From the NCBI RefSeq assembly GCF_003953935.1, contig NZ_RXLQ01000004.1:310001-374000 (forward strand): a stretch of 64,000 nucleotides of DNA, written 5' to 3'. The position numbers and the translations under genes were made by a program. Origin of the DNA: Massilia atriviolacea (GTDB lineage Bacteria; Pseudomonadota; Gammaproteobacteria; Burkholderiales; Burkholderiaceae_D). Positions 1 to 64,000 of this stretch are shown here, one piece after another. Each line of letters starts with the position of its first letter. Within the stretch, counting starts at the first letter, position 1. The notes under the pieces were generated by a model. The model worked only from the letters and a program-made list of their open reading frames with translations, ran no database searches and was not told the DNA's origin.

Positions 1-288
1 GCCCGGCACGAACTTGATGTGCTGCGCTTCCAGGTGGGCCTTGGCCTTCCACAGGTTTTCATCGAGGCCGCCCAGGGGCGAGCCGCGGTAGCCGGAAATG
101 AAGCCGGCCGTGTTCAGGCCGGCGGCCTGGTCGCGTTCGCGCTGCATCATCGGGAGGCGCACCAGCGCCTGGATACCTGACAGGAAAATATTGCCCGTGG
201 TCGCCGTGTATTTGTCGTCGAGGGTGACCGTGGTCAGGCGTGAAGCGACGTCCTGCGGCGCAGGCGTCGTTGCCGTGGTATCTGGCAT
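1..288 (-). CDS. indolepyruvate:ferredoxin oxidoreductase family protein, N-terminal part
   Basis: This is the first 96 codons of a gene that runs off the left edge of the window. The visible N-terminus contains FISGYRGSPLGGLDE at about residues 63-77. That is the start of the thiamine-diphosphate-binding region of fused indolepyruvate:ferredoxin oxidoreductases, which oxidatively decarboxylate aryl-pyruvates in aromatic amino acid breakdown with ferredoxin as acceptor. The ATG at 286-288 has GGAGA about 8 bases upstream. The catalytic and iron-sulfur parts lie outside the window, so the exact substrate cannot be judged. The family call rests on one well-conserved motif. Confidence 0.8.
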   Translation of the reverse strand, partial: MPDTTATTPAPQDVASRLTTVTLDDKYTATTGNIFLSGIQALVRLPMMQRERDQAAGLNTAGFISGYRGSPLGGLDENLWKAKAHLEAQHIKFVPG

Positions 289-517
289 GTGTGTCTCCAA
301 AAGGGTATTCGGGATCGTGCCCGCCGGGTCGGCGCCGGGTAAGCGCTTCGATGACGGACTGGGTGCCGCTGTAGGCGACTGTTTTATATAGCGATTCTAC
401 AAGACTCTCCGGTACGGAGCGCCGCTGGCGTGGAGTGTATGACCTTCCTGGCCATAGGGGAAATACGGTTTCGGGATGGGGGTATAAGAAAAAACGATGG
501 CCCTGGCTGCCTGCCGC

Positions 518-1450
518 TTATTTGGGCAGCTGCGCGCCGGGCCAGGCCCCGCCGGCGCACAGGTCCGCCGTCACCTGGTGCACCAGGCGCTTGACCGCGG
601 CCGCCGCGTTGGTCAGGGGAATATTGCGCGAGGCGCACAGGGTGACCTTGCGCGCCAGCGCCGGGCTGTGGATCGGGCGCGCCAGCATGGCGCCGCGCTC
701 TATGTCGGCCAGCAAGGGCGCGACCGGCAGGATGGTGGCGCCCATGTCGGCCAGGATGGCCGACTTGAGGATGGCGATCGAGTTGATTTCAATCACGCTC
801 GACAGGTGCAAGCCCGCTTCGCGCGCCACGTTTTCGATGCGCGGACGCACTCCCTGCTGCTGGGCCGGCAGGATCAGGGTGGTGGCCAGCGCCTCGGCCA
901 GCGCCACCCGCTCGCCCGGCGGGCCGAAGACCGAGCCGGTGCGGCAGATGAAACGCAGTTCTTCCTCCACCAGCGCGCTGCTGGCAAAGGCGCCCAGCTG
1001 GCCGTCGTCGAACAGCACCGCCAGGTTGATCCGGCCCGACTTTAACTGTTCGTTCAGATTGCCGGACAGCTCTTCGGTCAACTGCAGGGTGATCTCGGGA
1101 TAAGTGTTGCGCGCCGCCATCAGCAAGGGCAGGGCCAGGGCATTCGAGATGCTGTGCGGCAGCCCCAAGCTGACACTTCCCGATGGCCTGGTGGTAGACT
1201 GAATCACGGCCGAACGGGCGTCGCCGACCTGCTTCAGGATGGCCTGGGCATGCTCGTAAAACACCTTGCCGGCATCGGTGGCCAGCACCCCCTGCGCCGA
1301 GCGGTGCAGCAATTGCGCGCCCAGTTCGTCTTCCAGCTGGCGCAGCTGCTGGGTCAGGGCCGGCTGGGCCACGTGCAGCACCAGCGCCGCGCGCGAGAGC
1401 GAGCCGTGATCGACGATGGCGACGTAATAGCGCAGCTGGCGTAGTTCCAT
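518..1450 (-). CDS. LysR-family transcriptional regulator (Nac/Cbl-like)
   Basis: A 310-aa protein with the usual LysR plan. It has an N-terminal winged helix-turn-helix (MELRQLRYYVAIVDHGSLSR, then AQPALTQQLRQLEDELG, residues 1-60) and a C-terminal substrate-binding-like co-inducer domain. The open frame continues upstream of 1450, but the ATG at 1448-1450 gives the canonical MELRQLRYY start, so it was chosen. It is divergent from the HD-GYP gene, with 115 bases between the start codons, so it could regulate that gene. The N-terminal half looks most like the Nac/Cbl group (nitrogen or sulfur control), but the inducer cannot be told from sequence. Confidence 0.88.
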   Translation of the reverse strand: MELRQLRYYVAIVDHGSLSRAALVLHVAQPALTQQLRQLEDELGAQLLHRSAQGVLATDAGKVFYEHAQAILKQVGDARSAVIQSTTRPSGSVSLGLPHSISNALALPLLMAARNTYPEITLQLTEELSGNLNEQLKSGRINLAVLFDDGQLGAFASSALVEEELRFICRTGSVFGPPGERVALAEALATTLILPAQQQGVRPRIENVAREAGLHLSSVIEINSIAILKSAILADMGATILPVAPLLADIERGAMLARPIHSPALARKVTLCASRNIPLTNAAAAVKRLVHQVTADLCAGGAWPGAQLPK

Positions 1451-1565
1451 GAGTCGGCTCGGGATTAGTGGTTTTTGGAAAGCATTAATGCAATAGGGAA
1501 ATATTGACGCTATACTGGTCGGGTTGCCGCGATTGCGCGAGATTACACCACAGACGGACAGAACC

Positions 1566-2786
1566 ATGCTCAAGAAAATCGACGCTTCCCAACTCAAGAC
1601 CGGCATGTACATCCATGACCTCAGTTGCGACTGGATGACGCATCCCTTCGTGCGCAACCGTTTCCTGCTCAGCAGCGAGGACGAAATCCGCAAGATCGTC
1701 CAGGCCGGCATCCACGACGTGGTCATCGATTGCAGCAAGGGGCTCGACGTCGACCATGCGCCGACCCTGGAAGAAACCCGCGAGAGCACCGAGCAGGCGC
1801 TGGTGGAAATCGCCGCGCGCCCGGTGATCGTCACCCGCACCACCCTGGGCGAGGAACTCAAGCGCGCCGCCGTGATCCGCCAGCAGGCCAGCGGCCTGGT
1901 GCGCACCGTGATGCAGGATGCGCGCCTGGGCAAGGCCATCGAAATCGACAATGTCTCGCCGGTGGTGGAAAACATCACCGAATCGATCCTGCGCAATCCC
2001 GGCGCCCTGATGGGCATGCTGCGCATCAAGACCAAGGACGACTACACCTTTTTGCATTCGGTCAGCGTGTGCACCCTGCTGGTGGCCTTCTGCCGCTCGC
2101 GCGGGATGGATCCCGAGACCACCTACCAGGCCGGCCTGGGCGGGCTGCTGCACGATACCGGCAAGGCCCTGGTGCCCGACCATATCCTCAACAAGCCGGG
2201 ACCGCTGACGGACGAGGAATTCGCCATCATCAAGAAGCACCCGCGCGACGGCTACGATATCCTGCTCAAGTCGCCCGAGGTCGGTCCGATTCCGCTCGAC
2301 ATCACCCTGCACCACCACGAGCGGCGCGACGGCAGCGGCTATCCGGACAAGCAGGGCGAGGGCACGATCAGCGAACTGGCGCAGATGGCCGCCATCGTGG
2401 ACGTGTACGACGCCATCACGGCCGACCGCTGCTACCACAAGGGCATGTCGGCGGCCGAAGCGCTGCGCAAGATTTACGAATGGAGCAAGTTCCACTTCCA
2501 TCCCACCTATGCGCAGGAATTCATGCGCTGCGTCGGGATTTATCCGGTCGGCACCATGGTCATGCTCGAATCGGGGCGGCTGGGGGTGGTGATCGAGCCG
2601 CACGAGACCAATCTGCTGGCGCCCAAGGTGAATGTGTTCTTCAATACCCGGCGCAATGTCTACATCAAGCCGGAAACCGTGGACCTGTCGCGCCCGCTGG
2701 GCTTCGGCGGCGGCGACAAGATCGTGCGTCCCGAGTCGCCCCAGAAGTGGCATGTGGACCCGATGCAGTTCATCAGCGTCGGCTAA
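1566..2786 (+). CDS. HD-GYP cyclic-di-GMP phosphodiesterase with DUF3391 N-terminus
   Basis: A 406-aa cytosolic protein. Residues 1-140 match the DUF3391 region often found before HD-GYP domains (LKTGMYIHDLSCDWMTHPF). The HD-GYP domain follows, with the metal-binding HD pair at about 196-197 (LLHDTGK) and an intact HHERRDGSGYP signature at about 250-260. Proteins of this family hydrolyse c-di-GMP. All signature residues are present, so it is predicted active. It has no transmembrane helix and no receiver domain. The start ATG at 1566 was preferred over upstream in-frame codons because it gives the normal family N-terminus. It converges on a GGDEF cyclase gene 33 bases away. Confidence 0.93.
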   Translation: MLKKIDASQLKTGMYIHDLSCDWMTHPFVRNRFLLSSEDEIRKIVQAGIHDVVIDCSKGLDVDHAPTLEETRESTEQALVEIAARPVIVTRTTLGEELKRAAVIRQQASGLVRTVMQDARLGKAIEIDNVSPVVENITESILRNPGALMGMLRIKTKDDYTFLHSVSVCTLLVAFCRSRGMDPETTYQAGLGGLLHDTGKALVPDHILNKPGPLTDEEFAIIKKHPRDGYDILLKSPEVGPIPLDITLHHHERRDGSGYPDKQGEGTISELAQMAAIVDVYDAITADRCYHKGMSAAEALRKIYEWSKFHFHPTYAQEFMRCVGIYPVGTMVMLESGRLGVVIEPHETNLLAPKVNVFFNTRRNVYIKPETVDLSRPLGFGGGDKIVRPESPQKWHVDPMQFISVG

Positions 2787-2797
2787 GCGGCACGCGC

Positions 2798-2813
2798 GGC
2801 GCCCTGGGGCGCC
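2798..2813. terminator. GC-rich hairpin between two convergent c-di-GMP genes
   Basis: GGCGCC is separated by CTGG from a second GGCGCC, giving a perfect 6-bp stem in the 33-base gap between convergent stop codons. There is no T-tract on either side, so it may slow polymerase or mark mRNA ends rather than act as a strong intrinsic terminator. Confidence 0.35.
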
Positions 2814-2819
2814 GGCTTG

Positions 2820-3860
2820 CTAGAAGAATTCCGCCGTATCGTTCGACGCCACCGCATGCAGCAGTCCGCCCGAGACCAGCTGGTCGTAATGGCAAGCCTG
2901 GTTGCGTCCGTGGCTCTTGGCGTAGTACAGCGCCTGGTCGGCATGGCCGAGGATGATCACCGGCGACTCGTACGGGCTGATGCTGACGAAGCCCACGCTC
3001 ACCGTCACCTGTCCCACCTGCGGGAAATCGTGCGATTCGACATTCATGCGGAAGCGGTCGATGATCTTTTGCGCATTGTCCAGGGTCGTCGAGCGCAGCA
3101 GCACCACGAATTCCTCGCCGCCGAAGCGGAACACCCGGTCTTGCGAGCGGAACGACGATTGCAGCAGGTTGGCGATCAGGATCAGCACTTCGTCGCCGTA
3201 CAGGTGGCCGAATTTGTCGTTGACCAGCTTGAAATGGTCGACGTCGACCACCGCCAGCCACTGCTTTTCGGCATCCGACGGCTGGCGCCGCTCTTCCTGG
3301 CCCGGTTCCGGCGACTCCTGCTCGGCCGTGACATGCAGCATCTTGGCCAGCTGGTCGTCGAAGGTCTTGCGGTTGAGCAGGCCGGTGAGCGAGTCGCGCT
3401 CGCTGTAGTCGAGCAGGTTCTGGAAGTTGCGGTACACGCTGACGATCCCGCCGATGACATGGATGGTGTCGCTCGTGTACGGGGTCGGGTGCAGGATTTC
3501 GAGGCAGGTGTCGACCTTCTCGCCGATCCAGATCGGCAGCCACAGGGTGCGCTTGCCGTCCGCCGACAGGGTCACCGCGCTGGTTTCATTGTTGGCGATG
3601 CAGGCCGCCAGGTCCGGAAAGTTGCCGATTGGCTCGCCCGGCGTGTTCACATCGGCCGGCTCTTCCATGCGGGCCGTGCCGCCGGCGCAGATGCTGGCGC
3701 GCGCGCGCACATACTGCTGGCCGCGCACATGCATGATGGTCAGCACGCGCGTCTGCGACGCCCGTGCCAGTTCCTGCACCGCCGAGATCACCGAGATGTC
3801 GAGCATCGTGTGGTCGCGGTGGCCAGTCATGTCCACCATGTGTTTAAGAAGGGAATCCAT
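2820..3860 (-). CDS. GGDEF diguanylate cyclase with GAF-like sensor region
   Basis: A 346-aa protein. The first 150 residues resemble a GAF-type sensor (no membrane segment). The GGDEF domain runs from about 152 to 320. It carries an intact active site GGEEF at 247-251 and an RxxD inhibitory site (RSQD, 238-241) exactly five residues before it, so product feedback inhibition is expected. Dimeric GGDEF enzymes make c-di-GMP from two GTP. The open frame extends to 4019, but the ATG at 3858-3860 has GAGAA about 8 bases upstream and gives a sensible start. It sits between the HD-GYP gene and the Tad pilus locus, which suggests a link to surface attachment. Confidence 0.92.
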   Translation of the reverse strand: MDSLLKHMVDMTGHRDHTMLDISVISAVQELARASQTRVLTIMHVRGQQYVRARASICAGGTARMEEPADVNTPGEPIGNFPDLAACIANNETSAVTLSADGKRTLWLPIWIGEKVDTCLEILHPTPYTSDTIHVIGGIVSVYRNFQNLLDYSERDSLTGLLNRKTFDDQLAKMLHVTAEQESPEPGQEERRQPSDAEKQWLAVVDVDHFKLVNDKFGHLYGDEVLILIANLLQSSFRSQDRVFRFGGEEFVVLLRSTTLDNAQKIIDRFRMNVESHDFPQVGQVTVSVGFVSISPYESPVIILGHADQALYYAKSHGRNQACHYDQLVSGGLLHAVASNDTAEFF

Positions 3861-4309
3861 GTCGTTCTCAGAAATGTAAATCAAACAACTACCACGTAGT
3901 GCGGGCATGTCTTTCGACATGGGCGCTCGCTCGTCTGCCTGATGGCCGGACCCCCTCGGCTGGCACCGCGTCGCGCGCCGCGGCGCCGTGCATGCGGGCT
4001 TATTTTGCTTTTTAAGCAATTGTCATGCATAAACGCTCGCGTTCACCCGATTCTACCGTTGTGTGACAGCTTGCGGCTCACCGCACAGCAACTTTTTCAC
4101 GATCTTGTCGTATATCGACCGTTTCCATAATAACAAAAATAGTACCTTTAGGAAAGTTGTTCCAAGTCAACCCCCTGATTCCCCCTGTCTTTATAGTCGA
4201 CTCAATGGCGGAAAAATTGAAGTACAGCAGCAACGTACCTCAAGGCAAGGCAGTAGCGCAGCCGAACCCGGAGCCAGAAGTTGGCAGTTTTAACTAACCG
4301 GAGGTCACC
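3861..4309. promoter_or_regulatory. AT-richer intergenic control region between diguanylate cyclase and flp pilin
   Basis: About 450 bases without a convincing gene. The stretch 4010-4200 is markedly AT-richer than the flanks, as expected for the divergent promoters of the cyclase and the pilin. A TATAGT hexamer at 4192-4197 is a possible pilin -10, but no good -35 is seen at normal spacing. GGAAAGTTGTTCC near 4151 is a short dyad that could be an operator. The pilin start is preceded by GGAGG at 4300-4304. The individual promoter elements are uncertain. Confidence 0.45.
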
Positions 4310-4486
4310 ATGAGCACCATCACCACCGCAGTGCAAGCCTTTATCAACGACGAAGACGGCGCCACCGCCATCGAGTACGGCCTGATCGCCGCCCTGATCG
4401 CGGTCGCGATCGTCGGCTCGCTGAGGGAGGTCCAGGTGGAACTGAAAGCCCTGTTCGCTACCGTCGTTTCGGAACTGCAAGCCTGA
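4310..4486 (+). CDS. flp: Flp-family type IVb pilin
   Basis: A 58-aa prepilin, the major subunit of the Tad/Flp pilus. After a 17-residue leader ending in glycine, the sequence ATAIEYGLIAALIAVAIVG starts the hydrophobic helix. A prepilin peptidase should cut before it, leaving Glu5-Tyr6 in the mature pilin, the Flp signature. GGAGG lies 6 bases before the ATG. A perfect intrinsic terminator follows 38 bases after the stop, so flp can be transcribed as a short abundant mRNA, separate from the assembly genes downstream. This is the usual way to get many pilin copies per machine. Confidence 0.93.
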   Translation: MSTITTAVQAFINDEDGATAIEYGLIAALIAVAIVGSLREVQVELKALFATVVSELQA

Positions 4487-4524
4487 TAAGTCGCTCGTCC
4501 GCTCCCCAGCCGACGTCATCCCCG

Positions 4525-4564
4525 CCCCCCGGAACAGGGCCCTGTTCCGGGGGGCTTTTTTTTT
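4525..4564 (+). terminator. strong intrinsic terminator after flp
   Basis: A perfect 30-bp palindrome centred between 4539 and 4540 (arm CCCCCCGGAACAGGG) is followed by C and a run of nine T at 4556-4564. The next start codon is only 10 bases further on, so tad assembly gene expression probably depends on partial read-through. Confidence 0.9.
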
Positions 4565-4574
4565 GCGAGACGCC

Positions 4575-5132
4575 ATGCCTACCTTGAGCCCGACCCTGTC
4601 CCAATGCGTCCTGATTGCCTTGCTGCTGGCCGCCGCCGCCACCGACCTGGCCTGGCGCCGCATTCCCAACCGCCTGCTGGCGGCCGGCCTGGCCTGCGCC
4701 GCCATCCTGCACCTGTGTTCCGGCACCCCGCTGGCGCTGCTCGATACCGGCCTGGCCGGCTTCGGCGCCGGCCTGCTCCTGTTCCTGCCCCTGTATTTCC
4801 TGCGCGGCATGGCGGCTGGCGACGTCAAGCTGATGGCCACCGTGGGCGCCTTCACCGGCCCCGCCCTGGCCCTGCAGATCGCGCTGGCCGCGTTTTGCGC
4901 CGGCGGCCTGATGGCGCTGGCGATCATCCTCGCCAGCGGGCGCCTGCGCGACACCGGCGCCAACCTGATGGCGCTGCTGCGCCCCCTGTTCCTGCGCCTG
5001 GGCGGGATGCCGCTGGTGGCCGAGCCGCTGCCGACCCCGAGTGTGGGAAATATGCCATACGCGGTCGCGATCGCCGCCGGCGCCTTTTTCACTCTGGCAC
5101 GGCCCTGGCTAGAAATTTCCCTACGGCCATAG
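4575..5132 (+). CDS. tadV: A24-family prepilin peptidase TadV/CpaA
   Basis: A 185-aa integral membrane aspartyl protease that removes the leader of Flp prepilin. It has about five to six hydrophobic helices. The two catalytic aspartates are in ATDLAWRRIPN (about residue 22) and in the AAGDVKLM motif (about residue 79), the TadV version of GxGD. The short length without the methylase domain of PilD is normal for TadV/CpaA. The start codon lies just 10 bases after the T-run of the flp terminator, and no good Shine-Dalgarno is visible, which should keep expression low relative to pilin. Confidence 0.9.
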   Translation: MPTLSPTLSQCVLIALLLAAAATDLAWRRIPNRLLAAGLACAAILHLCSGTPLALLDTGLAGFGAGLLLFLPLYFLRGMAAGDVKLMATVGAFTGPALALQIALAAFCAGGLMALAIILASGRLRDTGANLMALLRPLFLRLGGMPLVAEPLPTPSVGNMPYAVAIAAGAFFTLARPWLEISLRP

Positions 5133-5221
5133 CTTGTTCCTTGTCAAACCGGGCCAGGGGCTGCTGACTAAAATAAATTGTGGCTTCTGGAAACGCCACT
5201 TGCCGATGCGAGGAACCCGAC

Positions 5222-6667
5222 ATGAGTTATACCGCCCCACCCGCAGCGCTTGCGCCCAGCGGCCTGCGCTTGCGCTGCCCCGCACCCGACTACGCCGACG
5301 GCAGCGCGCCGCCGCAACCGCGCTGCGTGCGCGACACCGGCCTGGAAGCGGGGCTGATCGTGGAACTGGTGGCCAAGGCGATGTATTCGATCGGCAAGAT
5401 CCACCTGCCTACCCTGACCGCCAGGCTCAAGCTGTCGATCGGGGTCCTGCGCGAAACGCTCGACGCCATGCAGGCCGATCACCTGGCAGAAGTGGCCGGG
5501 CGCGGCGACTCCGACCTCGACGTGCATTACCAGCTGACCGAGGGCGGGCGCCTGCGCGCGGCCGAGTTCCTGGCGCGCTGCCGCTATGTGGGACCGGCCC
5601 CGGTCACCCTGCAAGCCTACCGCGACCTGGCCGCGCGCCAGTCGGGCCGGCAGGACGGGGCGCAGCAGATCGGCATGGCCGAGATGGCCGCCGCCTTTGC
5701 CGACGACGTGCTCGATACGGCGGTGCGCGACCAGCTCGGCGCCGCCCTGCAGTCGCGCCGCCCGCTGCTGCTGCACGGTCCGTCCGGCAGCGGCAAGACC
5801 ACCCTGGCGCGCAAGCTCGGGCAGCTGCAGACCGGACTGGTGGCGATTCCGCACGCCATCCTGGTCGAGGGCCGCATCGTCCAGTTCCACGATCCCGCCG
5901 TGCACGTGCCGGCCACGCCGATCCACGCGCGCCAGCAGCAGGAACGCCAGGAGCGGCGCAATCCGGACGCGCGCTGGATCCTGTGCCGCCGTCCGGTGGT
6001 CCAGGTCGGCGCCGAACTGGCCTACGACATGCTCGACCTGCGCCTCGACCAGGCCAGCGGCGTGTACCGCGCGCCGCCGCATTTCATGGCCAATAACGGC
6101 ATGCTGCTGATCGACGACCTGGGACGCCAGCGCCTGCCCACCGAGGAATTGCTGAACCGCTTCAGCGGCCCGCTCGACAGCGGCTGCGACCAGCTCACCA
6201 TCGAGGGCGGCTGCAAGATCGCGGTGCCGTTCGACGTCACCGTGGTGCTGGCCACCAACCTGGCGCCCCAGCGCCTGCTGGACGATGCCTTCCTGCGCCG
6301 CATCGGCTACAAGATCCTGGTCGGGCCGCTCTCCGAAGCGTCCTATGCCGCCCTGTTCCGGCGCCAGTGCCGCCAGCATGGACTGGCTTGCGACGAGGCG
6401 GTGCTGGGCTACCTGATCGGCGGCCTGCATGGCGCCAGCGGCCGGCCGCTGCTGGCCAACTACCCTGCCGAGCTGATCGGGCGGATCCACGATTTCGCCG
6501 CCTTCGCCGGCACCACGGCGCGCCTGAGCCTGGGCGCCATCGAACAAGCCTGGCACAGCATGGCGCCGGCCCTGCCGCCCGCGCCGCCGCCGGCCAGCGC
6601 CGCGGCCCATCCGCCGGTTTCCTTTTCCGCCGATAGCGGCACCACCCTGTACGAGAGGATCTCATGA
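5222..6667 (+). CDS. AAA-family ATPase inserted in the tad locus
   Basis: A 481-aa cytosolic protein. An N-terminal 120-residue region looks like a winged helix (ETLDAMQADHLAEV…YQLTEGGR). An AAA-type domain follows, with Walker A GPSGSGKTT near residue 186 and Walker B MLLIDDLGR near 296. The family is a predicted chaperone-like ATPase seen near some betaproteobacterial Tad loci. It is not one of the classical Aggregatibacter tad genes and is distinct from the TadA motor and from TadZ. GAGGA lies before the ATG, and its stop overlaps the cpaB start (ATGA), so it is translationally coupled to the pilus genes. A role in regulating or remodelling the pilus machine is inference. Confidence 0.8.
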   Translation: MSYTAPPAALAPSGLRLRCPAPDYADGSAPPQPRCVRDTGLEAGLIVELVAKAMYSIGKIHLPTLTARLKLSIGVLRETLDAMQADHLAEVAGRGDSDLDVHYQLTEGGRLRAAEFLARCRYVGPAPVTLQAYRDLAARQSGRQDGAQQIGMAEMAAAFADDVLDTAVRDQLGAALQSRRPLLLHGPSGSGKTTLARKLGQLQTGLVAIPHAILVEGRIVQFHDPAVHVPATPIHARQQQERQERRNPDARWILCRRPVVQVGAELAYDMLDLRLDQASGVYRAPPHFMANNGMLLIDDLGRQRLPTEELLNRFSGPLDSGCDQLTIEGGCKIAVPFDVTVVLATNLAPQRLLDDAFLRRIGYKILVGPLSEASYAALFRRQCRQHGLACDEAVLGYLIGGLHGASGRPLLANYPAELIGRIHDFAAFAGTTARLSLGAIEQAWHSMAPALPPAPPPASAAAHPPVSFSADSGTTLYERIS

Positions 6668-7551
6668 AAAACAAACGCGCATTGCTGACCATGGGCGTGG
6701 CGGTCCTGTTCGGAATCGGCGCCGTGGTGCTGGCCTCGCTCTGGCTGCTCGCGCAGCCCGGCAACGCCGCCACCCGCATCGTCGTCGCCAGCGGCGACAT
6801 CAGCCGCGGGCAGCGCATCTCGCCCGACATGCTGCGCCTGGTCGACTGGCCCAGCGCGACCATCCCGAAAGACGCCTTCAAGGATAGCCTGAAGCTGGCC
6901 GACCGGGTGCTCAAGGCCAACGTCCTCAAGGGCGAGCCGCTGACCGAGGCCAAGCTGGCCCCGGCCGGCACCCTGGGCGGGCTGTCGGCCCTGATCAGCG
7001 AAGGCAAGCGCGCCATCACGGTGCGCGTCAACGATGTCATCGGCGTGGCCGGCTTTGCGCTGCCGGGCAATTACGTCGACATCATCGTGCACACCGAACG
7101 CGAACCGGAAGAGCCGGCGCGGCACGCGCGCAACGGCCTGCATATTTCGAAGATCGTGCTCGAACGCATACTGGTGCTGGCGGTGGCGCAGGAAGTCGGG
7201 CGCGACGAGACCAAGCCGAAAGTGGTCAACGCGGTCACGCTCGAAGTCACGCCGGAACAGGCCGAAGCGCTCGACCTGGCGCGCGGGGTCGGCACGCTCT
7301 CGCTGGCGCTGCGCAACCAGGTCGATCCAAGTTCGCCGCAGACGGCCGGCGCCACCAAGGCCAGCGTGCTCGAGCAGATCGCGGCGGCCGCCCCGGGCAC
7401 CGCGCCCGCCGCGCCGGCGCCGGGCGCCGCCGCGCCGCGCAAGCCGAAGCCGGCGCCACGGGCCGCGCCGCGCGCGCCGCAGGTGGCGCAGGCCCGGCGC
7501 GACTGCGTCAGCGTATTGAACGGCGTGACCACGTCGCAAGAATGTTTCTGA
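6664..7551 (+). CDS. cpaB: Flp pilus assembly protein CpaB/RcpC
   Basis: A 295-aa periplasmic protein anchored by one N-terminal membrane segment (residues 6-33). A SAF domain (RIVVASGDISRGQRISPDMLRLVDWP, in two adjacent pieces at about 39-62) is followed by the RcpC/CpaB core, ending in an Ala/Pro-rich, probably disordered tail. In other Tad systems this protein works with the secretin, possibly through peptidoglycan contact. It overlaps the preceding ATPase gene by four bases and is followed closely by the secretin gene, the usual cpaB-cpaC order. Confidence 0.9.
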   Translation: MKNKRALLTMGVAVLFGIGAVVLASLWLLAQPGNAATRIVVASGDISRGQRISPDMLRLVDWPSATIPKDAFKDSLKLADRVLKANVLKGEPLTEAKLAPAGTLGGLSALISEGKRAITVRVNDVIGVAGFALPGNYVDIIVHTEREPEEPARHARNGLHISKIVLERILVLAVAQEVGRDETKPKVVNAVTLEVTPEQAEALDLARGVGTLSLALRNQVDPSSPQTAGATKASVLEQIAAAAPGTAPAAPAPGAAAPRKPKPAPRAAPRAPQVAQARRDCVSVLNGVTTSQECF

Positions 7552-7583
7552 TGTTCGAGCAATCACCTCACAGGATGGCCGAT

Positions 7584-9125
7584 ATGAACCGCTTCATCGC
7601 ACAAGCAAGCATGACCCGCGCCGCCGCCTTCGGCGTGTGGCTGGCGCTGGCCGCCGGCAATGCCAGCGCCGCCGGCGCCGCCCCCAAGGAAGCCCAGCCC
7701 CCGGCCCAGCGCGCCGACAGCGGGCCGCGCTGCAGCGGCCAGGCCGCGCATCCCGGCAAGCTGACCCTGCTGGTAGGCAAGTCGAACCTGATGCGCCTGT
7801 CCGAACCGGTGCGCAACCGCAGCATCGGCAATGCCGCCGTGGTGCAGGCCATGCTGGTCGCGCCCGACACCCTGTACCTGCTCGGGGTCGATGTCGGCAC
7901 CACCAATATGATCGTGCAGGGCAAGAGCGGGGCCTGCAGCATCGTCGACATCGTGGTCGGGATGGATCCGGCCGCGCTGCAGGCCAGCCTGGCGGCCCTG
8001 ATGCCGGAAGAAAAGGATATCCGCGTGCACAGCGCCGCCGATTCGCTGGTCCTGAGCGGCACCGTGGCCGATGGCGCCGCCGTGCTGCGCGCGCTCGAAC
8101 TGGCGACCGCCTTCGTCAACCGGCCGCTGCGCTCGCTGGCGCAGCAGGGCGGCGACGCGGCCAGCGGCGGCGCCGCCGCCGCCGCCGGGGCCGGCGCATC
8201 GGGCGCCTCGGGGACGGGCGCGGCGCCGCCGGCGCTGCGCGTGATCAACCTGCTGGCGGTCGGCGCGCCCCAGCAGGTGATGCTGGAAGTGAAGATCGCC
8301 GAAGTCTCGAAAAGCTTGATCGAACGGCTCGAAGGGGGCGTCAAGTGGGGCTTCGGCTCGGGCAGCTGGGCCACCACCCTGCTGGCCGATTTCATCAGCG
8401 GCAATGCCCAGGCCGCGCTCGGCGTGCAGCGCCTGAGCGGCAAGGGGGCCCGGCTCGAAGCCCAGAAGCACGATGGCATCGTGCGCATCCTGGCCGAGCC
8501 GAACGTGATGGCCGTCAGCGGCCAGGAGGGCAGTTTCCTGGCCGGCGGCAGCATCTTCATCCCGGTGGCCCAGGACAATAACAAGGTCACCCTGGAAGAG
8601 AAGGAATTCGGGATCGGCCTGCGCTTTACCCCGACCGTGCTGGGCGGCGGACGCATCAACCTGCGGGTGGCGCCGCAAGTGTCGGAAGTCTCGCGCGAAG
8701 GGATCGGCATCTCGGCCGCCGGTTTCAGCGGCGGGGCGGTGCTGCCGCTGATCACCACCCGGCGCGCCAGCACCACCTTGCAGCTGTACGACGGCCAGAG
8801 CTTCGCCATCGGCGGCCTGATCAAGAACAACCTGGTCAGCAACCGCAAGGGCTTGCCGCTGCTGGGCGAAGTGCCGGTGCTCGGGGCCCTGTTCCGCAGC
8901 ACCGATTTCCAGGAAGACCGCACCGAACTGGTGTTCGTGGTGACCGCGCGCCTGATCAAGCCGCTGCCGTCCGGCTACAGCTTGCCGACCGATGCCCTGG
9001 CGCCGCCCTCGCGCACCCAGATGCTGCTCGGTTCGCGCCTGGAAGGCCGCCTGGAGCGGCCCGCAGCGGCCGGCGCGGCGCCGCCGCCATCGTCGCCATC
9101 GCCCGCCGGTTTCGAACTGAAATAG
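7584..9125 (+). CDS. cpaC: Tad secretin CpaC/RcpA
   Basis: A 513-aa outer-membrane secretin that forms the exit pore of the pilus. After a signal peptide (ending near …GNASAAGA) come a pilus/BON-like N-terminal region (GKSNLMRLSEPVRNRSIG) and then the secretin domain (ALRVINLLAVGAPQQVMLEV through GLPLLGEVPVLGALF). Several in-frame starts exist. 7584 was chosen because AGGAT lies at good spacing, while 7575 has no ribosome site. A Gly/Ala/Ser-rich linker near residues 190-215 separates the N-terminal part from the secretin core, as in other RcpA proteins. Confidence 0.92.
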   Translation: MNRFIAQASMTRAAAFGVWLALAAGNASAAGAAPKEAQPPAQRADSGPRCSGQAAHPGKLTLLVGKSNLMRLSEPVRNRSIGNAAVVQAMLVAPDTLYLLGVDVGTTNMIVQGKSGACSIVDIVVGMDPAALQASLAALMPEEKDIRVHSAADSLVLSGTVADGAAVLRALELATAFVNRPLRSLAQQGGDAASGGAAAAAGAGASGASGTGAAPPALRVINLLAVGAPQQVMLEVKIAEVSKSLIERLEGGVKWGFGSGSWATTLLADFISGNAQAALGVQRLSGKGARLEAQKHDGIVRILAEPNVMAVSGQEGSFLAGGSIFIPVAQDNNKVTLEEKEFGIGLRFTPTVLGGGRINLRVAPQVSEVSREGIGISAAGFSGGAVLPLITTRRASTTLQLYDGQSFAIGGLIKNNLVSNRKGLPLLGEVPVLGALFRSTDFQEDRTELVFVVTARLIKPLPSGYSLPTDALAPPSRTQMLLGSRLEGRLERPAAAGAAPPPSSPSPAGFELK

Positions 9126-9136
9126 AGGAGAACGCC

Positions 9137-9412
9137 ATGAACCCACGCATCGCATGCAGCATCGCCATCCTGCTGGCGTCGACGGTCTTGCTGGGCGCCT
9201 GCTCCAGCACCCGCAACTGGGACGCGCGCTTCGGCAAGTCGCTGCGCGCCTCGCTGGCGAGCCAGGCCATCGATCCGGGCGCCGGGCGCGCCGCACGGTC
9301 CGTGAACGGACTCGACGGTAAGTCGGCGGCGGCGGCCCAGGAACGCTACCAGCGCTCGGCCGACGCGCCGGCCGCGCTGGCGCCGCAGTCCATCGGCGGG
9401 GGCGCAAAATGA
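9137..9412 (+). CDS. small Tad-locus lipoprotein
   Basis: A 91-aa protein with a lipoprotein signal peptide and lipobox LLGAC at residues 18-22, so it should be lipid-anchored in the envelope. The rest is hydrophilic and contains GLDGKSAAAAQERYQRS, a pattern seen in small lipoproteins of betaproteobacterial Tad loci. It occupies the place of RcpB/CpaD, the secretin-assisting lipoprotein, but is much shorter. GAGGAG precedes the ATG and the stop overlaps the next gene, so it belongs to the operon. A pilotin-like role for CpaC is inference. Confidence 0.78.
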   Translation: MNPRIACSIAILLASTVLLGACSSTRNWDARFGKSLRASLASQAIDPGAGRAARSVNGLDGKSAAAAQERYQRSADAPAALAPQSIGGGAK

Positions 9413-10884
9413 GGCCGCCGCGGCTTGCGTCCGGCCGCCGCCGGCGCCAGCGCGGCGTCTATGCGATCGTGTTCGCGCTGATGCTGATGCCGCTGATTTT
9501 GCTGGGTGGCATGGCCATCGACCTGTCGATGGCCTATATGCGCCGCACCGACCTGCAGACGGTGGCCGACGGCGCCGCGCTGGCGGCGGCGCGCGCGCTC
9601 GACGGCACCGAGGCCGGCGCCGCCAGCGCCGTGCTGCGCGCCGCCTCGGTCGTCAATGCCAGCAGGCTGGCCCTGAACGGCGCCATGGCCTGGTCGCCGG
9701 CCGCCCTGCGTTTCAGCGATACCCCCGACGGTGCCTGGCTGCCGGTGGCCGCCGTCAACGCCGCCAACGCGCCCAGCTTGCGCTATGCCCGCATCGACAG
9801 CGCCGGCCTGGCGCCGGCCTACGGCGCGGTGCGCGCCGTGTTCGCCGGCGCCATCGATTCGAGCTTCTCCACCTTGCGGGTGGAGGTGCGGGCGGTGGCC
9901 GGACGCAACGCGGTCCAGATCACGCCGCTGGCCATCTGCGCCCTGGACGCCCAGGCCGCCTCGATGCGGGCGAATACGGCCGGCTTCGAAGAATTCGTCG
10001 AGCACGGCTTCCGGCGCGGGGTCAGCTACAACCTGCTCGACCTCAACCCGGTCGGCGCCAACCCGCTGCATTACCAGGTCAATCCCATCGATTTCCCGCC
10101 GGCCATCGAGAACGTGGCGCACCGCGGCCTGGCCACCCTGCGCCCGATGGTGTGCAGCGGCAACCTGGCGCTTCCCTTCCTGCCCAGCGGCGCGCGGATC
10201 TACGTCAGCGAAGGTTTTCCCGCCTCGCTCACGAGCGAACTCAATTCGCGCTTCGGCAGCGCGAGCGGTTCCAGCTGCGACACGATCGCGGCGCCGGCCG
10301 ATATCAACGTCAAGGAGTACACCGTGCCCGCCTTCTGGATGCGCATGCCGGCCGCGACCCCCAACCTGGCCGTGATCCCGCCCAGCGCCGCCAGGCTGGT
10401 CGCCGGCAACCAGCGCAAGACCATCGCCGAGGCCAGCGGCGCCACGCCCGCGACCGATCCGGTCAGCTACGGCCCGCTGTGGACCTTCGCCAAGCCGCGC
10501 CGCTACGTGGCGGCCACCCCCGGCACGCCGGGCGCGGTCTTCCCCGCCAGCGCCTGGCCCCAGCTGTATCCGGTCGCCAGCACCGAAAAAGTCGGCCTGG
10601 TCGGCTCCTACCCCGCCGATCCGCTGATGCCGTACCGGGCCCTGGGCGCGTTTCGCCAGATGCCGAGCCCGTCGTCCTATCCCAAGGTGAGCGGGCGGCG
10701 CATCCTCAACATTCCCTTGCTGGCCTGCCCGGTCGACAGCGGCGGCACGGCCACGGTGCTGGCGGTCGGCAGTTTCCTGATGACGTCGCGCGCCACCGTC
10801 TCGCCCCAGCTGGGCGTGTATGCCGAATTCGGCGGCCTGGCCAAGGCCGACGCGCTCGGCGCTTCCGTGGTGCTGTACCGATGA
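9409..10884 (+). CDS. tadG: TadG-like pseudopilin-related protein
   Basis: A 491-aa protein starting with a positively charged leader, then a hydrophobic helix (GVYAIVFALMLMPLILLGGMAIDLS, two adjacent parts, residues 16-40) and a short conserved stretch (RRTDLQTVADGAALAAARAL) typical of the Tad domain of TadG proteins. The remaining 420 residues are a large extracytoplasmic domain with several cysteines. TadG proteins are minor components needed for pilus assembly. It overlaps the lipoprotein gene upstream and the tadE-like gene downstream by four bases each. No von Willebrand A domain was recognised. Confidence 0.85.
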   Translation: MRPPRLASGRRRRQRGVYAIVFALMLMPLILLGGMAIDLSMAYMRRTDLQTVADGAALAAARALDGTEAGAASAVLRAASVVNASRLALNGAMAWSPAALRFSDTPDGAWLPVAAVNAANAPSLRYARIDSAGLAPAYGAVRAVFAGAIDSSFSTLRVEVRAVAGRNAVQITPLAICALDAQAASMRANTAGFEEFVEHGFRRGVSYNLLDLNPVGANPLHYQVNPIDFPPAIENVAHRGLATLRPMVCSGNLALPFLPSGARIYVSEGFPASLTSELNSRFGSASGSSCDTIAAPADINVKEYTVPAFWMRMPAATPNLAVIPPSAARLVAGNQRKTIAEASGATPATDPVSYGPLWTFAKPRRYVAATPGTPGAVFPASAWPQLYPVASTEKVGLVGSYPADPLMPYRALGAFRQMPSPSSYPKVSGRRILNIPLLACPVDSGGTATVLAVGSFLMTSRATVSPQLGVYAEFGGLAKADALGASVVLYR

Positions 10885-11345
10885 AAGCGCGCTTCCTGCC
10901 ACGGCGCGCGCCCGGCATCGCGCATCTCGAACTGGCCCTGCTGTTTACCTTCGTGTCCTTCCTGCTGCCGCTGATCTTCAGCCTGGGACGCATCTTCTAC
11001 ATCTACATGGTGCTCAAGCAGAGCACCGCCACGGTCGCCACCTACCTGGCCACGCTGCCGCAGGCCGAATGGAACTCGACCACCGTGATGGGCAACGCGA
11101 TGATGAACAAGATGTACCAGCTGGGCGAGAAGAGCTTGCGCGATGCCGGCGTGGCGCCCGGCATCCCGCTGTACGCCGCCGGCTACCGCTGCGACGGCGA
11201 AATCTTCTGCGGCGGCGAGCGCCAGGAAACGGTGACGGCATCGATGATGGTGCACGTGCCCTACGGCTACACCATCATGGCCGAACTGGGCCTGCCGGAA
11301 ACCCTGACGATCTATACCAGCGTCACCGTCCCCTACGCCCGCTGA
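10881..11345 (+). CDS. TadE-like minor pseudopilin
   Basis: A 154-aa protein with a short basic leader and one N-terminal hydrophobic helix containing HLELALLFTFVSFLLPLIF (residues 14-32), the TadE-type prepilin pattern with a Glu in the helix start. The periplasmic part contains a cysteine pair (YRCDGEIFCGG). TadE and TadF are processed pseudopilins needed for pilus biogenesis. The start overlaps the tadG-like stop (ATGA). Which of the two TadE-like genes here corresponds to TadE and which to TadF cannot be decided. Confidence 0.83.
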   Translation: MKARFLPRRAPGIAHLELALLFTFVSFLLPLIFSLGRIFYIYMVLKQSTATVATYLATLPQAEWNSTTVMGNAMMNKMYQLGEKSLRDAGVAPGIPLYAAGYRCDGEIFCGGERQETVTASMMVHVPYGYTIMAELGLPETLTIYTSVTVPYAR

Positions 11346-11360
11346 GCCCAGGAGCCGCCC

Positions 11361-11963
11361 ATGCACGCCATCCTTCGTCCCGCGTCCCGCCGATGCCCGC
11401 CGCGCCGCCTGCGCGCCGGCGGCGCCACCATGATCGAATTCGCCCTGACCCTGCCGCTGTTCCTGCTGTTCATGCTGGGCACCTTCGAAGTGGCGCGTGC
11501 GCTGTACCTGTGGAGCGTGCTGGCCAATGCCACCGCCGTGGCGGCGCGCGGCGCGGCCGTGATCGACGCCACCGACCAGGGCGCGCTGGGCACGCTGGCG
11601 CAGGCGGCCGGGATCGCGGCGCGCGCCGGCGGCATGGCGCTCGGCAGCGCCGCCCGGCCCGACGCCCGCATCGTGATCACGCACCTGGCCGCCGATTTTG
11701 CGCCGGTCGCGCTGCTGCCGGCCTGCCCGGCGCAAAACATTGTCAACTGCAACGCCAATCCGAATGGCAACAACTGCGTGCGCTTCGTGCAAGCCCAGCT
11801 GTGCGCCCCGGGCGCCGGCGCCTGCGTGCCGGCCAGCTACAAGCCCCTGTTTACCGGCAGCGCGCTGCTCCAGGGATTGACGTACCCGACCTTCGCGACG
11901 ATCACGCCGGCCGCGTCGCTGGGGCATCAGGCAGGTAGCACCGAAGTCTGCCCCGGTCCCTGA
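11361..11963 (+). CDS. tadE: TadE/TadF-like minor pseudopilin
   Basis: A 200-aa protein with an Arg-rich leader, then GGATMIEFALTLPLFLLFML (residues 20-39). This is the classic TadE motif, with glycine before the predicted cleavage site and Glu at position 5 of the mature helix. The C-terminal domain has five or more cysteines (LPACPAQNIVNCN, NNCVRF, LCAPGAGACVP), so it is probably disulfide-bonded. It is the second TadE-like subunit in the operon, 15 bases after the first. Confidence 0.85.
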   Translation: MHAILRPASRRCPPRRLRAGGATMIEFALTLPLFLLFMLGTFEVARALYLWSVLANATAVAARGAAVIDATDQGALGTLAQAAGIAARAGGMALGSAARPDARIVITHLAADFAPVALLPACPAQNIVNCNANPNGNNCVRFVQAQLCAPGAGACVPASYKPLFTGSALLQGLTYPTFATITPAASLGHQAGSTEVCPGP

Positions 11964-11993
11964 GCCGCGCGGCCTTACCCAAGAGGAAGTTCC

Positions 11994-13169
11994 ATGAAAG
12001 CTCTACTGATCACCCACGACAACCAGCTGCAAGCCGAAATCGCGGCCCAGGGCGCCGCCCGCATGCCGCCCGTGACCCTGGTGGCGGTGCGCAGCCGCCT
12101 GCGCGACGCGCTCGAGCGCGTGCTGCCCGAGAACCCGGCGCTGGTGATCGTCGACGCCAGCGGCCTGGCGGGCGACGAGGCCGAACTGCTGCTGCGCCTG
12201 GCCAAGCTGTACCCGGGGGCGACCTTCATGCTGCTCACCCGCGACCAGCAGCAGGACCTGCTGATCCGCGCCATGCGCGCCGGCGTGCGCGAGGTGCTGC
12301 AGCTGCCGCTGGTGCACAGCGCCTTCCACGACGCCATCAACCGCATCGCCGACGCCGCCAATGCCGGCAAGCTGTGCGACGGCAAGGTGCTGGCCTTCAT
12401 TTCCTGCAAGGGCGGCAGCGGCGCCACCTTCCTGTCGACCAATTTCGCCTATGCGCTGGCCAGCCTGGCCGACAAGAAGGTGATCCTGATCGACCTGCAC
12501 GGGCAGTTCGGCGACGCCACCCTGTACGTGTCGGACCAGAAGCCGGCCATGACCCTGTCCGACGTGTGCGGCCAGATCGCGCGCATCGACGGCGCCTTCC
12601 TCGACTCCTGCCTGGTGCACGTCACGCCCGGCTTCGGGATACTGGCGGCGGCCGACGACCCGGCCCAGGCGGTCGAGCTGAAGCCGGAGCAGATGGACGT
12701 GATCCTGCGCGTGGCGCGCCAGCACTACGACTACGTGGTGCTCGACGTGGGGCGCCAGATCGACGCCATTTCGCTGCGCGCGCTCGACAACGCCGACGCC
12801 ATCTACCCGGTGCTGCAACTGGCCCTGCCCGACCTGCGCGACGGCCGCCGCCTGCTCGACATCTTCCGCTCGCTCGGCTACGCCATCGAAAACACGCGCC
12901 TGATCGTGAACCGCTACGAAAAGGGCGGGCGCCTGCGCCTGCAAGACGTGCAAGCCTCGCTCGGCGCCGAGGTCATGCACACCGTGCCCAACGATTACGT
13001 GAACGTCACCGATTCGGTGAACCAGGGCGTGCCGGTGCTGCAACTGTCGCGCGCCAGCCCGGTGGCGCGCAGCCTGTCCGAACTGGTCGAGCTGGTGACC
13101 GCGCGCCGCGTGCCGGAAGCGAAGGGCTTGCTCACGCGCCTGTTCGGGCGCGCCGAAGCCGAACAGTAG
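11994..13169 (+). CDS. tadZ: Tad pilus localisation ATPase TadZ/CpaE
   Basis: A 391-aa protein made of an N-terminal receiver-like domain (residues 1-120) and a MinD/ParA-type ATPase. The P-loop at about residue 138 reads KGGSGAT, so the usual lysine of the KGGxGKT motif is replaced by alanine. This atypical loop is normal for TadZ/CpaE, which marks the pole or focus where the pilus is built. DLHGQFGDATLY gives the second nucleotide-binding motif. The stop codon lies inside an 11-bp tandem repeat. Confidence 0.9.
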   Translation: MKALLITHDNQLQAEIAAQGAARMPPVTLVAVRSRLRDALERVLPENPALVIVDASGLAGDEAELLLRLAKLYPGATFMLLTRDQQQDLLIRAMRAGVREVLQLPLVHSAFHDAINRIADAANAGKLCDGKVLAFISCKGGSGATFLSTNFAYALASLADKKVILIDLHGQFGDATLYVSDQKPAMTLSDVCGQIARIDGAFLDSCLVHVTPGFGILAAADDPAQAVELKPEQMDVILRVARQHYDYVVLDVGRQIDAISLRALDNADAIYPVLQLALPDLRDGRRLLDIFRSLGYAIENTRLIVNRYEKGGRLRLQDVQASLGAEVMHTVPNDYVNVTDSVNQGVPVLQLSRASPVARSLSELVELVTARRVPEAKGLLTRLFGRAEAEQ

Positions 13170-13200
13170 CCGAACGATAGCCGAACCATAGTCGAACAAT
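13157..13200 (+). repeat. four 11-bp tandem units across the tadZ stop codon
   Basis: Units AGCCGAACAGT, AGCCGAACGAT, AGCCGAACCAT and AGTCGAACAAT run head to tail. The tadZ stop (TAG, 13167-13169) spans the first unit junction, and the array fills much of the gap to tadA. The length is not a multiple of three, so unit gain or loss would not change tadZ but would change the spacing to the tadA ribosome site. Confidence 0.85.
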
Positions 13201-13218
13201 CAGCCCCAGGAGAAACCC

Positions 13219-14565
13219 ATGACCTTGCGCGAACGCCTGAGCGCGGCCGAGGAGAGCCGCCACACGCAGCCGGTGGAAGCGGAATCGTCCAACCACGCCT
13301 ACCACGACCTGAAGAAGAACATGCACCAGATGGTGCTCGACCGCATCGACCTGGAACGCCTCAAGCGCCTCACGCCGGAGCAGTTCAAGCACGAGCTGGG
13401 CCTGCTGGTGCAGCACATCATCGAGGAAGAGCACATCGTGCTCAACCAGCACGAACGGCACGAGCTGGTGCTCGACATCCAGCACGAAATGCTCGGTTTC
13501 GGCCCGCTCGAACCGCTGCTGTCCGACCCGACCGTGTCGGACATCCTGGTCAACACGTTCAACCAGGTGTACGTGGAACGGCGCGGCAAGCTGGAGCTGA
13601 CCGACATCACCTTCCACGACAGCGCCCACCTGATGAAGATCATCGACAAGATCGTCTCGCGGGTCGGGCGCCGGGTCGACGAATCGAGCCCGATGGTCGA
13701 CGCCCGCCTGCCGGACGGCTCGCGCGTGAACGCGATCATCCCGCCGCTGGCGGTCGACGGCGCGATCCTGTCGATCCGGCGCTTTTCGGCGACCCCGCTG
13801 ACGGTCGAGAACCTGCTGCGCTACAAGAGCATGACCCCGCCCATGGTGCAGGTGCTGCAGTCGCTCGGCCACGCCAAGATCAACATCCTGATCTCGGGCG
13901 GCACCGGGAGCGGCAAGACCACCCTGCTCAACCTGCTGTCGGGCTTCATCCCGGCCAACGAACGCATCATCACCATCGAAGACGCGGCCGAACTGCAGAT
14001 GCGCCAGCCGCACGTGGTGCGCCTGGAAACGCGGCCGCCGAATATCGAAGGCAAGGGCGAGGTGACCCAGCGCGCGCTGGTGCGCAACGCGCTGCGCATG
14101 CGCCCCGACCGCATCATCCTGGGCGAGGTGCGCGGGGCCGAAGCGATGGACATGCTGCAGGCGATGAACACCGGACACGAAGGCTCGCTCGCGACGATCC
14201 ACTCGAACACCCCGCGCGACGCCCTGGCGCGCCTGGAAAACATGGTCGGCATGGCGGGCGTGACCCTGACCCCGCGCGCGGTGCGCCAGCAGATCTGCTC
14301 GGCCATCACGGTGGTGCTGCAGGTCACGCGCCTGACCGATGGCGCGCGCAAGCTGGTCAGCCTGCAGGAAATCACCGGCATGGAAGGCGAGATGATCGCC
14401 ATGCAGGAAATCTTTTGCTTCGAGCAGACCGGGGTCGACCCGGACGGCAGGGTGGTCGGGCATTTCCGCGCCACCGGGGTGCGCCCGCGCTTCGCCGACC
14501 GCCTGCGCCTGTTCGGCGCGCCGGTGCCCGACTCGGCCTTCGACCCCAGCCGCATTTTCGAATAG
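13219..14565 (+). CDS. tadA: Tad pilus assembly/retraction ATPase TadA/CpaF
   Basis: A 448-aa secretion ATPase of the VirB11/GspE superfamily that powers Flp pilus extension and retraction. An N-terminal helical domain (residues 1-150) is followed by the RecA-like core, with Walker [15 protein letters not shown] near residue 228, an Asp box ([13 protein letters not shown]), Walker B ([13 protein letters not shown]) and the His box ([14 protein letters not shown]). All catalytic motifs are intact. AGGAG lies before the ATG. Its order directly before tadB and tadC is universal in Tad loci. Confidence 0.95.
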
Positions 14566-14573
14566 GAACGGCC

Positions 14574-15551
14574 ATGGATTATGTCTTTTACGGCTTTGCC
14601 GTGCTGTTGTTCGCGGCCGTCATCCTGATGGTCGAGGGTGGCTGGCTGCTGTGGTCGCAAACGCGCGGCGGCGGCGCCCAGCGCATCGCGCGCCGCCTGC
14701 GCGTGATGTCGGGCGGCACCGACATCGAGGGCGGCGCCATCTCGATCCTCAAGCGGCGCCGCTTCAGCGCCTCCGACAGCCTCGACAGCGCGCTGCACCG
14801 CCTGCGCCTGGCGCACGCCATCGACCGCCTGCTGATGCAGGCCGGGGTGCACTGGATGGTGGCGCAGTTCCTGGCGGCCTCGCTGGCGCTGCTGTGCGCG
14901 GGCGGCGTGATGGCGCACCTGTGGGACACGCCGCCGCTGCTGACCTGGACGCTGCCGCTGCTGGGGGCCGCCCTGCCGCTGATGGTGCTGCGGCGCACGC
15001 GCGCCACGCGCCTGTGCAAGATCGAGGAACAGTTACCCGAAGCGGCAGACTTCCTGGCGCGCGCCATGCGCGCCGGCCACTCGTTTACCAATGTGATGCA
15101 AATGGTCGGCAGCGAACTGCCGGAACCGCTCAGCGGCGAATTCCGCACCGTGCACCAGGAGATCAACTACGGCGTGCCCATGAACGAGGCGCTGCACAGC
15201 CTGGCCGAGCGGGTGCCCCTGACCGACCTGCGCTACATGGTGATCGCGGTGCTGATCCAGCGCGAGTCGGGCGGCAACCTGGCTGAAATCCTGGGCAATA
15301 TCGGCCACATCATCCGCGAGCGCCTCAAGCTGCTGGGCCAGATCCGGGTGCTGTCGGCCGAAGGGCGCATTTCGGCCTGGATCCTGGGCGTGCTGCCGTT
15401 CGCGGTGGCCGGCATGATGTACCTTGCCAATCCGGAGTACATCAGCATGCTGTGGACCGATCCGGCCGGCATACGCCTGCTGGGCTACGCCGCCGTGATG
15501 ATCTGCATCGGGGTGGTGTGGCTGCGCAAACTGATTCACATTCGCGTCTAG
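14574..15551 (+). CDS. tadB: Tad inner-membrane platform protein TadB
   Basis: A 325-aa type II secretion F-domain protein. Hydrophobic helices lie at about 4-24, 95-115, 120-140, and two at the C-terminus ([20 protein letters not shown] and a last segment near 305). The GspF domain ([20 protein letters not shown]) is in the cytoplasmic middle. TadB and TadC form the membrane platform that the TadA motor acts on. The start ATG at 14574 has AGGA upstream; in-frame codons further up fall inside tadA and were ignored. Confidence 0.93.
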
Positions 15552-15560
15552 GAGGCCAGC

Positions 15561-16496
15561 ATGAGCGGCTCGCAATTACTGTTTTTGCTGATCGTGTTCG
15601 TGGTGGTGTGCGCCCTGGCGGCGCTGGCCATCAGCACCTTCTGGCCCGGCTATATGCGCCAGCGCCTGGCGCGCGTGGGCGCGGCCAGCGCCGATACCGG
15701 CGCCGGGCGCAGCGATGGCTGGGTGGAAAAGGTGGCCAAGGTGGCCCAGCCCTTCGGCACGCTGTCGCTGCCCGAGCAGGGCTGGGAAAAGTCGCCCCTG
15801 CGCACCCGCTTCATGAACGCCGGCTGGCGCGGGCCGTCGGTGGCGCCCCTGTATTTCGCGGCCAAGACCGTGCTGGCGCTGTTCCTGCCGGCGCTGGTGG
15901 GCGTGTGGATCGCGCTTTCGAGCGAGGTGCTGAGCGGACAGCGCATCATGCTGATGCTGCTCGGTACGGCCACCTGCGGCTACTACCTGCCCAACGTCGT
16001 GCTCGAAATGACGGCGCGCCGGCGCCGGCGCGAGATCTTCGAATCGATTCCCGATGCGCTCGACCTGCTGACCGTGTGCGTGGAAGCGGGCCTGAGCCTG
16101 GAGCGCGCGCTGATCAAGGTGGCCGGCGAAATCCACATCAAGTCGCTGGTGCTGGCCCAGGAAATGCAGCTGGTGCTGATGGAAATGCGGGCCGGCTTCA
16201 GCAAGGAAAAGGCGCTGCGCAATTTTGCCCTGCGCAGCGGCGTGGAAGACGTCGACACGCTGGTGGCGATGATGATCCAGTCCGAGCGCTTCGGCACCAG
16301 CATGGGCACCTCGCTGCGCGTGCATGCCGACACCCTGCGCACCAAGCGGCGCCAGATGGCCGAGGAACAGGCCGCCAAGATCGGCGTCAAGCTGATGTTC
16401 CCGCTGATCTTCTTTATCTTCCCGACCCTGCTGATGGTCCTGCTCGGCCCGGCCGCCATGCAGATCATGCGTACGCTCAGGTCGGTCAACTCCTAG
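15561..16496 (+). CDS. tadC: Tad inner-membrane platform protein TadC
   Basis: A 311-aa partner of TadB with the same F-domain (IPDALDLLTVCVEAGLSLER at about 156-175) flanked by membrane helices at the N-terminus, at about 95-145 and at the C-terminus (KLMFPLIFFIFPTLLMVLL). AGGAGG-like sequence stands before the ATG. The gene starts 10 bases after tadB, consistent with one operon. Confidence 0.93.
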   Translation: MSGSQLLFLLIVFVVVCALAALAISTFWPGYMRQRLARVGAASADTGAGRSDGWVEKVAKVAQPFGTLSLPEQGWEKSPLRTRFMNAGWRGPSVAPLYFAAKTVLALFLPALVGVWIALSSEVLSGQRIMLMLLGTATCGYYLPNVVLEMTARRRRREIFESIPDALDLLTVCVEAGLSLERALIKVAGEIHIKSLVLAQEMQLVLMEMRAGFSKEKALRNFALRSGVEDVDTLVAMMIQSERFGTSMGTSLRVHADTLRTKRRQMAEEQAAKIGVKLMFPLIFFIFPTLLMVLLGPAAMQIMRTLRSVNS

Positions 16497-16523
16497 CCCA
16501 TCCCGTTTCTACCGGAGCCGCTC

Positions 16524-17621
16524 ATGCCAAGCCCCCTGACCCGCTACTGCCTGCTGTGCGCCGGCGCGCTGCTGCTGGCCTGCGCCGGCCCGCGCCGCGA
16601 GTTGCCCGATACGCCCGATGCGCCCGATAGGCCCGATAGGCCCGATACGCCGGCGGCGGCCCCGCTGCGCGCCGAGGACGCCTATCTGAAGGGGCGCGAC
16701 GCGCATCTGGCGCGGCGCCACGCTGCGGCGCTGGCGGCCTACCGCGCCGCGCTGGCGCGCGATCCGGCGCACCTGAAGGCGCGCAACGGCCTGGCCACCC
16801 TGTACGCGGAGCAAGGCGATTTCGAGCGCGCCATCGCGCTGTGGGAAGCCATGACGCAGGAGGGCGAGGGCGCCGGCGGCCAGGCCAGCGCCTTCCTGTT
16901 CAGCAATCTCGGCTACGCCCATTTCCTCAACGGCCAGTTCGGACAAGCCCTGGCCGCGCTCGAAAAAGCCTGCCTGCTCGACCCGCTCAATGCGCGCGCC
17001 TGGGACCATCTGGGCGGCGCGCTCGACAAGCTCGGGCAGCACCAGCGCGCAGAGCAGATGTACCGCCAGGCCAGTGCCCTGCGCAGCCATGATTTCAGGG
17101 CCGACTACGCGGTCGCCGAGCGCGCCGGCGTGGCCGCCATCGACAGCGCGGTCAAGGCCGACGCGCAAGGCGCGCCGCGCGAGCCGCAGTGGGCGCGCAC
17201 CGAGGTGCAGCAGGATGGCGCCGGCGTGTTCGTGCTGCGGCGTGTGGGGGAGGCTGCGCCGGCGGTGGCGGCAGTGGCGGCGCCGCGTTCCGGCCAGGCC
17301 TTGCTGGAAATTCGCAACGGCAATGGCGTGACCGGCATGGCCCGTTCGCTGGCCGCCACCATGGACGCCAGCGCCGTGCGCGTGGTGCGCCTGAGTAACC
17401 AGAAAGGCTTCGGCGTGCGCCGGACCCGCATCGAATACCAGGGCGAATTTCGCGAAGCCGCCGAGCGCCTGGCCGAGCGCTTCGGCGCCGCGCGCGTGGT
17501 GGCGGTGGGCGATGTCGGGCGCGCCGACCTGCGCCTGGTGATCGGGCGCGACCTGGCGCCGGGTGCCGCGGCCGGCGTCGCCGTGGCTGTGCGCACACGG
17601 CCGTTGGCGGGACAGGGCTGA
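16524..17621 (+). CDS. TPR lipoprotein with LytR C-terminal domain (TadD-like)
   Basis: A 365-aa lipoprotein: signal peptide with lipobox LLLAC (about residues 13-17), then a Pro/Asp-rich linker encoded by a 9-bp tandem repeat. Tetratricopeptide repeats at about 45-200 (DAHLARRHAAALAAYRAALA and following) come next. A C-terminal LytR_C-type domain starts at LLEIRNGNGVTGMARSLAA. TadD, the Tad-system TPR lipoprotein, is at this end of the operon in related loci. The LytR_C fusion suggests contact with cell-wall polymers. It is the last gene of the pilus operon. Confidence 0.85.
   Translation: MPSPLTRYCLLCAGALLLACAGPRRELPDTPDAPDRPDRPDTPAAAPLRAEDAYLKGRDAHLARRHAAALAAYRAALARDPAHLKARNGLATLYAEQGDFERAIALWEAMTQEGEGAGGQASAFLFSNLGYAHFLNGQFGQALAALEKACLLDPLNARAWDHLGGALDKLGQHQRAEQMYRQASALRSHDFRADYAVAERAGVAAIDSAVKADAQGAPREPQWARTEVQQDGAGVFVLRRVGEAAPAVAAVAAPRSGQALLEIRNGNGVTGMARSLAATMDASAVRVVRLSNQKGFGVRRTRIEYQGEFREAAERLAERFGAARVVAVGDVGRADLRLVIGRDLAPGAAAGVAVAVRTRPLAGQG
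16604..16648 (+). repeat. five 9-bp tandem units coding a Pro-Asp linker
   Basis: Units of the form GCCCGATNN (GCCCGATAC, GCCCGATGC, GCCCGATAG twice, GCCCGATAC) repeat in frame and encode PDT-PDA-PDR-PDR-PDT just after the lipobox of the TPR lipoprotein. Unit number changes would lengthen or shorten the linker without a frameshift. Confidence 0.85.
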
Positions 17622-17717
17622 CGCGGGGGCGATGGTCGGCACGTTTGCGCCAGATCAAATCCGGAGTGGGGGCTCACGCGACAATAGCCTGGTCCAAGCA
17701 CTTACCGGAGCATTTCC

Positions 17718-18029
17718 ATGACACTTGCAGAACGTTTCATGCGCTTCCTGTGCGGCTGCGCACTGCTGGCGCTGGTCGCTTGCGCCCCGACCCCGCAGCG
17801 CGAGGGCACCGGCGAATACATCGACGACACCGTCATCACCGCCAAGGTCAAGGCCGCGCTGGTGGCCGACCCGGATCTCAAGGCTACCCAGATCAATGTC
17901 GAGACGTTCAAGGGCAGGGTGCAGCTGAGCGGCTTCGTTCCGGCCGCCGACATTGCCAGGGCGGTCGCGCTGGTACGCAAGATCGAGGGCGTCAAGGACG
18001 TCAAGAACGACATGGTGCCCAGGAACTGA
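17718..18029 (+). CDS. BON-domain lipoprotein
   Basis: A 103-aa lipoprotein with lipobox LVAC (Cys at about residue 22) and one BON domain covering nearly all the rest (DDTVITAKVKAALVADPDLK through VKDVKNDMV). BON proteins of the OsmY/DolP type sit in the periplasm or on the outer membrane and bind phospholipid; they often help against envelope or osmotic stress. It is 96 bases downstream of the tad operon on the same strand and probably has its own promoter. Confidence 0.85.
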   Translation: MTLAERFMRFLCGCALLALVACAPTPQREGTGEYIDDTVITAKVKAALVADPDLKATQINVETFKGRVQLSGFVPAADIARAVALVRKIEGVKDVKNDMVPRN

Positions 18030-18075
18030 GGCGGTGCCGCCTGTGCGGGCGGCGTGACGCGCCGGATGTTTGTGC

Positions 18076-18291
18076 TCAGCCTTCCAGCTGGGCCTTTTCG
18101 GCGGCGCTCAGGCGCTTGGCGCTGACGGTGACGACGGTCATGTTGGCGTCCATGCCGGCGTCCACCCTGGCTTGCACGGCGGCCGGTGCGGCAAGGCGCG
18201 GGGCCGGTGCGCTGGCGGTCGCGAAGCTGGTTGCGGACACGACGACGAGGGCGGCGAGGAAGATGGTTTCCATGTTTTTTGCGATGTTCAT
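18076..18291 (-). CDS. small secreted protein of unknown function
   Basis: A 71-aa protein with a clear Sec signal peptide (METIFLAALVVVSATSFATA, cleavage near ATA-SAP). The mature part is about 45 residues, Ala-rich, with MTVVTVSAKRLSAAEKAQLE. The ATG has AGGAG about 6 bases upstream. The C-terminal TVVTVSAKRLS stretch occurs in small exported proteins of Massilia-type bacteria, but no function is known to me. Confidence 0.65.
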   Translation of the reverse strand: MNIAKNMETIFLAALVVVSATSFATASAPAPRLAAPAAVQARVDAGMDANMTVVTVSAKRLSAAEKAQLEG

Positions 18292-18452
18292 GTTGGGCTC
18301 CTGTGGGTGAAGTGCGTTGGGTTGAGTGAACTATAGCCACAGGGGCGTTCGTCAACTACCCGATTGCGACGGAAGGCCGGTTTTGCGGGATGGAAGGTCG
18401 GATTCGGGGAAAAACCTGCGGCGGCTGCGAAGGGCAGCGCCGAGGAGGGCGC

Positions 18453-18968
18453 TTACTGCTTGAAGCGGATGACGATCTGAGGGCGCTGCTCGAGGCTGTC
18501 GATTTTCCACGCATAGGTGCCGATCAGGCCGAAGAACGACGGGGTCGTGGTGGCGTTATGCGCGATGACCTCGGCGCTGATCGGCACCGTCACCGATAGC
18601 GTACCGTCGAGCTTGATGCCGAGTCTCGCCATGCTGGCTTTTTCCTTGTCGTCGAGCTTGCCGGCTTGCAGGTTCAGCACGCCATCCGGTCCGGTCCGCA
18701 CGCGCAGCACGCCGGCCAGGTCGAGCGCCTGGGCGCGCTGGCGCTTGCCCTCGACGCTCAGGTCGTAGCGTTTCGGACTGCCCGCCTCGCCGCCGCTGCC
18801 CTTGCCCATCTGCCCGGCCGTCAAGGTGTGCACGGCGGTGCCGGCGTAGGAATACGCGTAGCTGCCATCGGCCGCGAAAGCAATCCTGGCGGTAAAGCGT
18901 TCGGGAACCAGGCATGCGGTCAGCAGCAGGGCGGCGCAGGCGCCAGTTGCCAGGAGTCGAAGGCTCAT
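18453..18968 (-). CDS. lipoprotein of unknown function
   Basis: A 171-aa protein with a lipoprotein signal peptide (LRLLATGACAALLLTAC, lipobox LLTAC) and a mature domain rich in beta-type sequence (FTARIAFAADGSYAYSYAGT, LRVRTGPDGVLNLQ, DGTLSVTVPISAEVI). No family was recognised. The start at 18968 puts the signal peptide at the N-terminus; another ATG at 18980 adds four residues. Neither has a strong Shine-Dalgarno. Confidence 0.7.
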   Translation of the reverse strand: MSLRLLATGACAALLLTACLVPERFTARIAFAADGSYAYSYAGTAVHTLTAGQMGKGSGGEAGSPKRYDLSVEGKRQRAQALDLAGVLRVRTGPDGVLNLQAGKLDDKEKASMARLGIKLDGTLSVTVPISAEVIAHNATTTPSFFGLIGTYAWKIDSLEQRPQIVIRFKQ

Positions 18969-19067
18969 CGGGCAATCCATGAATGGTCGGAATGGCGCCA
19001 GTGTAGCTCAGTCAATACAATCTTGTCAGAGTTGACAATTTTGCTTACAAGATGCAACGTGGCTTAC

Positions 19068-19133
19068 CGTACTACCCCCGTGCTACCCTCGTGCCGCCCG
19101 CGTGCTACCCGCGTGCTACCCTCGTGCCGCCCC
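19068..19133 (+). repeat. six 11-bp tandem units over the 3' end of the DUF2867 gene
   Basis: Units CGTACTACCCC, CGTGCTACCCT, CGTGCCGCCCG, CGTGCTACCCG, CGTGCTACCCT and CGTGCCGCCCC run head to tail. On the minus strand, units with the form GGGTAGCACG carry a TAG, and the stop codon of the DUF2867 gene (19116-19118) is one of these. Confidence 0.85.
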
Positions 19134-19640
19134 CCTCAGCACGGCCGGCGCAATCACGCGGTGCATGGGCGTCACCGGCAGCATGTAGAGGCGCCCGAGC
19201 CAGTTGTGCACGTGCACCACGGTCGACACCGTCGCCAGCACCCGCCCGTTGCGCGCATCGACTGCCTTGTGCACCGACAGGACGACGTCGAGGTGCTTGT
19301 CCTTGTCGCCCAGCAACACCTCGTCGGGCGTGTTGGCAAACAGGGTGAAGATGCCGACCCGGTCGCCGATCCGGTACGCCGACGCCGGCTTGGCCGGATC
19401 GAGCCCGGACAGGGTGCCGAGGTTTTTCAGGCCCAGCAGCGACACCACGCGGTTGCGCAAGCTCATCAGCGCATTCACCCAGCCCGGCGTGTTGGCAGTC
19501 ACCTTGAGGAACATCTCCAGCGCCGTGGCATCGCCATCGCTCGGTACGATCGCCCAGGCATCGTAAAAATAGGCGCCGGGCAGCGACGCGGCCAGCGCGC
19601 TGGAGGCGGGAACAGTGGTTTCGACGGGGGTGGCGTGCAT
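19116..19640 (-). CDS. DUF2867-family protein
   Basis: A 174-aa protein matching the DUF2867 family (YFYDAWAIVPSDGDATALEM, VGIFTLFANTPDEVLLGDKD, VVLSVHKAVDARN and a C-terminal HVHNWLGRLYMLPVTPMHRV). The family is often fused to or adjacent to NAD(P)-dependent epimerase-like proteins, and its role is unknown. The frame is open up to 19790, but the ATG at 19640 gives the normal family length. The stop codon and last codons fall inside an 11-bp tandem repeat, so the C-terminal tail may vary between strains. Confidence 0.8.
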   Translation of the reverse strand: MHATPVETTVPASSALAASLPGAYFYDAWAIVPSDGDATALEMFLKVTANTPGWVNALMSLRNRVVSLLGLKNLGTLSGLDPAKPASAYRIGDRVGIFTLFANTPDEVLLGDKDKHLDVVLSVHKAVDARNGRVLATVSTVVHVHNWLGRLYMLPVTPMHRVIAPAVLRGAARG

Positions 19641-19732
19641 GGGGTCCGCGGGCAATGACAGTGTGTGCCGGTCCGGCCGGACGCATGGCAGCCCGCCGGG
19701 CGAGCATGCCATCTTAATACGGAAGCGCGCGC

Positions 19733-19759
19733 CGCGCCGGGAAGCACCCGCCCGGCGCG
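19733..19759 (-). terminator. GC-rich hairpin after the 3-hydroxybutyrate dehydrogenase gene
   Basis: CGCGCCGGG (19733-19741) pairs perfectly with CCCGGCGCG (19751-19759) around a 9-base loop, 12 bases after the stop of the dehydrogenase gene. No T-run follows on the minus strand, so termination efficiency is doubtful. Confidence 0.4.
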
Positions 19760-19770
19760 CCTTGCGGGTG

Positions 19771-20553
19771 TTACTGCATGAACCAGCCATGGCTGACCAC
19801 GATCGACTGGCCGGTCAGCGCATTGCTGGGGAAGGCCGCCAGGAACAGCGCGGTCTGCGCCACATCGTCGACGGTGGTGAATTCGCCGTCCACGGTTTCC
19901 TTGAGCATCACATTCTTGACCACATCCTGTTCCGAGATGCCGAGTTCCCTTGCCTGCTCGGGAATCTGCTTTTCGACCAGCGGCGTGCGCACGAAACCGG
20001 GGCAAATCACGTTCGCGCGCACCCCGTGCGCCGCGCCTTCCTTGGCCACCACCTTGCACAGGCCGATCAGGCCGTGCTTGGCCGTCACGTAGGCCGACTT
20101 GAGCGGCGAGGCTTCTTTCGAATGCACCGAGCCCATGTAGATCACGCTGCCGCCGCGGCCTTGCGCGTACATCAGCTTGAGGCAGGCGCGGGTGGTGAGG
20201 AAGGCGCCGTCCAGGTGGATCGCCAGCATTTTTTTCCAGTCGTCGAAGGCGAAGCTCTCGAGCGGCGCGACGATCTGGATGCCGGCATTCGACACCAGCA
20301 CATCGATGCCGCCGAAGCGCGCCGCCACGGCCGCGATGCCCGCGTCGACTTCGGCTTCGCTGGTGACGTTCATGGCTACCGCCATGCTGCGTTCGCCGGA
20401 AGGATCGAGTTCCCGGGCCGTGGCCTCGGCCGCTTTCAGGTCGAGGTCGGCGATGACGACCCTGGCGCCGTTGTCGAAGTAGACCTTGGCGATGTGCTTG
20501 CCGATGCCGCTGGCGGCGCCGGTGATGACAGACACTTTATCTTGCAGGTTCAT
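19771..20553 (-). CDS. bdhA: 3-hydroxybutyrate dehydrogenase
   Basis: A 260-aa short-chain dehydrogenase/reductase. The NAD-binding motif TGAASGIG is at about 10-17, NAG near 90 (VSNAGIQIV) and the catalytic Ser and YxxxK in [20 protein letters not shown]. The insertion [13 protein letters not shown], the [14 protein letters not shown] stretch and the C-terminal SHGWFMQ are typical of (R)-3-hydroxybutyrate dehydrogenase, which converts 3-hydroxybutyrate to acetoacetate in polyhydroxybutyrate turnover. Its start overlaps the end of the patatin gene by 17 bases, so the two are coupled. Confidence 0.92.
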
Positions 20554-21772
20554 GGGATGGCTCTTTCTGTGTGTGGGTGGCGGCACTGGCGTGCCGGGAG
20601 GTCAGGAAATCGTAGATGGCGGGGCTTTTGCCGGCCGGCGGCAAGGCCAGGATCTGCGGATGCGACAAGGTCAGGGCGGCATCATCGTAGCCCGCACGCC
20701 AGTGCTCGTTCATGGTGCGGCGCGAAAATTCGAAGTCCTTCGACTGGCCTTCGTAATTGGGCGAGCGGTACACCAGCTGGACGATGTTGTAGACCGCCTC
20801 GTCGGAGGCCTCGGCCAGCAGGCGCGCCTGCGGGGTAGCGGCCAGGGCGGCCGGCATCCGGGCCAGCAGTTCGTTGAAGGCGGTGCGCAGCTCGGCCAGC
20901 TTGCGGAACTTGTCGGTGGCGGCCCGCGTGCGGCTCGAAAACTGGACTTCCTTCATGCGCACGGCCACGTCGGTCAGGTCGCGCGACAGTTCGCCGCTGG
21001 CGCTCCACAGGTCGACCTGCAGCACCAGGGTATCGACGCCCGAGTGCGACGACAGCACCCAGTCGAGCGGGGTGTTCGAGACCAGTCCGCCGTCCCAGTA
21101 ATGCTGGCCGTCGATCTCGACCGCGTCGAAGCCCGGCGGCAGGGCCCCGCTGGCCATGATGTGTTTGGCGGCGATGGTGTCGACCGCGTTGTCGAAGTAG
21201 GCGAAGTTGCCGGTGCGGACGTTGACGGCGCCGACCGAGAGGCGCATCTCGCGGCGGTTGATGCGGTCGAAGTCGACCAGCTTGTCGAGCGTGCCTTCGA
21301 GCATCGACGTGTCGTAGTAGCTGGTGGCGGCGCGGTTGGCCAGCGGCAGCCAGGGCGGCGGCATGCGCGGCTGGAAAAAGCCCGGCACGCCGTGCGAGAG
21401 CACGCGCCCGGCCGCCATCTGGTTGGCCCAGCCGCGCAGGGTGTCGTCGGCCAGCAAGCCGGTCCACCATGCGCTGGCGCCGCCGTCGCCGGCGTTGCTG
21501 ACCTGTTCCCAGAAGCTGCGCAATTTGGCGACCCGGTCCGCGCGCGGATTGCCGGCGATGATGGCGCTGTTAATCGCCCCGATCGAGATGCCGGCGATCC
21601 AGGTCGGCTCGATGCCCGCTTCCAGCAGGCGCTCGTAGACCCCGGCCTGGTAGGCGCCGAGCGCGCCGCCGCCCTGCAGCAACAGCGCGATGCTGCCGAA
21701 GGCCGAGGCGCAGGGGCGCGCCGCTTCGGGCGGCGCGCTGGCGCGCTTGTGCAATGTGGAACCGTCACGCAT
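20537..21772 (-). CDS. patatin-like phospholipase with DUF3734 C-terminus
   Basis: A 411-aa hydrolase. The patatin domain shows the oxyanion loop [15 protein letters not shown] (about 33-47), the nucleophile in [11 protein letters not shown] (about 61-71) and the catalytic Asp in [10 protein letters not shown] (about 227-236). The C-terminal 130 residues match DUF3734. Genes of this family commonly sit next to bdhA in Burkholderiales and are thought to act on polyhydroxybutyrate or membrane lipid. It overlaps the CMD-family gene by 8 bases upstream and bdhA by 17 downstream. Confidence 0.9.
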
Positions 21773-22331
21773 GCTCGGGCACCGGAACGTCGAAGCCGTT
21801 GAGGGTGGTCGATACCATGGAATAGAGTCCGACCAGGTAAATCAGTTCATTCGTGCCTTTCTGGCCGAAGGTGGCCAGTGCCAGGCGGTAGATCGGCTCG
21901 GGCAGCAGGCCGCCCCGGCACAGGGCGTAGGCGAGGTCGTAGGCCACGCTCTCTTCCTTGTTCAGGTCGGATGGCTTGAGGTCGGCCACCAGGGTCGCCA
22001 GGCGTTCCAGCGGCATCCCTTCGGCCTCGGCCACGGCGATGTGGGCGTACAGTTCGTAGGCGGCATCGAAGCGCGCGCCGACCACCAGGATGGCGATCTG
22101 GCGCACATTGTCCGGCAGTACGGCGTTGGCCGTCATCGCCAGGGTCAGGTTCCAGATCGCCTTGCCGATGGCGGGCTCGTGCAGCCACGGATTCCACGGG
22201 CCCATCAGGGCGCCATCCTCGCGCTGGGAAACGAAGGCGTTGAAGTTCGAGGCGATGCCTTTGCGCATGTCCTGGTACAGGGGCTGTTGTTCGGGGCTGA
22301 GGTCGGAAGGGGCGATCAGGGGCAGGCGCAT
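21765..22331 (-). CDS. carboxymuconolactone decarboxylase (CMD/AhpD)-family protein
   Basis: A 188-aa all-helical protein (GPWNPWLHEPAIGKAIWNLT, REIAILVVGARFDAAYELYAH-like segment at about 90-115, LVGLYSMVSTTLNGFDVPVP at the end). It lacks the CxxC of peroxidase-type AhpD, so it is probably not a peroxidase. The start at 22331 gives MRLPLIAPSDLSPEQQPLY, the usual family beginning. First gene of an operon with the patatin and bdhA genes. Confidence 0.82.
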   Translation of the reverse strand: MRLPLIAPSDLSPEQQPLYQDMRKGIASNFNAFVSQREDGALMGPWNPWLHEPAIGKAIWNLTLAMTANAVLPDNVRQIAILVVGARFDAAYELYAHIAVAEAEGMPLERLATLVADLKPSDLNKEESVAYDLAYALCRGGLLPEPIYRLALATFGQKGTNELIYLVGLYSMVSTTLNGFDVPVPEHA

Positions 22332-22516
22332 GGCGGCTTTCTGGATGGGTTGGCAAGGGGAAGCCGGACCGGTCCATGCGGGTGGCGCGCGGCGCTGGCC
22401 GGCATGCGGATCGTTGCAGCTTCTTGCCAAAGAATACAGCCGCTGACTTAGGCGAAAATTGGTTCGTGCGCGGGCTTGTTGCGGGACGAGATGGGATTGG
22501 GCGCCTGGCCCTGACA

Positions 22517-22939
22517 TCAAATGAAGAGCGTTGCAGGAACCTTGAAGCGGGTGGCAAGAGCCTTGACTTGCCGGAGGTAGAGTTGTCTCTTTCCGCTGAG
22601 GATGTCGTCGACGACGGCCTGGCTGCCCAGCTCGGGAAGCGCCGACGCCGACAGCCGATGCTGCTCCATCAGAAACCGCAGCAGGTTGAGAGGTGACACG
22701 GGAGGGGCGGGATAATGCGTCTCGTCATAGGCGGCGATCAAGGTGGCCAGCAAAGTGGCGAGGTCGGCCAGCGCATGCTGTTCGTCCGCAGCGCCGGCGT
22801 CGAGCAACTGGTTCAAGGCGGTGACGGCGTTGTCGTAATCAAGTTCCGGGCGAATTGGATGACGCGAACAAAGGGAAGTCAGCGCGCTGAAATGTCGGGC
22901 AATTTTTTCAACGACTTCCTGATCCATCAAGGTGTCCAT
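22517..22939 (-). CDS. HigA/COG5499-type helix-turn-helix regulator without visible HigB
   Basis: A 140-aa protein of the HigA-like antitoxin family. It has an N-terminal acidic helical part (LDYDNAVTALNQLLDAGAAD, HALADLATLLATLIAAYDETHY) and a C-terminal Xre helix-turn-helix (LLRFLMEQHRLSASALPELG, VVDDILSGKRQLYLRQVKAL). The ATG at 22939 has AGGA 9 bases upstream; the codon at 22927 has none. HigA neutralises the HigB mRNase, but the 133 bases upstream hold no HigB gene, so this is an orphan antitoxin or a plain regulator. It sits at the edge of the AT-rich segment with the ietAS-like pair. Confidence 0.78.
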   Translation of the reverse strand: MDTLMDQEVVEKIARHFSALTSLCSRHPIRPELDYDNAVTALNQLLDAGAADEQHALADLATLLATLIAAYDETHYPAPPVSPLNLLRFLMEQHRLSASALPELGSQAVVDDILSGKRQLYLRQVKALATRFKVPATLFI

Positions 22940-23072
22940 TGATCGTATTCCTTGTGCGTGAAGACGTGCCGTATAAATAGTTGTCGGTTGTTGAAGTAAA
23001 GAACAAAAGCAATTTTGAATCGGTAATTTGAGGGAATCGGAATGAGAACAGCGCTGCATACAAAATTTGTAC

Positions 23073-25697
23073 CTAACGCTGAGCTGCGCCAACGACAACT
23101 TGAGGCCTAATCCTTGCGCGGACCTGCTGATAAATAGGAATCTGCACATCCTCCTTCACTTCCAACGTAACGGCCAACCCGTAGGGAATCATCTCATCCA
23201 GTCTGGCGGTTGCGTCCTTCTTGCAGACCACTCTGAGTCGTAGGGTCTCACCATCTTGATATGCCGCAATCAAATTTTTCCCATCAAGCACCTCATGTTG
23301 AACAGTCCCCCGGAGCACCTGATTATGATCGCTGTCTTGGCGTTTGAGTTTCAACGGGATGTTGTCCCAAGTTGAACCGCCCGGTTCCATTTCTAACTTC
23401 GCTTCACGAAGGTCACGATGATCAGGGTTGATCGGAGAAAGCCAAGCCAGAGTGACAATCAGTCGACGCCAAAGCTTTTGTGCGGATAATGCGGGCGGTA
23501 GTGGAAACTCATACTCATGCACCTCATTTTCAGCAATTTCACCAAAGCCGAGGATAGTTGCGCGTTGATCTGTACACGTTAGCACCCGGTCAACATCGGG
23601 CGCACCGTAGCCAATATAGCGAGCAACAACCTCTTTGAACTGCCGAGAATTCGATTCGTTTTTAAGAGCTTTGACCAGTTGGTCTTTCGCAGTCTCGGGC
23701 TGACGCGCGCCGTGAATGAGTAACGTCTTAATTATTACTGCTTCTAAAGAATCCGGTATGTGTTGTTGTTCTTCGTCGCGAAGCGACGCAAGCATCTCGT
23801 GAATTCGCCCGGCGTTGCGACTAGCAATGGCAGTAGCATTGCTGGTCCCACGTGTGAATACTGTGTTGTTCAGATGCCCTTCGGTTGGGCTGTCCCAGGC
23901 GACACGCTGACCCGGGCTAAGCTTAGTTTTGTCGGCAGAGTAAACTGTTGTTCCATTCATCAACGGTTTTTGATACAACTGTCTGCCGCCAGCGAATAGT
24001 ACTTCTGGTTTTACAGATCGCCGAAATCCATGACCAACCCGCATTGCTGGGCTAAACATTTGGTCATGGGGCATCAAATCGATTCTTGGAGGATAATCTA
24101 GATATTCTCCAGCCTCATCCGTGTGTAGTGCCCCAACTGTTATTGCATTAAGCGACTCTGCAGGAGATAACAAGCGGCGCGAACTGAGCGAGGCAGCGAC
24201 CGATTTGAGCGTTGCTTGTACTCGTTTATCTTTGCTGAGTGCCGAAAACGCTACGTGACTGAGTCCAATTTCAATTGACTCTGGATAGTTTCCAGCGCTG
24301 ACAATAAAAATTACACGATATTTCCAGGAGAGCCAATCCAGCAAGCGTGCCCAAGGGCTAGGTGTGTGGATAAAGGGGCGCGCAGGGTCGCCGATAGAAA
24401 TATTTATAATTTTCACGGTTGGGGCTTGCGGAGGAACGTCATTAGTCCCTTCGAACATTCGACGAACGGCAACGTGTATTCTGTCTTCAAAAAAGACATC
24501 GTTTGGCATGTGTTCATCTTTAGCGGCACTTCCTTGGTCCGGCTGCATCACAGGGACACAATACAATTTACTCACTAAGGGCCGGCTATTGAGGCTGGCT
24601 AAATCACCATGAACAATCAGTGATGCCATGCTCGTTCCGTGCCGACGTTGGCCTGGTTGATATAGCCGGTCAAGGTCAAATATGTCATCAAGCAATATTC
24701 TGTTTCGTAGAAAATTGTGCCTCTGGAGCGGCGCGCCATCAAGGAGTGCAAGCACCGGCAACTCGTCCGCTTCCCCGGCATCAAGCTCTGCAGGCGTGCC
24801 TTCATCTTCTTCTGACACAGCCAAAGTTTGCCCTGTTGGTCGGAAGTACATGATTCCAGAGAAATTGAAGAGCTGAATATCTACGATGCTATTTGGATCG
24901 TCAACCTCATCAATCAGCTGTCGAATACTCTCAACTGGAAGTATAGCTTTTACCGCGTGAAAAGCGATTTCTGGTAGGTCAATAAATGGCCCGAGTGTTC
25001 CGCCGCCAAGCTCTGCCAGTAGCGAGTGAATGGCGCGTTCGTTTTGTTGTCGTTTTAGCGCATTGCGTCGATAAAATAGTTCTATCTGGAAGGGAACTTC
25101 CTCGCCCGGTATAATTGCTTGAAGTAATTCTCTCCACTGTTCTATCATTCCAGTTTCGCGAAGTGTTTCCTCAATACTCCAGCGTCTAATATTACGCAGT
25201 TGGGAGAAAACCTCTGCCCATTTCGCGCGACCGTATGGCAGCGGTCGTCCTTCTGTCCATTGGCGCCAAAGAGCAAGCATACCCTGAAGTCCCGCCTCAC
25301 TACCCATTGAAAGAAATAACCGACCTTTCAGTGGTTTAGCGGCGAAGTTGCCGTGAGTATCTAGTTCATAAAATTCGTCATCCGGCTCGATATCACTGAG
25401 ATCCCATTCCCCGAGCCACTCTAGGTCAGCAGCCTCGACGGCTTGCTTAAAATCGTTCACAGTGCCGACAATTTCGATCACTAGAACGGCTTCCGGTTCT
25501 AAACCAGCCAATGCACCTGCAATACCTACGCGGTACTCCACAAAAGAACGTTGTAGCTCACGCATTTGTGCGCCGATACGAATAGACTGGGCGGCGCGTC
25601 CTGGCAGGTGAGGCTTACTTTGCGGGAATCCCCTCCCCGGCTCAGGTGGGACAATTCGTTTCTCAGGAAATACCAAAAGCGGTAAGTGATTTGCCAT
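23073..25697 (-). CDS. ietS: subtilisin-like serine protease, IetS-type
   Basis: An 874-aa S8-family protease without signal peptide, so cytosolic. About 310 N-terminal residues of unknown fold precede the catalytic domain. The triad is visible: Asp320 in LALLDGAPL, His353 in RRHGTSMASL and Ser619 in TRGTSNATA, with oxyanion Asn470 in VSAGN. The C-terminal 200 residues look like a beta-rich domain. A subtilase of this size directly downstream of a small AAA ATPase is the layout of IetA/IetS, described as a plasmid-stability toxin-antitoxin pair on an Agrobacterium Ti plasmid and later listed as an anti-phage system (Gao_Iet). The AT-rich codon use contrasts with neighbours. Confidence 0.85.
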   Translation of the reverse strand: MANHLPLLVFPEKRIVPPEPGRGFPQSKPHLPGRAAQSIRIGAQMRELQRSFVEYRVGIAGALAGLEPEAVLVIEIVGTVNDFKQAVEAADLEWLGEWDLSDIEPDDEFYELDTHGNFAAKPLKGRLFLSMGSEAGLQGMLALWRQWTEGRPLPYGRAKWAEVFSQLRNIRRWSIEETLRETGMIEQWRELLQAIIPGEEVPFQIELFYRRNALKRQQNERAIHSLLAELGGGTLGPFIDLPEIAFHAVKAILPVESIRQLIDEVDDPNSIVDIQLFNFSGIMYFRPTGQTLAVSEEDEGTPAELDAGEADELPVLALLDGAPLQRHNFLRNRILLDDIFDLDRLYQPGQRRHGTSMASLIVHGDLASLNSRPLVSKLYCVPVMQPDQGSAAKDEHMPNDVFFEDRIHVAVRRMFEGTNDVPPQAPTVKIINISIGDPARPFIHTPSPWARLLDWLSWKYRVIFIVSAGNYPESIEIGLSHVAFSALSKDKRVQATLKSVAASLSSRRLLSPAESLNAITVGALHTDEAGEYLDYPPRIDLMPHDQMFSPAMRVGHGFRRSVKPEVLFAGGRQLYQKPLMNGTTVYSADKTKLSPGQRVAWDSPTEGHLNNTVFTRGTSNATAIASRNAGRIHEMLASLRDEEQQHIPDSLEAVIIKTLLIHGARQPETAKDQLVKALKNESNSRQFKEVVARYIGYGAPDVDRVLTCTDQRATILGFGEIAENEVHEYEFPLPPALSAQKLWRRLIVTLAWLSPINPDHRDLREAKLEMEPGGSTWDNIPLKLKRQDSDHNQVLRGTVQHEVLDGKNLIAAYQDGETLRLRVVCKKDATARLDEMIPYGLAVTLEVKEDVQIPIYQQVRARIRPQVVVGAAQR

Positions 25698-25738
25698 GCG
25701 CTTCTTTCTTCAGCTTCCTATTCTGGAATCCCCTAAAT

Positions 25739-26731
25739 TCAAATCTCTTGGGAAAATGGTTTCAAACGATCGTTTAACTGATCTAGCTTTGTAAGCGTAA
25801 CAGCCTTTGCGTCACCTGTTCGTTGATCGAGAATTGCCCGCCGGGCGACTGATAGGCAAAATTCTTCTACTTCCGCAAAGTTAAGTCCAAGCAACCGTTT
25901 CGCAATTGTCTCAGGCGCAAATCCAAAGTTCACATTTAAGCGACTCCCAAGGGTTGTGATAAATTGGGTGAGTTGCGCTCGGGTGGGCATTGAAAGTTCA
26001 ATTCTAACCTGAAAACGTCGCCATACGGCACGATCCAGTAATTCTGGGTGGTTGCTAGCAGCAATAATAACTACATAGTCCGGCAATTCGTCCATTTGCA
26101 GCAGCAAGGAACTAACTACACGTTTTATTTCGCCGGTTTCATGCGTGTCGCCACGTTCTTTTCCTAAAGTCTCAAATTCGTCAAAAAACAGTACGCAACG
26201 CTGGGTTTTCGCATAGTCGATTAGACTTTTTAGCCGCCCCGACGTTTCGCCCAGATAGCTACCTATCACGTTCTCGTAACGAACTGCAATCAAAGGGACC
26301 ATGAGCTCATGAGCTATCGCTTCGGCCAAGGTCGTCTTGCCATTGCCAGGTGGACCCGCAAGCAATATTCGATGACGAGGACGCATATTATGCGAGTGTA
26401 GCAGCTCAGTGCGATGCTGCTCTTCGATGACTTCATTAAGCTGATCACGGACCTTAGTTGCCAGTACTATGCTGTCCAGCGTTCGTTCCGGGTACGTTTC
26501 AAATATCAAATCCTTGTGTGCGCTGACAATACTTCCACCTCCAGCAAATTGGCGCGGGGATGAGAATTTGATTGTCGACTGTTGCAGCGACTTTGCGAGT
26601 CGATCTGCCAAAATTCGGTGCCCTTTAGCCCGCTCTTCCTTGATCAATGACTCTGCTGCCGATCGAAACGACTGCTGGTCGCCGTTGCTGGCTGCCTTGA
26701 CCATCTCTACCAAGGTATCAGCTTGTGCCAT
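25739..26731 (-). CDS. ietA: AAA ATPase, IetA-type partner of the subtilase
   Basis: A 330-aa classical AAA ATPase of the ATPase-with-chaperone group. A helical N-terminal part of about 110 residues precedes Walker A GPPGNGKTT (126-134), Walker B VLFFDEFE (180-187), sensor Asn227 in AASNHPE and two arginines at 238-239 as likely fingers. All are intact. AAGGA lies about 9 bases before the ATG. The subtilase gene starts 41 bases downstream on the same strand. In the Agrobacterium pair the ATPase is the antitoxin; here it is expected to restrain or direct the protease. Confidence 0.87.
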   Translation of the reverse strand: MAQADTLVEMVKAASNGDQQSFRSAAESLIKEERAKGHRILADRLAKSLQQSTIKFSSPRQFAGGGSIVSAHKDLIFETYPERTLDSIVLATKVRDQLNEVIEEQHRTELLHSHNMRPRHRILLAGPPGNGKTTLAEAIAHELMVPLIAVRYENVIGSYLGETSGRLKSLIDYAKTQRCVLFFDEFETLGKERGDTHETGEIKRVVSSLLLQMDELPDYVVIIAASNHPELLDRAVWRRFQVRIELSMPTRAQLTQFITTLGSRLNVNFGFAPETIAKRLLGLNFAEVEEFCLSVARRAILDQRTGDAKAVTLTKLDQLNDRLKPFSQEI

Positions 26732-27399
26732 CAGTATTTCCTTTAAGTATTTTTCTCAAGTGCATTATGTTTGTACCCGAAGCATCCCGTATGAGAGCCT
26801 GCGAAAGTGTCGATTTAAGCAGTTTTTCGCTGAGTGCGGGAACGTAAGTCATTGATCTGTATGAAGCTCGAAGTGCGAAGATGAGTAAATCAGCGTTCTC
26901 TTAGGTGCCAGACAACGACTGATATGTCCTTTTTCGACCATATTACGTAGTTTGGCGTTTTAGTCGGACCGTGACTTTGTGGCGTGTTGTGCTCCATTAA
27001 CTAATGCGAAGCATTGGATGATCAGGGAATTTTGACAGAAAAGGAGCAAAAAGTCTTACATTCCCCCTCAACCTTAGCTGAAGACGGAGTTTGAACGTCC
27101 ACGTAGTCACTGAATGCATCATCACTCAAGTGCGTCTGAGTGGCGTTGCCCGCAGACATGCTGGCGTTTACGAACAGCGAGGTCTGTTCGTCATTCCTAA
27201 GTGGAAGTGCTAGTATGTCTACCGACAAGATAGTTAGTAGAATCGAGTACACAGCCGCGTGCTAAAGCCATCTCTCGAAACGGAGAGGACTGTAAGCACT
27301 ACCCCTCTCGTTTGATGCACTCTACCTTGCGACTTTCTTGATGATTTGATTACAGCGGCCGACGTTGAGCTCATAGAATCCAATTACTTTTCTTGATCA
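26732..27399. other. AT-rich stretch without a convincing gene
   Basis: This 670-base region upstream of the ATPase gene should hold its promoter, but no clear -35/-10 pair stands out. A GTG-started 76-codon frame on the minus strand (27022-27252) has a hydrophobic N-terminus (YSILLTILSVDILALPL) but no ribosome site and no recognisable family. It may be a gene fragment. A small hairpin CTCTC-GAAACG-GAGAG lies near 27275-27290. The lower part may include the decayed end of the IS3-type element that follows. Confidence 0.4.
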
Positions 27400-27578
27400 G
27401 CCTCTCACGTTGCGAATAAAGCTGTGTTGTTTTAGCGTGTCCTGGTGAGCCTCGCTCGCGTACTGGCTGACTGATCGGAATGTACGCTCAGACACTGCGC
27501 TTGCTTGCGCTGTTGAATGGTCATCTTCAACGCATCGCACATCAGTTTCGTAGTTTTGCTAGGCGCCAATGCCGATCC
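27400..27578 (-). pseudogene. frameshifted remnant of an IS3-family transposase (OrfB integrase core)
   Basis: Read on the minus strand from 27578, one frame gives SKTTKLMCDALKMTIQQRK and then VHSDQ. After a one-base frameshift near 27470, the next frame gives SQYASEAHQDTLKQH. Joined, these restore the IS3-family OrfB pattern VHSD-x-GSQY-ASEAH, including the second catalytic Asp. The first catalytic Asp region and the DDE glutamate are missing or unreadable, so the element is dead. Confidence 0.7.
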
Positions 27579-27617
27579 ATCAATTTGCGCGCAGGATGTA
27601 TTGACACTCGTCCAAAT

Positions 27618-27644
27618 GAAAAGGGCTTACATTTCTGTAAGCCC
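27618..27644 (-). terminator. intrinsic terminator of the tRNA-Thr gene
   Basis: On the minus strand GGGCTTAC, a 6-base loop and GTAAGCCC form a perfect 8-bp stem, followed by TTTT. It begins 12 bases after the encoded CCA. Confidence 0.8.
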
Positions 27645-27655
27645 CTTGATATTTC

Positions 27656-27731
<76 letters not shown>

Positions 27732-27757
27732 GAAACTTTTACAGCGGCGATTATACG

Positions 27758-28276
27758 CTATTTGATGCGCGTGAGCGTCGGACGGCCACCTTTTTTAGGC
27801 GGGTCGTTGTTGTCGTCCGGCCCCGGCGCCGGGGCGCCGCCCGGCGCACTGTCCGAACCGGTATCCGGCACGCTCTGCAGCCCCACGGGCGCCGCTTTGG
27901 CAGGCGCCGGCACGCTCGACAGCGGGCTGTCGGTCGGCTGGCTGGCGGCGTTTTCGGAGGCGGTACTGCTCACTTCGAAGGCCATGCCCTGGCCGTTCTC
28001 GTTGCCGTAGATTGCCAGCACATTCTGCACCGGCACGTAGATCTCGCGCGAGACGCCGCCGAAGCGGGCGTGGAACTGGATCGCTTCGTTGTCCATCTTC
28101 AAGCCCGAGGTGGCGCCGAAGCTGATGTTGAGCACGATTTCGCCTTTTTTGACGTATTCCATCGGCACCGTGGTCGCGGCGTCGACCTTGACGGCGAGGT
28201 AGGGCGTGAACCCGTTGTCGGTGCACCACTCGTAGATGGCGCGCAGCAGGTAGGGCTTGGTTGAGATCTCGGACAT
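27758..28276 (-). CDS. sspB: ClpXP protease specificity-enhancing factor SspB
   Basis: A 172-aa adaptor that delivers ssrA-tagged proteins to ClpXP. Residues 1-110 are the folded tag-binding domain (KPYLLRAIYEWCTDNGFTPY, EIVLNISFGATSGLKMDNEA). A long flexible Pro/Ala/Ser linker follows, then the ClpX-binding tail GGRPTLTRIK at the very C-terminus, matching the conserved XB motif. It lies directly after sspA, the usual pair in proteobacteria. Confidence 0.95.
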   Translation of the reverse strand: MSEISTKPYLLRAIYEWCTDNGFTPYLAVKVDAATTVPMEYVKKGEIVLNISFGATSGLKMDNEAIQFHARFGGVSREIYVPVQNVLAIYGNENGQGMAFEVSSTASENAASQPTDSPLSSVPAPAKAAPVGLQSVPDTGSDSAPGGAPAPGPDDNNDPPKKGGRPTLTRIK

Positions 28277-28378
28277 GTTCTGTAGTGGTGTGGTACGAGG
28301 TGGACACGCCAGTCTACTGCGATTCGCCCGAAGGCGTGGCGACTGGCGTGCCGGGGTGCGATCGGCCTGCGGCGCCGA

Positions 28379-28990
28379 TCAGCGGCGCATGACTTTCTCG
28401 GACGGGGTCAGCGCTTCGATGTAGGCCGGACGCGAGAAAATGCGCTCGGCGTACTTCATCAGCGGCGCGGCCGTCTTCGACAGTTCGATCCCGTAGTGAT
28501 CCAGGCGCCACAGCAGCGGGGCGACGGCCACGTCCAGCATCGAGAACTCGTCGCCGAGCATGTACTTGTTCTTCAGGAACAGCGGCGCGAGCGTGGTCAG
28601 GCGGTCGCGGATTTCGGCGCGCGCCTTGTCGTGGCTCTTGTCGTTGGCCTTGGCGCGCTCGCTCTCGAGCACGTGCACATGGACGAACAGTTCTTTTTCG
28701 AAGTTGAACAGCATCAGGCGGGCGCGCGCGCGCATCAGCGGATCGGCCGGCATCAGCTGCGGATGCGGGAAGCGCTCGTCGATGTATTCGTTGATGATGT
28801 TCGATTCGTACAAGATCAGTTCGCGCTCGACCAGGATCGGTACCTGGCCGTACGGGTTCATCGTCGAGATGTCTTCTGGCTTGTTGAACAGGTCCACATC
28901 GCGCACTTCGAAGTCCATGCCTTTTTCGAACAGGACCAGGCGGCAGCGTTGGGAGAACGGGCACGTGGTGCCGGAGTAGAGAACCATCAT
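28379..28990 (-). CDS. sspA: stringent starvation protein A
   Basis: A 203-aa glutathione-S-transferase-fold protein that binds RNA polymerase and helps survival in starvation and acid. The thioredoxin-like part (MMVLYSGTTCPFSQRCRLVL, then NPYGQVPILVE) covers residues 1-80. An all-helical C-terminal part follows with PLLWRLDHYGIEL. The order petABC-sspA-sspB is conserved in betaproteobacteria. Confidence 0.95.
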   Translation of the reverse strand: MMVLYSGTTCPFSQRCRLVLFEKGMDFEVRDVDLFNKPEDISTMNPYGQVPILVERELILYESNIINEYIDERFPHPQLMPADPLMRARARLMLFNFEKELFVHVHVLESERAKANDKSHDKARAEIRDRLTTLAPLFLKNKYMLGDEFSMLDVAVAPLLWRLDHYGIELSKTAAPLMKYAERIFSRPAYIEALTPSEKVMRR

Positions 28991-29096
28991 TTTTATAGTT
29001 CCTTAGAAACAAAGGGGGTGAAACGACGAGCGGATCACCCCGAAATGTGCCCGCCGATCGACTCGGCGGGCAATGAAATGAAGCGTGAAGCCGGTC

Positions 29097-29858
29097 TTAC
29101 TTGACTTCTTTCCAGAACGATGCGCTCAGGCGCCATGCGAACAGGGCGAAGATCGACATCAGGAACAGAACCCAGACGCCCAGGCTCTTGCGGGTTTCCG
29201 CTGCCGGTTCGGCCATCCACTCGAGGTAGGCGACCAGGTCGGCCGTCGCTTCGTCGAACTGGATCGGGGTCATGCTGCCCGGCGTAACTTGTACGAAACC
29301 ATTGAACTTGTGCACGGTTTTGCTTGCATCATGCGGATCTTTGACTTCATCCATCTTGACGGTGCGCACACCCTGTTCCTTCCACATCACGTGCGGCATG
29401 GCGACGTTTTCCACCACCATATTGTTCCATCCGGTCGGACGGGTATCGTCCTTGTAGAAGGTGCGCAGGTAGGTGTACAGATAGTCGGGGCCGGTGCCGT
29501 GCGAGGAAGCCTTGGCGCGGGCGATCACGGACAGGTCGGGCGGTACCACGCCGAACCATTCCTTGGCGTCCGCCGGACGCAGCGCGGTGGTCATCATGGC
29601 GCCGACTTTTTCACCGGTAAACAGCAGGTTTTCCTTGATCTGCTCTTCCGACAGCCCCAGGTCTTTCAGGCGGTTGTAGCGCATCGAGGAAGCCGAGTGG
29701 CAGTTCAGGCAATGGTTGACGAACAGCTTGGCGCCGTTTTGCAGCGAGGCCAGGCTCGGGCGCGCCGGCGCCTTGTCCAGTGGGTGGCCGCCGCCGCTGG
29801 CCAGGGCCAGGCCCGGCAGCAATGCCAGGATCGCAATCAGTTTTTTCGGAAAATTCAT
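29097..29858 (-). CDS. petC: cytochrome c1 of the bc1 complex
   Basis: A 253-aa periplasmic haem protein with a signal peptide (MNFPKKLIAILALLPGLALA), haem-binding CLNCH at about 47-51, the distal Met ligand likely in AMPHVMWKEQG, and a C-terminal membrane anchor (GVWVLFLMSIFALFAWRLS). It passes electrons from the Rieske protein to cytochrome c. The frame is open further upstream, but the ATG at 29858 begins the signal peptide. Third gene of the petABC operon. Confidence 0.95.
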   Translation of the reverse strand: MNFPKKLIAILALLPGLALASGGGHPLDKAPARPSLASLQNGAKLFVNHCLNCHSASSMRYNRLKDLGLSEEQIKENLLFTGEKVGAMMTTALRPADAKEWFGVVPPDLSVIARAKASSHGTGPDYLYTYLRTFYKDDTRPTGWNNMVVENVAMPHVMWKEQGVRTVKMDEVKDPHDASKTVHKFNGFVQVTPGSMTPIQFDEATADLVAYLEWMAEPAAETRKSLGVWVLFLMSIFALFAWRLSASFWKEVK

Positions 29859-29887
29859 GTAATGTCCTTTTGCTGTGATGTCGTCGA

Positions 29888-31300
29888 TTAGTGCGGATGG
29901 AACGTCACACGTTTCGGCACGGGCTTGAAGGTGCCCATCGAGCTCCACCAAGGCATCAACATGAAGAAACCGAAGTACAGCAGCGTGCACACTTGCGACA
30001 TGATCGTGAACACGGCGGTCGGCAGCTGGGTGCCGAGGTAGCCGAGCAGCACGAAGGAGATGCCGAACACCATGTACACATATTTGTGCCAGTCAGGACG
30101 GTAGCGGATCGATTTGACCGGCGACTGGTCCAGCCACGGCAGGGCGGCGATGATCATCACCGACGAACCGAACAGCACCACACCCCAGAATTTCGCATCC
30201 AGCACCTGCGGCAGCATGCCGACGATGACCAGCAGCGCGAAACCGGCGATGGCGACCTTGACCAGGAAAGGCAGGCGCGTCTTGACCCAGATGAAGGCCA
30301 CGTACAGGGCGATCGCACCCATCAGCACGTACATGAAGTCGGCCGTGGTGGCGCGCAGCACCGAGTAGAACGGCGTGAAGTACCAGGTCGGGGCGATGTG
30401 CGCCGGGGTCTTGAGCGAATCGGCCGGGATGAAGTTGTTGTACTCCAGGAAGTAGCCGCCCATTTCCGGGGCGAAGAACACCACCGCGCTGAAGATCAGC
30501 AGGAAGATCGATACGCCGAACAGATCGTGCGCCGAGTAGTAGGGATGGGACGGGATCGCATCGAGCGGATGGCCGTCCGGGCCCAGGGTTTCCTTGACTT
30601 CGATACCGTCAGGATTGTTCGAACCGACTTCGTGCAGGGCGATCAGGTGGGCTGCAACGAGACCGAGCAGAACCAGCGGGATCGCGATCACGTGGAAGGC
30701 GAAGAAGCGGTTCAGGGTTGCGTCGGAGACCACGTAGTCGCCGCGGATCCACAGCGACAGGTCAGGGCCGATGAAAGGAATCGCACCGAACAGGTTGACG
30801 ATCACCTGGGCGCCCCAGTACGACATCTGGCCCCATGGCAGCAGGTAGCCGAAGAAGGCTTCGGCCATCAGGCACAGGAAGATCGCAAAGCCGAACAGCC
30901 AGATCAGTTCGCGCGGCTTGCGGTAGGAACCGTACAGCAGCCCGCGCGTCATGTGCAGGTAGACGATGATGAAGAAGGCCGAAGCGCCGGTCGAGTGCAT
31001 GTAACGCACCAGCCAGCCCCACGGTACTTCGCGCATGATGTATTCGACCGAACCGAAGGCCAGGTTGGCGTCCGGCTTGTAGTGCATGGTCAGGAAGATA
31101 CCGGTGACGATCTGCAATACCAGTACCAGCATCGCGAGCGAGCCGAAGATGTACCAGAAATTGAAGTTCTTCGGGGCGTAGTACTGGCCCCACTGGTCGT
31201 TCCAGAGTTTGGACAGCGGAAAGCGGTCGTCCACCCAGCCCAGGGCCTTGTCGGCCACCGGCGCATTCGCGGGGAACTTGGTTTCTTTAAAAGCGGCCAT
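29888..31300 (-). CDS. petB: cytochrome b of the bc1 complex
   Basis: A 470-aa membrane protein with eight or more helices. It shows the two b-haem binding helices with paired histidines (VRYMHSTGASAFFIIVYLHM and FAFHVIAIPLVLLGLVAAHL), the Qo-site PEWY equivalent (APTWYFTPFYSVLRA) and the C-terminal subunit IV-like region in one chain. It oxidises ubiquinol and reduces ubiquinone on opposite sides of the membrane. It starts three bases after the petA stop. Confidence 0.95.
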   Translation of the reverse strand: MAAFKETKFPANAPVADKALGWVDDRFPLSKLWNDQWGQYYAPKNFNFWYIFGSLAMLVLVLQIVTGIFLTMHYKPDANLAFGSVEYIMREVPWGWLVRYMHSTGASAFFIIVYLHMTRGLLYGSYRKPRELIWLFGFAIFLCLMAEAFFGYLLPWGQMSYWGAQVIVNLFGAIPFIGPDLSLWIRGDYVVSDATLNRFFAFHVIAIPLVLLGLVAAHLIALHEVGSNNPDGIEVKETLGPDGHPLDAIPSHPYYSAHDLFGVSIFLLIFSAVVFFAPEMGGYFLEYNNFIPADSLKTPAHIAPTWYFTPFYSVLRATTADFMYVLMGAIALYVAFIWVKTRLPFLVKVAIAGFALLVIVGMLPQVLDAKFWGVVLFGSSVMIIAALPWLDQSPVKSIRYRPDWHKYVYMVFGISFVLLGYLGTQLPTAVFTIMSQVCTLLYFGFFMLMPWWSSMGTFKPVPKRVTFHPH

Positions 31301-31302
31301 GA

Positions 31303-31911
31303 TTACGCCTCGCCTTTCTCGTCTTTACCGATGATCAGCTTGTTGTCGCTCAAGTACATATGGCGCGGCACTTCGAGGTTGTCCGGCGCCGGCTTGTTCT
31401 TGAACACGCGGCCGGCCAGGTCGAAGGTCGAACCGTGGCAAGGGCACAGGAAGCCGCCGGCCCAGTCGTCCGGCAGGTTCGGCTGGGCGCCTTCCGCGAA
31501 CTTCGAGGTTGGCGAGCAGCCGAGGTGCGAACAGATGCCGACCGCGACCAGGTATTCCGGCTTGATCGAACGGTGTTCGTTGCGCGCGTAGGCCGGCGTG
31601 AGCGCGTCAGGCGTGCGCTCCGACTTCGGATCGGCGACCACGCCGTCGGTCTTCTTCAGCGAAGCGACCATTTCGGGCGAACGCTTGAGAATCCATACGG
31701 GCTTGCCGCGCCATTCCACGGTCTTCATTTCGCCGACAGCCATGCCGGTAATATCTACTTCTACCGGCGCGCCAGCGGCTTTTGCCTTCTCCGACGGCTG
31801 GAATGTGCTTACCAAGGCTCCCGCCGTGGCCAAACCGACAACACCACCCGCCGCGCACGTAGCGGCGAGCATGACGCGTCGGCCCGGATCGACCTGCTTT
31901 TCGTTACTCAT
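31303..31911 (-). CDS. petA: Rieske iron-sulfur subunit of the bc1 complex
   Basis: A 202-aa protein with a Tat-type N-terminus (DPGRRVMLAATCAAGGVVGL), then the Rieske fold with cluster-binding motifs CSHLGC (about 127-132) and CPCHGS (about 157-162). It takes the first electron from ubiquinol. It is the first gene of petABC; the promoter should lie in the 290-base gap shared with the divergent mscL gene. Confidence 0.95.
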   Translation of the reverse strand: MSNEKQVDPGRRVMLAATCAAGGVVGLATAGALVSTFQPSEKAKAAGAPVEVDITGMAVGEMKTVEWRGKPVWILKRSPEMVASLKKTDGVVADPKSERTPDALTPAYARNEHRSIKPEYLVAVGICSHLGCSPTSKFAEGAQPNLPDDWAGGFLCPCHGSTFDLAGRVFKNKPAPDNLEVPRHMYLSDNKLIIGKDEKGEA

Positions 31912-32203
31912 ACCAACCCCAATCAGTCAAAATGCGAAATCTTAAAAAGCTACTTAGAGCTTCTAGCAACCTTAAATTATAAGGGAAGAGGGGGGCGAGT
32001 TAAAGAAAAAATGTTGCTCGCGCGCCTGTCAAGAGCGAATCATCGCCTTTTTGAAACGAATCGGGCGCCCGCAAGCCCCGATTCCCCCTTTTCCGGCCCC
32101 TGCGGTCCCAAGGGCGCTGCGGGGGGAACCGATGACGCGGTTTGGTTTCTAACAGCGGTGAGGTATGATCGGCGTGGTTATTTCACAATTTTGGGGGCAA
32201 AAC

Positions 32204-32623
32204 ATGACGATGATGAGCGAGTTCCGGCAGTTCGCAATGAAGGGCAATGTGGTCGACCTCGCCGTTGGCGTGATCATCGGTGGTGCTTTCGGCAAGATTG
32301 TCGATTCACTGGTGCAAGACATCATCATGCCGCCCATCGGCCGCCTGTTCGGCGGTCTCGATTTTGCCAATTACTACATTCCGCTGAACGGCCAGGCCAT
32401 GAACCTGACCCTGGTCGAAGCCAAGAAGGCGGGCGCGGTGCTCGCTTACGGCAATTTCCTGACGATTTTGCTCAACTTCATCATTCTTGCCTTCATCATC
32501 TTCCAGATGATCCGCGTGATGAACAAGCTGCGCCGCGCCGAGGAAGCGCCTGCGGTGGCGGCCGCGCCGACCCCGGAAGACGTGCTGCTGCTGCGCGAGA
32601 TCCGGGATTCCCTGAAAAAATAA
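32204..32623 (+). CDS. mscL: large-conductance mechanosensitive channel MscL
   Basis: A 139-aa inner-membrane channel that opens on sudden hypo-osmotic shock. The N-terminal helix and pore helix ([20 protein letters not shown] and [20 protein letters not shown]) and the second helix ([18 protein letters not shown]) are canonical, and the C-terminal helix ends with [15 protein letters not shown]. The start at 32204 has GGGGG 5-6 bases upstream; an upstream ATG at 32165 would add a non-family extension. Followed by a protease gene in the same direction, 12 bases away. Confidence 0.95.
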
Positions 32624-32635
32624 GTGGAGGGCGCA

Positions 32636-33784
32636 ATGCGGCGCTGCTGGTTGTTGTTTGCGCAAGTGGTGACGGTTGCCCTGGCGCTGTACTTCGTGGT
32701 CGCGGCCCTGCGTCCCGACTGGCTGGCGCGGCCCTCAAGCCGGGTCGAAGCGGCCAAGGTCGCCAGCAACGTGTCGGTGCTGCAAGCGCCAAGTGCGGCG
32801 CCGGCGGCCGGCAGCTACCGCGAGGCGGCCGGGCGCGCCATGCCGGCCGTGGTCAACATCCTCACCAGCAAGCAGCGCGGGCGCGAGCATCCGCTCATGC
32901 GCGACCCCTTCTTCCGGCGCTTCTTCGGCGACCGCCTGCCGCCCGAGGAGCAGCAAGCCAGCCTCGGTTCGGGCGTGATCGTCAGCCCGGACGGCTACAT
33001 CCTCACGAATAACCATGTCATCGAAGGCGCCGACCAGATCCAGGTGGTGCTGGCCGACGGCCGCAAGGCGCCGGCGCGCCTGGTCGGCAGCGACCCGGAA
33101 ACCGACCTGGCGGTGATCCGCATCGACGTGCCCAGGCTGCCCGCCATCGTGCTCGGCAACGACGAGAGCGTGCGCGTGGGCGACGTGGTGCTGGCCATCG
33201 GCAACCCCTTCGGGGTGGGCCAGACCGTCACCCTCGGGATCGTCTCCGCGCTGGGGCGCAACAATCTGCACATCAACCAGTTCGAAAACTTCATCCAGAC
33301 CGACGCCGCCATCAACTTCGGCAATTCGGGCGGGGCCCTGGTCGATACCAACGGCAACCTGCTCGGCATCAATTCGGCCATTTATTCGCAGAGCGGCGGT
33401 TCGGTCGGGATCGGCTTCGCGATTCCCGTCACCACCGCCAAGGCCGTGCTCGACGCCATCATCCGCGACGGCGCCGTGGTGCGCGGCTGGATCGGCATCG
33501 AAACCCAGGACATCACGCCCGAGCTGGCCGACAGCTTCGGCCTGGAGCGGCAGAGCGGCACCATCATCGCCGGCGTGGTGCGCAACGGTCCGGCCGACCG
33601 CGCCGGCTTGCGTCCGGGCGACATCCTGCTCGCGGTCGACGGCAAGGAGGCCGGCAGCACCAACGACACGCTCAATCTGATCGCGCAGCTTGCGCCGGGC
33701 GGCAAGGCTACAATGACCGTGATGCGCAAGAATCGCCCGGCCAGGGTCGACGTTACCGTCGGCACGCGCCCGCGTCCGCAGTAA
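32636..33784 (+). CDS. HtrA/DegS-type periplasmic serine protease with one PDZ domain
   Basis: A 382-aa protein with an N-terminal membrane anchor (residues 4-26). The trypsin-like domain has His in TNNHVI (about 124), Asp in TDLAVI (about 155) and Ser in GNSGGA (about 228). One PDZ domain follows from about 275 (GWIGIETQDITPELADSFGL). The single PDZ and uncleaved anchor fit the DegS/AlgW type, which senses misfolded outer-membrane proteins. The GGAGG site places the start at 32636. It probably shares an mRNA with mscL. Confidence 0.93.
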   Translation: MRRCWLLFAQVVTVALALYFVVAALRPDWLARPSSRVEAAKVASNVSVLQAPSAAPAAGSYREAAGRAMPAVVNILTSKQRGREHPLMRDPFFRRFFGDRLPPEEQQASLGSGVIVSPDGYILTNNHVIEGADQIQVVLADGRKAPARLVGSDPETDLAVIRIDVPRLPAIVLGNDESVRVGDVVLAIGNPFGVGQTVTLGIVSALGRNNLHINQFENFIQTDAAINFGNSGGALVDTNGNLLGINSAIYSQSGGSVGIGFAIPVTTAKAVLDAIIRDGAVVRGWIGIETQDITPELADSFGLERQSGTIIAGVVRNGPADRAGLRPGDILLAVDGKEAGSTNDTLNLIAQLAPGGKATMTVMRKNRPARVDVTVGTRPRPQ

Positions 33785-33785
33785 A

Positions 33786-33817
33786 GTAGTCATTTACCCA
33801 GGTAGTCATTCACCCGC
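33786..33817 (+). repeat. two 16-bp direct repeats after the protease gene
   Basis: GTAGTCATTTACCCAG is followed at once by GTAGTCATTCACCCGC; 13 of 16 bases agree. It lies just after the stop codon of the HtrA-type gene. Confidence 0.6.
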
Positions 33818-33840
33818 CGTCCCTCTTTTTTGGATCCATA

Positions 33841-34530
33841 ATGCATTTGCGCGACCTGACGCAGTTTCTCAACGAATTAAGCGAAAATAACAACCGTCCC
33901 TGGTTCATCATGAACAAACCGCGCTACGACATCCTGCGCGAGGAATTCCTGGCCGTCGTGACCGAATTGATCCAGGAACTGACCAAGTTCGACCGGCAGG
34001 TGGCCGCCTGCAATCCCAAGAAGGCGATGTTCCGCATCAACCGCGACATCCGCTTCGCCAACGACAAGCGCCCCTACAAGACGCGCTTTTCGGCCGGCAT
34101 CACGCCCAAGGACTTGCGCCGGCCCAGCGCCGGCGGCGGCTCCACCTATTATTTCCAGATCGAAGGCAACGGCAAGCTGCAGTTCGGGGTAGGCGAATAC
34201 CTGCCGCCGCCGCCGCGCCTGAAGGCGATCCGCGAGCACATCGTCAACGATGCGACAGGATTTGCCAAAGTGCTGAAGAATAAACAACTGCGCGCCACCT
34301 ACGGCGACTTGCTGGACGAAGACAAGCTGCAGCGTCCGCCCAAGGGCTTCGATCCGCAGCATGTGCATGTCGACTACCTGAAGCTGAAGAGCTTTTTCGT
34401 CTGGACCGAGATCGACCTCAAGCTGAACCAGCCGGACCAGCTGGTGCCGGACCTGGCGCGCGGATTCAAGGATGCCTTCGCGCTGGTGACGTGGCTGCGC
34501 AGCGTGGAGACGATCGACGCCGAAGCATAA
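33841..34530 (+). CDS. DUF2461 (TIGR02453-type) protein
   Basis: A 229-aa cytosolic protein matching DUF2461: FLNELSENNNRPWFIMNKPR, then IRFANDKRPYKTRFSAGI and YYFQIEGNGKLQFGVGEYLP. The family is widespread and has no proven function. The start has only a weak ribosome site (GGA 6-8 bases upstream). A small cupin gene follows 11 bases later. Confidence 0.88.
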   Translation: MHLRDLTQFLNELSENNNRPWFIMNKPRYDILREEFLAVVTELIQELTKFDRQVAACNPKKAMFRINRDIRFANDKRPYKTRFSAGITPKDLRRPSAGGGSTYYFQIEGNGKLQFGVGEYLPPPPRLKAIREHIVNDATGFAKVLKNKQLRATYGDLLDEDKLQRPPKGFDPQHVHVDYLKLKSFFVWTEIDLKLNQPDQLVPDLARGFKDAFALVTWLRSVETIDAEA

Positions 34531-34541
34531 AGGGAACCATC

Positions 34542-34871
34542 ATGGCCTTACAACATGCCGCCTCGGGCGAGCTGATTCCACTCCAGCGGGGCGACGACGA
34601 CATCGCCCATTTCACTTCGGTGGCGCTGGCCAAGACCGACAATATGGAATTGATCCGGCTGGTGCTGCCCAAGGACCGCGACATGCCGGTGCACAAGGTG
34701 GATGGCGAAATTACCCTGCTGTGCCTGCAGGGCGAAATCGTCTGCGATGCGCACGGCAAGAGCGTGCTGCTGCGTCCGGGCGAGATGCTGTACCTGCTCG
34801 GCGGCGTGCCGCACGGCCTGCGCGCGAATCAGGACGCGGTGGCGCTGCTGACCATCCTGCTCACGCGCTAG
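34542..34871 (+). CDS. small single-domain cupin
   Basis: A 109-aa cupin (PVHKVDGEITLLCLQGEIVC, LRPGEMLYLLGGVPHGLRA). Only some of the metal-binding residues of motif 1 are kept (one His and one Glu), while the His of motif 2 is present in PHGL. AGGGAA precedes the ATG. Substrate and role are unknown; it is probably co-transcribed with the DUF2461 gene. Confidence 0.85.
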   Translation: MALQHAASGELIPLQRGDDDIAHFTSVALAKTDNMELIRLVLPKDRDMPVHKVDGEITLLCLQGEIVCDAHGKSVLLRPGEMLYLLGGVPHGLRANQDAVALLTILLTR

Positions 34872-34946
34872 GGCTGCCGGGGGGGCTTGACTGCGGCAGG
34901 GAAGGGCTTAGTATGGGTATTGCATCAATTCTTACGGAGAAACCCC

Positions 34947-35672
34947 GTGGACCGCCGCCGCCTGTTGACACTCGCCCTTGCCCTGAGCGCCATGGAGCGC
35001 GCCGGGCCAGTTTCCGCCGCGCAGGAGATCCACATTTCCACCCTGGTCGGCAGCGATCCGTCCAGCAGGATCGCCGAACTGGTGATGGCGGAAGCCTACC
35101 GCCGCATCGGGCGGCAGTTGGTGGTGCACCCCTTGCCGGGCGAGCGCACCCTGATGATGGCCAACGAAGGCAGGATGGACGGCGAACTGTACCGAAAAGC
35201 CGGCATGGAACGCGACTATCCGAACCTGCTCATCGTTCCCGTGCCCTTGCTGACCTACGAGATCGTGGTGTTCACGCGCGGGACCTCCTTCGTCGTCAAC
35301 GGCTGGGAAAGCCTGCGGCCGTTCACGATCGGCTACGTGCGCGGCATCAAGATCGTCAAGGAAAACACGGCGGGCATGCGGACCGAGCCGGTGCCGGCCA
35401 TGGACATGGCTTTCCGCAAGCTGACCATGGGACGCACCGATATCGTGGTCGGCAACCGCCTGGCGGGACTGGCCGCCGCCGCCGCGCTGCGCATCGACGA
35501 TGTGCAGGTGCTCTCGCCGGCACTGGCTTCGTTCCCGGTTTACCACTACGTGCACAGGAAGCACGCCGCGCTGGTGCCGGGACTGGCGGCGGCCCTGCAG
35601 GCGATGACGGCGGACAAGACCATCGAGAGGCTGCAGAGACAGGGCGCGGCGCTCGCCGGCCGCCTGCCGTGA
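34947..35672 (+). CDS. periplasmic solute-binding-like protein (SBP_bac_3 type)
   Basis: A 241-aa protein with signal peptide (RRRLLTLALALSAMERAGPV, cleavage near VSAAQE). A two-lobed binding fold of the polar amino-acid type follows (HISTLVGSDPSSRIAELVMA, GRMDGELYRKAGMERDYPNL, MGRTDIVVGNRLAGLAAAA). The start is GTG with GGAGA 7 bases upstream; an upstream ATG lacks a ribosome site. There are no transporter genes nearby, so it may feed a signalling protein, or be one of the many lone SBP-like proteins of these bacteria. Confidence 0.8.
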   Translation: MDRRRLLTLALALSAMERAGPVSAAQEIHISTLVGSDPSSRIAELVMAEAYRRIGRQLVVHPLPGERTLMMANEGRMDGELYRKAGMERDYPNLLIVPVPLLTYEIVVFTRGTSFVVNGWESLRPFTIGYVRGIKIVKENTAGMRTEPVPAMDMAFRKLTMGRTDIVVGNRLAGLAAAAALRIDDVQVLSPALASFPVYHYVHRKHAALVPGLAAALQAMTADKTIERLQRQGAALAGRLP

Positions 35673-35755
35673 CAGCGCGTCCCGAACGGCAGGACGGCGG
35701 CGCGCACGACTGAGGCAGCGCAAAGCTGGCGCGTTTTCGCTGGCTAGAATGCCTC

Positions 35756-36772
35756 ATGCCCGTCCATCACGACCTCCCCTACCGTTCGCTGTTCGCCCAC
35801 CCGGAACTGGTGCGCGAGCTGCTCACGACCCTGACGCCCTTCACCGTGTTCGACGATCTTGCGCTGTCGGCGTTCGAAGCGGTCGATCCGGCCTATGTCA
35901 GCGAAGGCCTGGCCGCGCGCCAGAACGACCTCGTCTGGCGCGTGCGGATCGGCGGGCAATGCCTGTATGTGTACATCCTGCTCGAATTCCAGTCCGGCAT
36001 GGACCGCTGGATGGCGCTGCGCATGCAGAACTACGTCGGCCTGCTGTGCCAGAACCTGGTCAAGCGGCATGCCTTGCCGCCGTCGCTGATGTTGCCGCCG
36101 GTATTGCCGCTGGTGTTCTACAACGGCGTGCCGCGCTGGAACGCCTGCGTCGACCTGGCCGACCTGGTGGACGCGCCGCCCGAGCTGTTGCCGTTCCAGC
36201 CATCCCAGCGCTACGTGCTGATCGACCGGCAGCGCCTCGATCCGGTGGCGCTGGAAGCGAATGCCAGCTTGCTGGCCCTGCTGATCCGGATGGAACTTTC
36301 GAGCGCGCCCAAGGTCAGATACAAGGTCTTGCCCGCGCTGCTTACCTGGTTCAAGGACGCGCCACAGGCCAGCCTGATGCGCTCGGTCGAGGTGTGGCTG
36401 CAGGCCCTGGCGGCACGGCGCGGCAATCCGGAAGCGTTCAGTTTGGACAGTGGGGAGGAGGTCGGCGACATGGGACGTCAATTTGAAACCTGGGCCGAAG
36501 AATTCGAAGATCTCGGCTTTCAGAAGGGAAGCGAACAAGGGAAGGCGGAAGGCCGGGCCCTCGGCCAGGCGCAGGGCCGGGCCGAGGGTCATGTCGCAGC
36601 ACTGCGCGGCATGCTGGGCAGACTGTTGCGCAAGCGCTTCGGCGACCTGCCCGAGCCGGCGGCGCAGCGCATCGCCGCAGCGACGCAGGCGCAACTGGAA
36701 CAGTGGTTCGAACGCGGCATCGACGCGCCCGGGCTCGATGCCGTCTTCGGCGACGAGCCGGCATCCGCCTAG
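35756..36772 (+). CDS. Rpn-family recombination-promoting nuclease / putative transposase
   Basis: A 338-aa protein of the RpnA/YhgA-like PD-(D/E)XK group. The nuclease core shows an Asp in ARQNDLVWRVRIG and the E-x-Q pair in LYVYILLEFQSGMDRWMALR. The C-terminal 110 residues form a charged, Gln-rich helix (EQGKAEGRALGQAQGRAEGH) and a DUF4351-like end. Relatives increase recA-independent recombination, and some take part in phage defence. Stop codon overlaps that of the convergent chemoreceptor by 4 bases. Confidence 0.85.
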   Translation: MPVHHDLPYRSLFAHPELVRELLTTLTPFTVFDDLALSAFEAVDPAYVSEGLAARQNDLVWRVRIGGQCLYVYILLEFQSGMDRWMALRMQNYVGLLCQNLVKRHALPPSLMLPPVLPLVFYNGVPRWNACVDLADLVDAPPELLPFQPSQRYVLIDRQRLDPVALEANASLLALLIRMELSSAPKVRYKVLPALLTWFKDAPQASLMRSVEVWLQALAARRGNPEAFSLDSGEEVGDMGRQFETWAEEFEDLGFQKGSEQGKAEGRALGQAQGRAEGHVAALRGMLGRLLRKRFGDLPEPAAQRIAAATQAQLEQWFERGIDAPGLDAVFGDEPASA

Positions 36773-38349
36773 CCGATCAGCAAGGGGCGCGCTGCGCCGG
36801 CCTGCCGCCCGGTCTGGAAATACGCCACCATGCGCGCCAGTTCGCGCGCCTGGCCGCGCATTGCGCCGGACGCCGCCGCCGCCTCGTCCACCAGGCTGGC
36901 GTTCTGCTGGGTCACGCCATCCATCGCCCGGATGGCGCTGCTCACCTGCCCGATGCTGTGTTCCTGGTCGCTGCTGGCCGTGCTGATGGCGGCCATGATG
37001 GTGGTCACCTTCTGCACCCGCAGCATGATCTCGTCCATGGTCGCGCCGGCCGCCTGTGCCAGTTCGCTGCCGTTGACGATCTTGGCCGAGGAATTGCCCA
37101 GCAAGGTATGGATATCGCGCGCCGCCGCCGCCGAGCGCTGCGCCAGGTTGCGCACTTCGGCCGCCACCACCGCAAAGCCACGGCCCTGCTCGCCCGCGCG
37201 CGCCGCCTCCACCGCCGCGTTGAGCGCCAGGATGTTGGTCTGGAACGCGATGGCGTCGATCACGCTGGTGATGTCGGCGATCTTCTTGCCGAAGTCGTTG
37301 ATGTGCGTCATCGTGTGCATCACGTCCGCCACCACCCGGCTGCCCTCGCGCGCCACGCTCGACGCCGACTCCGCCAGTTCCCTGGCCAGGCGCGCGTTGG
37401 CGCTGTTCTGGCGCACGGCCTCGGTCAGCGTTTCCATCGACGAGGCCGTTTCTTCCAGCGCGGCCGCCTGCTGCTCGGTGCGGCCCGATAATTCGAGGTT
37501 GCCTTCGGCAATCGCACGCGAGGCCAGGTCGATCGCCAGCGCGCCCTCGTGCACATTGCCGACGGTGCTGGCCAGGCGCGCCGCCATGTCGCTCAGGGCC
37601 GTGAGCAGCTGGCCGATTTCGTCGGCGCGCGCGTGTTCGATCGACATGCGCAAATCGCCTTGCGCCACCCGCGCCGCCAGTCCCACCGCGCGTTTCAGGG
37701 GCGCCACGATGCCGCGCGTGAGCATCCACGACAGCAGCGCCGCGACGGCCAGCGCGGCCAGCCCGAGCCCGACCAGCAGGTTGCGGCTGTGGCGGAACTG
37801 AACCGCCGAGGCCGCCGCCAGCGCCTGCGACTGCGCGCCCTGGTGCTGCGCGGCCGCTTGCATCGCCGCCACGTAGGCGTTGAAGGTCGATTCGAGCGTG
37901 CTGGCGGCCAGCGTGGCGACATCCTGGGTGCGCCCGATTTCCTTGAGCCGGAACACCTCGGCGCGCACCGCCGCATAGGCTTGCTTGCGCTGCACCACGG
38001 CCTGCCACAACTGGCGCTCTTCCATGGTCGGGGACAAGGCGGCCAGGCGCTGTTCGGTCTGCCGCAACACGGTCTCGCCCGCATCGAGCTGGGCCTGGAA
38101 ATAATCGGCGACTTCGAGGCTGTCGCTGCGCGCGATGGCCGAGGTGCGCGCGCCGTTCAGGCGCGCCGTCGCCAGCTGCTCCGACAGCGCCTGCTGCTTG
38201 GCCAGGTGGACCTCCACCAGGCTCGTCATTGCCTGTTCGGCCGCCTGCTGGCGCCACAGCGAAGCGCCGGTCATGCAAGCCATGATCAGCAAGACCAGGG
38301 AAAACGAACCGACGACGCGCATGCCGGTGGAAAAACGGGGAATCTTCAT
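36769..38349 (-). CDS. methyl-accepting chemotaxis protein
   Basis: A 526-aa chemoreceptor. It has a membrane helix at about 10-30, a four-helix-bundle periplasmic sensor (about 30-185), a second helix (NLLVGLGLAALAVAALLSWM), HAMP and a long signalling domain. The conserved tip AFQTNILALNAAVEAARAGE is intact and is followed by RGFAVVAAEVRNLAQRSA. It lacks a CheR-binding pentapeptide. ATGs at 38355 and 38349 are both possible; the second has GAG at proper spacing. Ligand unknown. Confidence 0.93.
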   Translation of the reverse strand: MKIPRFSTGMRVVGSFSLVLLIMACMTGASLWRQQAAEQAMTSLVEVHLAKQQALSEQLATARLNGARTSAIARSDSLEVADYFQAQLDAGETVLRQTEQRLAALSPTMEERQLWQAVVQRKQAYAAVRAEVFRLKEIGRTQDVATLAASTLESTFNAYVAAMQAAAQHQGAQSQALAAASAVQFRHSRNLLVGLGLAALAVAALLSWMLTRGIVAPLKRAVGLAARVAQGDLRMSIEHARADEIGQLLTALSDMAARLASTVGNVHEGALAIDLASRAIAEGNLELSGRTEQQAAALEETASSMETLTEAVRQNSANARLARELAESASSVAREGSRVVADVMHTMTHINDFGKKIADITSVIDAIAFQTNILALNAAVEAARAGEQGRGFAVVAAEVRNLAQRSAAAARDIHTLLGNSSAKIVNGSELAQAAGATMDEIMLRVQKVTTIMAAISTASSDQEHSIGQVSSAIRAMDGVTQQNASLVDEAAAASGAMRGQARELARMVAYFQTGRQAGAARPLLIG

Positions 38350-38618
38350 GGACATCTCACATTCAATGCGAATTTGCAGAGCGATGATGCACGCGGACTA
38401 TGACAGGGTAATTACTTGATAGAAATTACCATGATCAAAAAGGCATGAATTCCAATGAGATTTGTGTCCGATTGTTTCCACTGCCGCGTTGGACACGATC
38501 GGCGCGCTTTCGCGCGCATTCCCGACATCGGACAGAAACACCGACACGGTCTAATGAGTCCTCGTCGACGCAGCAGGCCACCCCGGCCTGCCGCCGGCAA
38601 ACCCACAGGAGAGAGCCC

Positions 38619-39050
38619 ATGAACGCCATGCACAACACCACCCGTCCATCGCCGGTCCGGCGCGCCGCCTGCGCCATGCTGATGGCGGCAGCCGGCCTGC
38701 TGTCGTCGGCCGCCGGCGCGCAACAGTTCGACGCCAGGGGCATCGCCCGCACCGAATCGGTCCGCCACGATTTCGACGGCAACCGCGAGGCGATCCAGGT
38801 GCGCGTCGATTTCGCCCCGGGCGCCTCGTTCCCGAAGCACTCCCACCCGGGCGTGGAAATCGCCTACGTCCTGTCGGGCACGATCGAATATGACATGAAC
38901 GGCAAAACCTTCCGCCTGCAGGCCGGCGAGTCCCTGTACATTCCGGCCGGCGCCGCCCACTCGGCCAGGAATGTCTCGACCGGCGTCACCGCCGAACTGG
39001 CGACCTACCTGGTCGAAAAGAACAAACCCATCGTCGTCCTCGAAAAATGA
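38619..39050 (+). CDS. secreted cupin-domain protein
   Basis: A 143-aa protein with a signal peptide (…MLMAAAGLLSSAAGA-QQF) and one cupin domain containing both metal motifs: SFPKHSHPGVEIAYVLSGTI and AGESLYIPAGAAHSARN. It should bind a metal in the periplasm. AGGAGAG precedes the ATG. A periplasmic thioredoxin-like gene follows 20 bases later, suggesting a shared redox or detoxification job. Confidence 0.87.
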   Translation: MNAMHNTTRPSPVRRAACAMLMAAAGLLSSAAGAQQFDARGIARTESVRHDFDGNREAIQVRVDFAPGASFPKHSHPGVEIAYVLSGTIEYDMNGKTFRLQAGESLYIPAGAAHSARNVSTGVTAELATYLVEKNKPIVVLEK

Positions 39051-39070
39051 ACCTGACCAAGGGAGCCGCC

Positions 39071-40141
39071 ATGAAGCGCTATTCCATCGCCGCCCTCGGC
39101 TGCATCGCCATCCTCGGCGTGGCCGCCTGGTCGATGCCGTCCGGCGGCAATGCCGCCAGTGCGCACGGCAGCAGCTTGCCGGTCCAGGGGGCCATGCCCG
39201 GTTTCGACGGCGCCACCACCTGGTTCAACAGCGCGCCGCTGACGCCGGCGCAGTTGCGCGGCAAGGTGGTGCTGGTCGATTTCTGGACCTACTCCTGCAT
39301 CAACTGCATCCGCACAGTGCCCTACGTGCGCGCCTGGGCCGACAAATACCGCGCCCAGGGCCTGACGGTGGTCGGCGTGCATTCGCCCGAGTTCAGGTTC
39401 GAAAAAGACCTCACCAACGTCAGCGCCGCGGTCGAGCGCTTCAAGATCGATTTCCCGGTGGCGGTCGACAGCGAGCACCGCATCTGGCAAGCCTGGGGCA
39501 ACAATGCCTGGCCGGCCTGGTACCTGGTCGACGCCAACGGCAAGATCCGCTACCGCCAGGTGGGCGAAGGCGGCTACGACAAGCTGGAACGGGCGATGCA
39601 GTCGCTGCTGGCGCAATCGCGCGGCGCGCCGGTCGACGCCACGCTGGTCGATCCGCCCAAGCCGGCGGAACAGATGGCGCCCGACCTGCGCGAACGCGAG
39701 TCGGCCGAAACCTACGTCGGCTATCGCCAGGCTTCCGGCTTCAACTCGCCCGAAAGGATGCGCAGCGACGTGCCGCAGCACTACTCGGTGAACCAGCTCG
39801 GCCTGAACCAGTGGGGCCTGTCCGGACGCTGGACCGTGAGCGCCGAATCGGCCAGGGCCGACCTGGCGCAGAGCGCCATCGCGCACACCTTCCGCGCGCG
39901 CGACCTGCATTTGGTGATGGGACCCGGCAAGGCCGGACGCAGCGTGCGTATCCAGGTCAGCATCGACGGCCGCGCGCCGGGCGCCGACCACGGGGCCGAC
40001 ATCGACGCCGCCGGCAACGGCGTCGTCACGGCCACCCGCCTGTACCAGCTGGTCAGGCAGTCGGGTGCGGTCGGGCAGCGGCGCGTCGAGATCCGTTTTC
40101 TCGACAGCGGCGCCGACGTCTACGCGTTCACCTTCAGCTGA
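39071..40141 (+). CDS. secreted thioredoxin-like protein with DipZ-type C-terminal domain
   Basis: A 356-aa exported protein. The signal peptide is at 1-25, and a TlpA-like thioredoxin domain follows with redox pair C-I-N-C in WTYSCINCIRTVPYV (about 73-87). The C-terminal half (about 215-356, SVNQLGLNQWGLSGRWTVSA) matches the C-terminal region of DipZ-type disulfide proteins. GGGAG precedes the ATG at 39071; an alternative ATG at 39047 overlaps the cupin stop. The 3' end overlaps the convergent sensor-kinase gene by 22 bases. Confidence 0.87.
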   Translation: MKRYSIAALGCIAILGVAAWSMPSGGNAASAHGSSLPVQGAMPGFDGATTWFNSAPLTPAQLRGKVVLVDFWTYSCINCIRTVPYVRAWADKYRAQGLTVVGVHSPEFRFEKDLTNVSAAVERFKIDFPVAVDSEHRIWQAWGNNAWPAWYLVDANGKIRYRQVGEGGYDKLERAMQSLLAQSRGAPVDATLVDPPKPAEQMAPDLRERESAETYVGYRQASGFNSPERMRSDVPQHYSVNQLGLNQWGLSGRWTVSAESARADLAQSAIAHTFRARDLHLVMGPGKAGRSVRIQVSIDGRAPGADHGADIDAAGNGVVTATRLYQLVRQSGAVGQRRVEIRFLDSGADVYAFTFS

Positions 40142-41475
40142 GCGGCGGGCGCCAGGGGGCGCAGCAGCAGCCGCGCTTCCAGCCCGCCCTCCGGACGATT
40201 GTGCAGGGTCAGGCCGCCGCCCAGCGTGAGCGCCAGCTGGCGCGCGATGGCCAGACCCAGGCCGGTGCCGCCGGTATCGCGGTTGCGCGAGCCCTCCAGG
40301 CGGTAGAAAGGTTCGAACACCTGCTCCAGCGCCGCCTCCGGAATGCCCGGCCCCTTGTCCAGCACCCGGATCGTGACGCCGCCGTCGGCCGCGCGCGCCA
40401 TCTCGATGTGCGCCTGGCCCGCGTACTTCAGGGCGTTGTCGACCAGGTTGGTCACGACGCGGCGCAGGGCGCCCGGACGCGTGACCAGCGGCGCGCCGCC
40501 CTGGCTGTCGAAGGCCACGTCGGCGCCGCTGTCGCGGTAGTCGAGCGCCATGGCGTCGAGCAGGCCGCCGGGATCGATCGCGCGCGCCGGCTCCAGCTGG
40601 CCGTGCATGGCGCGCGCATAGCCGATCCCCTGGCGCGCCAGGTCTTCCAGATGGCGCAGGTCGTCGGTCAGGCGTTGCTGCTGCGGCGATTCGTCCATCA
40701 GGTCGAGGCGCAGGCGCATGCGCGTGATCGGCGTCTGCAAATCGTGCGAGATGGCCGCCAGGATGCGCAGCCGTTCGTCGACATAGGCGGCGATCCGCTG
40801 CTGCATGGCGTTGAAGGCGCGCGCGGCCGCCACCACTTCCGACGGGCCCTGTTCGGGCATGCGCACCGGGCGCAGGTCGGGCCCGAGCGCGTCGGCGGCG
40901 TCGGCCAGGGTGCGCAGGGGTCTGATGGCGAGGCGCACCGCCAGCCAGCAGGCCAGCGCCAGCAGGGCCAGCTGCCCCGCCAGCATGTAGGGCAGGCGCT
41001 CCGACAGCGGCAGCCCGCGCCGCGGGCGGAAGTCGACCGTCAGCGGCTGCCCGTCGGCCAGCCGCAGGTGCACCTGGAAGCGTTCGACAGGGCCGTCGAC
41101 CGCGTGCGCGCTGAAGGCATGGCCGGGCGTGAGCGCGCGCGCGACCGAGGCCAGCAGGCGCATCGAGTGCGGCGCGCTGAGCGCCGGCCCGGCCTGGCCG
41201 GCGGCCAGCGCAAAGCGGTAGCCGCCGCGTTCGAGGCGCGGCAGCCAGGCCGCCCGTTCCTCATGCGGCAAGCGGTCCAGCAGGGCGACGGCGGTGCGCA
41301 GGTCGACTTCGACGTAATCGATCATCGCGCCCATGTTCACGTCGTTGCGTTCTTCGATGGCCAGCGTGGCCGACAGGAACTGGGCCGCGGCCAGTCCCGC
41401 CAGCAGAATCAGGGACAGGCGCGCGAACAGGCTGGCCGGCGCCAGGGTGCGCAGGACCGTGGCGATGCGTTTCAC
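40120..41475 (-). CDS. two-component sensor histidine kinase
   Basis: A 451-aa inner-membrane kinase. Membrane helices at about 14-36 and 165-185 flank a periplasmic sensor of about 130 residues, then HAMP (about 185-240), HisKA with the phospho-His in AAISHDLQTPITR and the ATPase domain with N box (VVTNLVDNALKYA), G1 (DKGPGIPE) and G2 (GGTGLGLAIA). The start is GTG at 41475, overlapping the regulator stop in GTGA, so translation is coupled. The signal is unknown; the divergent or convergent cupin and thioredoxin genes are possible targets. Confidence 0.92.
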   Translation of the reverse strand: MKRIATVLRTLAPASLFARLSLILLAGLAAAQFLSATLAIEERNDVNMGAMIDYVEVDLRTAVALLDRLPHEERAAWLPRLERGGYRFALAAGQAGPALSAPHSMRLLASVARALTPGHAFSAHAVDGPVERFQVHLRLADGQPLTVDFRPRRGLPLSERLPYMLAGQLALLALACWLAVRLAIRPLRTLADAADALGPDLRPVRMPEQGPSEVVAAARAFNAMQQRIAAYVDERLRILAAISHDLQTPITRMRLRLDLMDESPQQQRLTDDLRHLEDLARQGIGYARAMHGQLEPARAIDPGGLLDAMALDYRDSGADVAFDSQGGAPLVTRPGALRRVVTNLVDNALKYAGQAHIEMARAADGGVTIRVLDKGPGIPEAALEQVFEPFYRLEGSRNRDTGGTGLGLAIARQLALTLGGGLTLHNRPEGGLEARLLLRPLAPAAQLKVNA

Positions 41476-42212
41476 GCCGCGCCGGCCAGTGGCGTGACGG
41501 GGCAGGACAGCACATACCCTTCGCTGCGCAGCGTCTTGATATAGCGCGGCTCGCGCGGGTCGTCGCGCAGGCGCTGGCGCAGGCGGCTGACCAGGATGTC
41601 GATCGAGCGGTCGAAGGCCTGCGCATCGTGGCCATGGGTCAGTTCCAGCAATTGATCGCGGGTCAGCACGCGCTGCGGATGGTCGAGGAAGACCCGCAGC
41701 AGCCGGTATTCGGCGCTGCTGAGCGCGACCGCGACATCGTCCTCGGCCAGCAGGTGGCGCCCCACCACGTCGAGCCGCCACGCGCCGAAGCCGATCAGGG
41801 ACGCCGTTTCGCTCGCCTGCATATTCGGCGGCAGCATGCGCGTGCGGCGCAGCACGGCGCGGATGCGCGCCAGCAGCTCGCGCGCCGCGAACGGCTTGGA
41901 CATGTAGTCGTCGGCGCCCAGCTCCAGGCCGACCACGCGGTCGGTCTCATCGTCGCGCGCGGTGAGCATCAGGATCGGAACGGCGCGCTGCTTGCCGGAG
42001 CGGATCTCGCGGCACAGGGCCAGCCCGTCGTCGCCGGGCAGCATGAGGTCGAGCACGATGACGTCCGGCGTGGCCCGTTGCAGGGCCGAGCGCATCGCCC
42101 GGCCGTCTGCCACCGCGGTGCAGCTCAGCCCCTGTTTTTCGAGGTAGGCCGCGACCAGCTCACGAATGTCGCGGTCGTCATCCACGATCAGTACATGATC
42201 GATCTCTGCCAC
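41472..42212 (-). CDS. OmpR-family response regulator
   Basis: A 246-aa regulator. The receiver domain carries Asp pair DDD near 10-12, phospho-Asp in VIVLDLMLPGDDG (about 54) and Lys in MSKPFAARELL. The winged-helix DNA-binding domain follows (VALSSAEYRLLRVFLDHPQR, FDRSIDILVSRLRQRLRDDP). The start is a GTG at 42212 with GAGGAG upstream; an upstream ATG frame has no ribosome site. Operon with the kinase gene. Confidence 0.92.
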   Translation of the reverse strand: MAEIDHVLIVDDDRDIRELVAAYLEKQGLSCTAVADGRAMRSALQRATPDVIVLDLMLPGDDGLALCREIRSGKQRAVPILMLTARDDETDRVVGLELGADDYMSKPFAARELLARIRAVLRRTRMLPPNMQASETASLIGFGAWRLDVVGRHLLAEDDVAVALSSAEYRLLRVFLDHPQRVLTRDQLLELTHGHDAQAFDRSIDILVSRLRQRLRDDPREPRYIKTLRSEGYVLSCPVTPLAGAA

Positions 42213-42401
42213 GGTAAATCTCCTCTGCTGACGGTGGACAGGGCAAACCTTGCCCCAAAAACAACTCATTGATTTAGCTTAGCAGAAACTTTCTAAGCCA
42301 GCCGGATTGTCCATGACTATGGATAGTAATGGCAAGAAACGCGTATGTTGTTCGTGGTTCGATTCCAATATGATGAATCCCGCCATTCATCCACTGCCTA
42401 A

Positions 42402-42425
42402 AGGAACACCATGAGGAACACCATG
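42402..42425 (+). promoter_or_regulatory. duplicated ribosome site plus start codon before ridA-like gene
   Basis: The 12-bp AGGAACACCATG occurs twice in direct succession, in frame. Each copy has a usable AGGA and an ATG, so two starts four codons apart are possible. Confidence 0.8.
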
Positions 42426-42824
42426 AACAAGCCCGAATTTTTCGTCACCCCCGGTTACGGCGAGCGCCAGCTGGCCAGTATGCATTACTCGCAGGCGCTC
42501 AGGATCGGCAAGCGCATCGAGACCTCGGGCCAGGGCGGCTGGAGCGACGACTGGCAGTTTCCCGCCCTGCTGGAAGACGAAATCGCGCAAGCCTTCGATA
42601 ACCTCAGCCGCACCCTGGCGGCGGCCGGCGCCTGCTGGGAGCATGTGGTGCACGTCAATTCGTATCACGTGGGCGGCTATCCGCCGGGCGTAAACGAGAC
42701 CATGGTCAAGCTGTTCCGCCACTACATGCCGGGCCACGCGCCGATCTGGACCTCGCTCGGCGTGGCCGCGCTGGGCGACCCGGCGATGCGGGTGGAGATC
42801 CGCGTCAGCGCCGTCCTTCCCTGA
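42423..42824 (+). CDS. RidA-family protein
   Basis: A 133-aa protein (137 aa from the earlier ATG at 42411) of the YjgF/YER057c/UK114 family: QALRIGKRIETSGQGGWSDD, FDNLSRTLAAAGACWEHVVH, and a C-terminal PAMRVEIRVSAVL. The ligand-binding Arg (VEIRVSAV) is present. RidA enzymes hydrolyse reactive enamine/imine intermediates; some relatives in this clade have other activities. It converges on a LysR gene 3 bases away. Confidence 0.88.
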   Translation: MNKPEFFVTPGYGERQLASMHYSQALRIGKRIETSGQGGWSDDWQFPALLEDEIAQAFDNLSRTLAAAGACWEHVVHVNSYHVGGYPPGVNETMVKLFRHYMPGHAPIWTSLGVAALGDPAMRVEIRVSAVLP

Positions 42825-42827
42825 CAG

Positions 42828-43733
42828 CTACGGCGCGCCAGGCGCGTCGCCGAAGGTCTGCATCACCCAATCGATAAACACTTTCAGCCTGGCGCTCTGG
42901 TGCCGGTTGGGCGGATAGATCACATGCAGGGGAAAAGCGGGCCGCGACCAGTCTTCCAGCAGGGGCACCAGCTGGCCCGCATCGAGATAGGGCTGCACGA
43001 TGCGGCGGAAGTGCTGGCCCACGCCCAGGCCGGCGACCAGCATCTCCTTGAGGCCATTGCCGTCGTTGGTCGAAAACACGCTGCGCTGCATCTCGACGCG
43101 CTCGCCGCCGCGCTCGAAAACCAGGGGTTCGGGCTTGCCGCCGGCGGCGAAAAAGTAGGCCGCCTGCACATGCCCGGCCTCCAGTTCGTGCGGTGTCGAC
43201 GGCGTGCCCATGCGCGCCAGATAGGCCGGCGCGGCGCAGGTGACGTAGGCCAGGTCGGCCAGCTTGCGGCCGATCATGCTCATGTCGTCGATGCGGCCGG
43301 CGCGGATCACGCAGTCGACGCCCTCGCCCACGATATTCACAGGGCGGTCGCCGATACCCAGGGCGACTGTGACATCCGGACAGGCGCGGTGAAAATCGGG
43401 CAGCGCCGGAATCAGCAGGCAGTTGGCGAACGAGGCCGGCGCATCGATGCGCAGGTGCCCGACGGGCTTGAGCGTCTTGCCGCGCGCGGCGTTGTCGATA
43501 TCGTCCACTTCGCCGACCAGCCGCAGCGCGTGACGGTAGTATTCCAGCCCGTCCGCCGTGGCGGCGACGGCGCGCGTGGTGCGCTGCATCAGCTTGATGC
43601 CGAGATGCTGTTCGAGGTCGGTGACCAGCTTGCTGACTGTCGAACGCGGCAGCGCCAGCTGGTCGGCGCTCCGGCTGAAGGAACCGGTCTCCACCACCCG
43701 GACAAAGGCGCGCATTGCCAACAATTGATCCAC
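42828..43733 (-). CDS. LysR-family transcriptional regulator
   Basis: A 301-aa regulator of the common DsdC/CrgA-like subgroup. The helix-turn-helix is in MDQLLAMRAFVRVVETGSFS and ALPRSTVSKLVTDLEQHLG; the effector domain runs from about 90. The MDQLL start at 43733 is the usual one for this group. Inducer unknown. Its target is probably a divergent or nearby gene, but the 190-base upstream region leads only to the end of the kdp operon. Confidence 0.9.
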   Translation of the reverse strand: MDQLLAMRAFVRVVETGSFSRSADQLALPRSTVSKLVTDLEQHLGIKLMQRTTRAVAATADGLEYYRHALRLVGEVDDIDNAARGKTLKPVGHLRIDAPASFANCLLIPALPDFHRACPDVTVALGIGDRPVNIVGEGVDCVIRAGRIDDMSMIGRKLADLAYVTCAAPAYLARMGTPSTPHELEAGHVQAAYFFAAGGKPEPLVFERGGERVEMQRSVFSTNDGNGLKEMLVAGLGVGQHFRRIVQPYLDAGQLVPLLEDWSRPAFPLHVIYPPNRHQSARLKVFIDWVMQTFGDAPGAP

Positions 43734-43929
43734 TGCCGTTCACCCGTTCAAAAAAGACCGGCTTCGATTGTACATAGCTCTGCACCATGCGCGCAAAAGT
43801 GCGCCTTTATACGCCGAAGCCGGAGCGCTCGATGTTTTGCTCGATAATCTCGTCCAGCGACCACAGGCGCCAGTTCTCCTTGTCCATCTGTCCATGCCGC
43901 CGTTGCGGTACAGGGCCGGCAGGTCCGCT

Positions 43930-45390
43930 TCATGACACTTTCCCGGCCATGCGCCCGCGCAGATAACGGCGCAGCGCTTCGCTCGGGGTCTTGAGCGCGG
44001 CCGCGCAGCGTCCGGCGTCGCCGCCATGGGCCGCCAGCGCCGCGTCGATCTCGGCCGGCGCAATCTGGCCGATCTGGCGGATCGCCGGATGCGCCTCCAT
44101 CAGCTTGTACATCGAGGGACGCGACACGCCCAGCGCCAGCGCCGCATTGCGGATCAGCCAACCGTTCGCCTCCAGCGCGTCGAGCACCGCCTGCGCGCCC
44201 AGTTTTCCCGGCCGGGTGCGCGCCGGCCGGCCCGCCACGCCCGGCACCAGCGTCCCGAAGTCGGGCGCCTCGCCGGCCTGCGCGACGCTCAGGGCGCGCT
44301 GCACCACGCTGCCGAGCTGGCGCACATTGCCGGGCCAGTCGTAGACGCACAACTGGCTGATGAAGGCGAGCGGCAGCTCCGGCGCGCCGCCGGTGCGCGC
44401 GCTCCAGGCCTGCATGAAGTGCAGCGCCAGCACGCCGATATCGCAGCGCCGCGCGCGCAGGGGCGGCAGCTGCACCACCAGCGCTTCCAGGCGGCGCAGC
44501 AAGGCCTGGTTGAAGCTGGCGTCGTGCAGGTCGTCGTCGCTGGCGCCGATCAGGCGCGCCCGCGCCGCCTCCTTGGTGCGCGCGCCGGGCGGGCGGTACT
44601 CGCGCGTTTGCAGCACGCGACGCAGCATGGCCTGCACCGGCTGCGGCGCCTTGCCGATCTTGTCGAGGAAGACGCTGCCCTCGCCCGCCTGCGCGAAGGC
44701 GCCGGTGCCGGCGCCGAACAGCTCGGCCTCGGCCAGCGACGCGCCGACGGTCGCCATGTTCACCGTCACCATCGGCTCGCGGCAGCGCGCGCTGGCCTGG
44801 TGGATCGCGCGCGCGGCCAGTTCCTTGCCGCTGCCGGCTTCACCGAGCAGCAGCACCGGCAGGTCGGTCGCGGCCACCTGCCGGATCAGTTCACGCACAC
44901 GTATCGCCGCCGCGCTCACCCCGCGCACGGAAGCGATCGCGCTGTCCTGCGGCAGGCGGTCCATCCAGTGCACGCACAGCAGCACCACGCCGCCCAGGCC
45001 GATCACCAGGCCGGCGTCCACCTGTTCCGGCGTGCAGCGCGTCTCCGGCGCGGCCAGCATGGCGCCGTTCAGTTCCACCCGCATGCGGCTTTGCGGCAGC
45101 AGCAGGCTGACGCCATCGTCGCGATGGCGGCGCAGGCGCAGCGAATCGCGCGCGACACGGCGCTGGTCGAGCGGCGCGCAGCGGCCGCCGGGGGCGCCGA
45201 ACAGGGGCGCGAAGCGGTTCACGTCGATGTCGGCGCTGCGCGCGGTAGCGATGTACTGCTCGCCGATGCGCCGCGCATCCGGATGCCACAGGATGGTCAG
45301 CGCCAGCATCTGCGTGGCGCGCCCGGCCGGCACGGGCACCGGCGAAGCCAGCGTGTTTTCGGCATCGAGCAGGGAAAACGGCGCCTGCAT
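43930..45390 (-). CDS. degenerate sigma-54-type regulator with FHA-like N-terminus, last gene of kdp operon
   Basis: A 486-aa protein. Residues 30-145 look like an FHA-type phospho-binding fold. The AAA core follows with Walker A GEAGSGKE (183-190). The sigma-54 contact loop GAFTGA is lost (the region reads ELFGAGTGAFAQAGEGS), and Walker B reads FLDKIG, with Lys in place of the catalytic Glu. It is therefore unlikely to hydrolyse ATP or open sigma-54 promoters. The C-terminus has a Fis-type helix-turn-helix (AALALGVSRPSMYKLME) plus a second similar segment. It starts one base after the kdpE stop codon. Confidence 0.82.
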   Translation of the reverse strand: MQAPFSLLDAENTLASPVPVPAGRATQMLALTILWHPDARRIGEQYIATARSADIDVNRFAPLFGAPGGRCAPLDQRRVARDSLRLRRHRDDGVSLLLPQSRMRVELNGAMLAAPETRCTPEQVDAGLVIGLGGVVLLCVHWMDRLPQDSAIASVRGVSAAAIRVRELIRQVAATDLPVLLLGEAGSGKELAARAIHQASARCREPMVTVNMATVGASLAEAELFGAGTGAFAQAGEGSVFLDKIGKAPQPVQAMLRRVLQTREYRPPGARTKEAARARLIGASDDDLHDASFNQALLRRLEALVVQLPPLRARRCDIGVLALHFMQAWSARTGGAPELPLAFISQLCVYDWPGNVRQLGSVVQRALSVAQAGEAPDFGTLVPGVAGRPARTRPGKLGAQAVLDALEANGWLIRNAALALGVSRPSMYKLMEAHPAIRQIGQIAPAEIDAALAAHGGDAGRCAAALKTPSEALRRYLRGRMAGKVS

Positions 45391-45391
45391 G

Positions 45392-46082
<691 letters not shown>

Positions 46083-46090
<8 letters not shown>

Positions 46091-48785
46091 CGGGCAAATC
46101 GAGGCTTTCTGGTTCTGGGCCGGGCGGCGGGGTCCCGAGCGGCAAGGTAATGACAAGCGAAGCGCCGCCGGTCGGCGACGCGCCAGCCTCGATTTTACCG
46201 CCATGCGCCTCGATGATCGCGCGGCAGATCGCCAGCCCCAGTCCCACGCCCGGTTTGGCCGACTCGCGCTCGCCGCGCGCGAACTTCTCGAACAGGGTAT
46301 CGGCGCGGCCTGCGGGAAAGCCCGGTCCATCGTCGCTCACGCTCAATCTGAGCGAGCTACCCAGGCGCGTACCCGCGATCACGATGGTCGACGCCGGCGG
46401 CGTGTACTTGGCGGCGTTCTCCAGCAGGTTGTACAGGACGCGCTCGATCAGTACCGCGTCGAAGCGCACCAGCGGCAGGCCGGGCGCCAGCTCGGTGCGC
46501 ACCGCATGCCCGCGCAAGGGCGCGGCGCAGGCCCGCAAGGCGCTGCCGACCACTTCTTCGAGCGGCTGCCACTGCATGTTGAAGGTGATCTGGCCGCTCT
46601 GGATGCGCGCCATCTCCAGCAGGTTGGCGACCAGGGCGCTCATGCGCAGCGCCTCGTCGTGCAGGATGCCGGCCATCTCGCGCTGGGGCGCGGCCAGCGC
46701 GGGGCTGGAGGACGCCAGCGATTCGGACAGGCCCACCAGCAGCGTGAGGGGCGTGCGCAGGTCGTGCGAGAGCGCCGCCAGCAGGGAATTGCGCAGGCGT
46801 TCGGACTCCATGTCGACCAGCGCATCCTGCGCCACCTCGATGTAATGCACCCGTTCGAGCGCGATGGCGGCCAGCGCGGCGAAGGTGTCGAGCTGCTTGC
46901 GCTGCTCGGGGATCAGGATCCAGCGCTGCTGTTCGGGTGCGATGGCCAGCACGCCGCGGGTGCGCATGGGCGCCACCAGCGGCAGGTAGAACAGGGCGCT
47001 GGCCGGCAGGGTGCCGGTGCCCAGGCCCGCGCTCTGCGCATGGTCGAAAGCCCATTGGGCCACGCCCAGGTCGGCGCTGGCGCCTGGCGGCGCCTGCAGG
47101 CGGCCGTCGGCGTCGGGCACCAGCAGGGTGGCGCTGGCGCGGAAGGTGCGGGCGATGGCGTCGCGCGTGGTGTCGACGATCTGCTCGGTCTGGAGCGCGC
47201 CGGAGAGCTCGCGCGCGAATTCGTACAGGGCGCGCGAGCGGCGCTCGCGGTGCGCCGCCACGCGCGCCTGGAAGCGCAGGCCGGCGGTCAGGTGGCCGGT
47301 GATCAGGCCTACCGCCAGCATGACCACGAAGGTGATCAGGTATTCCAGGTCCGAGACGGCGAAGTCGAAGCGCGGCGTGACGAAGAAAAAATCAAAGCAG
47401 GCCACCGACAGGCAGGTGCACAGCACCGACGGCCCGCGTCCGAAGCGCACCGCCACCAGCAGCACCACCAGCAGGAACAGCATGGCGATGTTGGCCAGGT
47501 CGACGTAGCCGACCAGCGGCGAGAGCAGCAGCGCGGCGGCCAGGCTGGCCGCGCCCGACCAGGCGTAGGCCTGGGCGCGCCGCTTGCCGCTGTCGATCGC
47601 CAGGGTGACGGTGTTGGCGCCGGCGGCGGGCGCGGCTTCGCGCGGCTTGGCGCCGCCGACTTCGATCAGGTCGATGTCCGGCGCCAGGCCGGCGATGCGT
47701 GCCCGGTGCGGCCGGCGCCACGGCCATGACGAATGCGCGCGCGCCAGCACCAGTTTCGACACATTGTGGTCGCGCGCGTAGTCGACGATGGCGTCGGCGA
47801 TGTCGCGCCCGGCCAGCACCGCCGTGCTCGCGCCAAGTTCCTGCGCCAGGCGCAAGGTGGTCAGGGTCAGTTCGCGCCGCGGCGCCGGCATGCGCTGCAG
47901 GGCCGGGGTTTCGACATACACCGCGTGCCAGTCGGCGCCCAGCTGGCCGGCCAGGCGCGCGGTGCTGCGCACCACGTGCTCGGCGTCCGCGCGCGGCCCC
48001 ACGCAGGCCAGCAGCGCGCCGCCGGTCTTCCAGACGGTGTCGATCGATTGCTCGATGCGGTAGGCGCGCACGTCGTCTTCGACGCGGTCGGCGGTGCGGC
48101 GCAGGGCCAGTTCGCGCAGCGCGATCAGGTTCCCTTTGCGGAAAAAGTTTTTGGCGGCGCGTTCGGCCTGTTCCGGCCGATATACCTTGCCGCTGCGCAG
48201 GCGCGCCAGCAGTTCGTCGGCCGGCAGGTCGACCAGCACCACTTCGTCGGCGCCGTCGAACACGGTGTCGGGCACGGTTTCGGCCACGCGCACGCCGGTG
48301 ATGCCGCCGACCACGTCGTTCAGGCTGTCCAGGTGCTGCACGTTGACGGTGGTGAAAACGTCGATGCCGGCCGCCAGCAGCTCCTCCACGTCCTGCCAGC
48401 GCTTGGGGTGGCGCGAGCCGGGGGCGTTGGAGTGGGCCAGTTCGTCGACCAGGATCAGCGCCGGGGCGGCGGCCAGGGCGGAATCGAGGTCGAATTCCTG
48501 CAGCGTCTTGCCGCGATGGGACAGGGTGCCCGGCGCGAGGCGGCGCAGGCCGTCGAGCAGGGCGGCGGTGTCGGCGCGGCCGTGGGTTTCGAGCACGCCG
48601 ACCAGCACGTCGACGCCGTCGGCCTGCAGCTTGCGCGCGGCGGCCAGCATGGCACAGGTCTTGCCGACGCCGGCCGAGGCGCCGAAGTAGATGCGCAGCT
48701 TGCCGCGCGCGGCCTTGCGTTCCTCGGTCTGGACCTGGGCCAGCAGGGCGTCGGGGTCGGGGCGTTGGGGATCGGTTGAGGACAT
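46083..48785 (-). CDS. kdpD: potassium sensor histidine kinase KdpD
   Basis: A 900-aa kinase with the standard layout. The cytosolic KdpD domain carries Walker-like GASAGVGKT (about 36-44) and DELAHSNAPGSRHPKRWQDV. A universal-stress-type domain (about 250-370) is followed by four membrane helices (about 400-500), GAF, HisKA (SHDLRTPLTLLVGLSESL) and ATPase (NLLENAAKY, DDGPGFPAG, VGLGLAICRAI) domains. It senses low K+ or high osmolarity and phosphorylates KdpE. The ATG at 48785 has AAGGTGG upstream; the longer frame starting at 48881 is a translated intergenic repeat and was rejected. Confidence 0.95.
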
Positions 48786-48848
48786 TGCCACCTTTGTTAC
48801 GAACTTGACTGAGTATGACGAGCTTTCGCGATTAGCGCCAATAGCCCA

Positions 48849-48874
48849 GTCGTTCCCGCGCAGGCGGGAACGAC
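48849..48874. repeat. REP-like inverted repeat between kdpC and kdpD
   Basis: GTCGTTCCCGC pairs with GCGGGAACGAC around GCAG, a perfect 11-bp stem. The core GTTCCCGC-GCAG-GCGGGAAC is a dispersed intergenic repeat common in beta- and gammaproteobacteria. It starts 4 bases after the kdpC stop, where a hairpin could stabilise kdpFABC mRNA or reduce read-through to kdpDE. Confidence 0.8.
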
Positions 48875-48877
48875 GGC

Positions 48878-49450
48878 TCAACGTTCAGCGTCGAGCGCCA
48901 GGTTCAGCGCCAGCACGTTCACGCGCGCCTCGCCGAACACGCCCAGTACCGGCTCGATGGCCGCAGCCTTGATGATCGCCTCGACCCGCTCGCGCGGCAG
49001 CTTGCGCGCGCTCGCCACCCGGCCCGCCTGGTAGCGCGCCGCCGCCAGGCTGATCTCCGGATCGAGCCCGCTGGCCGATGCCGTCACCAGGTCCACCGGC
49101 ACCAAGGCCGTGTTGCCGGGGTCGAGCGCCCGCAGCGCGGCCACCCTGCCCTTGACGGCGTCGACCAGCGCCGGATTGAGCGGCCCCTGGTTCGAGCCCG
49201 AACTGGCGGCCGCATTGTTGGCCATCGGCGCGGTGGCCGATGGCCGGCCCCAAAAATAGCCGGGCGAGGTGAACGACTGTCCGATCAGGCTGGAGCCGAC
49301 CGTCTTGCCGCCCTGCGTGACCAGGCTGCCGCGCACCTTGTCGGGAAAGGCGACATACCCGATCCCGGTCACCGCCAGCGGATAGAGCACGCCCACGGCC
49401 AGGGTCAGGGCGCCGAACAGCATGATGGCGGGGCGAAAAGTGGTTTGCAT
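48878..49450 (-). CDS. kdpC: potassium-transporting ATPase subunit KdpC
   Basis: A 190-aa inner-membrane protein with one N-terminal helix (IMLFGALTLAVGVLYPLAVT) and a periplasmic domain with family motifs (GSSLIGQSFTSPGYFWGRPS, ASGLDPEISLAAARYQAGRV, PVLGVFGEARVNVLALNLAL). It binds ATP or stabilises the KdpFABC pump. Confidence 0.95.
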   Translation of the reverse strand: MQTTFRPAIMLFGALTLAVGVLYPLAVTGIGYVAFPDKVRGSLVTQGGKTVGSSLIGQSFTSPGYFWGRPSATAPMANNAAASSGSNQGPLNPALVDAVKGRVAALRALDPGNTALVPVDLVTASASGLDPEISLAAARYQAGRVASARKLPRERVEAIIKAAAIEPVLGVFGEARVNVLALNLALDAER

Positions 49451-49462
49451 GGGATGTCCTTT

Positions 49463-51562
49463 CTAGACCAGGTGAAGCGCCGACAGCAGCATGTCGATCA
49501 GTTTGATGCCGATGAAGGGCAGCACGATGCCGCCCACACCGTAAATGAAGATATTGCGGCGCAGCAGGGCCGCCGCGCCGATGGCCCGGTAACGCACGCC
49601 CTTGAGCGCCAGCGGAATCAGCACCACGATGATCAGGGCATTGAAGATCACCGCCGACATGATGGCCGAATCGGGACTGGTCAGGCGCATCACGTCCAGG
49701 CTTTTCAGCTGCGGATAGGTGCCGACAAAGGCCGCCGGGATGATGGCGAAGTACTTGGCGATGTCGTTGGCGATCGAGAAGGTGGTGAGCGAGCCGCGCG
49801 TCATCAGCATCTGCTTGCCGATTTCGACGATCTCCAGCAGCTTGGTCGGATTCGAATCCAGGTCGACCATATTGCCCGCTTCCTTGGCGGCCTGGGTGCC
49901 CGAGTTCATGGCCACCGCCACGTCGGCCTGGGCCAGCGCCGGCGCGTCGTTGGTGCCGTCGCCGGTCATCGCCACCAGCCGCCCCTCGGCCTGGTAGCTG
50001 CGAATCAGTTTGAGCTTGTCCTCGGGCGTCGCCTCGGCCAGGAAGTCGTCCACCCCCGCTTCGGCGGCGATCGCGGCGGCGGTCAGCTTGTTGTCGCCGG
50101 TGATCATCACGGTCTTGATGCCCATGCGCCGCAGTTCCGCGAAGCGCTCGCGGATGCCGCCCTTGACGATGTCCTTGAGCTCCACCACGCCCATCACGCG
50201 GCCGTCGTCGACCACCACCAGCGGCGTGCTGCCCCGGCGCGACACATCGTCCACCGTGCGCGCCAGTTCAAGCGGATATGGCATCCCGAGCGCCTCCACG
50301 TGCTTTTTCACCGAATCGGCGGCGCCCTTGCGCACCTGGCGCGCGCCGATATCGACGCCGCTCATGCGCGTGTTGGCGCTGAACGGAATGAAGCTGGCCT
50401 GCAGGCTGGCCATGTCGCGCTCGCGGATATTGAAGCGCTGCTTGGCCAGCACCACGATCGAACGCCCTTCCGGGGTTTCGTCGGCCAGCGAGGCCAGTTG
50501 CGCGACGTCGGCCAGTTCCTGCTCGGCGACGCCGGGCGCCGGAAAGAAGCCGGCGGCCTGGCGGTTGCCGAGGGTGATGGTGCCGGTTTTATCCAGCATC
50601 AGCACGTCGACGTCGCCCGCCGCTTCCACCGCGCGGCCCGAGGTGGCGATGACGTTCGCGCCCATCATGCGGCTCATGCCGGCCACGCCGATCGACGACA
50701 GCAGCGCGCCGATGGTGGTCGGGATCAGGCACACCAGCAGGGCGATCAGCACCGTCACGCCGACCGGCTTGCCGGCGCCGGCGGCCGCCACGCCGAACAG
50801 CGAGAACGGCAGCAGGGTCACTGTGACGACCAGGAACACGATGCTCAGCGCCACCAGCAGGATGGTCAGCGCGATCTCGTTGGGCGTCTTCTGGCGCTTG
50901 GCGCCTTCGACCATCGAGATCATGCGGTCCAAAAAGGTCTCGCCGGGATTGACCGACACGCGCACCACCAGCCAGTCCGACAGCACGCGGGTGCCGCCGG
51001 TGACGGCCGAAAAGTCGCCGCCCGACTCGCGGATGACCGGCGCCGATTCGCCGGTGATGGCGCTTTCGTCGACCGAGGCCACGCCTTCGATCACCTCGCC
51101 GTCGATGGGAATCACATCGCCCGCTTCGACCAGGATGGTATTGCCCTTGCGCAGATCGGCGCCGGGAATCGGCAGCCAGGTGGTGCCGTACTTGGGCGTG
51201 GCCAGCTGCTTGGCGCTGACGGTCTGCTTGAGACCGCGCAGGGACGCGGCCTGCGCCTTGCTGCGACCTTCGGCCAGCGCTTCGGCGAAGTTCGCGAACA
51301 GCACGGTGAACCACAGCCAGATGCTGATCGCCAGGATAAAGCCGCTGTCGGCGTCGCCCTTGCCGGCGACGGCCTGGAAGTACATCAAGGTGGTGAGGAT
51401 GCTGCCGACGTAGACGACGAACATGACGGGGCTGCGCAGTTGCGTGCGCGGTCCCAGCTTCATGACGGCGTCGAGGATGGCCGGCTTGACCAGCGCCGGA
51501 TCGAACAGCGTGAGCGTCTTGCGGGTGGTCGCTGCCGGGGGCAGCGGGAGTGCTTGCGACAT
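49463..51562 (-). CDS. kdpB: potassium-transporting P-type ATPase KdpB
   Basis: A 699-aa P-type ATPase, the energising subunit of KdpFABC. TGES phosphatase loop in [12 protein letters not shown], phosphorylation motif DKTGTIT (about residue 320), nucleotide domain and hinge [14 protein letters not shown] are all intact. Of two adjacent ATGs, 51562 is better spaced from GGAG. The length is normal (about 680-700). Confidence 0.96.
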
Positions 51563-51581
51563 CATATGCTCCGACGTGAAG

Positions 51582-53333
51582 TTATTTGGTATAGAGCTGC
51601 AAATGCTCGACAACGGGACCGAGCGCCAGCGCCGGGACGTAATTGAGCACGCCGACCAGCATCACCACGCCGACCAGCAGGCCGATGAAGACCGGGCCGT
51701 GGGTGGGCATGGTGCCGGCGTTCTCTTTCAGGCGCGGCTTGGCGGCCAGCGCGCCGGCGATCGCCAGCACCGGCACGATCACGGCAAAGCGCCCGAACCA
51801 CATGGCGATGGCCAGCATGGTGTTGTAGAAGGGCGTATTGGCCGACAGGCCCGCGAAAGCGCTGCCGTTGTTGTTGGCGGCCGAACTGAAGGCGTACAGG
51901 ATCTCCGAGAAGCCGTGCGCGCCGGGGTTGGCGATGCCGGCGCGGCCGGCATCGAGCATCACCGCCAGCGCGGTGCCGCCCAGGACCAGCAGCGGGGTGA
52001 CCAGGATGGCGATCGAGGTCATTTTCATTTCGTGGGCCTGGATCTTCTTGCCCAGGTATTCCGGCGTGCGGCCGATCATCAGGCCGGCGATGAAGACCGC
52101 CATGATGGCGAACACCAGCATCCCGTACAGGCCCGAACCGACCCCGCCGAACACCACTTCGCCCAGCTGCATCAGCAGCATCGGCAGCATGCCGCCGATG
52201 GGCGTAAACGAGTCGTGCATGGCGTTGACCGCGCCGCAGGAGGCGGCGGTGGTGACGGCGGCGAACAGCGACGAGGCGGCGATGCCGAAGCGCGCCTCCT
52301 TGCCTTCCATATTGCCGCCCGCCTGCAGGCTGCTTGCGCCCTGGTCCACGCCCAGCGCCGCCAGTTGCGGATGCACGGCCTGTTCGGCATTCATCACCAC
52401 GCCGGCGGCGACCACGAACATCAGGCTCATGGCCCCGAGGATGGCCCAGCCCTGGCGCGTATCGCCGACCATGCGGCCGAAGGCGAAGCACAGCGCGGCG
52501 GGAATCAGGAAGATCGCCAGCATCTGCGCAAAGTTCGACAGCGCGCTCGGGTTCTCGTACGGGTGGGCCGAATTGGCGTTGAAGAAGCCGCCGCCGTTGG
52601 TGCCGATCAGCTTGATGGCTTCCTGCGAGGCGACCGGCCCCATGGCGATGGTCTGGGTGGCGGCGACCTTGGCCTCCGGCGCCGCATACGCCACCGGCTC
52701 GATCAGCTGCACTTCCTGGTAGCTGTTGAAGTTCTGGACCACGCCCTGCCCCATCAGGAACACCGCGAAGACCAGCGACAGCGGCAGCAGCACGTACAGG
52801 GTGGAGCGGGTGAGGTCGGCCCAGAAGTTACCGATCGACGCGGCCGAGCGCGCACTGAAGCCGCGGATCAGCGCAAAGGCGACCGCGATCCCGGTGGCGG
52901 CCGAAAAGAAGTTCTGGCCGCTCAGCGCCACCATCTGGGTCAGGTAGCTCATGGTCTGCTCGCCGCCGTAGCCCTGCCAGTTGGTGTTGGCGACGAAGCT
53001 GACAGCGGTGTTGAACGAGGAATCGGGGCTGACGTTCCCCAGCGCCTGCGGATTGAGCGGCAGGAAAGCTTGCAGGCGCTGCACGCCGTACACGAACAGC
53101 GCGCCGAGGCCGTTGAACACCAGCAGCGCGGTCGCGTACGATTTCCAGCCCATGCCGGTATCCGGCGCCACGCCGCCGGCGCGGTACAACAGCCGCTCGA
53201 GCGGCGCCAGCCAGCCGAAGCCCGGAACGGGGCCGCCCTCGCCGACCCTGGCCAGCAGGCGCCCCAGCGGCCAGGCCAGCGCCAGCAGCACGGCCAGGAA
53301 GGCGCCCAGCAGCGCCATCGATTGCATGCTCAT
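51582..53333 (-). CDS. kdpA: potassium-transporting ATPase channel subunit KdpA
   Basis: A 583-aa membrane protein of the SKT superfamily with about ten helices. Selectivity-filter-like loops are seen ([70 protein letters not shown]). The start at 53333 has GGAGG 8 bases upstream and overlaps the kdpF stop as TGATG. Slightly longer than the E. coli protein. Confidence 0.95.
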
Positions 53334-53419
53334 CACAGGTCCTCCGCGTTCAGCAGCGCATGGAGCAGGTAGGCCAGCAGGCCGGCGGCCACCAGACCGC
53401 CTATGTAAATGGCTTCCAT
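53333..53419 (-). CDS. kdpF: KdpF, small stabilising subunit
   Basis: A 28-aa single-helix membrane peptide, [20 protein letters not shown] followed by ALLNAEDL. Size, the hydrophobic pattern and the LLxALLxxEDL-type ending match KdpF, which stabilises the pump. Its start codon overlaps the stop of the preceding small ORF (TAATG) and its stop overlaps the kdpA start (TGATG), so translation is tightly coupled. Confidence 0.9.
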
Positions 53420-53511
53420 TATTTCTTGTCCCCCAGTGTGGCGCAGCCGGCCGCAAAGGCCCGGCACAGGCCGAAAAAGAGCAGCAGCGCTCCGATGAAA
53501 ATCAGGTCCAT
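53419..53511 (-). CDS. 30-aa membrane peptide at the head of the kdp operon
   Basis: A 30-codon ORF ([20 protein letters not shown] then [10 protein letters not shown]) with GAGG 6 bases before the ATG. Its stop overlaps the kdpF start. It predicts one membrane helix and a short polar tail. Similar tiny ORFs are found before kdpF in other betaproteobacteria as far as I recall. It may be a further pump subunit or a translational leader that sets kdpF output. Confidence 0.7.
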
Positions 53512-53545
53512 ATCAGCCTCGACAGAATTGGTTTTGTTATTGATG

Positions 53546-53610
53546 AGCGTATCGGCAAGCGCCTAAAAACGGTGTAAAGAGTTGCCGCGCAGGTGTAAAC
53601 AAAGCGTAAA
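53546..53610 (-). promoter_or_regulatory. kdp promoter with KdpE-like two-part operator
   Basis: Read in the kdp direction, the half-site TTTACGCTTTGTTTACA is followed by 11 bases, then ACTCTTTACACCGTTTTT. After 13 bases comes TACGCT, a plausible -10. The first half-site matches the T-rich E. coli KdpE operator (TTTATAC then TTTTTTTACAC) at most positions. The leader ORF starts about 34 bases after the -10. Two more copies with the same spacing lie at 55374-55438 and 55462-55526. Confidence 0.75.
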
Positions 53611-53618
53611 CGCCGCCC

Positions 53619-54365
53619 TCAAAAGGTCTTGCTGACGGTCAGTTGCAGCGCGCTCTTGCCGAGGAACTTGCCGTTGGCGGGCGAGGCGTAGGCGGCCTTG
53701 CCGGCGTTGGTGCCGATGGCGGCCAGCGCCACGGTCGCCACGCCGAACTCGCGCGTGACGCCGATCTTGTAGTCGGTGTAGCTGGCGCCGCCGTTGTGGG
53801 CCACGCGCTGGCGTCCCGCGTGCAGGTTGAGCACGAAGCCATTGCCGAGCCCGGGATTGGCGGACAGGTCGAGGTAGCCGCTGTGCTTGCTGTCGACATA
53901 GCCGAACAGATTGGTCAGCGCGTGCGAATACTTGAGGAGCGCCACGCCGTACGCGAGCTGCCCGTAGACCTCGGTGGTGTTGGCGCTGGCAAAGCCCGCC
54001 ACCTGGCCGAGCCGGTTGGAGGGGTAAACATAGGTCAGCACGCCGGCATCGTAGCCGATGCCGCCGGCCAGCTGGCCGCGCCTGCCGCCGTAGATGTCGA
54101 GCTCGGCCTTGCCGCCGCCGCCGGCGTCACTGGTCCACTTGATGGTCGAGGCCCAGGCGCCGGCGTACCAGCCGGACGCTTCGTGGACCAGGTCGGCGCC
54201 GCCCTGCAAGGCCGGCTGGAGGCGGGTTTGCGAGATGCCGCGATAGCGGTAGTCGCTGGTGGCGGCGGCGTTATAACTGAGTTCGATGCCGCTGGACGGC
54301 GTCTCTTGCGCGCTGGCTGCGCCGGCGATACTCATCAGGGATACGGCGAAAATGATGCGCTTCAT
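53619..54365 (-). CDS. TorF-family putative porin
   Basis: A 248-aa outer-membrane protein with a Sec signal peptide (MKRIIFAVSLMSIAGAASA-QE) and a beta-barrel-like sequence of the TIGR02001 family (SDYRYRGISQTRLQPALQGG at about 37-56, ending LQLTVSKTF with a terminal aromatic). It lies 34 bases after the ParA-like gene and ends only 9 bases before the kdp operator. Porins of this family are often next to kdp in Burkholderiales; a role in ion or solute entry is likely but unproven. Confidence 0.87.
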   Translation of the reverse strand: MKRIIFAVSLMSIAGAASAQETPSSGIELSYNAAATSDYRYRGISQTRLQPALQGGADLVHEASGWYAGAWASTIKWTSDAGGGGKAELDIYGGRRGQLAGGIGYDAGVLTYVYPSNRLGQVAGFASANTTEVYGQLAYGVALLKYSHALTNLFGYVDSKHSGYLDLSANPGLGNGFVLNLHAGRQRVAHNGGASYTDYKIGVTREFGVATVALAAIGTNAGKAAYASPANGKFLGKSALQLTVSKTF

Positions 54366-54399
54366 GGTGCTTCTTTCTTGACTGTGGAATGAACTGGGA

Positions 54400-55038
54400 T
54401 CAGTGCGGATAGACTTCGTGGTACAGCGCCTGCATCTCGGCGGCCATGGCCGGGTCGCAGGTGTCGGCATCGCACACGCAGCGGCCCTGGCCGCAGGCAT
54501 GCAGGCATGGGGTATGAATGACGGTGGCGGCCAGCGTGGCCGACATCACGCGCGAGGCATACGCGCGCACCGCCGCCAGCTCGGCGGCATCCGGACCGTC
54601 GGCGCCGCCGACAACGACGAACAGCACGCGCAGCCCGGGATTGAACATGCGCGCGCAGTTCAGGCGCGCGATCAGCTTGTACTGGGTGGCCAGGTCGACC
54701 TGGCCGGGCTGCACCGGCACCAGGACCAGGCGCGCGGCGATCAGGGCCGAGCGGCTGTCGTGGGTGTCGCGCGCCTCGGTACTGATCAGGATATCGTGAT
54801 AGCGCTCGCTCATCTGCGCAAGGTCCTCCGGCAGCGAGCGTCCGCCCAGGGCGCGCGCCGGCACCGGGGGCCGCACCCCGGCCGCGCTGCGCGCGCAGCC
54901 CCACATGAACGAGGGGCGCTGCGGATCGGTGTCGACCAGGCAGACCTTGCGGCCGCTGCGCGCGCGCAGCACCGCCAGGTTATTCGCCAGCACGGTCCTG
55001 CCGGGATCGCCGTGGGGGCAGGCAATGGCGACGATCAT
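54400..55038 (-). CDS. degenerate ParA/MinD-like ATPase with C-terminal cysteine cluster
   Basis: A 212-aa protein with the ParA fold: the P-loop region is CPHGDPGRTVLANNLAVLRA (about 7-26), switch DTDPQ (36-40) and LVPVQPGQVDLATQ. Both P-loop lysines of KGGxGKT are replaced (HGDPGRT), so ATP binding or hydrolysis may be altered. The tail has five close cysteines (178, 182, 187, 189, 194), unlike normal ParA, suggesting metal binding. Its ATG overlaps the stop of the 100-aa gene upstream. No parB or parS is seen, so chromosome partition is unlikely. Confidence 0.78.
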   Translation of the reverse strand: MIVAIACPHGDPGRTVLANNLAVLRARSGRKVCLVDTDPQRPSFMWGCARSAAGVRPPVPARALGGRSLPEDLAQMSERYHDILISTEARDTHDSRSALIAARLVLVPVQPGQVDLATQYKLIARLNCARMFNPGLRVLFVVVGGADGPDAAELAAVRAYASRVMSATLAATVIHTPCLHACGQGRCVCDADTCDPAMAAEMQALYHEVYPH

Positions 55039-55337
55039 GATTGCCCCCGCGCGCCGGTCAGCAGCACCCCGGGCAGCTGCTGGCGCAGCGCGTACGTGAC
55101 AGCTCCCGCGAGCGCGGCATGCACGCACAGCCAGACCTGCATGCGCCCTTCCTGTCGGTCGCGGGCGATGCGCATGAATTCGAGCGCCTCGCCGCACACT
55201 CGCATGGCCAGCCGACGGGCGCCGGTCACCGAAGCGGTGTCGATCGTCAGGTGGATGGTGCAGGTCGGCTGCGCCGCGCTGAAAGGCGCCACGGCATGTT
55301 GGCGCAGGGTCGAACGGGTGGACTGGTGCAATTGCAT
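55035..55337 (-). CDS. 100-aa protein of unknown function
   Basis: A small protein without membrane helix or signal peptide (CTIHLTIDTASVTGARRLAM, RMQVWLCVHAALAGAVTYAL). GGAGG lies 5 bases before the ATG, and the stop overlaps the ParA-like start (ATGA). I recognise no family. The coupling suggests it works together with the ParA-like protein. It is the first gene after the KdpE-like promoter element on the minus strand. Confidence 0.72.
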   Translation of the reverse strand: MQLHQSTRSTLRQHAVAPFSAAQPTCTIHLTIDTASVTGARRLAMRVCGEALEFMRIARDRQEGRMQVWLCVHAALAGAVTYALRQQLPGVLLTGARGQS

Positions 55338-55373
55338 GAAGCCTCCGGAAAACACGTCGGGATGACGGTTCCC

Positions 55374-55438
55374 AGCCTATCGGCCCAGCCGTAAAAACGG
55401 TCTAAAAAGTCCGGGGCCTCCTGTAAACAAAGCATAAA
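55374..55438 (-). promoter_or_regulatory. second KdpE-like promoter element, driving the ParA-like operon
   Basis: In the transcription direction it reads TTTATGCTTTGTTTACA, 11 bases, ACTTTTTAGACCGTTTTT, then 13 bases and TAGGCT. The 46-bp element keeps exactly the spacing of the kdp element. The first half-site is even closer to the E. coli kdp operator. The 100-aa gene starts about 37 bases after the -10-like hexamer. Confidence 0.72.
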
Positions 55439-55461
55439 AACAGGGCGACGCGCAGGCTGCG

Positions 55462-55526
55462 TTTACGCCTTCTTTATGCGTAGCCGGCAATTCTTGATGC
55501 CGTTTTTACACCTCGCTGTGTACGAT
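55462..55526 (+). promoter_or_regulatory. third KdpE-like promoter element, driving the GNAT/RimK operon
   Basis: On the plus strand: TTTACGCCTTCTTTATG, 11 bases, ATTCTTGATGCCGTTTTT, then 13 bases and TACGAT preceded by TGTG (extended -10). Spacing is identical to the other two copies. It is back-to-back with the second element, 23 bases apart, forming a divergent control region. Confidence 0.7.
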
Positions 55527-55569
55527 GAGCTGGTGCCGGAAGCGCCGGTGCCCGAACCAGGAGCGAAGG

Positions 55570-56700
55570 ATGGACATGCAACAAGCCGCTGCGATCCGCC
55601 ATGCGGATATTGACGATCTCGATGCCCTGGTGGCGATCGAAACCGCCAGCTTCAGCGGCGACCGGCTCAGCCGGCGCAGTTTTCGCCATCTGCTCACCGA
55701 AGGCAATTGCCTGACCCTCGTCGCCGGCGCCGGCGCCGCCCTGCGCGGCTACGCCACGGTGCTGTTTCGCGACGGCGTGTCGGTGGCGCGCATCTACACC
55801 ATTGCCACCACTCCCGCGTGGCAGGGCTGCGGGGTGGCGGCGGGCCTGGTACGGGCCGCCGAACAGGCCGCGCTGGCCAGGGGCTGCGTGAGCGTGCGCC
55901 TGGAAATCCGCAAGGACAACGCCGCCTCGCTCGCCCTGTTCGCCAGCCGCGGCTACCAGGTGTTCGGCGAATACCGCGCTTACTACGAGGACGGCATGGC
56001 CGCGTGGCGCCTGCAGAAAGCGCTGCCGCCGCACAGGCGCCCGGCGCGGGCGCGCGCCGCCTACTATCGGCAGACGCTGGGCTTTACCTGCGGCGCCTCG
56101 TGCCTGATGATGGCCATGAAGGCGTTCGAGCCGGGGCTGGAATTGAACCGCACCCTGGAATTGCAGCTGTGGCGCGAAGCGACCACGATCTTCATGACGG
56201 CCGGGCATGGCGGATGCGGCCCCTACGGCCTGGCGCTGGCCGCGCACCGGCGTGGTTTTCCTGCCGAGATCCACGTCAATGGCGGCGGCGTGCTGTTTCG
56301 CGAATCGGTGCGCAGCGAAGAAAAGCGCGAGGTCATCACCCTGGTGCACGAGGACTTCGTGCGCCAGGTGAAGGCCTGCCCGATTCCGGTGCATGCCAAC
56401 CTGGCGGGCACGGCGGAACTGCGCCGCTGTGTCGACGCCGGCGGCGTTGTGCTGGTGCTCATATCAACCTGGCGCCTGACGCGCGAACGGGCGCCGCACT
56501 GGGTGGTGATCAGCGCTTGCGACGCGCAGTATGTGTACATCCACGACCCCGACAACGCCGCCGCGCGCGCGCCCGAGCAGCGCATCGACATGCCGATCCC
56601 GAAAAAAGACTTCGAGCGCATGGCGCGCTACGGCCGCAACGGCGCCAGGGCAGCGGTGGTGGTGTATCCGCGCGGCCACCCGTTGCCTGCAACAGCCTGA
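55570..56700 (+). CDS. GNAT acetyltransferase fused to a C39-like peptidase
   Basis: A 376-aa two-domain protein. Residues 8-150 are a RimI-type GNAT fold with the acetyl-CoA loop near 85-90 (QGCGVA). Residues 165-370 are a C39-like papain-fold peptidase with nucleophile Cys174 in GFTCGASCL, His310 in APHWVVIS and Asp326 in YIHDPD. AGGAG precedes the ATG. It forms a two-gene operon with the RimK-like ligase, a combination described in surveys of ATP-grasp amidoligase systems as a likely peptide-making or protein-tagging module. Confidence 0.87.
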   Translation: MDMQQAAAIRHADIDDLDALVAIETASFSGDRLSRRSFRHLLTEGNCLTLVAGAGAALRGYATVLFRDGVSVARIYTIATTPAWQGCGVAAGLVRAAEQAALARGCVSVRLEIRKDNAASLALFASRGYQVFGEYRAYYEDGMAAWRLQKALPPHRRPARARAAYYRQTLGFTCGASCLMMAMKAFEPGLELNRTLELQLWREATTIFMTAGHGGCGPYGLALAAHRRGFPAEIHVNGGGVLFRESVRSEEKREVITLVHEDFVRQVKACPIPVHANLAGTAELRRCVDAGGVVLVLISTWRLTRERAPHWVVISACDAQYVYIHDPDNAAARAPEQRIDMPIPKKDFERMARYGRNGARAAVVVYPRGHPLPATA

Positions 56701-56728
56701 TTAACCGAACCCCTCACCCCGAGCAGCC

Positions 56729-58357
56729 ATGTCCACGCAACGCAGCAATCCCATTCCCAGCCTCCCCCTCGCGCCGGATCACGATTCCCATGCCAACGCC
56801 GCTATCCTCCCCGCGCCATCGCGCAGGCTGTCGACGCTCAAGGCCGGGGCGGGCGCGCTGATCGTGGTCGAACAGCGGCGCGACTGGATCGGCGATGGGG
56901 GCGGCCACACTGTCGTCACGGCGGCCGATTTCCTGCACGGCGGCGATACGCAGCGCGCCAGCGGCACCGTGATCAACCTGTGCCGCGGCTATAAATACCT
57001 GTCGGTCGGCTACTATTGCTCGCTGCTGGCCGAGGCGCGCGGGCAGGCGGTGCTGCCGTCGGTAAAAACCATCAACGATTTATCGCGCAAGGCCATCTAC
57101 GGTCTCGATACAAGCGAACTGAACTACGCACTGAACGCCTTGCTGGAGCAATCGGGCGAGCGGCCGATGCCGGTCGAATTTTCGATGGATATCCGCTTCG
57201 GCACGACCGACTACACGCCGCTGGCGGCGCTGGCGCGGCAGATCTTCGAGACCTTTCCGGCGCCGCTGATGCGGATCGAGTTCGCGCGCGGCGATCACTG
57301 GCGCATCGACGCCATCAAGCTGCACAACGTGAGCAGCCTGGGCGAGAGCCAGCTGGGCGCGGCGGCGGCGGCCCTGCGCGCGATGGGATGCGCGCCGCTG
57401 CCGGCCCGGACCGGCGTCAAGCCGTACCGTTATCACATCGCGATCCTGCACGATCCCGAGGAGGCGCTGGCGCCCAGCAATGCCGGTGCGCTGGCCTGTT
57501 TCGTCGATGCCGGACGGCGGATCGGCGTAGATGTGTCGCTGATCGGCAAACGGGACTTGTCGCGCCTGCCTGAATTCGACGCGCTGCTGATCCGCGAAAC
57601 CACAGCCATCAACCACCACACCTATCTGTTCGCGAAAAAGGCGCAAAGCGAAGGCATGGTCGTGATCGACGATCCGGTCTCGATCCTGCGCTGTACCAAC
57701 AAGGTGTATCTGGCCGACCTGATGCGCATGAACGGCGTGCCGACGCCACGCACCTTTACCCTGCAACGCGCCGACATTGCCGACATCGGCGCCATCGAGG
57801 CGGCCATCGGCTATCCGATGGTGATGAAAATTCCTGACGGCGCGTTTTCGCGCGGGGTGAGCAAAGTGGCCGATGCGGCCCAGTTCCAGCAGACGGCGCA
57901 CGCTTTGCTGGCGCAGTCGGCGCTGATCCTGGTTCAGGAATACATGTACACCGAGTTCGATTGGCGTATTGGCGTGCTGAACCGTAAGGCCATTTTCGCG
58001 AGCAAGTACTTCATGTCCAAGGGACACTGGCAGATCGCCCGGCGCGACGCCGGCGGCAATGCCGAATTCGGCCCGACACGCGGGGTGCCGCTGGCGGATG
58101 TACCGCCGGAGCTGCTGCGCCACGCAGTGGCGGCAGCGAGCCTGATCGGCGACGGTCTGTATGGCGTGGATATGAAGATGAGCGAACGCGGGCCGGTGCT
58201 GATCGAGGTGAACGACAATCCCAACATCGATGCCGGCAATGAGGATGCGGCGCTGGGGGACGCCTTGTACCGGACGGTGCTCGGCGAGATGGTGCGGCGG
58301 CTCGACGAAGCGCATGGGGTAGGTGCCGGGCACGGAGGTGCGCTGTTGTCGAGGTGA
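56729..58357 (+). CDS. RimK-like ATP-grasp ligase with RLAN N-terminal domain
   Basis: A 542-aa enzyme. Residues about 40-190 match the RLAN domain ([40 protein letters not shown]). A RimK-type pre-ATP-grasp and ATP-grasp core follows from about 230 to 520 ([44 protein letters not shown]-like [20 protein letters not shown] with the metal ligands). It should join an amino acid, perhaps glutamate, to a peptide or protein with ATP. Product unknown. Starts 28 bases after the GNAT-peptidase gene. Confidence 0.87.
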
Positions 58358-58520
58358 TGTCGACGTGCCGCATTTGCACGGAATACGGATGCGACGATAC
58401 CTGTCGGCCCTCACCGGCAAGGCATCGACGCGCCTGGGCGCCAGCTGCGCGGGACTTTCTCAATTAAAACATTTCCTAGAATAACATCCTCCAGTATCCT
58501 CTTGCCACAGAGAACAATCT

Positions 58521-60368
58521 ATGATCGAGGATGTCATGGCGGCACAATTGGACACATTGACCTGCACCGGATGCGGCGCGCAGCTGCGCTACGCGGCGGG
58601 CCTGCAAGCCTTGCAATGCGAATACTGCGAGACGGTCATGGAGATTGCGCGGGTGTCGCCGCTGGCGGCGGCGACGGCGGCGCAACTGCTGATTCCGATG
58701 ACGATCGAAGAGAACGCGCTCGCCTGCGCCGTGCTGCAGCATCTGGCTGCCAACGATGAGGTCCCGGACGACATGGTCGAACGCGCCGTGCTGACCGTCG
58801 AGCGGTTCTACATGCCCTGCTTTTCCTTCAAGGGTTCCTTCAACGCCACCTGGACCGCCAGCTTCGGCTACAAGCGGACCGAAACCTATACCGCCCATGT
58901 GGACCGGCGCGTGGATGGCAGGACGCAAAGGGTGGCGCTCACCCGGAATCGCACCGTGGTCGACTGGCGCCCGGTCAACGGCCACGACGCCGGCAACTTC
59001 AACGTCGTCGGCTACGGCGGCAGCGGCCTGGCGCCATCGGTCCTGCCCTTGCTTGCCCGTTTGCGCAAGCTGCCGCAGGCGACGCCGTTCGACGTCGGCT
59101 TTGTCAGCGGCGTGGACACCCAGCCCTACACACTGGACCCGAAGGAGGCCTATGCGCTGCACACCGAGGCGCAGGTCGGCAAGCTGGTCGAGGCGAGCGT
59201 CATGCGCCACGCGCAGGGCGACCAGCAGCGCGACTGGCACTGGAACGCCAGCTCGCGCTGGGACGCCTCGGCCGTGTATGTGCCGGTCGGCCACGTCATG
59301 ATCGGGTACGAGGGCCGGCAATACCATGCCTGGGCCGACGGCACCGATGCGGCCAATCTGGTGACGGACGCGCTGCCGGCCAACAAGGGCAAGGAAAACC
59401 ACATCTTTCGCGGCCTCATGCTGCCGCTTGCCGCAACGTCGGCGCTGATGATCGCAGGCTGGGCGTCCAGCAGCTTCTTTCACGCATTGACGTGGGAACG
59501 CGTGGCCATGGTCGGCGCGGCCTGGATCCTGTGGGGCTGGCGCGAAGTGCGGCGCGCCATGCGCGCCAAGCGGTCGCGCCAGGCCGCCCTGGCAAGGCGC
59601 GCGCTGCGCTATGCCCAGCCCGCGACCACGCCAGCCCCGGCTGCCTCGACTGAACCGGCGGCCCCGGCTGGCGCCACGGACTGGTTTTCGGTCGCGCTGT
59701 CCACGGTGTCGTCGGTGATCGTATGCGCCTTGATCTACAAGCTGGCCACGGGTCCTGCCGCGCCTGCGCCCGAAGCGGCGGGCGCCACAGCGGCCGCCGC
59801 CGCCGCCGCCGCCGCAGCCCCGCTCGTGCCGCCAGCGCCGCCGCTGTCCCCGATCATGGCCGCGGCCGAAGCCCAGGACTGGGCGGCCGTGCGGACCATG
59901 ACGGCAAAGACGGCGCCACGGGCGCCGGTATCGAAGGCCGACAAGGCTGCCTCGGCGGCGGCCTTCTCGCGCGGCACGAAAGCCCTGGCCAACAAGAACC
60001 ATGCGGCTGCCATCACCGCGTTCGAGGCCGCGCTCGAGGCCAACGGCGCCAACATGGATGCGCGCGGCAAGCTCGGTGCCGCCCTCATCCGCGCGGGCCA
60101 GCATGCGCGTGCGCGCCAGGTGCTCGGCGAACTGGTCGCCGCTGCGCCCGGCCACGTCGAGGGCTGGAGAAACCTGGCCGAGGCGGCCGCGCTGGCCGGC
60201 CATCCTGCCGAGGCCGATGCCAGCCTGCGCATGCTGCTGCACCTGAGCAAGGACCGCAAGCGCAGCACGGAGGCGCTGAGAAAGCGCGCCGCCGCGGGCG
60301 CGCCGGACAGGTTCAGCGAGGCCATCGCCAGGGTCGTCAAGCCGGCTGCCAAACAGGCCGGCAAATAA
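58521..60368 (+). CDS. zinc-ribbon membrane protein with C-terminal TPR, unknown function
   Basis: A 615-aa protein. N-terminal zinc ribbon CTGCG/CEYC at about 15-38, then a beta-rich domain (GSFNATWTASFGYKRTETYT). Two membrane helices lie near 305-340, another near 395-415, then an alanine run of about ten residues coded by GCC repeats (59780-59820). The C-terminal part has TPR-like repeats (HAAAITAFEAALEANGANMD). It may sense or organise something at the membrane, but I know no function. An in-frame ATG at 58536 is an alternative start. Confidence 0.75.
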   Translation: MIEDVMAAQLDTLTCTGCGAQLRYAAGLQALQCEYCETVMEIARVSPLAAATAAQLLIPMTIEENALACAVLQHLAANDEVPDDMVERAVLTVERFYMPCFSFKGSFNATWTASFGYKRTETYTAHVDRRVDGRTQRVALTRNRTVVDWRPVNGHDAGNFNVVGYGGSGLAPSVLPLLARLRKLPQATPFDVGFVSGVDTQPYTLDPKEAYALHTEAQVGKLVEASVMRHAQGDQQRDWHWNASSRWDASAVYVPVGHVMIGYEGRQYHAWADGTDAANLVTDALPANKGKENHIFRGLMLPLAATSALMIAGWASSSFFHALTWERVAMVGAAWILWGWREVRRAMRAKRSRQAALARRALRYAQPATTPAPAASTEPAAPAGATDWFSVALSTVSSVIVCALIYKLATGPAAPAPEAAGATAAAAAAAAAAPLVPPAPPLSPIMAAAEAQDWAAVRTMTAKTAPRAPVSKADKAASAAAFSRGTKALANKNHAAAITAFEAALEANGANMDARGKLGAALIRAGQHARARQVLGELVAAAPGHVEGWRNLAEAAALAGHPAEADASLRMLLHLSKDRKRSTEALRKRAAAGAPDRFSEAIARVVKPAAKQAGK

Positions 60369-60558
60369 TCCGCCGGCTGGGCCCGCGGCATCGTTTTACC
60401 CTGGCGAAAATCGACGCTGCGCCAGCCCCATCGCCCCGTCCGGCAAGCTGCTTTTTCTGTTGCGCATGTACGGCGCATGGGAGGGCACACGCCCGCCGAT
60501 GCCGTTGCCGACTGAAAATCCGATGTTGCGATGCGCAGGGCGCTTGACGACGCAAGAC

Positions 60559-60953
60559 TCAACCGAGCGACAGGTCATCGAGGATCGGGCAATCCGGCCG
60601 CTCGTCCCCATGGCAGGCCGTGGCCAGTTTTTCCAGGGTGCGCTTCATGGCCTGCATCTCGCCGATCTTGCGCTCCAGCTCGGCGATGTGCTGCCTGGCC
60701 ATGGCCCGCACATCCTTGCTGGCGCGCCGCTTGTCCTGCCACAAGGCCAGCAGGGTCTTGATCTGCTCCAGCGAAAACCCCAGCTCGCGGCTGCGGTGAA
60801 TGAACTGCAGCACCTGCACATCCTGCGGTCCGTACACGCGGTAGCCGGCGTCGGTGCGCTGCGCCTCGCCGATCAGCCCGATCGATTCGTAGTGCCGGAT
60901 CATCTTGGCCGACACGCCCGAGGCCTTGGCCGTGTCGCCGATATTCATCGTCG

Positions 60954-60957
<4 letters not shown>
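60559..60957 (-). CDS. cueR: copper-responsive MerR-family regulator CueR
   Basis: A 132-aa regulator: N-terminal helix-turn-helix ([20 protein letters not shown]), dimerisation helix and the Cu(I)-binding loop with two cysteines in [13 protein letters not shown] (about 114-126), the CueR signature. It untwists promoters with a 19-bp spacer to turn on copA and copZ. The ATG overlaps the copA stop (ATGA), so it is co-transcribed with copA and autoregulated. Confidence 0.92.
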
Positions 60958-63143
<2,186 letters not shown>

Positions 63144-63172
63144 TGCCAGCTCCTTTACATCCGTATGCCGCC

Positions 63173-63203
63173 ATGATTAAGCTTCCCATTATAGTAAGGT
63201 CAA
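63173..63203 (-). promoter_or_regulatory. CueR-type promoter of copA-cueR
   Basis: On the minus strand TTGACC (-35) is followed by a 19-bp spacer containing CCTTACTATAATGGGAAG, a MerR-type dyad, and an AATCAT -10-like hexamer. The long spacer is the hallmark of MerR-family activation. Confidence 0.7.
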
Positions 63204-63216
63204 GCGAAAAAAACGC

Positions 63217-63247
63217 TTGACCTTCCCACTGTGGGAACGTCGAGAAT
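63217..63247 (+). promoter_or_regulatory. CueR-type promoter of copZ
   Basis: TTGACC (-35, 63217-63222), a 19-bp spacer with the dyad CCTTCCCACTGTGGGAACG, then GAGAAT (-10 like). The copper chaperone start is 35 bases downstream. The two -35 boxes of this and the copA promoter lie in a perfect 11-bp inverted repeat around A7. Confidence 0.75.
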
Positions 63248-63281
63248 GGCCCTTGTTATCTTCACCAACAGGAGTGTTGCC

Positions 63282-63479
63282 ATGATCAAGCTGCGTATTC
63301 CCGAGATGAGCTGCGGCCATTGTGCCGGCATCATCAACAAGACCCTCAAGGAACTCGACCGCGATGCCGTCATCCAGATCGACGTACCGGCCCGCACCGT
63401 CGAGCTGGACACGGCGGCGGCCCAGGACGAGGTGCTGGCCAGCCTGGCCGAGGCCGGCTATCCCGCCAGCGTCGCTTGA
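63282..63479 (+). CDS. copZ: copper chaperone CopZ, heavy-metal-associated domain
   Basis: A 65-aa HMA-domain protein with the metal site MSCGHCAG (about 9-16). It carries Cu(I) in the cytosol to CopA. AGGAG lies 8 bases before the ATG. An upstream in-frame start would remove the promoter spacing and was rejected. Confidence 0.92.
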   Translation: MIKLRIPEMSCGHCAGIINKTLKELDRDAVIQIDVPARTVELDTAAAQDEVLASLAEAGYPASVA

Positions 63480-63523
63480 CGCGCCCGGCGCGCGCCCGAT
63501 TTTCCATGTGCTAGACTTCGCCC

Positions 63524-63877
63524 ATGAAGTGCTTCCGAACATTGCTGGTATGGCTGATGCTGCTTGCGATCCCCTTGCAGGGCTTCGCCGCGGCATCGTC
63601 GGCGCTGTGCGGCGCGGCCGCCGCGCCGGCCGCCAGCCATGCCGCCGCCAGCATGGACCAGGGCCACTGCGCTACGCCAGACCAGCCCGCTCCGGACACC
63701 CCCTACAAATGTAGTCACTGCGCCTTCTGCTGCGTGGGCATGACCATTGCCCCGGCCTTTGCCGCGCCGGCCGCCGCGCATCCGCTCGCATCCGAACCGA
63801 TCGCCTACGCCGCCATGCACGTGACAGCCCATATCCCGGGCGGCCTGGAACGCCCCCCACACTCCCCGATCGCCTGA
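63524..63877 (+). CDS. small secreted Cys/His-rich protein in the copper locus
   Basis: A 117-aa protein with signal peptide (MKCFRTLLVWLMLLAIPLQG, cleavage near GFAAA). The mature part has CSHCAFCCVGM and several His residues (ASHAAASMDQGHC), suitable for metal binding. Similar small proteins stand before metal-efflux outer-membrane genes in related bacteria. A role as periplasmic copper binder is inference from residues and context. Confidence 0.72.
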   Translation: MKCFRTLLVWLMLLAIPLQGFAAASSALCGAAAAPAASHAAASMDQGHCATPDQPAPDTPYKCSHCAFCCVGMTIAPAFAAPAAAHPLASEPIAYAAMHVTAHIPGGLERPPHSPIA

Positions 63878-63885
63878 ATGCCCCT

Positions 63886-63911
63886 GGTCCGTCCACGGAC
63901 CCGCGTCTTTT
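63886..63911 (+). terminator. weak intrinsic terminator or attenuator
   Basis: GGTCCG and CGGACC form a 6-bp stem with a TCCA loop, followed after 6 bases by TTTT. It lies between the Cys/His-rich gene and the last start codon of the window. Confidence 0.4.
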
Positions 63912-63933
63912 AACCAACACGATTGAGGTTGTC

Positions 63934-64000
63934 ATGCATTCCCTTCGCCTGATATGGCCCCTGCTCGCCTGCGCCGGGCCGGCGCTGGCGCAAACGCCGC
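63934..64000 (+). CDS. start of a secreted protein, cut by the window edge
   Basis: Only 22 codons are visible: MHSLRLIWPLLACAGPALAQ, a complete signal peptide with cleavage after ALA. GAGG lies 7 bases before the ATG. The position after a copper chaperone and a Cys/His-rich protein suggests an outer-membrane efflux component (CzcC/TolC-like), but nothing in the visible residues proves this. Confidence 0.6.
   Translation, partial: MHSLRLIWPLLACAGPALAQTP

Follow-up and report, generated by a model that had tools for sequence, protein, structure and literature searches.

Three operons of Massilia atriviolacea share a two-box promoter element: a predicted extended KdpE regulon

The window analysed here is a stretch of 64,000 nucleotides of Massilia atriviolacea DNA (contig NZ_RXLQ01000004.1, positions 310,001 to 374,000). 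It carries the kdp operon, an operon of ORF101, a ParA-like protein and a porin on the same strand, and a GNAT-C39/RimK operon on the opposite strand. The genes of the three operons are the following:

45392..46090, minus strand: kdpE response regulator (NCBIfam KdpE, 354.2 bits, cut-off 325; start estimated)
46083..48785, minus strand: kdpD sensor kinase (Pfam KdpD; NCBIfam KdpD 1106.8 bits, slightly below the cut-off of 1123; start estimated)
48878..49450, minus strand: presumably kdpC, from sequence and position
49463..51565, minus strand: presumably kdpB, from sequence and position (start estimated)
51582..53333, minus strand: kdpA (Pfam KdpA, 799.7 bits)
53334..53420, minus strand: 28-aa ORF read from the sequence, which we take to be kdpF
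53420..53512, minus strand: 30-aa membrane-protein-like ORF, gene 1 of the kdp operon, overlapping the kdpF start (TAATG)
53619..54365, minus strand: putative porin of the TorF family (TIGR02001), by profile match
54400..55038, minus strand: ParA-like protein with a degraded Walker A motif (GDPGRT)
55035..55337, minus strand: ORF101, 100 aa, predicted beta-alpha-beta-beta-alpha-beta fold
55570..56700, plus strand: GNAT acetyltransferase fused to a peptidase-C39-like domain (DUF3335), scanned from 55525
56729..58357, plus strand: RimK-like ATP-grasp ligase with an RLAN domain, by profile match

An ORF similar to the 30-aa ORF was recovered by a script filter in 19 of 23 kdp loci. Profile scans of the Pfam and NCBIfam type assigned ORF101 to no known family, and its predicted fold had no match in the PDB at E<=0.001, the resemblance being a general ferredoxin-like one. 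The probable start of the GNAT gene is 55570, in preference to the ATG overlapping the -10 hexamer. The TorF porin gene ends 8 bp before the kdp element, and the intergenic region 55338-55569 had no match to plasmid records at E 1e-5.

A first-pass annotation had described the same two-part element before all three operons. We located the three copies where it had placed them, with equal part lengths throughout: a box 1 of 17 bases, a spacer of 11, a second half of 18, a spacer of 13 and then the -10-like hexamer.

53546-53610, minus strand: whole element, copy A (kdp)
53594..53610, minus strand: kdp promoter KdpE box 1, TTTACGCTTTGTTTACA (pattern match and alignment of kdp promoters)
53562..53578, minus strand: kdp promoter KdpE-type box 2, TTTACACCGTTTTTAGG, 32 bp downstream of box 1, overlapping the -35 position
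53546..53551, minus strand: kdp promoter -10-like hexamer TACGCT
55374-55438, minus strand: whole element, copy B (ORF101/ParA/porin operon)
55422..55438, minus strand: copy B KdpE box 1, TTTATGCTTTGTTTACA (pattern match and PWM)
55390..55406, minus strand: copy B KdpE-type box 2, TTTAGACCGTTTTTACG (PWM)
55374..55379, minus strand: copy B -10-like hexamer TAGGCT
55462-55526, plus strand: whole element, copy C (GNAT-C39/RimK operon)
55462..55478, plus strand: copy C KdpE box 1, TTTACGCCTTCTTTATG (pattern match and PWM)
55494..55510, plus strand: copy C KdpE-type box 2, TTGATGCCGTTTTTACA (PWM)
55521..55526, plus strand: copy C -10-like hexamer TACGAT

The spacing between these parts was found to be exact, as had been claimed. 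With box 1 fixed in place, box 2 and the -10 hexamer together scored 53.6, 24.1 and 20.4 bits in the three copies without displacement, and any displacement by 1 to 8 bases in either direction turned the score negative in each of them. The first half had also been likened to the KdpE operator, and the comparison holds. According to PMC3264566, the KdpE operator of E. coli kdpFABC consists of half-sites TTTATA and TTTACA, 5 bp apart. Box 1 of each copy in the window has this arrangement, a direct repeat of the type TTTA(T/C)A with 5 bp between the half-sites and a period of 11 bp (TTTACG/TTTACA in A, TTTATG/TTTACA in B and TTTACG/TTTATG in C). In all three copies the first half-site has G instead of A as its sixth base, the second half-site of box 1 in copy C ends in TG, and the non-canonical half-sites of copy C are TTTATG and TTGAT.

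The element had been read as one KdpE site followed by a different part, and here we revise it. Judged from its sequence, the second half is another, weaker KdpE-type box that lies 32 bp downstream at the -35 position, so that the element consists of two KdpE-type boxes in tandem. A single 23-bp KdpE element, from -72 to -50, is described for E. coli in PMC3264566; all three copies in the window have the second box. It is also present in 19 aligned kdp promoters, although this layout was partly selected for, because the promoters were gathered by a search with the box-1 pattern and the 19 of 23 loci were kept for having it. On the position weight matrix (PWM) the kdp copy scored 93.7, copy B 51.7 and copy C 40.9 bits, which suggests that copies B and C may be weaker sites than the kdp copy.

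The box-1 sequence TTTAYGCYTTSTTTAYR matches the window exactly at 53594-53610(-), 55422-55438(-) and 55462-55478(+), and five times at <=3 mismatches, compared to a mean of 0.41 and a maximum of 3 in 100 shuffles. The whole genome (7,355,158 bases) contains these three exact matches and no others; at <=2 mismatches it gave 7 matches versus 9 for a reversed-pattern control. The AT-rich stretches of promoters resemble each other in a GC-rich genome, where short words recur, and the elements might on that account be no more than common parts of sigma-70 promoters or AT-rich words arising by chance. We consider this extremely improbable, because exact box 1 occurs only three times in 7.36 Mb, reversed sequences (1.03 Mb, window plus loci) had 3 positions above 10 bits, 2 of these above 15, and none of the upstream regions called for kdpB (33) and kdpD (46) exceeded 10 bits.

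To scan whole genomes we built an Infernal model from 19 kdp promoters, the window's own and 18 of relatives, with neither flanking copy included; the 23 kdp loci were counted after dropping repeat copies of the same genomic place. In the own genome, where 150 of 846 first-look candidates were scored and the model E-values are rough, three matches were obtained at E<=1: kdp (4.6e-19), ORF101 (1.3e-7) and GNAT-C39 (5.7e-4). A genome-wide scan had been called for by the first-pass annotation; at this threshold the two flanking promoters were the only further matches to the model of kdp promoters. Even on a PWM made without the window's kdp copy, they scored 50.7 and 40.3 bits.

Conservation in relatives bears on how the three copies arose. 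Copies A and B agree at 16 of 17 positions of box 1 (A-C 13, B-C 12) and at 16 of 18 positions of the second half (A-C 14, B-C 13). In the 11-base spacer the identities are 2 (A-B), 7 (A-C) and 4 (B-C), and in the 13-base spacer 7, 2 and 5, respectively. In four relatives of the genus (G003, G008, G009 and G016), the divergent GNAT-C39/RimK and ORF101-ParA cluster is either 32-57 kb away from kdp or on a different contig, and in all four both promoters of the cluster have the element. Identity between the window and these relatives is 90.6% at half-site positions, 58% in the rest of the element region and 38% in the flanks. A recently duplicated kdp promoter, still undecayed and without a part in regulation, would account for three copies inside 2 kb, for a box 1 that differs at only 1 of 17 positions between A and B, and for two spacer pairs that are more alike than expected (A-C, 7/11; A-B, 7/13). 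However, the spacers over all pairs are identical at 27 of 72 positions (38%) compared to 31% expected by composition, while boxes and spacings are kept, and the orthologous promoters retain half-sites over diverged flanks. We therefore judge such a duplication very improbable and side with the original view that function keeps the half-sites and spacings alike while the spacers diverge. A lack of conservation upstream of the flanking genes in relatives would have counted against the earlier reading; the element is conserved there, including in relatives in which the cluster lies away from kdp.

The genus search gave 35 matches at E<=0.01, of which 11 lie before kdp, 9 before the TorF porin gene, 5 before ORF101/ParA, 5 before GNAT-C39 and the remaining 5 elsewhere. 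The last comprise a KimA-like importer, a Band_7 gene followed by Kup, two pairs of a 79-aa ORF and a Band_7-like lipoprotein (the second, L210, equated with the first by eye only), and one unread case at a contig end (L082), behind which no KimA-like gene was matched in the 967 bases, element included, up to that end. Gene calls in fetched loci came from a codon-score script that set some starts too early, and the per-gene tally that includes the kdpB and kdpD regions consequently undercounts elements upstream of the porin. Between the boxes of the ORF101 copy in G008 there is an additional base (69 bases versus 68 model positions), and this copy scored 16.5 bits. The four complete genus genomes that lack kdpA (G001, G006, G010 and G012) had no match at E<=1. 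The GNAT-C39 gene was matched in 18 genomes, 9 of them with both domains (one in two pieces), and 7 of these 9 have the element upstream (Infernal, E<=0.01): directly in the own genome, G003, G008, G009 and G016, and with one gene intervening in G447 and G198. The other two, G420 (16.1 bits) and G353 (10.9 bits), have only weak promoters by PWM, neither being reported by Infernal at E<=0.1.

In the wider family, which we searched with stricter filters than the genus, no match at E<=0.01 was found in 56 of 270 genomes with kdpA and in 116 of 122 without it. Since kdp promoters served to train the model, this association is circular in part, and the kdpA-negative genomes are the informative ones. 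Among those with a match, G040 has the element directly before an operon of KdpD-like, KdpE and Kup genes; G296 and G046 have KdpE, KdpD and KimA-like genes nearby, but the element does not stand immediately before these in the proper orientation; G258 carries Kup and KdpD-like genes, with no element above 5 bits on the PWM; and nothing relevant surrounds the matches of G084 and G221. Across the family, elements thus placed include those before kup in L177, before a Band_7 gene with kup in L083, before a KdpD-KdpE-Kup operon in L229 and before a KimA-like gene in L080. The earlier proposal of a local regulon wider than the pump is supported as regards its width; the predicted regulon is not merely local, as unlinked copies and porin, Kup and KimA-like targets occur in relatives.

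In the best 80 of 561 confirmed GNAT-C39 relatives, 5 loci scored above 8 bits anywhere in the locus and 75 did not, one of the latter (L301) having less than 300 bp upstream; the reversed control gave 0/80. The five loci are titled Massilia (2), Rugamonas, Oxalobacteraceae and Herbaspirillum (the last weak, 10.9 bits). A general control of GNAT-C39 genes by KdpE was rejected on this count, the element being confined to Oxalobacteraceae in 5 of the 80 best-scoring loci. Predicted KdpE control of GNAT-C39 is thus, as far as these 80 loci indicate, a lineage-specific recruitment.

As for the regulator, the genome encodes a single KdpE (355 bits; next regulator 148.5; cut-off 325). Its recognition helix, HYLRIYMGHLR, is identical to that of E. 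coli KdpE and contains R193 and R200, and T215 is kept as well; these residues were taken from PMC3264566, and their numbering was transferred to the window's KdpE in the present analysis. The five paralogues of the genome nearest by profile score, including the OmpR-like one at 41472-42269, have Asp at position 193. Regulators of the OmpR/PhoB family often bind direct repeats of such a period, and another member with a similar operator could run the flanking operons, leaving only the kdp copy to KdpE. At E<=1e-10 the KdpE profile finds 48 matches in the genome, many of which consist of a receiver domain alone, and some relatives have KdpE-like genes apart from a kdp operon (G014: L082; G011: L080; G232: L184). 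We nevertheless find this quite unlikely, given Asp193 in the nearest paralogues, the one regulator that passes the KdpE cut-off, the absence of the element from complete genus genomes without kdpA, and the potassium importers among the targets in relatives.

Taken together, the observed anatomy, genome uniqueness and conservation of the element, together with a lone KdpE whose recognition helix is that of E. coli, make it very likely that the three elements are double-box KdpE operators that jointly activate the three operons at low potassium. We infer binding by KdpE, activation, low potassium as the signal and a role of the flanking genes under that condition. At low potassium, KdpD would phosphorylate the KdpE encoded at 45392-46090, whose dimers would occupy both boxes of each element, in direct tandem and 32 bp (about three helical turns) apart. 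With the promoter-proximal box over the -35 position and the -10-like hexamer at a fixed distance beyond, sigma-70 polymerase would be recruited, and the Kdp pump, the ORF101-ParA-TorF porin operon and the GNAT-C39/RimK operon would be switched on jointly. Transcripts from the ORF101 promoter may continue into kdp, since the porin gene stops 8 bp short of the kdp element and has no element of its own in the window (best score -32 within the upstream 450 bp).

KdpE might instead act at the flanking promoters as a repressor or have no effect there. More than 100 genes of S. aureus changed in transcription when KdpD/KdpE was lost, many promoters being bound directly (PMC3610689), so sites need not all activate, and weaker sites can act as decoys. 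We regard this as unlikely, because the flanking copies have the same -10 distance as the kdp copy, E. coli KdpE activates kdp, and the geometry is kept in relatives.

Since the element also occurs at these genes away from the pump in relatives, the response to potassium shortage probably extends beyond the pump. Very few targets of this textbook regulator are known in E. coli, and no work on KdpE targets in Oxalobacteraceae was among the open-licence papers listed by our search. The predicted extended KdpE regulon, obtained from whole-genome comparison, is testable and would place ORF101, the TorF porin, the ParA-like protein and GNAT-C39/RimK in potassium or osmotic physiology; it also predicts a specific arrangement on the DNA, in which two KdpE dimers sit three turns from each other and the second occupies the -35 position. 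A broader picture is conceivable but doubtful: Oxalobacteraceae KdpE might run a dedicated potassium-starvation programme through a rigid double-box operator, combining importers (Kdp, Kup, KimA), an outer-membrane porin, a small ACT/PII-like-fold protein with its ParA-like partner, and a GNAT-C39/RLAN-ligase pathway recruited to make an acylated peptide-like solute that takes the place of potassium as an osmolyte or counter-ion. In that case the double box would be the general form of kdp promoters and E. coli a worn-down case.

Several known systems invite comparison. TIGR03103 is the N-acetylglutaminylglutamine osmolyte synthetase, and the GNAT-C39/RimK pair resembles it in combining an acetyltransferase domain with an ATP-grasp ligase and in a putative tie to osmotic stress. 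The pair differs in its RLAN-type ligase and C39-like peptidase domain, and TIGR03103 matches the GNAT part only weakly (19.6 bits, cut-off 569). PhoB activates from a Pho box at the -35 position, and both systems have OmpR-family direct repeats that replace the -35 at a fixed distance from the -10. The regulator is a different one, and the Pho half-site is TGTCA(T/C) rather than TTTA(T/C)A (PMC3264566).

In E. coli, the kdpFABC operator has the 11-bp period and nearly the half-sites of box 1 in the window, and KdpE has an identical recognition helix. The E. coli kdp promoter reached 43.5 bits on the PWM, and on the kdp model its 32-bp step and the location of its -10 agree with those of the window. 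Its score from box 2 to the -10 is attained by a fraction of 2.9e-4 of the positions when random sequence of equal composition is scanned. Its second box is degraded (TTTGCGAAATCTTTGC), whereas those in the window are better kept and overlap the -35. In PMC7657598, which like the Sinorhizobium fredii result below weighs against an extended regulon, kdpFABC is termed the sole target of E. coli KdpE, to which adeP, uxaA and uxaC were then added. The S. aureus regulon is similar in that control extends beyond the pump; surface-protein and capsule genes are among the additional targets named there (PMC3610689), in contrast to the porin, ParA-like protein and predicted acetyltransferase/ligase pair of the window, which share one rigid two-box layout. 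In Sinorhizobium fredii, KdpE bound and activates kdpFABC, while kup and trkA were not bound (PMC9239096); in the family of the window, unlike there, the element lies before kup (L177, L083, L229) and a KimA-like gene (L080).

The first-pass annotation had proposed that three operons share a two-part KdpE-like promoter element with identical spacing and diverged spacers. All three elements were found, each opening with an exact TTTAYGCYTTSTTTAYR (box 1), which in a genome-wide pattern search occurred only at these three sites of the 7.36-Mb genome:

53546-53610, reverse strand: element upstream of kdp (box 1 at 53594-53610)
55374-55438, reverse strand: element upstream of ORF101 (a 100-aa ORF), ParA-like and porin genes (box 1 at 55422-55438)
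55462-55526, forward strand: element upstream of GNAT-C39 (GNAT acetyltransferase fused to a peptidase-C39-like domain) and RimK (RimK-like ligase with RLAN domain) (box 1 at 55462-55478)
45392-46090, reverse strand: kdpE, gene of the proposed binder

The spacing was indeed identical (segments of 17, 11, 18, 13 and 6 in all three elements), and the spacers agree at 27 of 72 positions over all pairs, compared with 31% expected. The two-part layout also held, although the nature of the second half had been overlooked: it is another pair of TTTA-like half-sites at an 11-bp distance (TTTACACCGTTTTTAGG, TTTAGACCGTTTTTACG and TTGATGCCGTTTTTACA in the three elements) and begins exactly 32 bp after box 1 in each. 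Each element therefore comprises two boxes in direct tandem on the same face of the helix. Box 2 occupies the -35 place, and box 2 with the -10-like hexamer scores 53.6, 24.1 and 20.4 bits in place and negative at any shift from -8 to +8.

E. coli KdpE is reported to bind TTTATA and TTTACA with 5 bp between them, and exchange of any one of R193, R200 and T215 abolished the response (PMC3264566). Box 1 fits TTTATA/TTTACA at 5 bp, in agreement with the earlier claim that the first half resembles the E. coli operator. On the NCBIfam KdpE model, which has a cut-off of 325, the window KdpE scored 354.2 bits; no other regulator of the genome exceeds that cut-off, the next best reaching 148.5 bits. 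The window protein and E. coli KdpE (PDB 4kny) share an identical recognition helix, HYLRIYMGHLR, with R193 and R200, and T215 is retained; the five next-ranking regulators by profile score, including an OmpR-like one (41472-42269, L220), have Asp at 193. These DNA-reading residues, like the anatomy and conservation of the element, are computational observations. KdpE binding, the sign of its effect and the signal we infer from E. coli KdpE: low potassium would act through KdpD to give KdpE-phosphate, two dimers of which would occupy each element and activate from the -35 position. Directly after kdpE lies a sigma-54-activator-like gene (43930-45390, reverse strand), an adjacency kept in six relatives (79–87% identical). 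What we take to be its GAFTGA loop position reads ELFGAGTGAFAQ; similar text occurs in three relatives, and in the other three matches the word was not found.

A sequence-only kdp-promoter model was built, without either flanking promoter, from 19 of 23 distinct kdp loci (the window's and 18 others) that agreed with a box-2 consensus at +32 in 11 or more of 16 places; L054, L056, L064 and L087 were left out. The relatives' loci came mostly from a box-1 pattern search and were thus chosen for having box 1. In its own genome the model matched the promoters of kdp (4.6e-19), ORF101 (1.3e-7) and GNAT-C39 (5.7e-4), with no further match at E≤1. A 30-aa membrane-protein-like ORF (53420-53512, reverse strand) opens the kdp operon, overlapping the kdpF start codon, and by a script filter 19 of the 23 loci have a comparable ORF ahead of kdpF.

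Across 17 genus genomes, 35 matches were obtained at E≤0.01, by position 11 before kdp, 9 before a TorF porin, 5 before ORF101/ParA and 5 before GNAT-C39. Of the remaining 5, one lies upstream of a KimA-like importer (L080; KimA, PDB 6s3k, matched at E 3.8e-56), one upstream of a Band_7 gene with Kup behind it (L083; 626 bits on Pfam K_trans), two upstream of 79-aa ORFs accompanied by a Band_7-like lipoprotein (L081, L210) and one upstream of a contig-end gene that has KdpD- and KdpE-like genes as neighbours (L082). Of the 17 genomes, 12 have kdpA, and the kdp promoter is among the E≤0.01 matches in 11 of these, that of G011 reaching E 0.03; the five kdpA-less genomes, four complete and the fifth 48% complete, gave no match at E≤0.01. 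KdpE genes with KdpD-like kinases were also seen beside Kup or KimA-like genes (L229, L230, L231, L080) and, in L082, with no such neighbour in the stretch; the N-terminal sensor part is missing, by alignment range, in four of these five kinases.

Among 392 family genomes, 220 had a match at E≤0.01 and 270 had kdpA (both in 214, match only in 6, kdpA only in 56, neither in 116), the kdpA-positive rows being partly circular. In G040, which has a match and no kdpA, the element directly precedes an operon of KdpD-like, KdpE and Kup genes. In G296 and G046, KdpE, KdpD and KimA-like genes lie near, none directly preceded by a correctly oriented element. In G258, Kup neighbours a KdpD-like gene, with no KdpE called, and no element exceeds 5 bits on the position weight matrix (PWM). 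Nothing relevant lies near in G084 and G221, the last of the six such genomes. G447 holds five elements inside 16 kb, upstream of a KdpC-like gene with GNAT-C39 and RimK, of ORF101-porin, of kdp, of a small ORF with Kup and of a 98-aa ORF. Its KdpC-like protein stands alone (L177:4188-4823, forward strand; Pfam KdpC profile positions 59-181), with its own element and with GNAT-C39 and RimK downstream. Other genomes have elements ahead of DapA-like genes and of ORFs about 60 aa long.

The divergent GNAT-C39-RimK//ORF101-ParA cluster lies on a separate contig from kdp in relatives G003 and G008, and about 32 kb (G016) and 57 kb (G009) from it. Conservation at orthologous promoters was borne out there, since all four genomes have the element at both cluster promoters, the G008 ORF101 copy with one additional base between the boxes. 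Identity between the window and these relatives was 90.6% at half-site positions (40 columns), compared with 58% in the other element region (117 columns) and 38% in the flanks (75 columns), gaps being scored as differences. The ParA-like gene is interrupted in G008, and the window protein (54400-55038, reverse strand) has a degraded Walker A, GDPGRT; GGxGKT is kept in three genus g40 homologues (L180, L185, L191) and not in those of G009 (L073) and G341 (L203).

The porin immediately upstream of kdp carries its own element in G003, G009 and G016, and in G008 an element sits 420 bp upstream of it. The window porin has no element of its own; it begins 34 bp after ParA and would be transcribed from the ORF101 promoter. 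Such a porin could let potassium cross the outer membrane. For ORF101 a ferredoxin-like fold is predicted (mean pLDDT 80), and its top PDB matches include PII-like and ACT-type proteins, none at E≤0.001. The combination of GNAT, C39-like and RLAN-ligase domains points to the production of an acylated peptide-like compound, which we guess to be a solute standing in for potassium. A GNAT-only gene (about 155 aa, 61–63% identical to the GNAT part) lies beside the porin-kdp genes in L072, L075, L076 and L077, at the place that GNAT-C39-RimK occupies in the window, as if the one had been exchanged for the other.

GNAT-C39 is widespread in Gammaproteobacteria, with at least 561 confirmed relatives. 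The best 80 of these were scanned, and an element above 8 bits was found in five, those with Oxalobacteraceae titles (one weak), and in none of the remaining 75. Because only Oxalobacteraceae loci among these 80 carry the element, KdpE control of GNAT-C39 looks like recruitment inside that family. In the E. coli K-12 kdp promoter (L216:1823-2134), which scores 43.5 bits on the PWM, box 1 is followed by TTTGCGAAATCTTTGC at +32 and by TACCCT in the -10 position; TTTGCGAAATCTTTGC is a degraded second KdpE-like box, with the 32-bp step and -10 distance of the window. The score of this promoter from box 2 to -10 is reached by a fraction of 2.9e-4 of positions in random sequence with matching composition, and 3 of the 6924 locus positions reach it. 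The two-box kdp layout may thus be older than the GNAT-C39 recruitment, although one E. coli promoter is suggestive only.

The predicted extended KdpE regulon with a double-box operator is well supported by sequence, and among the open-licence papers listed, as far as accessible, neither a two-box kdp operator nor this regulon was found described. S. aureus and pathogenic E. coli are reported to have KdpE targets outside kdp (PMC3610689), adeP, uxaA and uxaC are added in E. coli K-12 (PMC7657598), and kup and trkA were not bound by KdpE in S. fredii (PMC9239096). For M. smegmatis a single 22-bp motif is described, which differs from the E. coli motif (PMC5401905).
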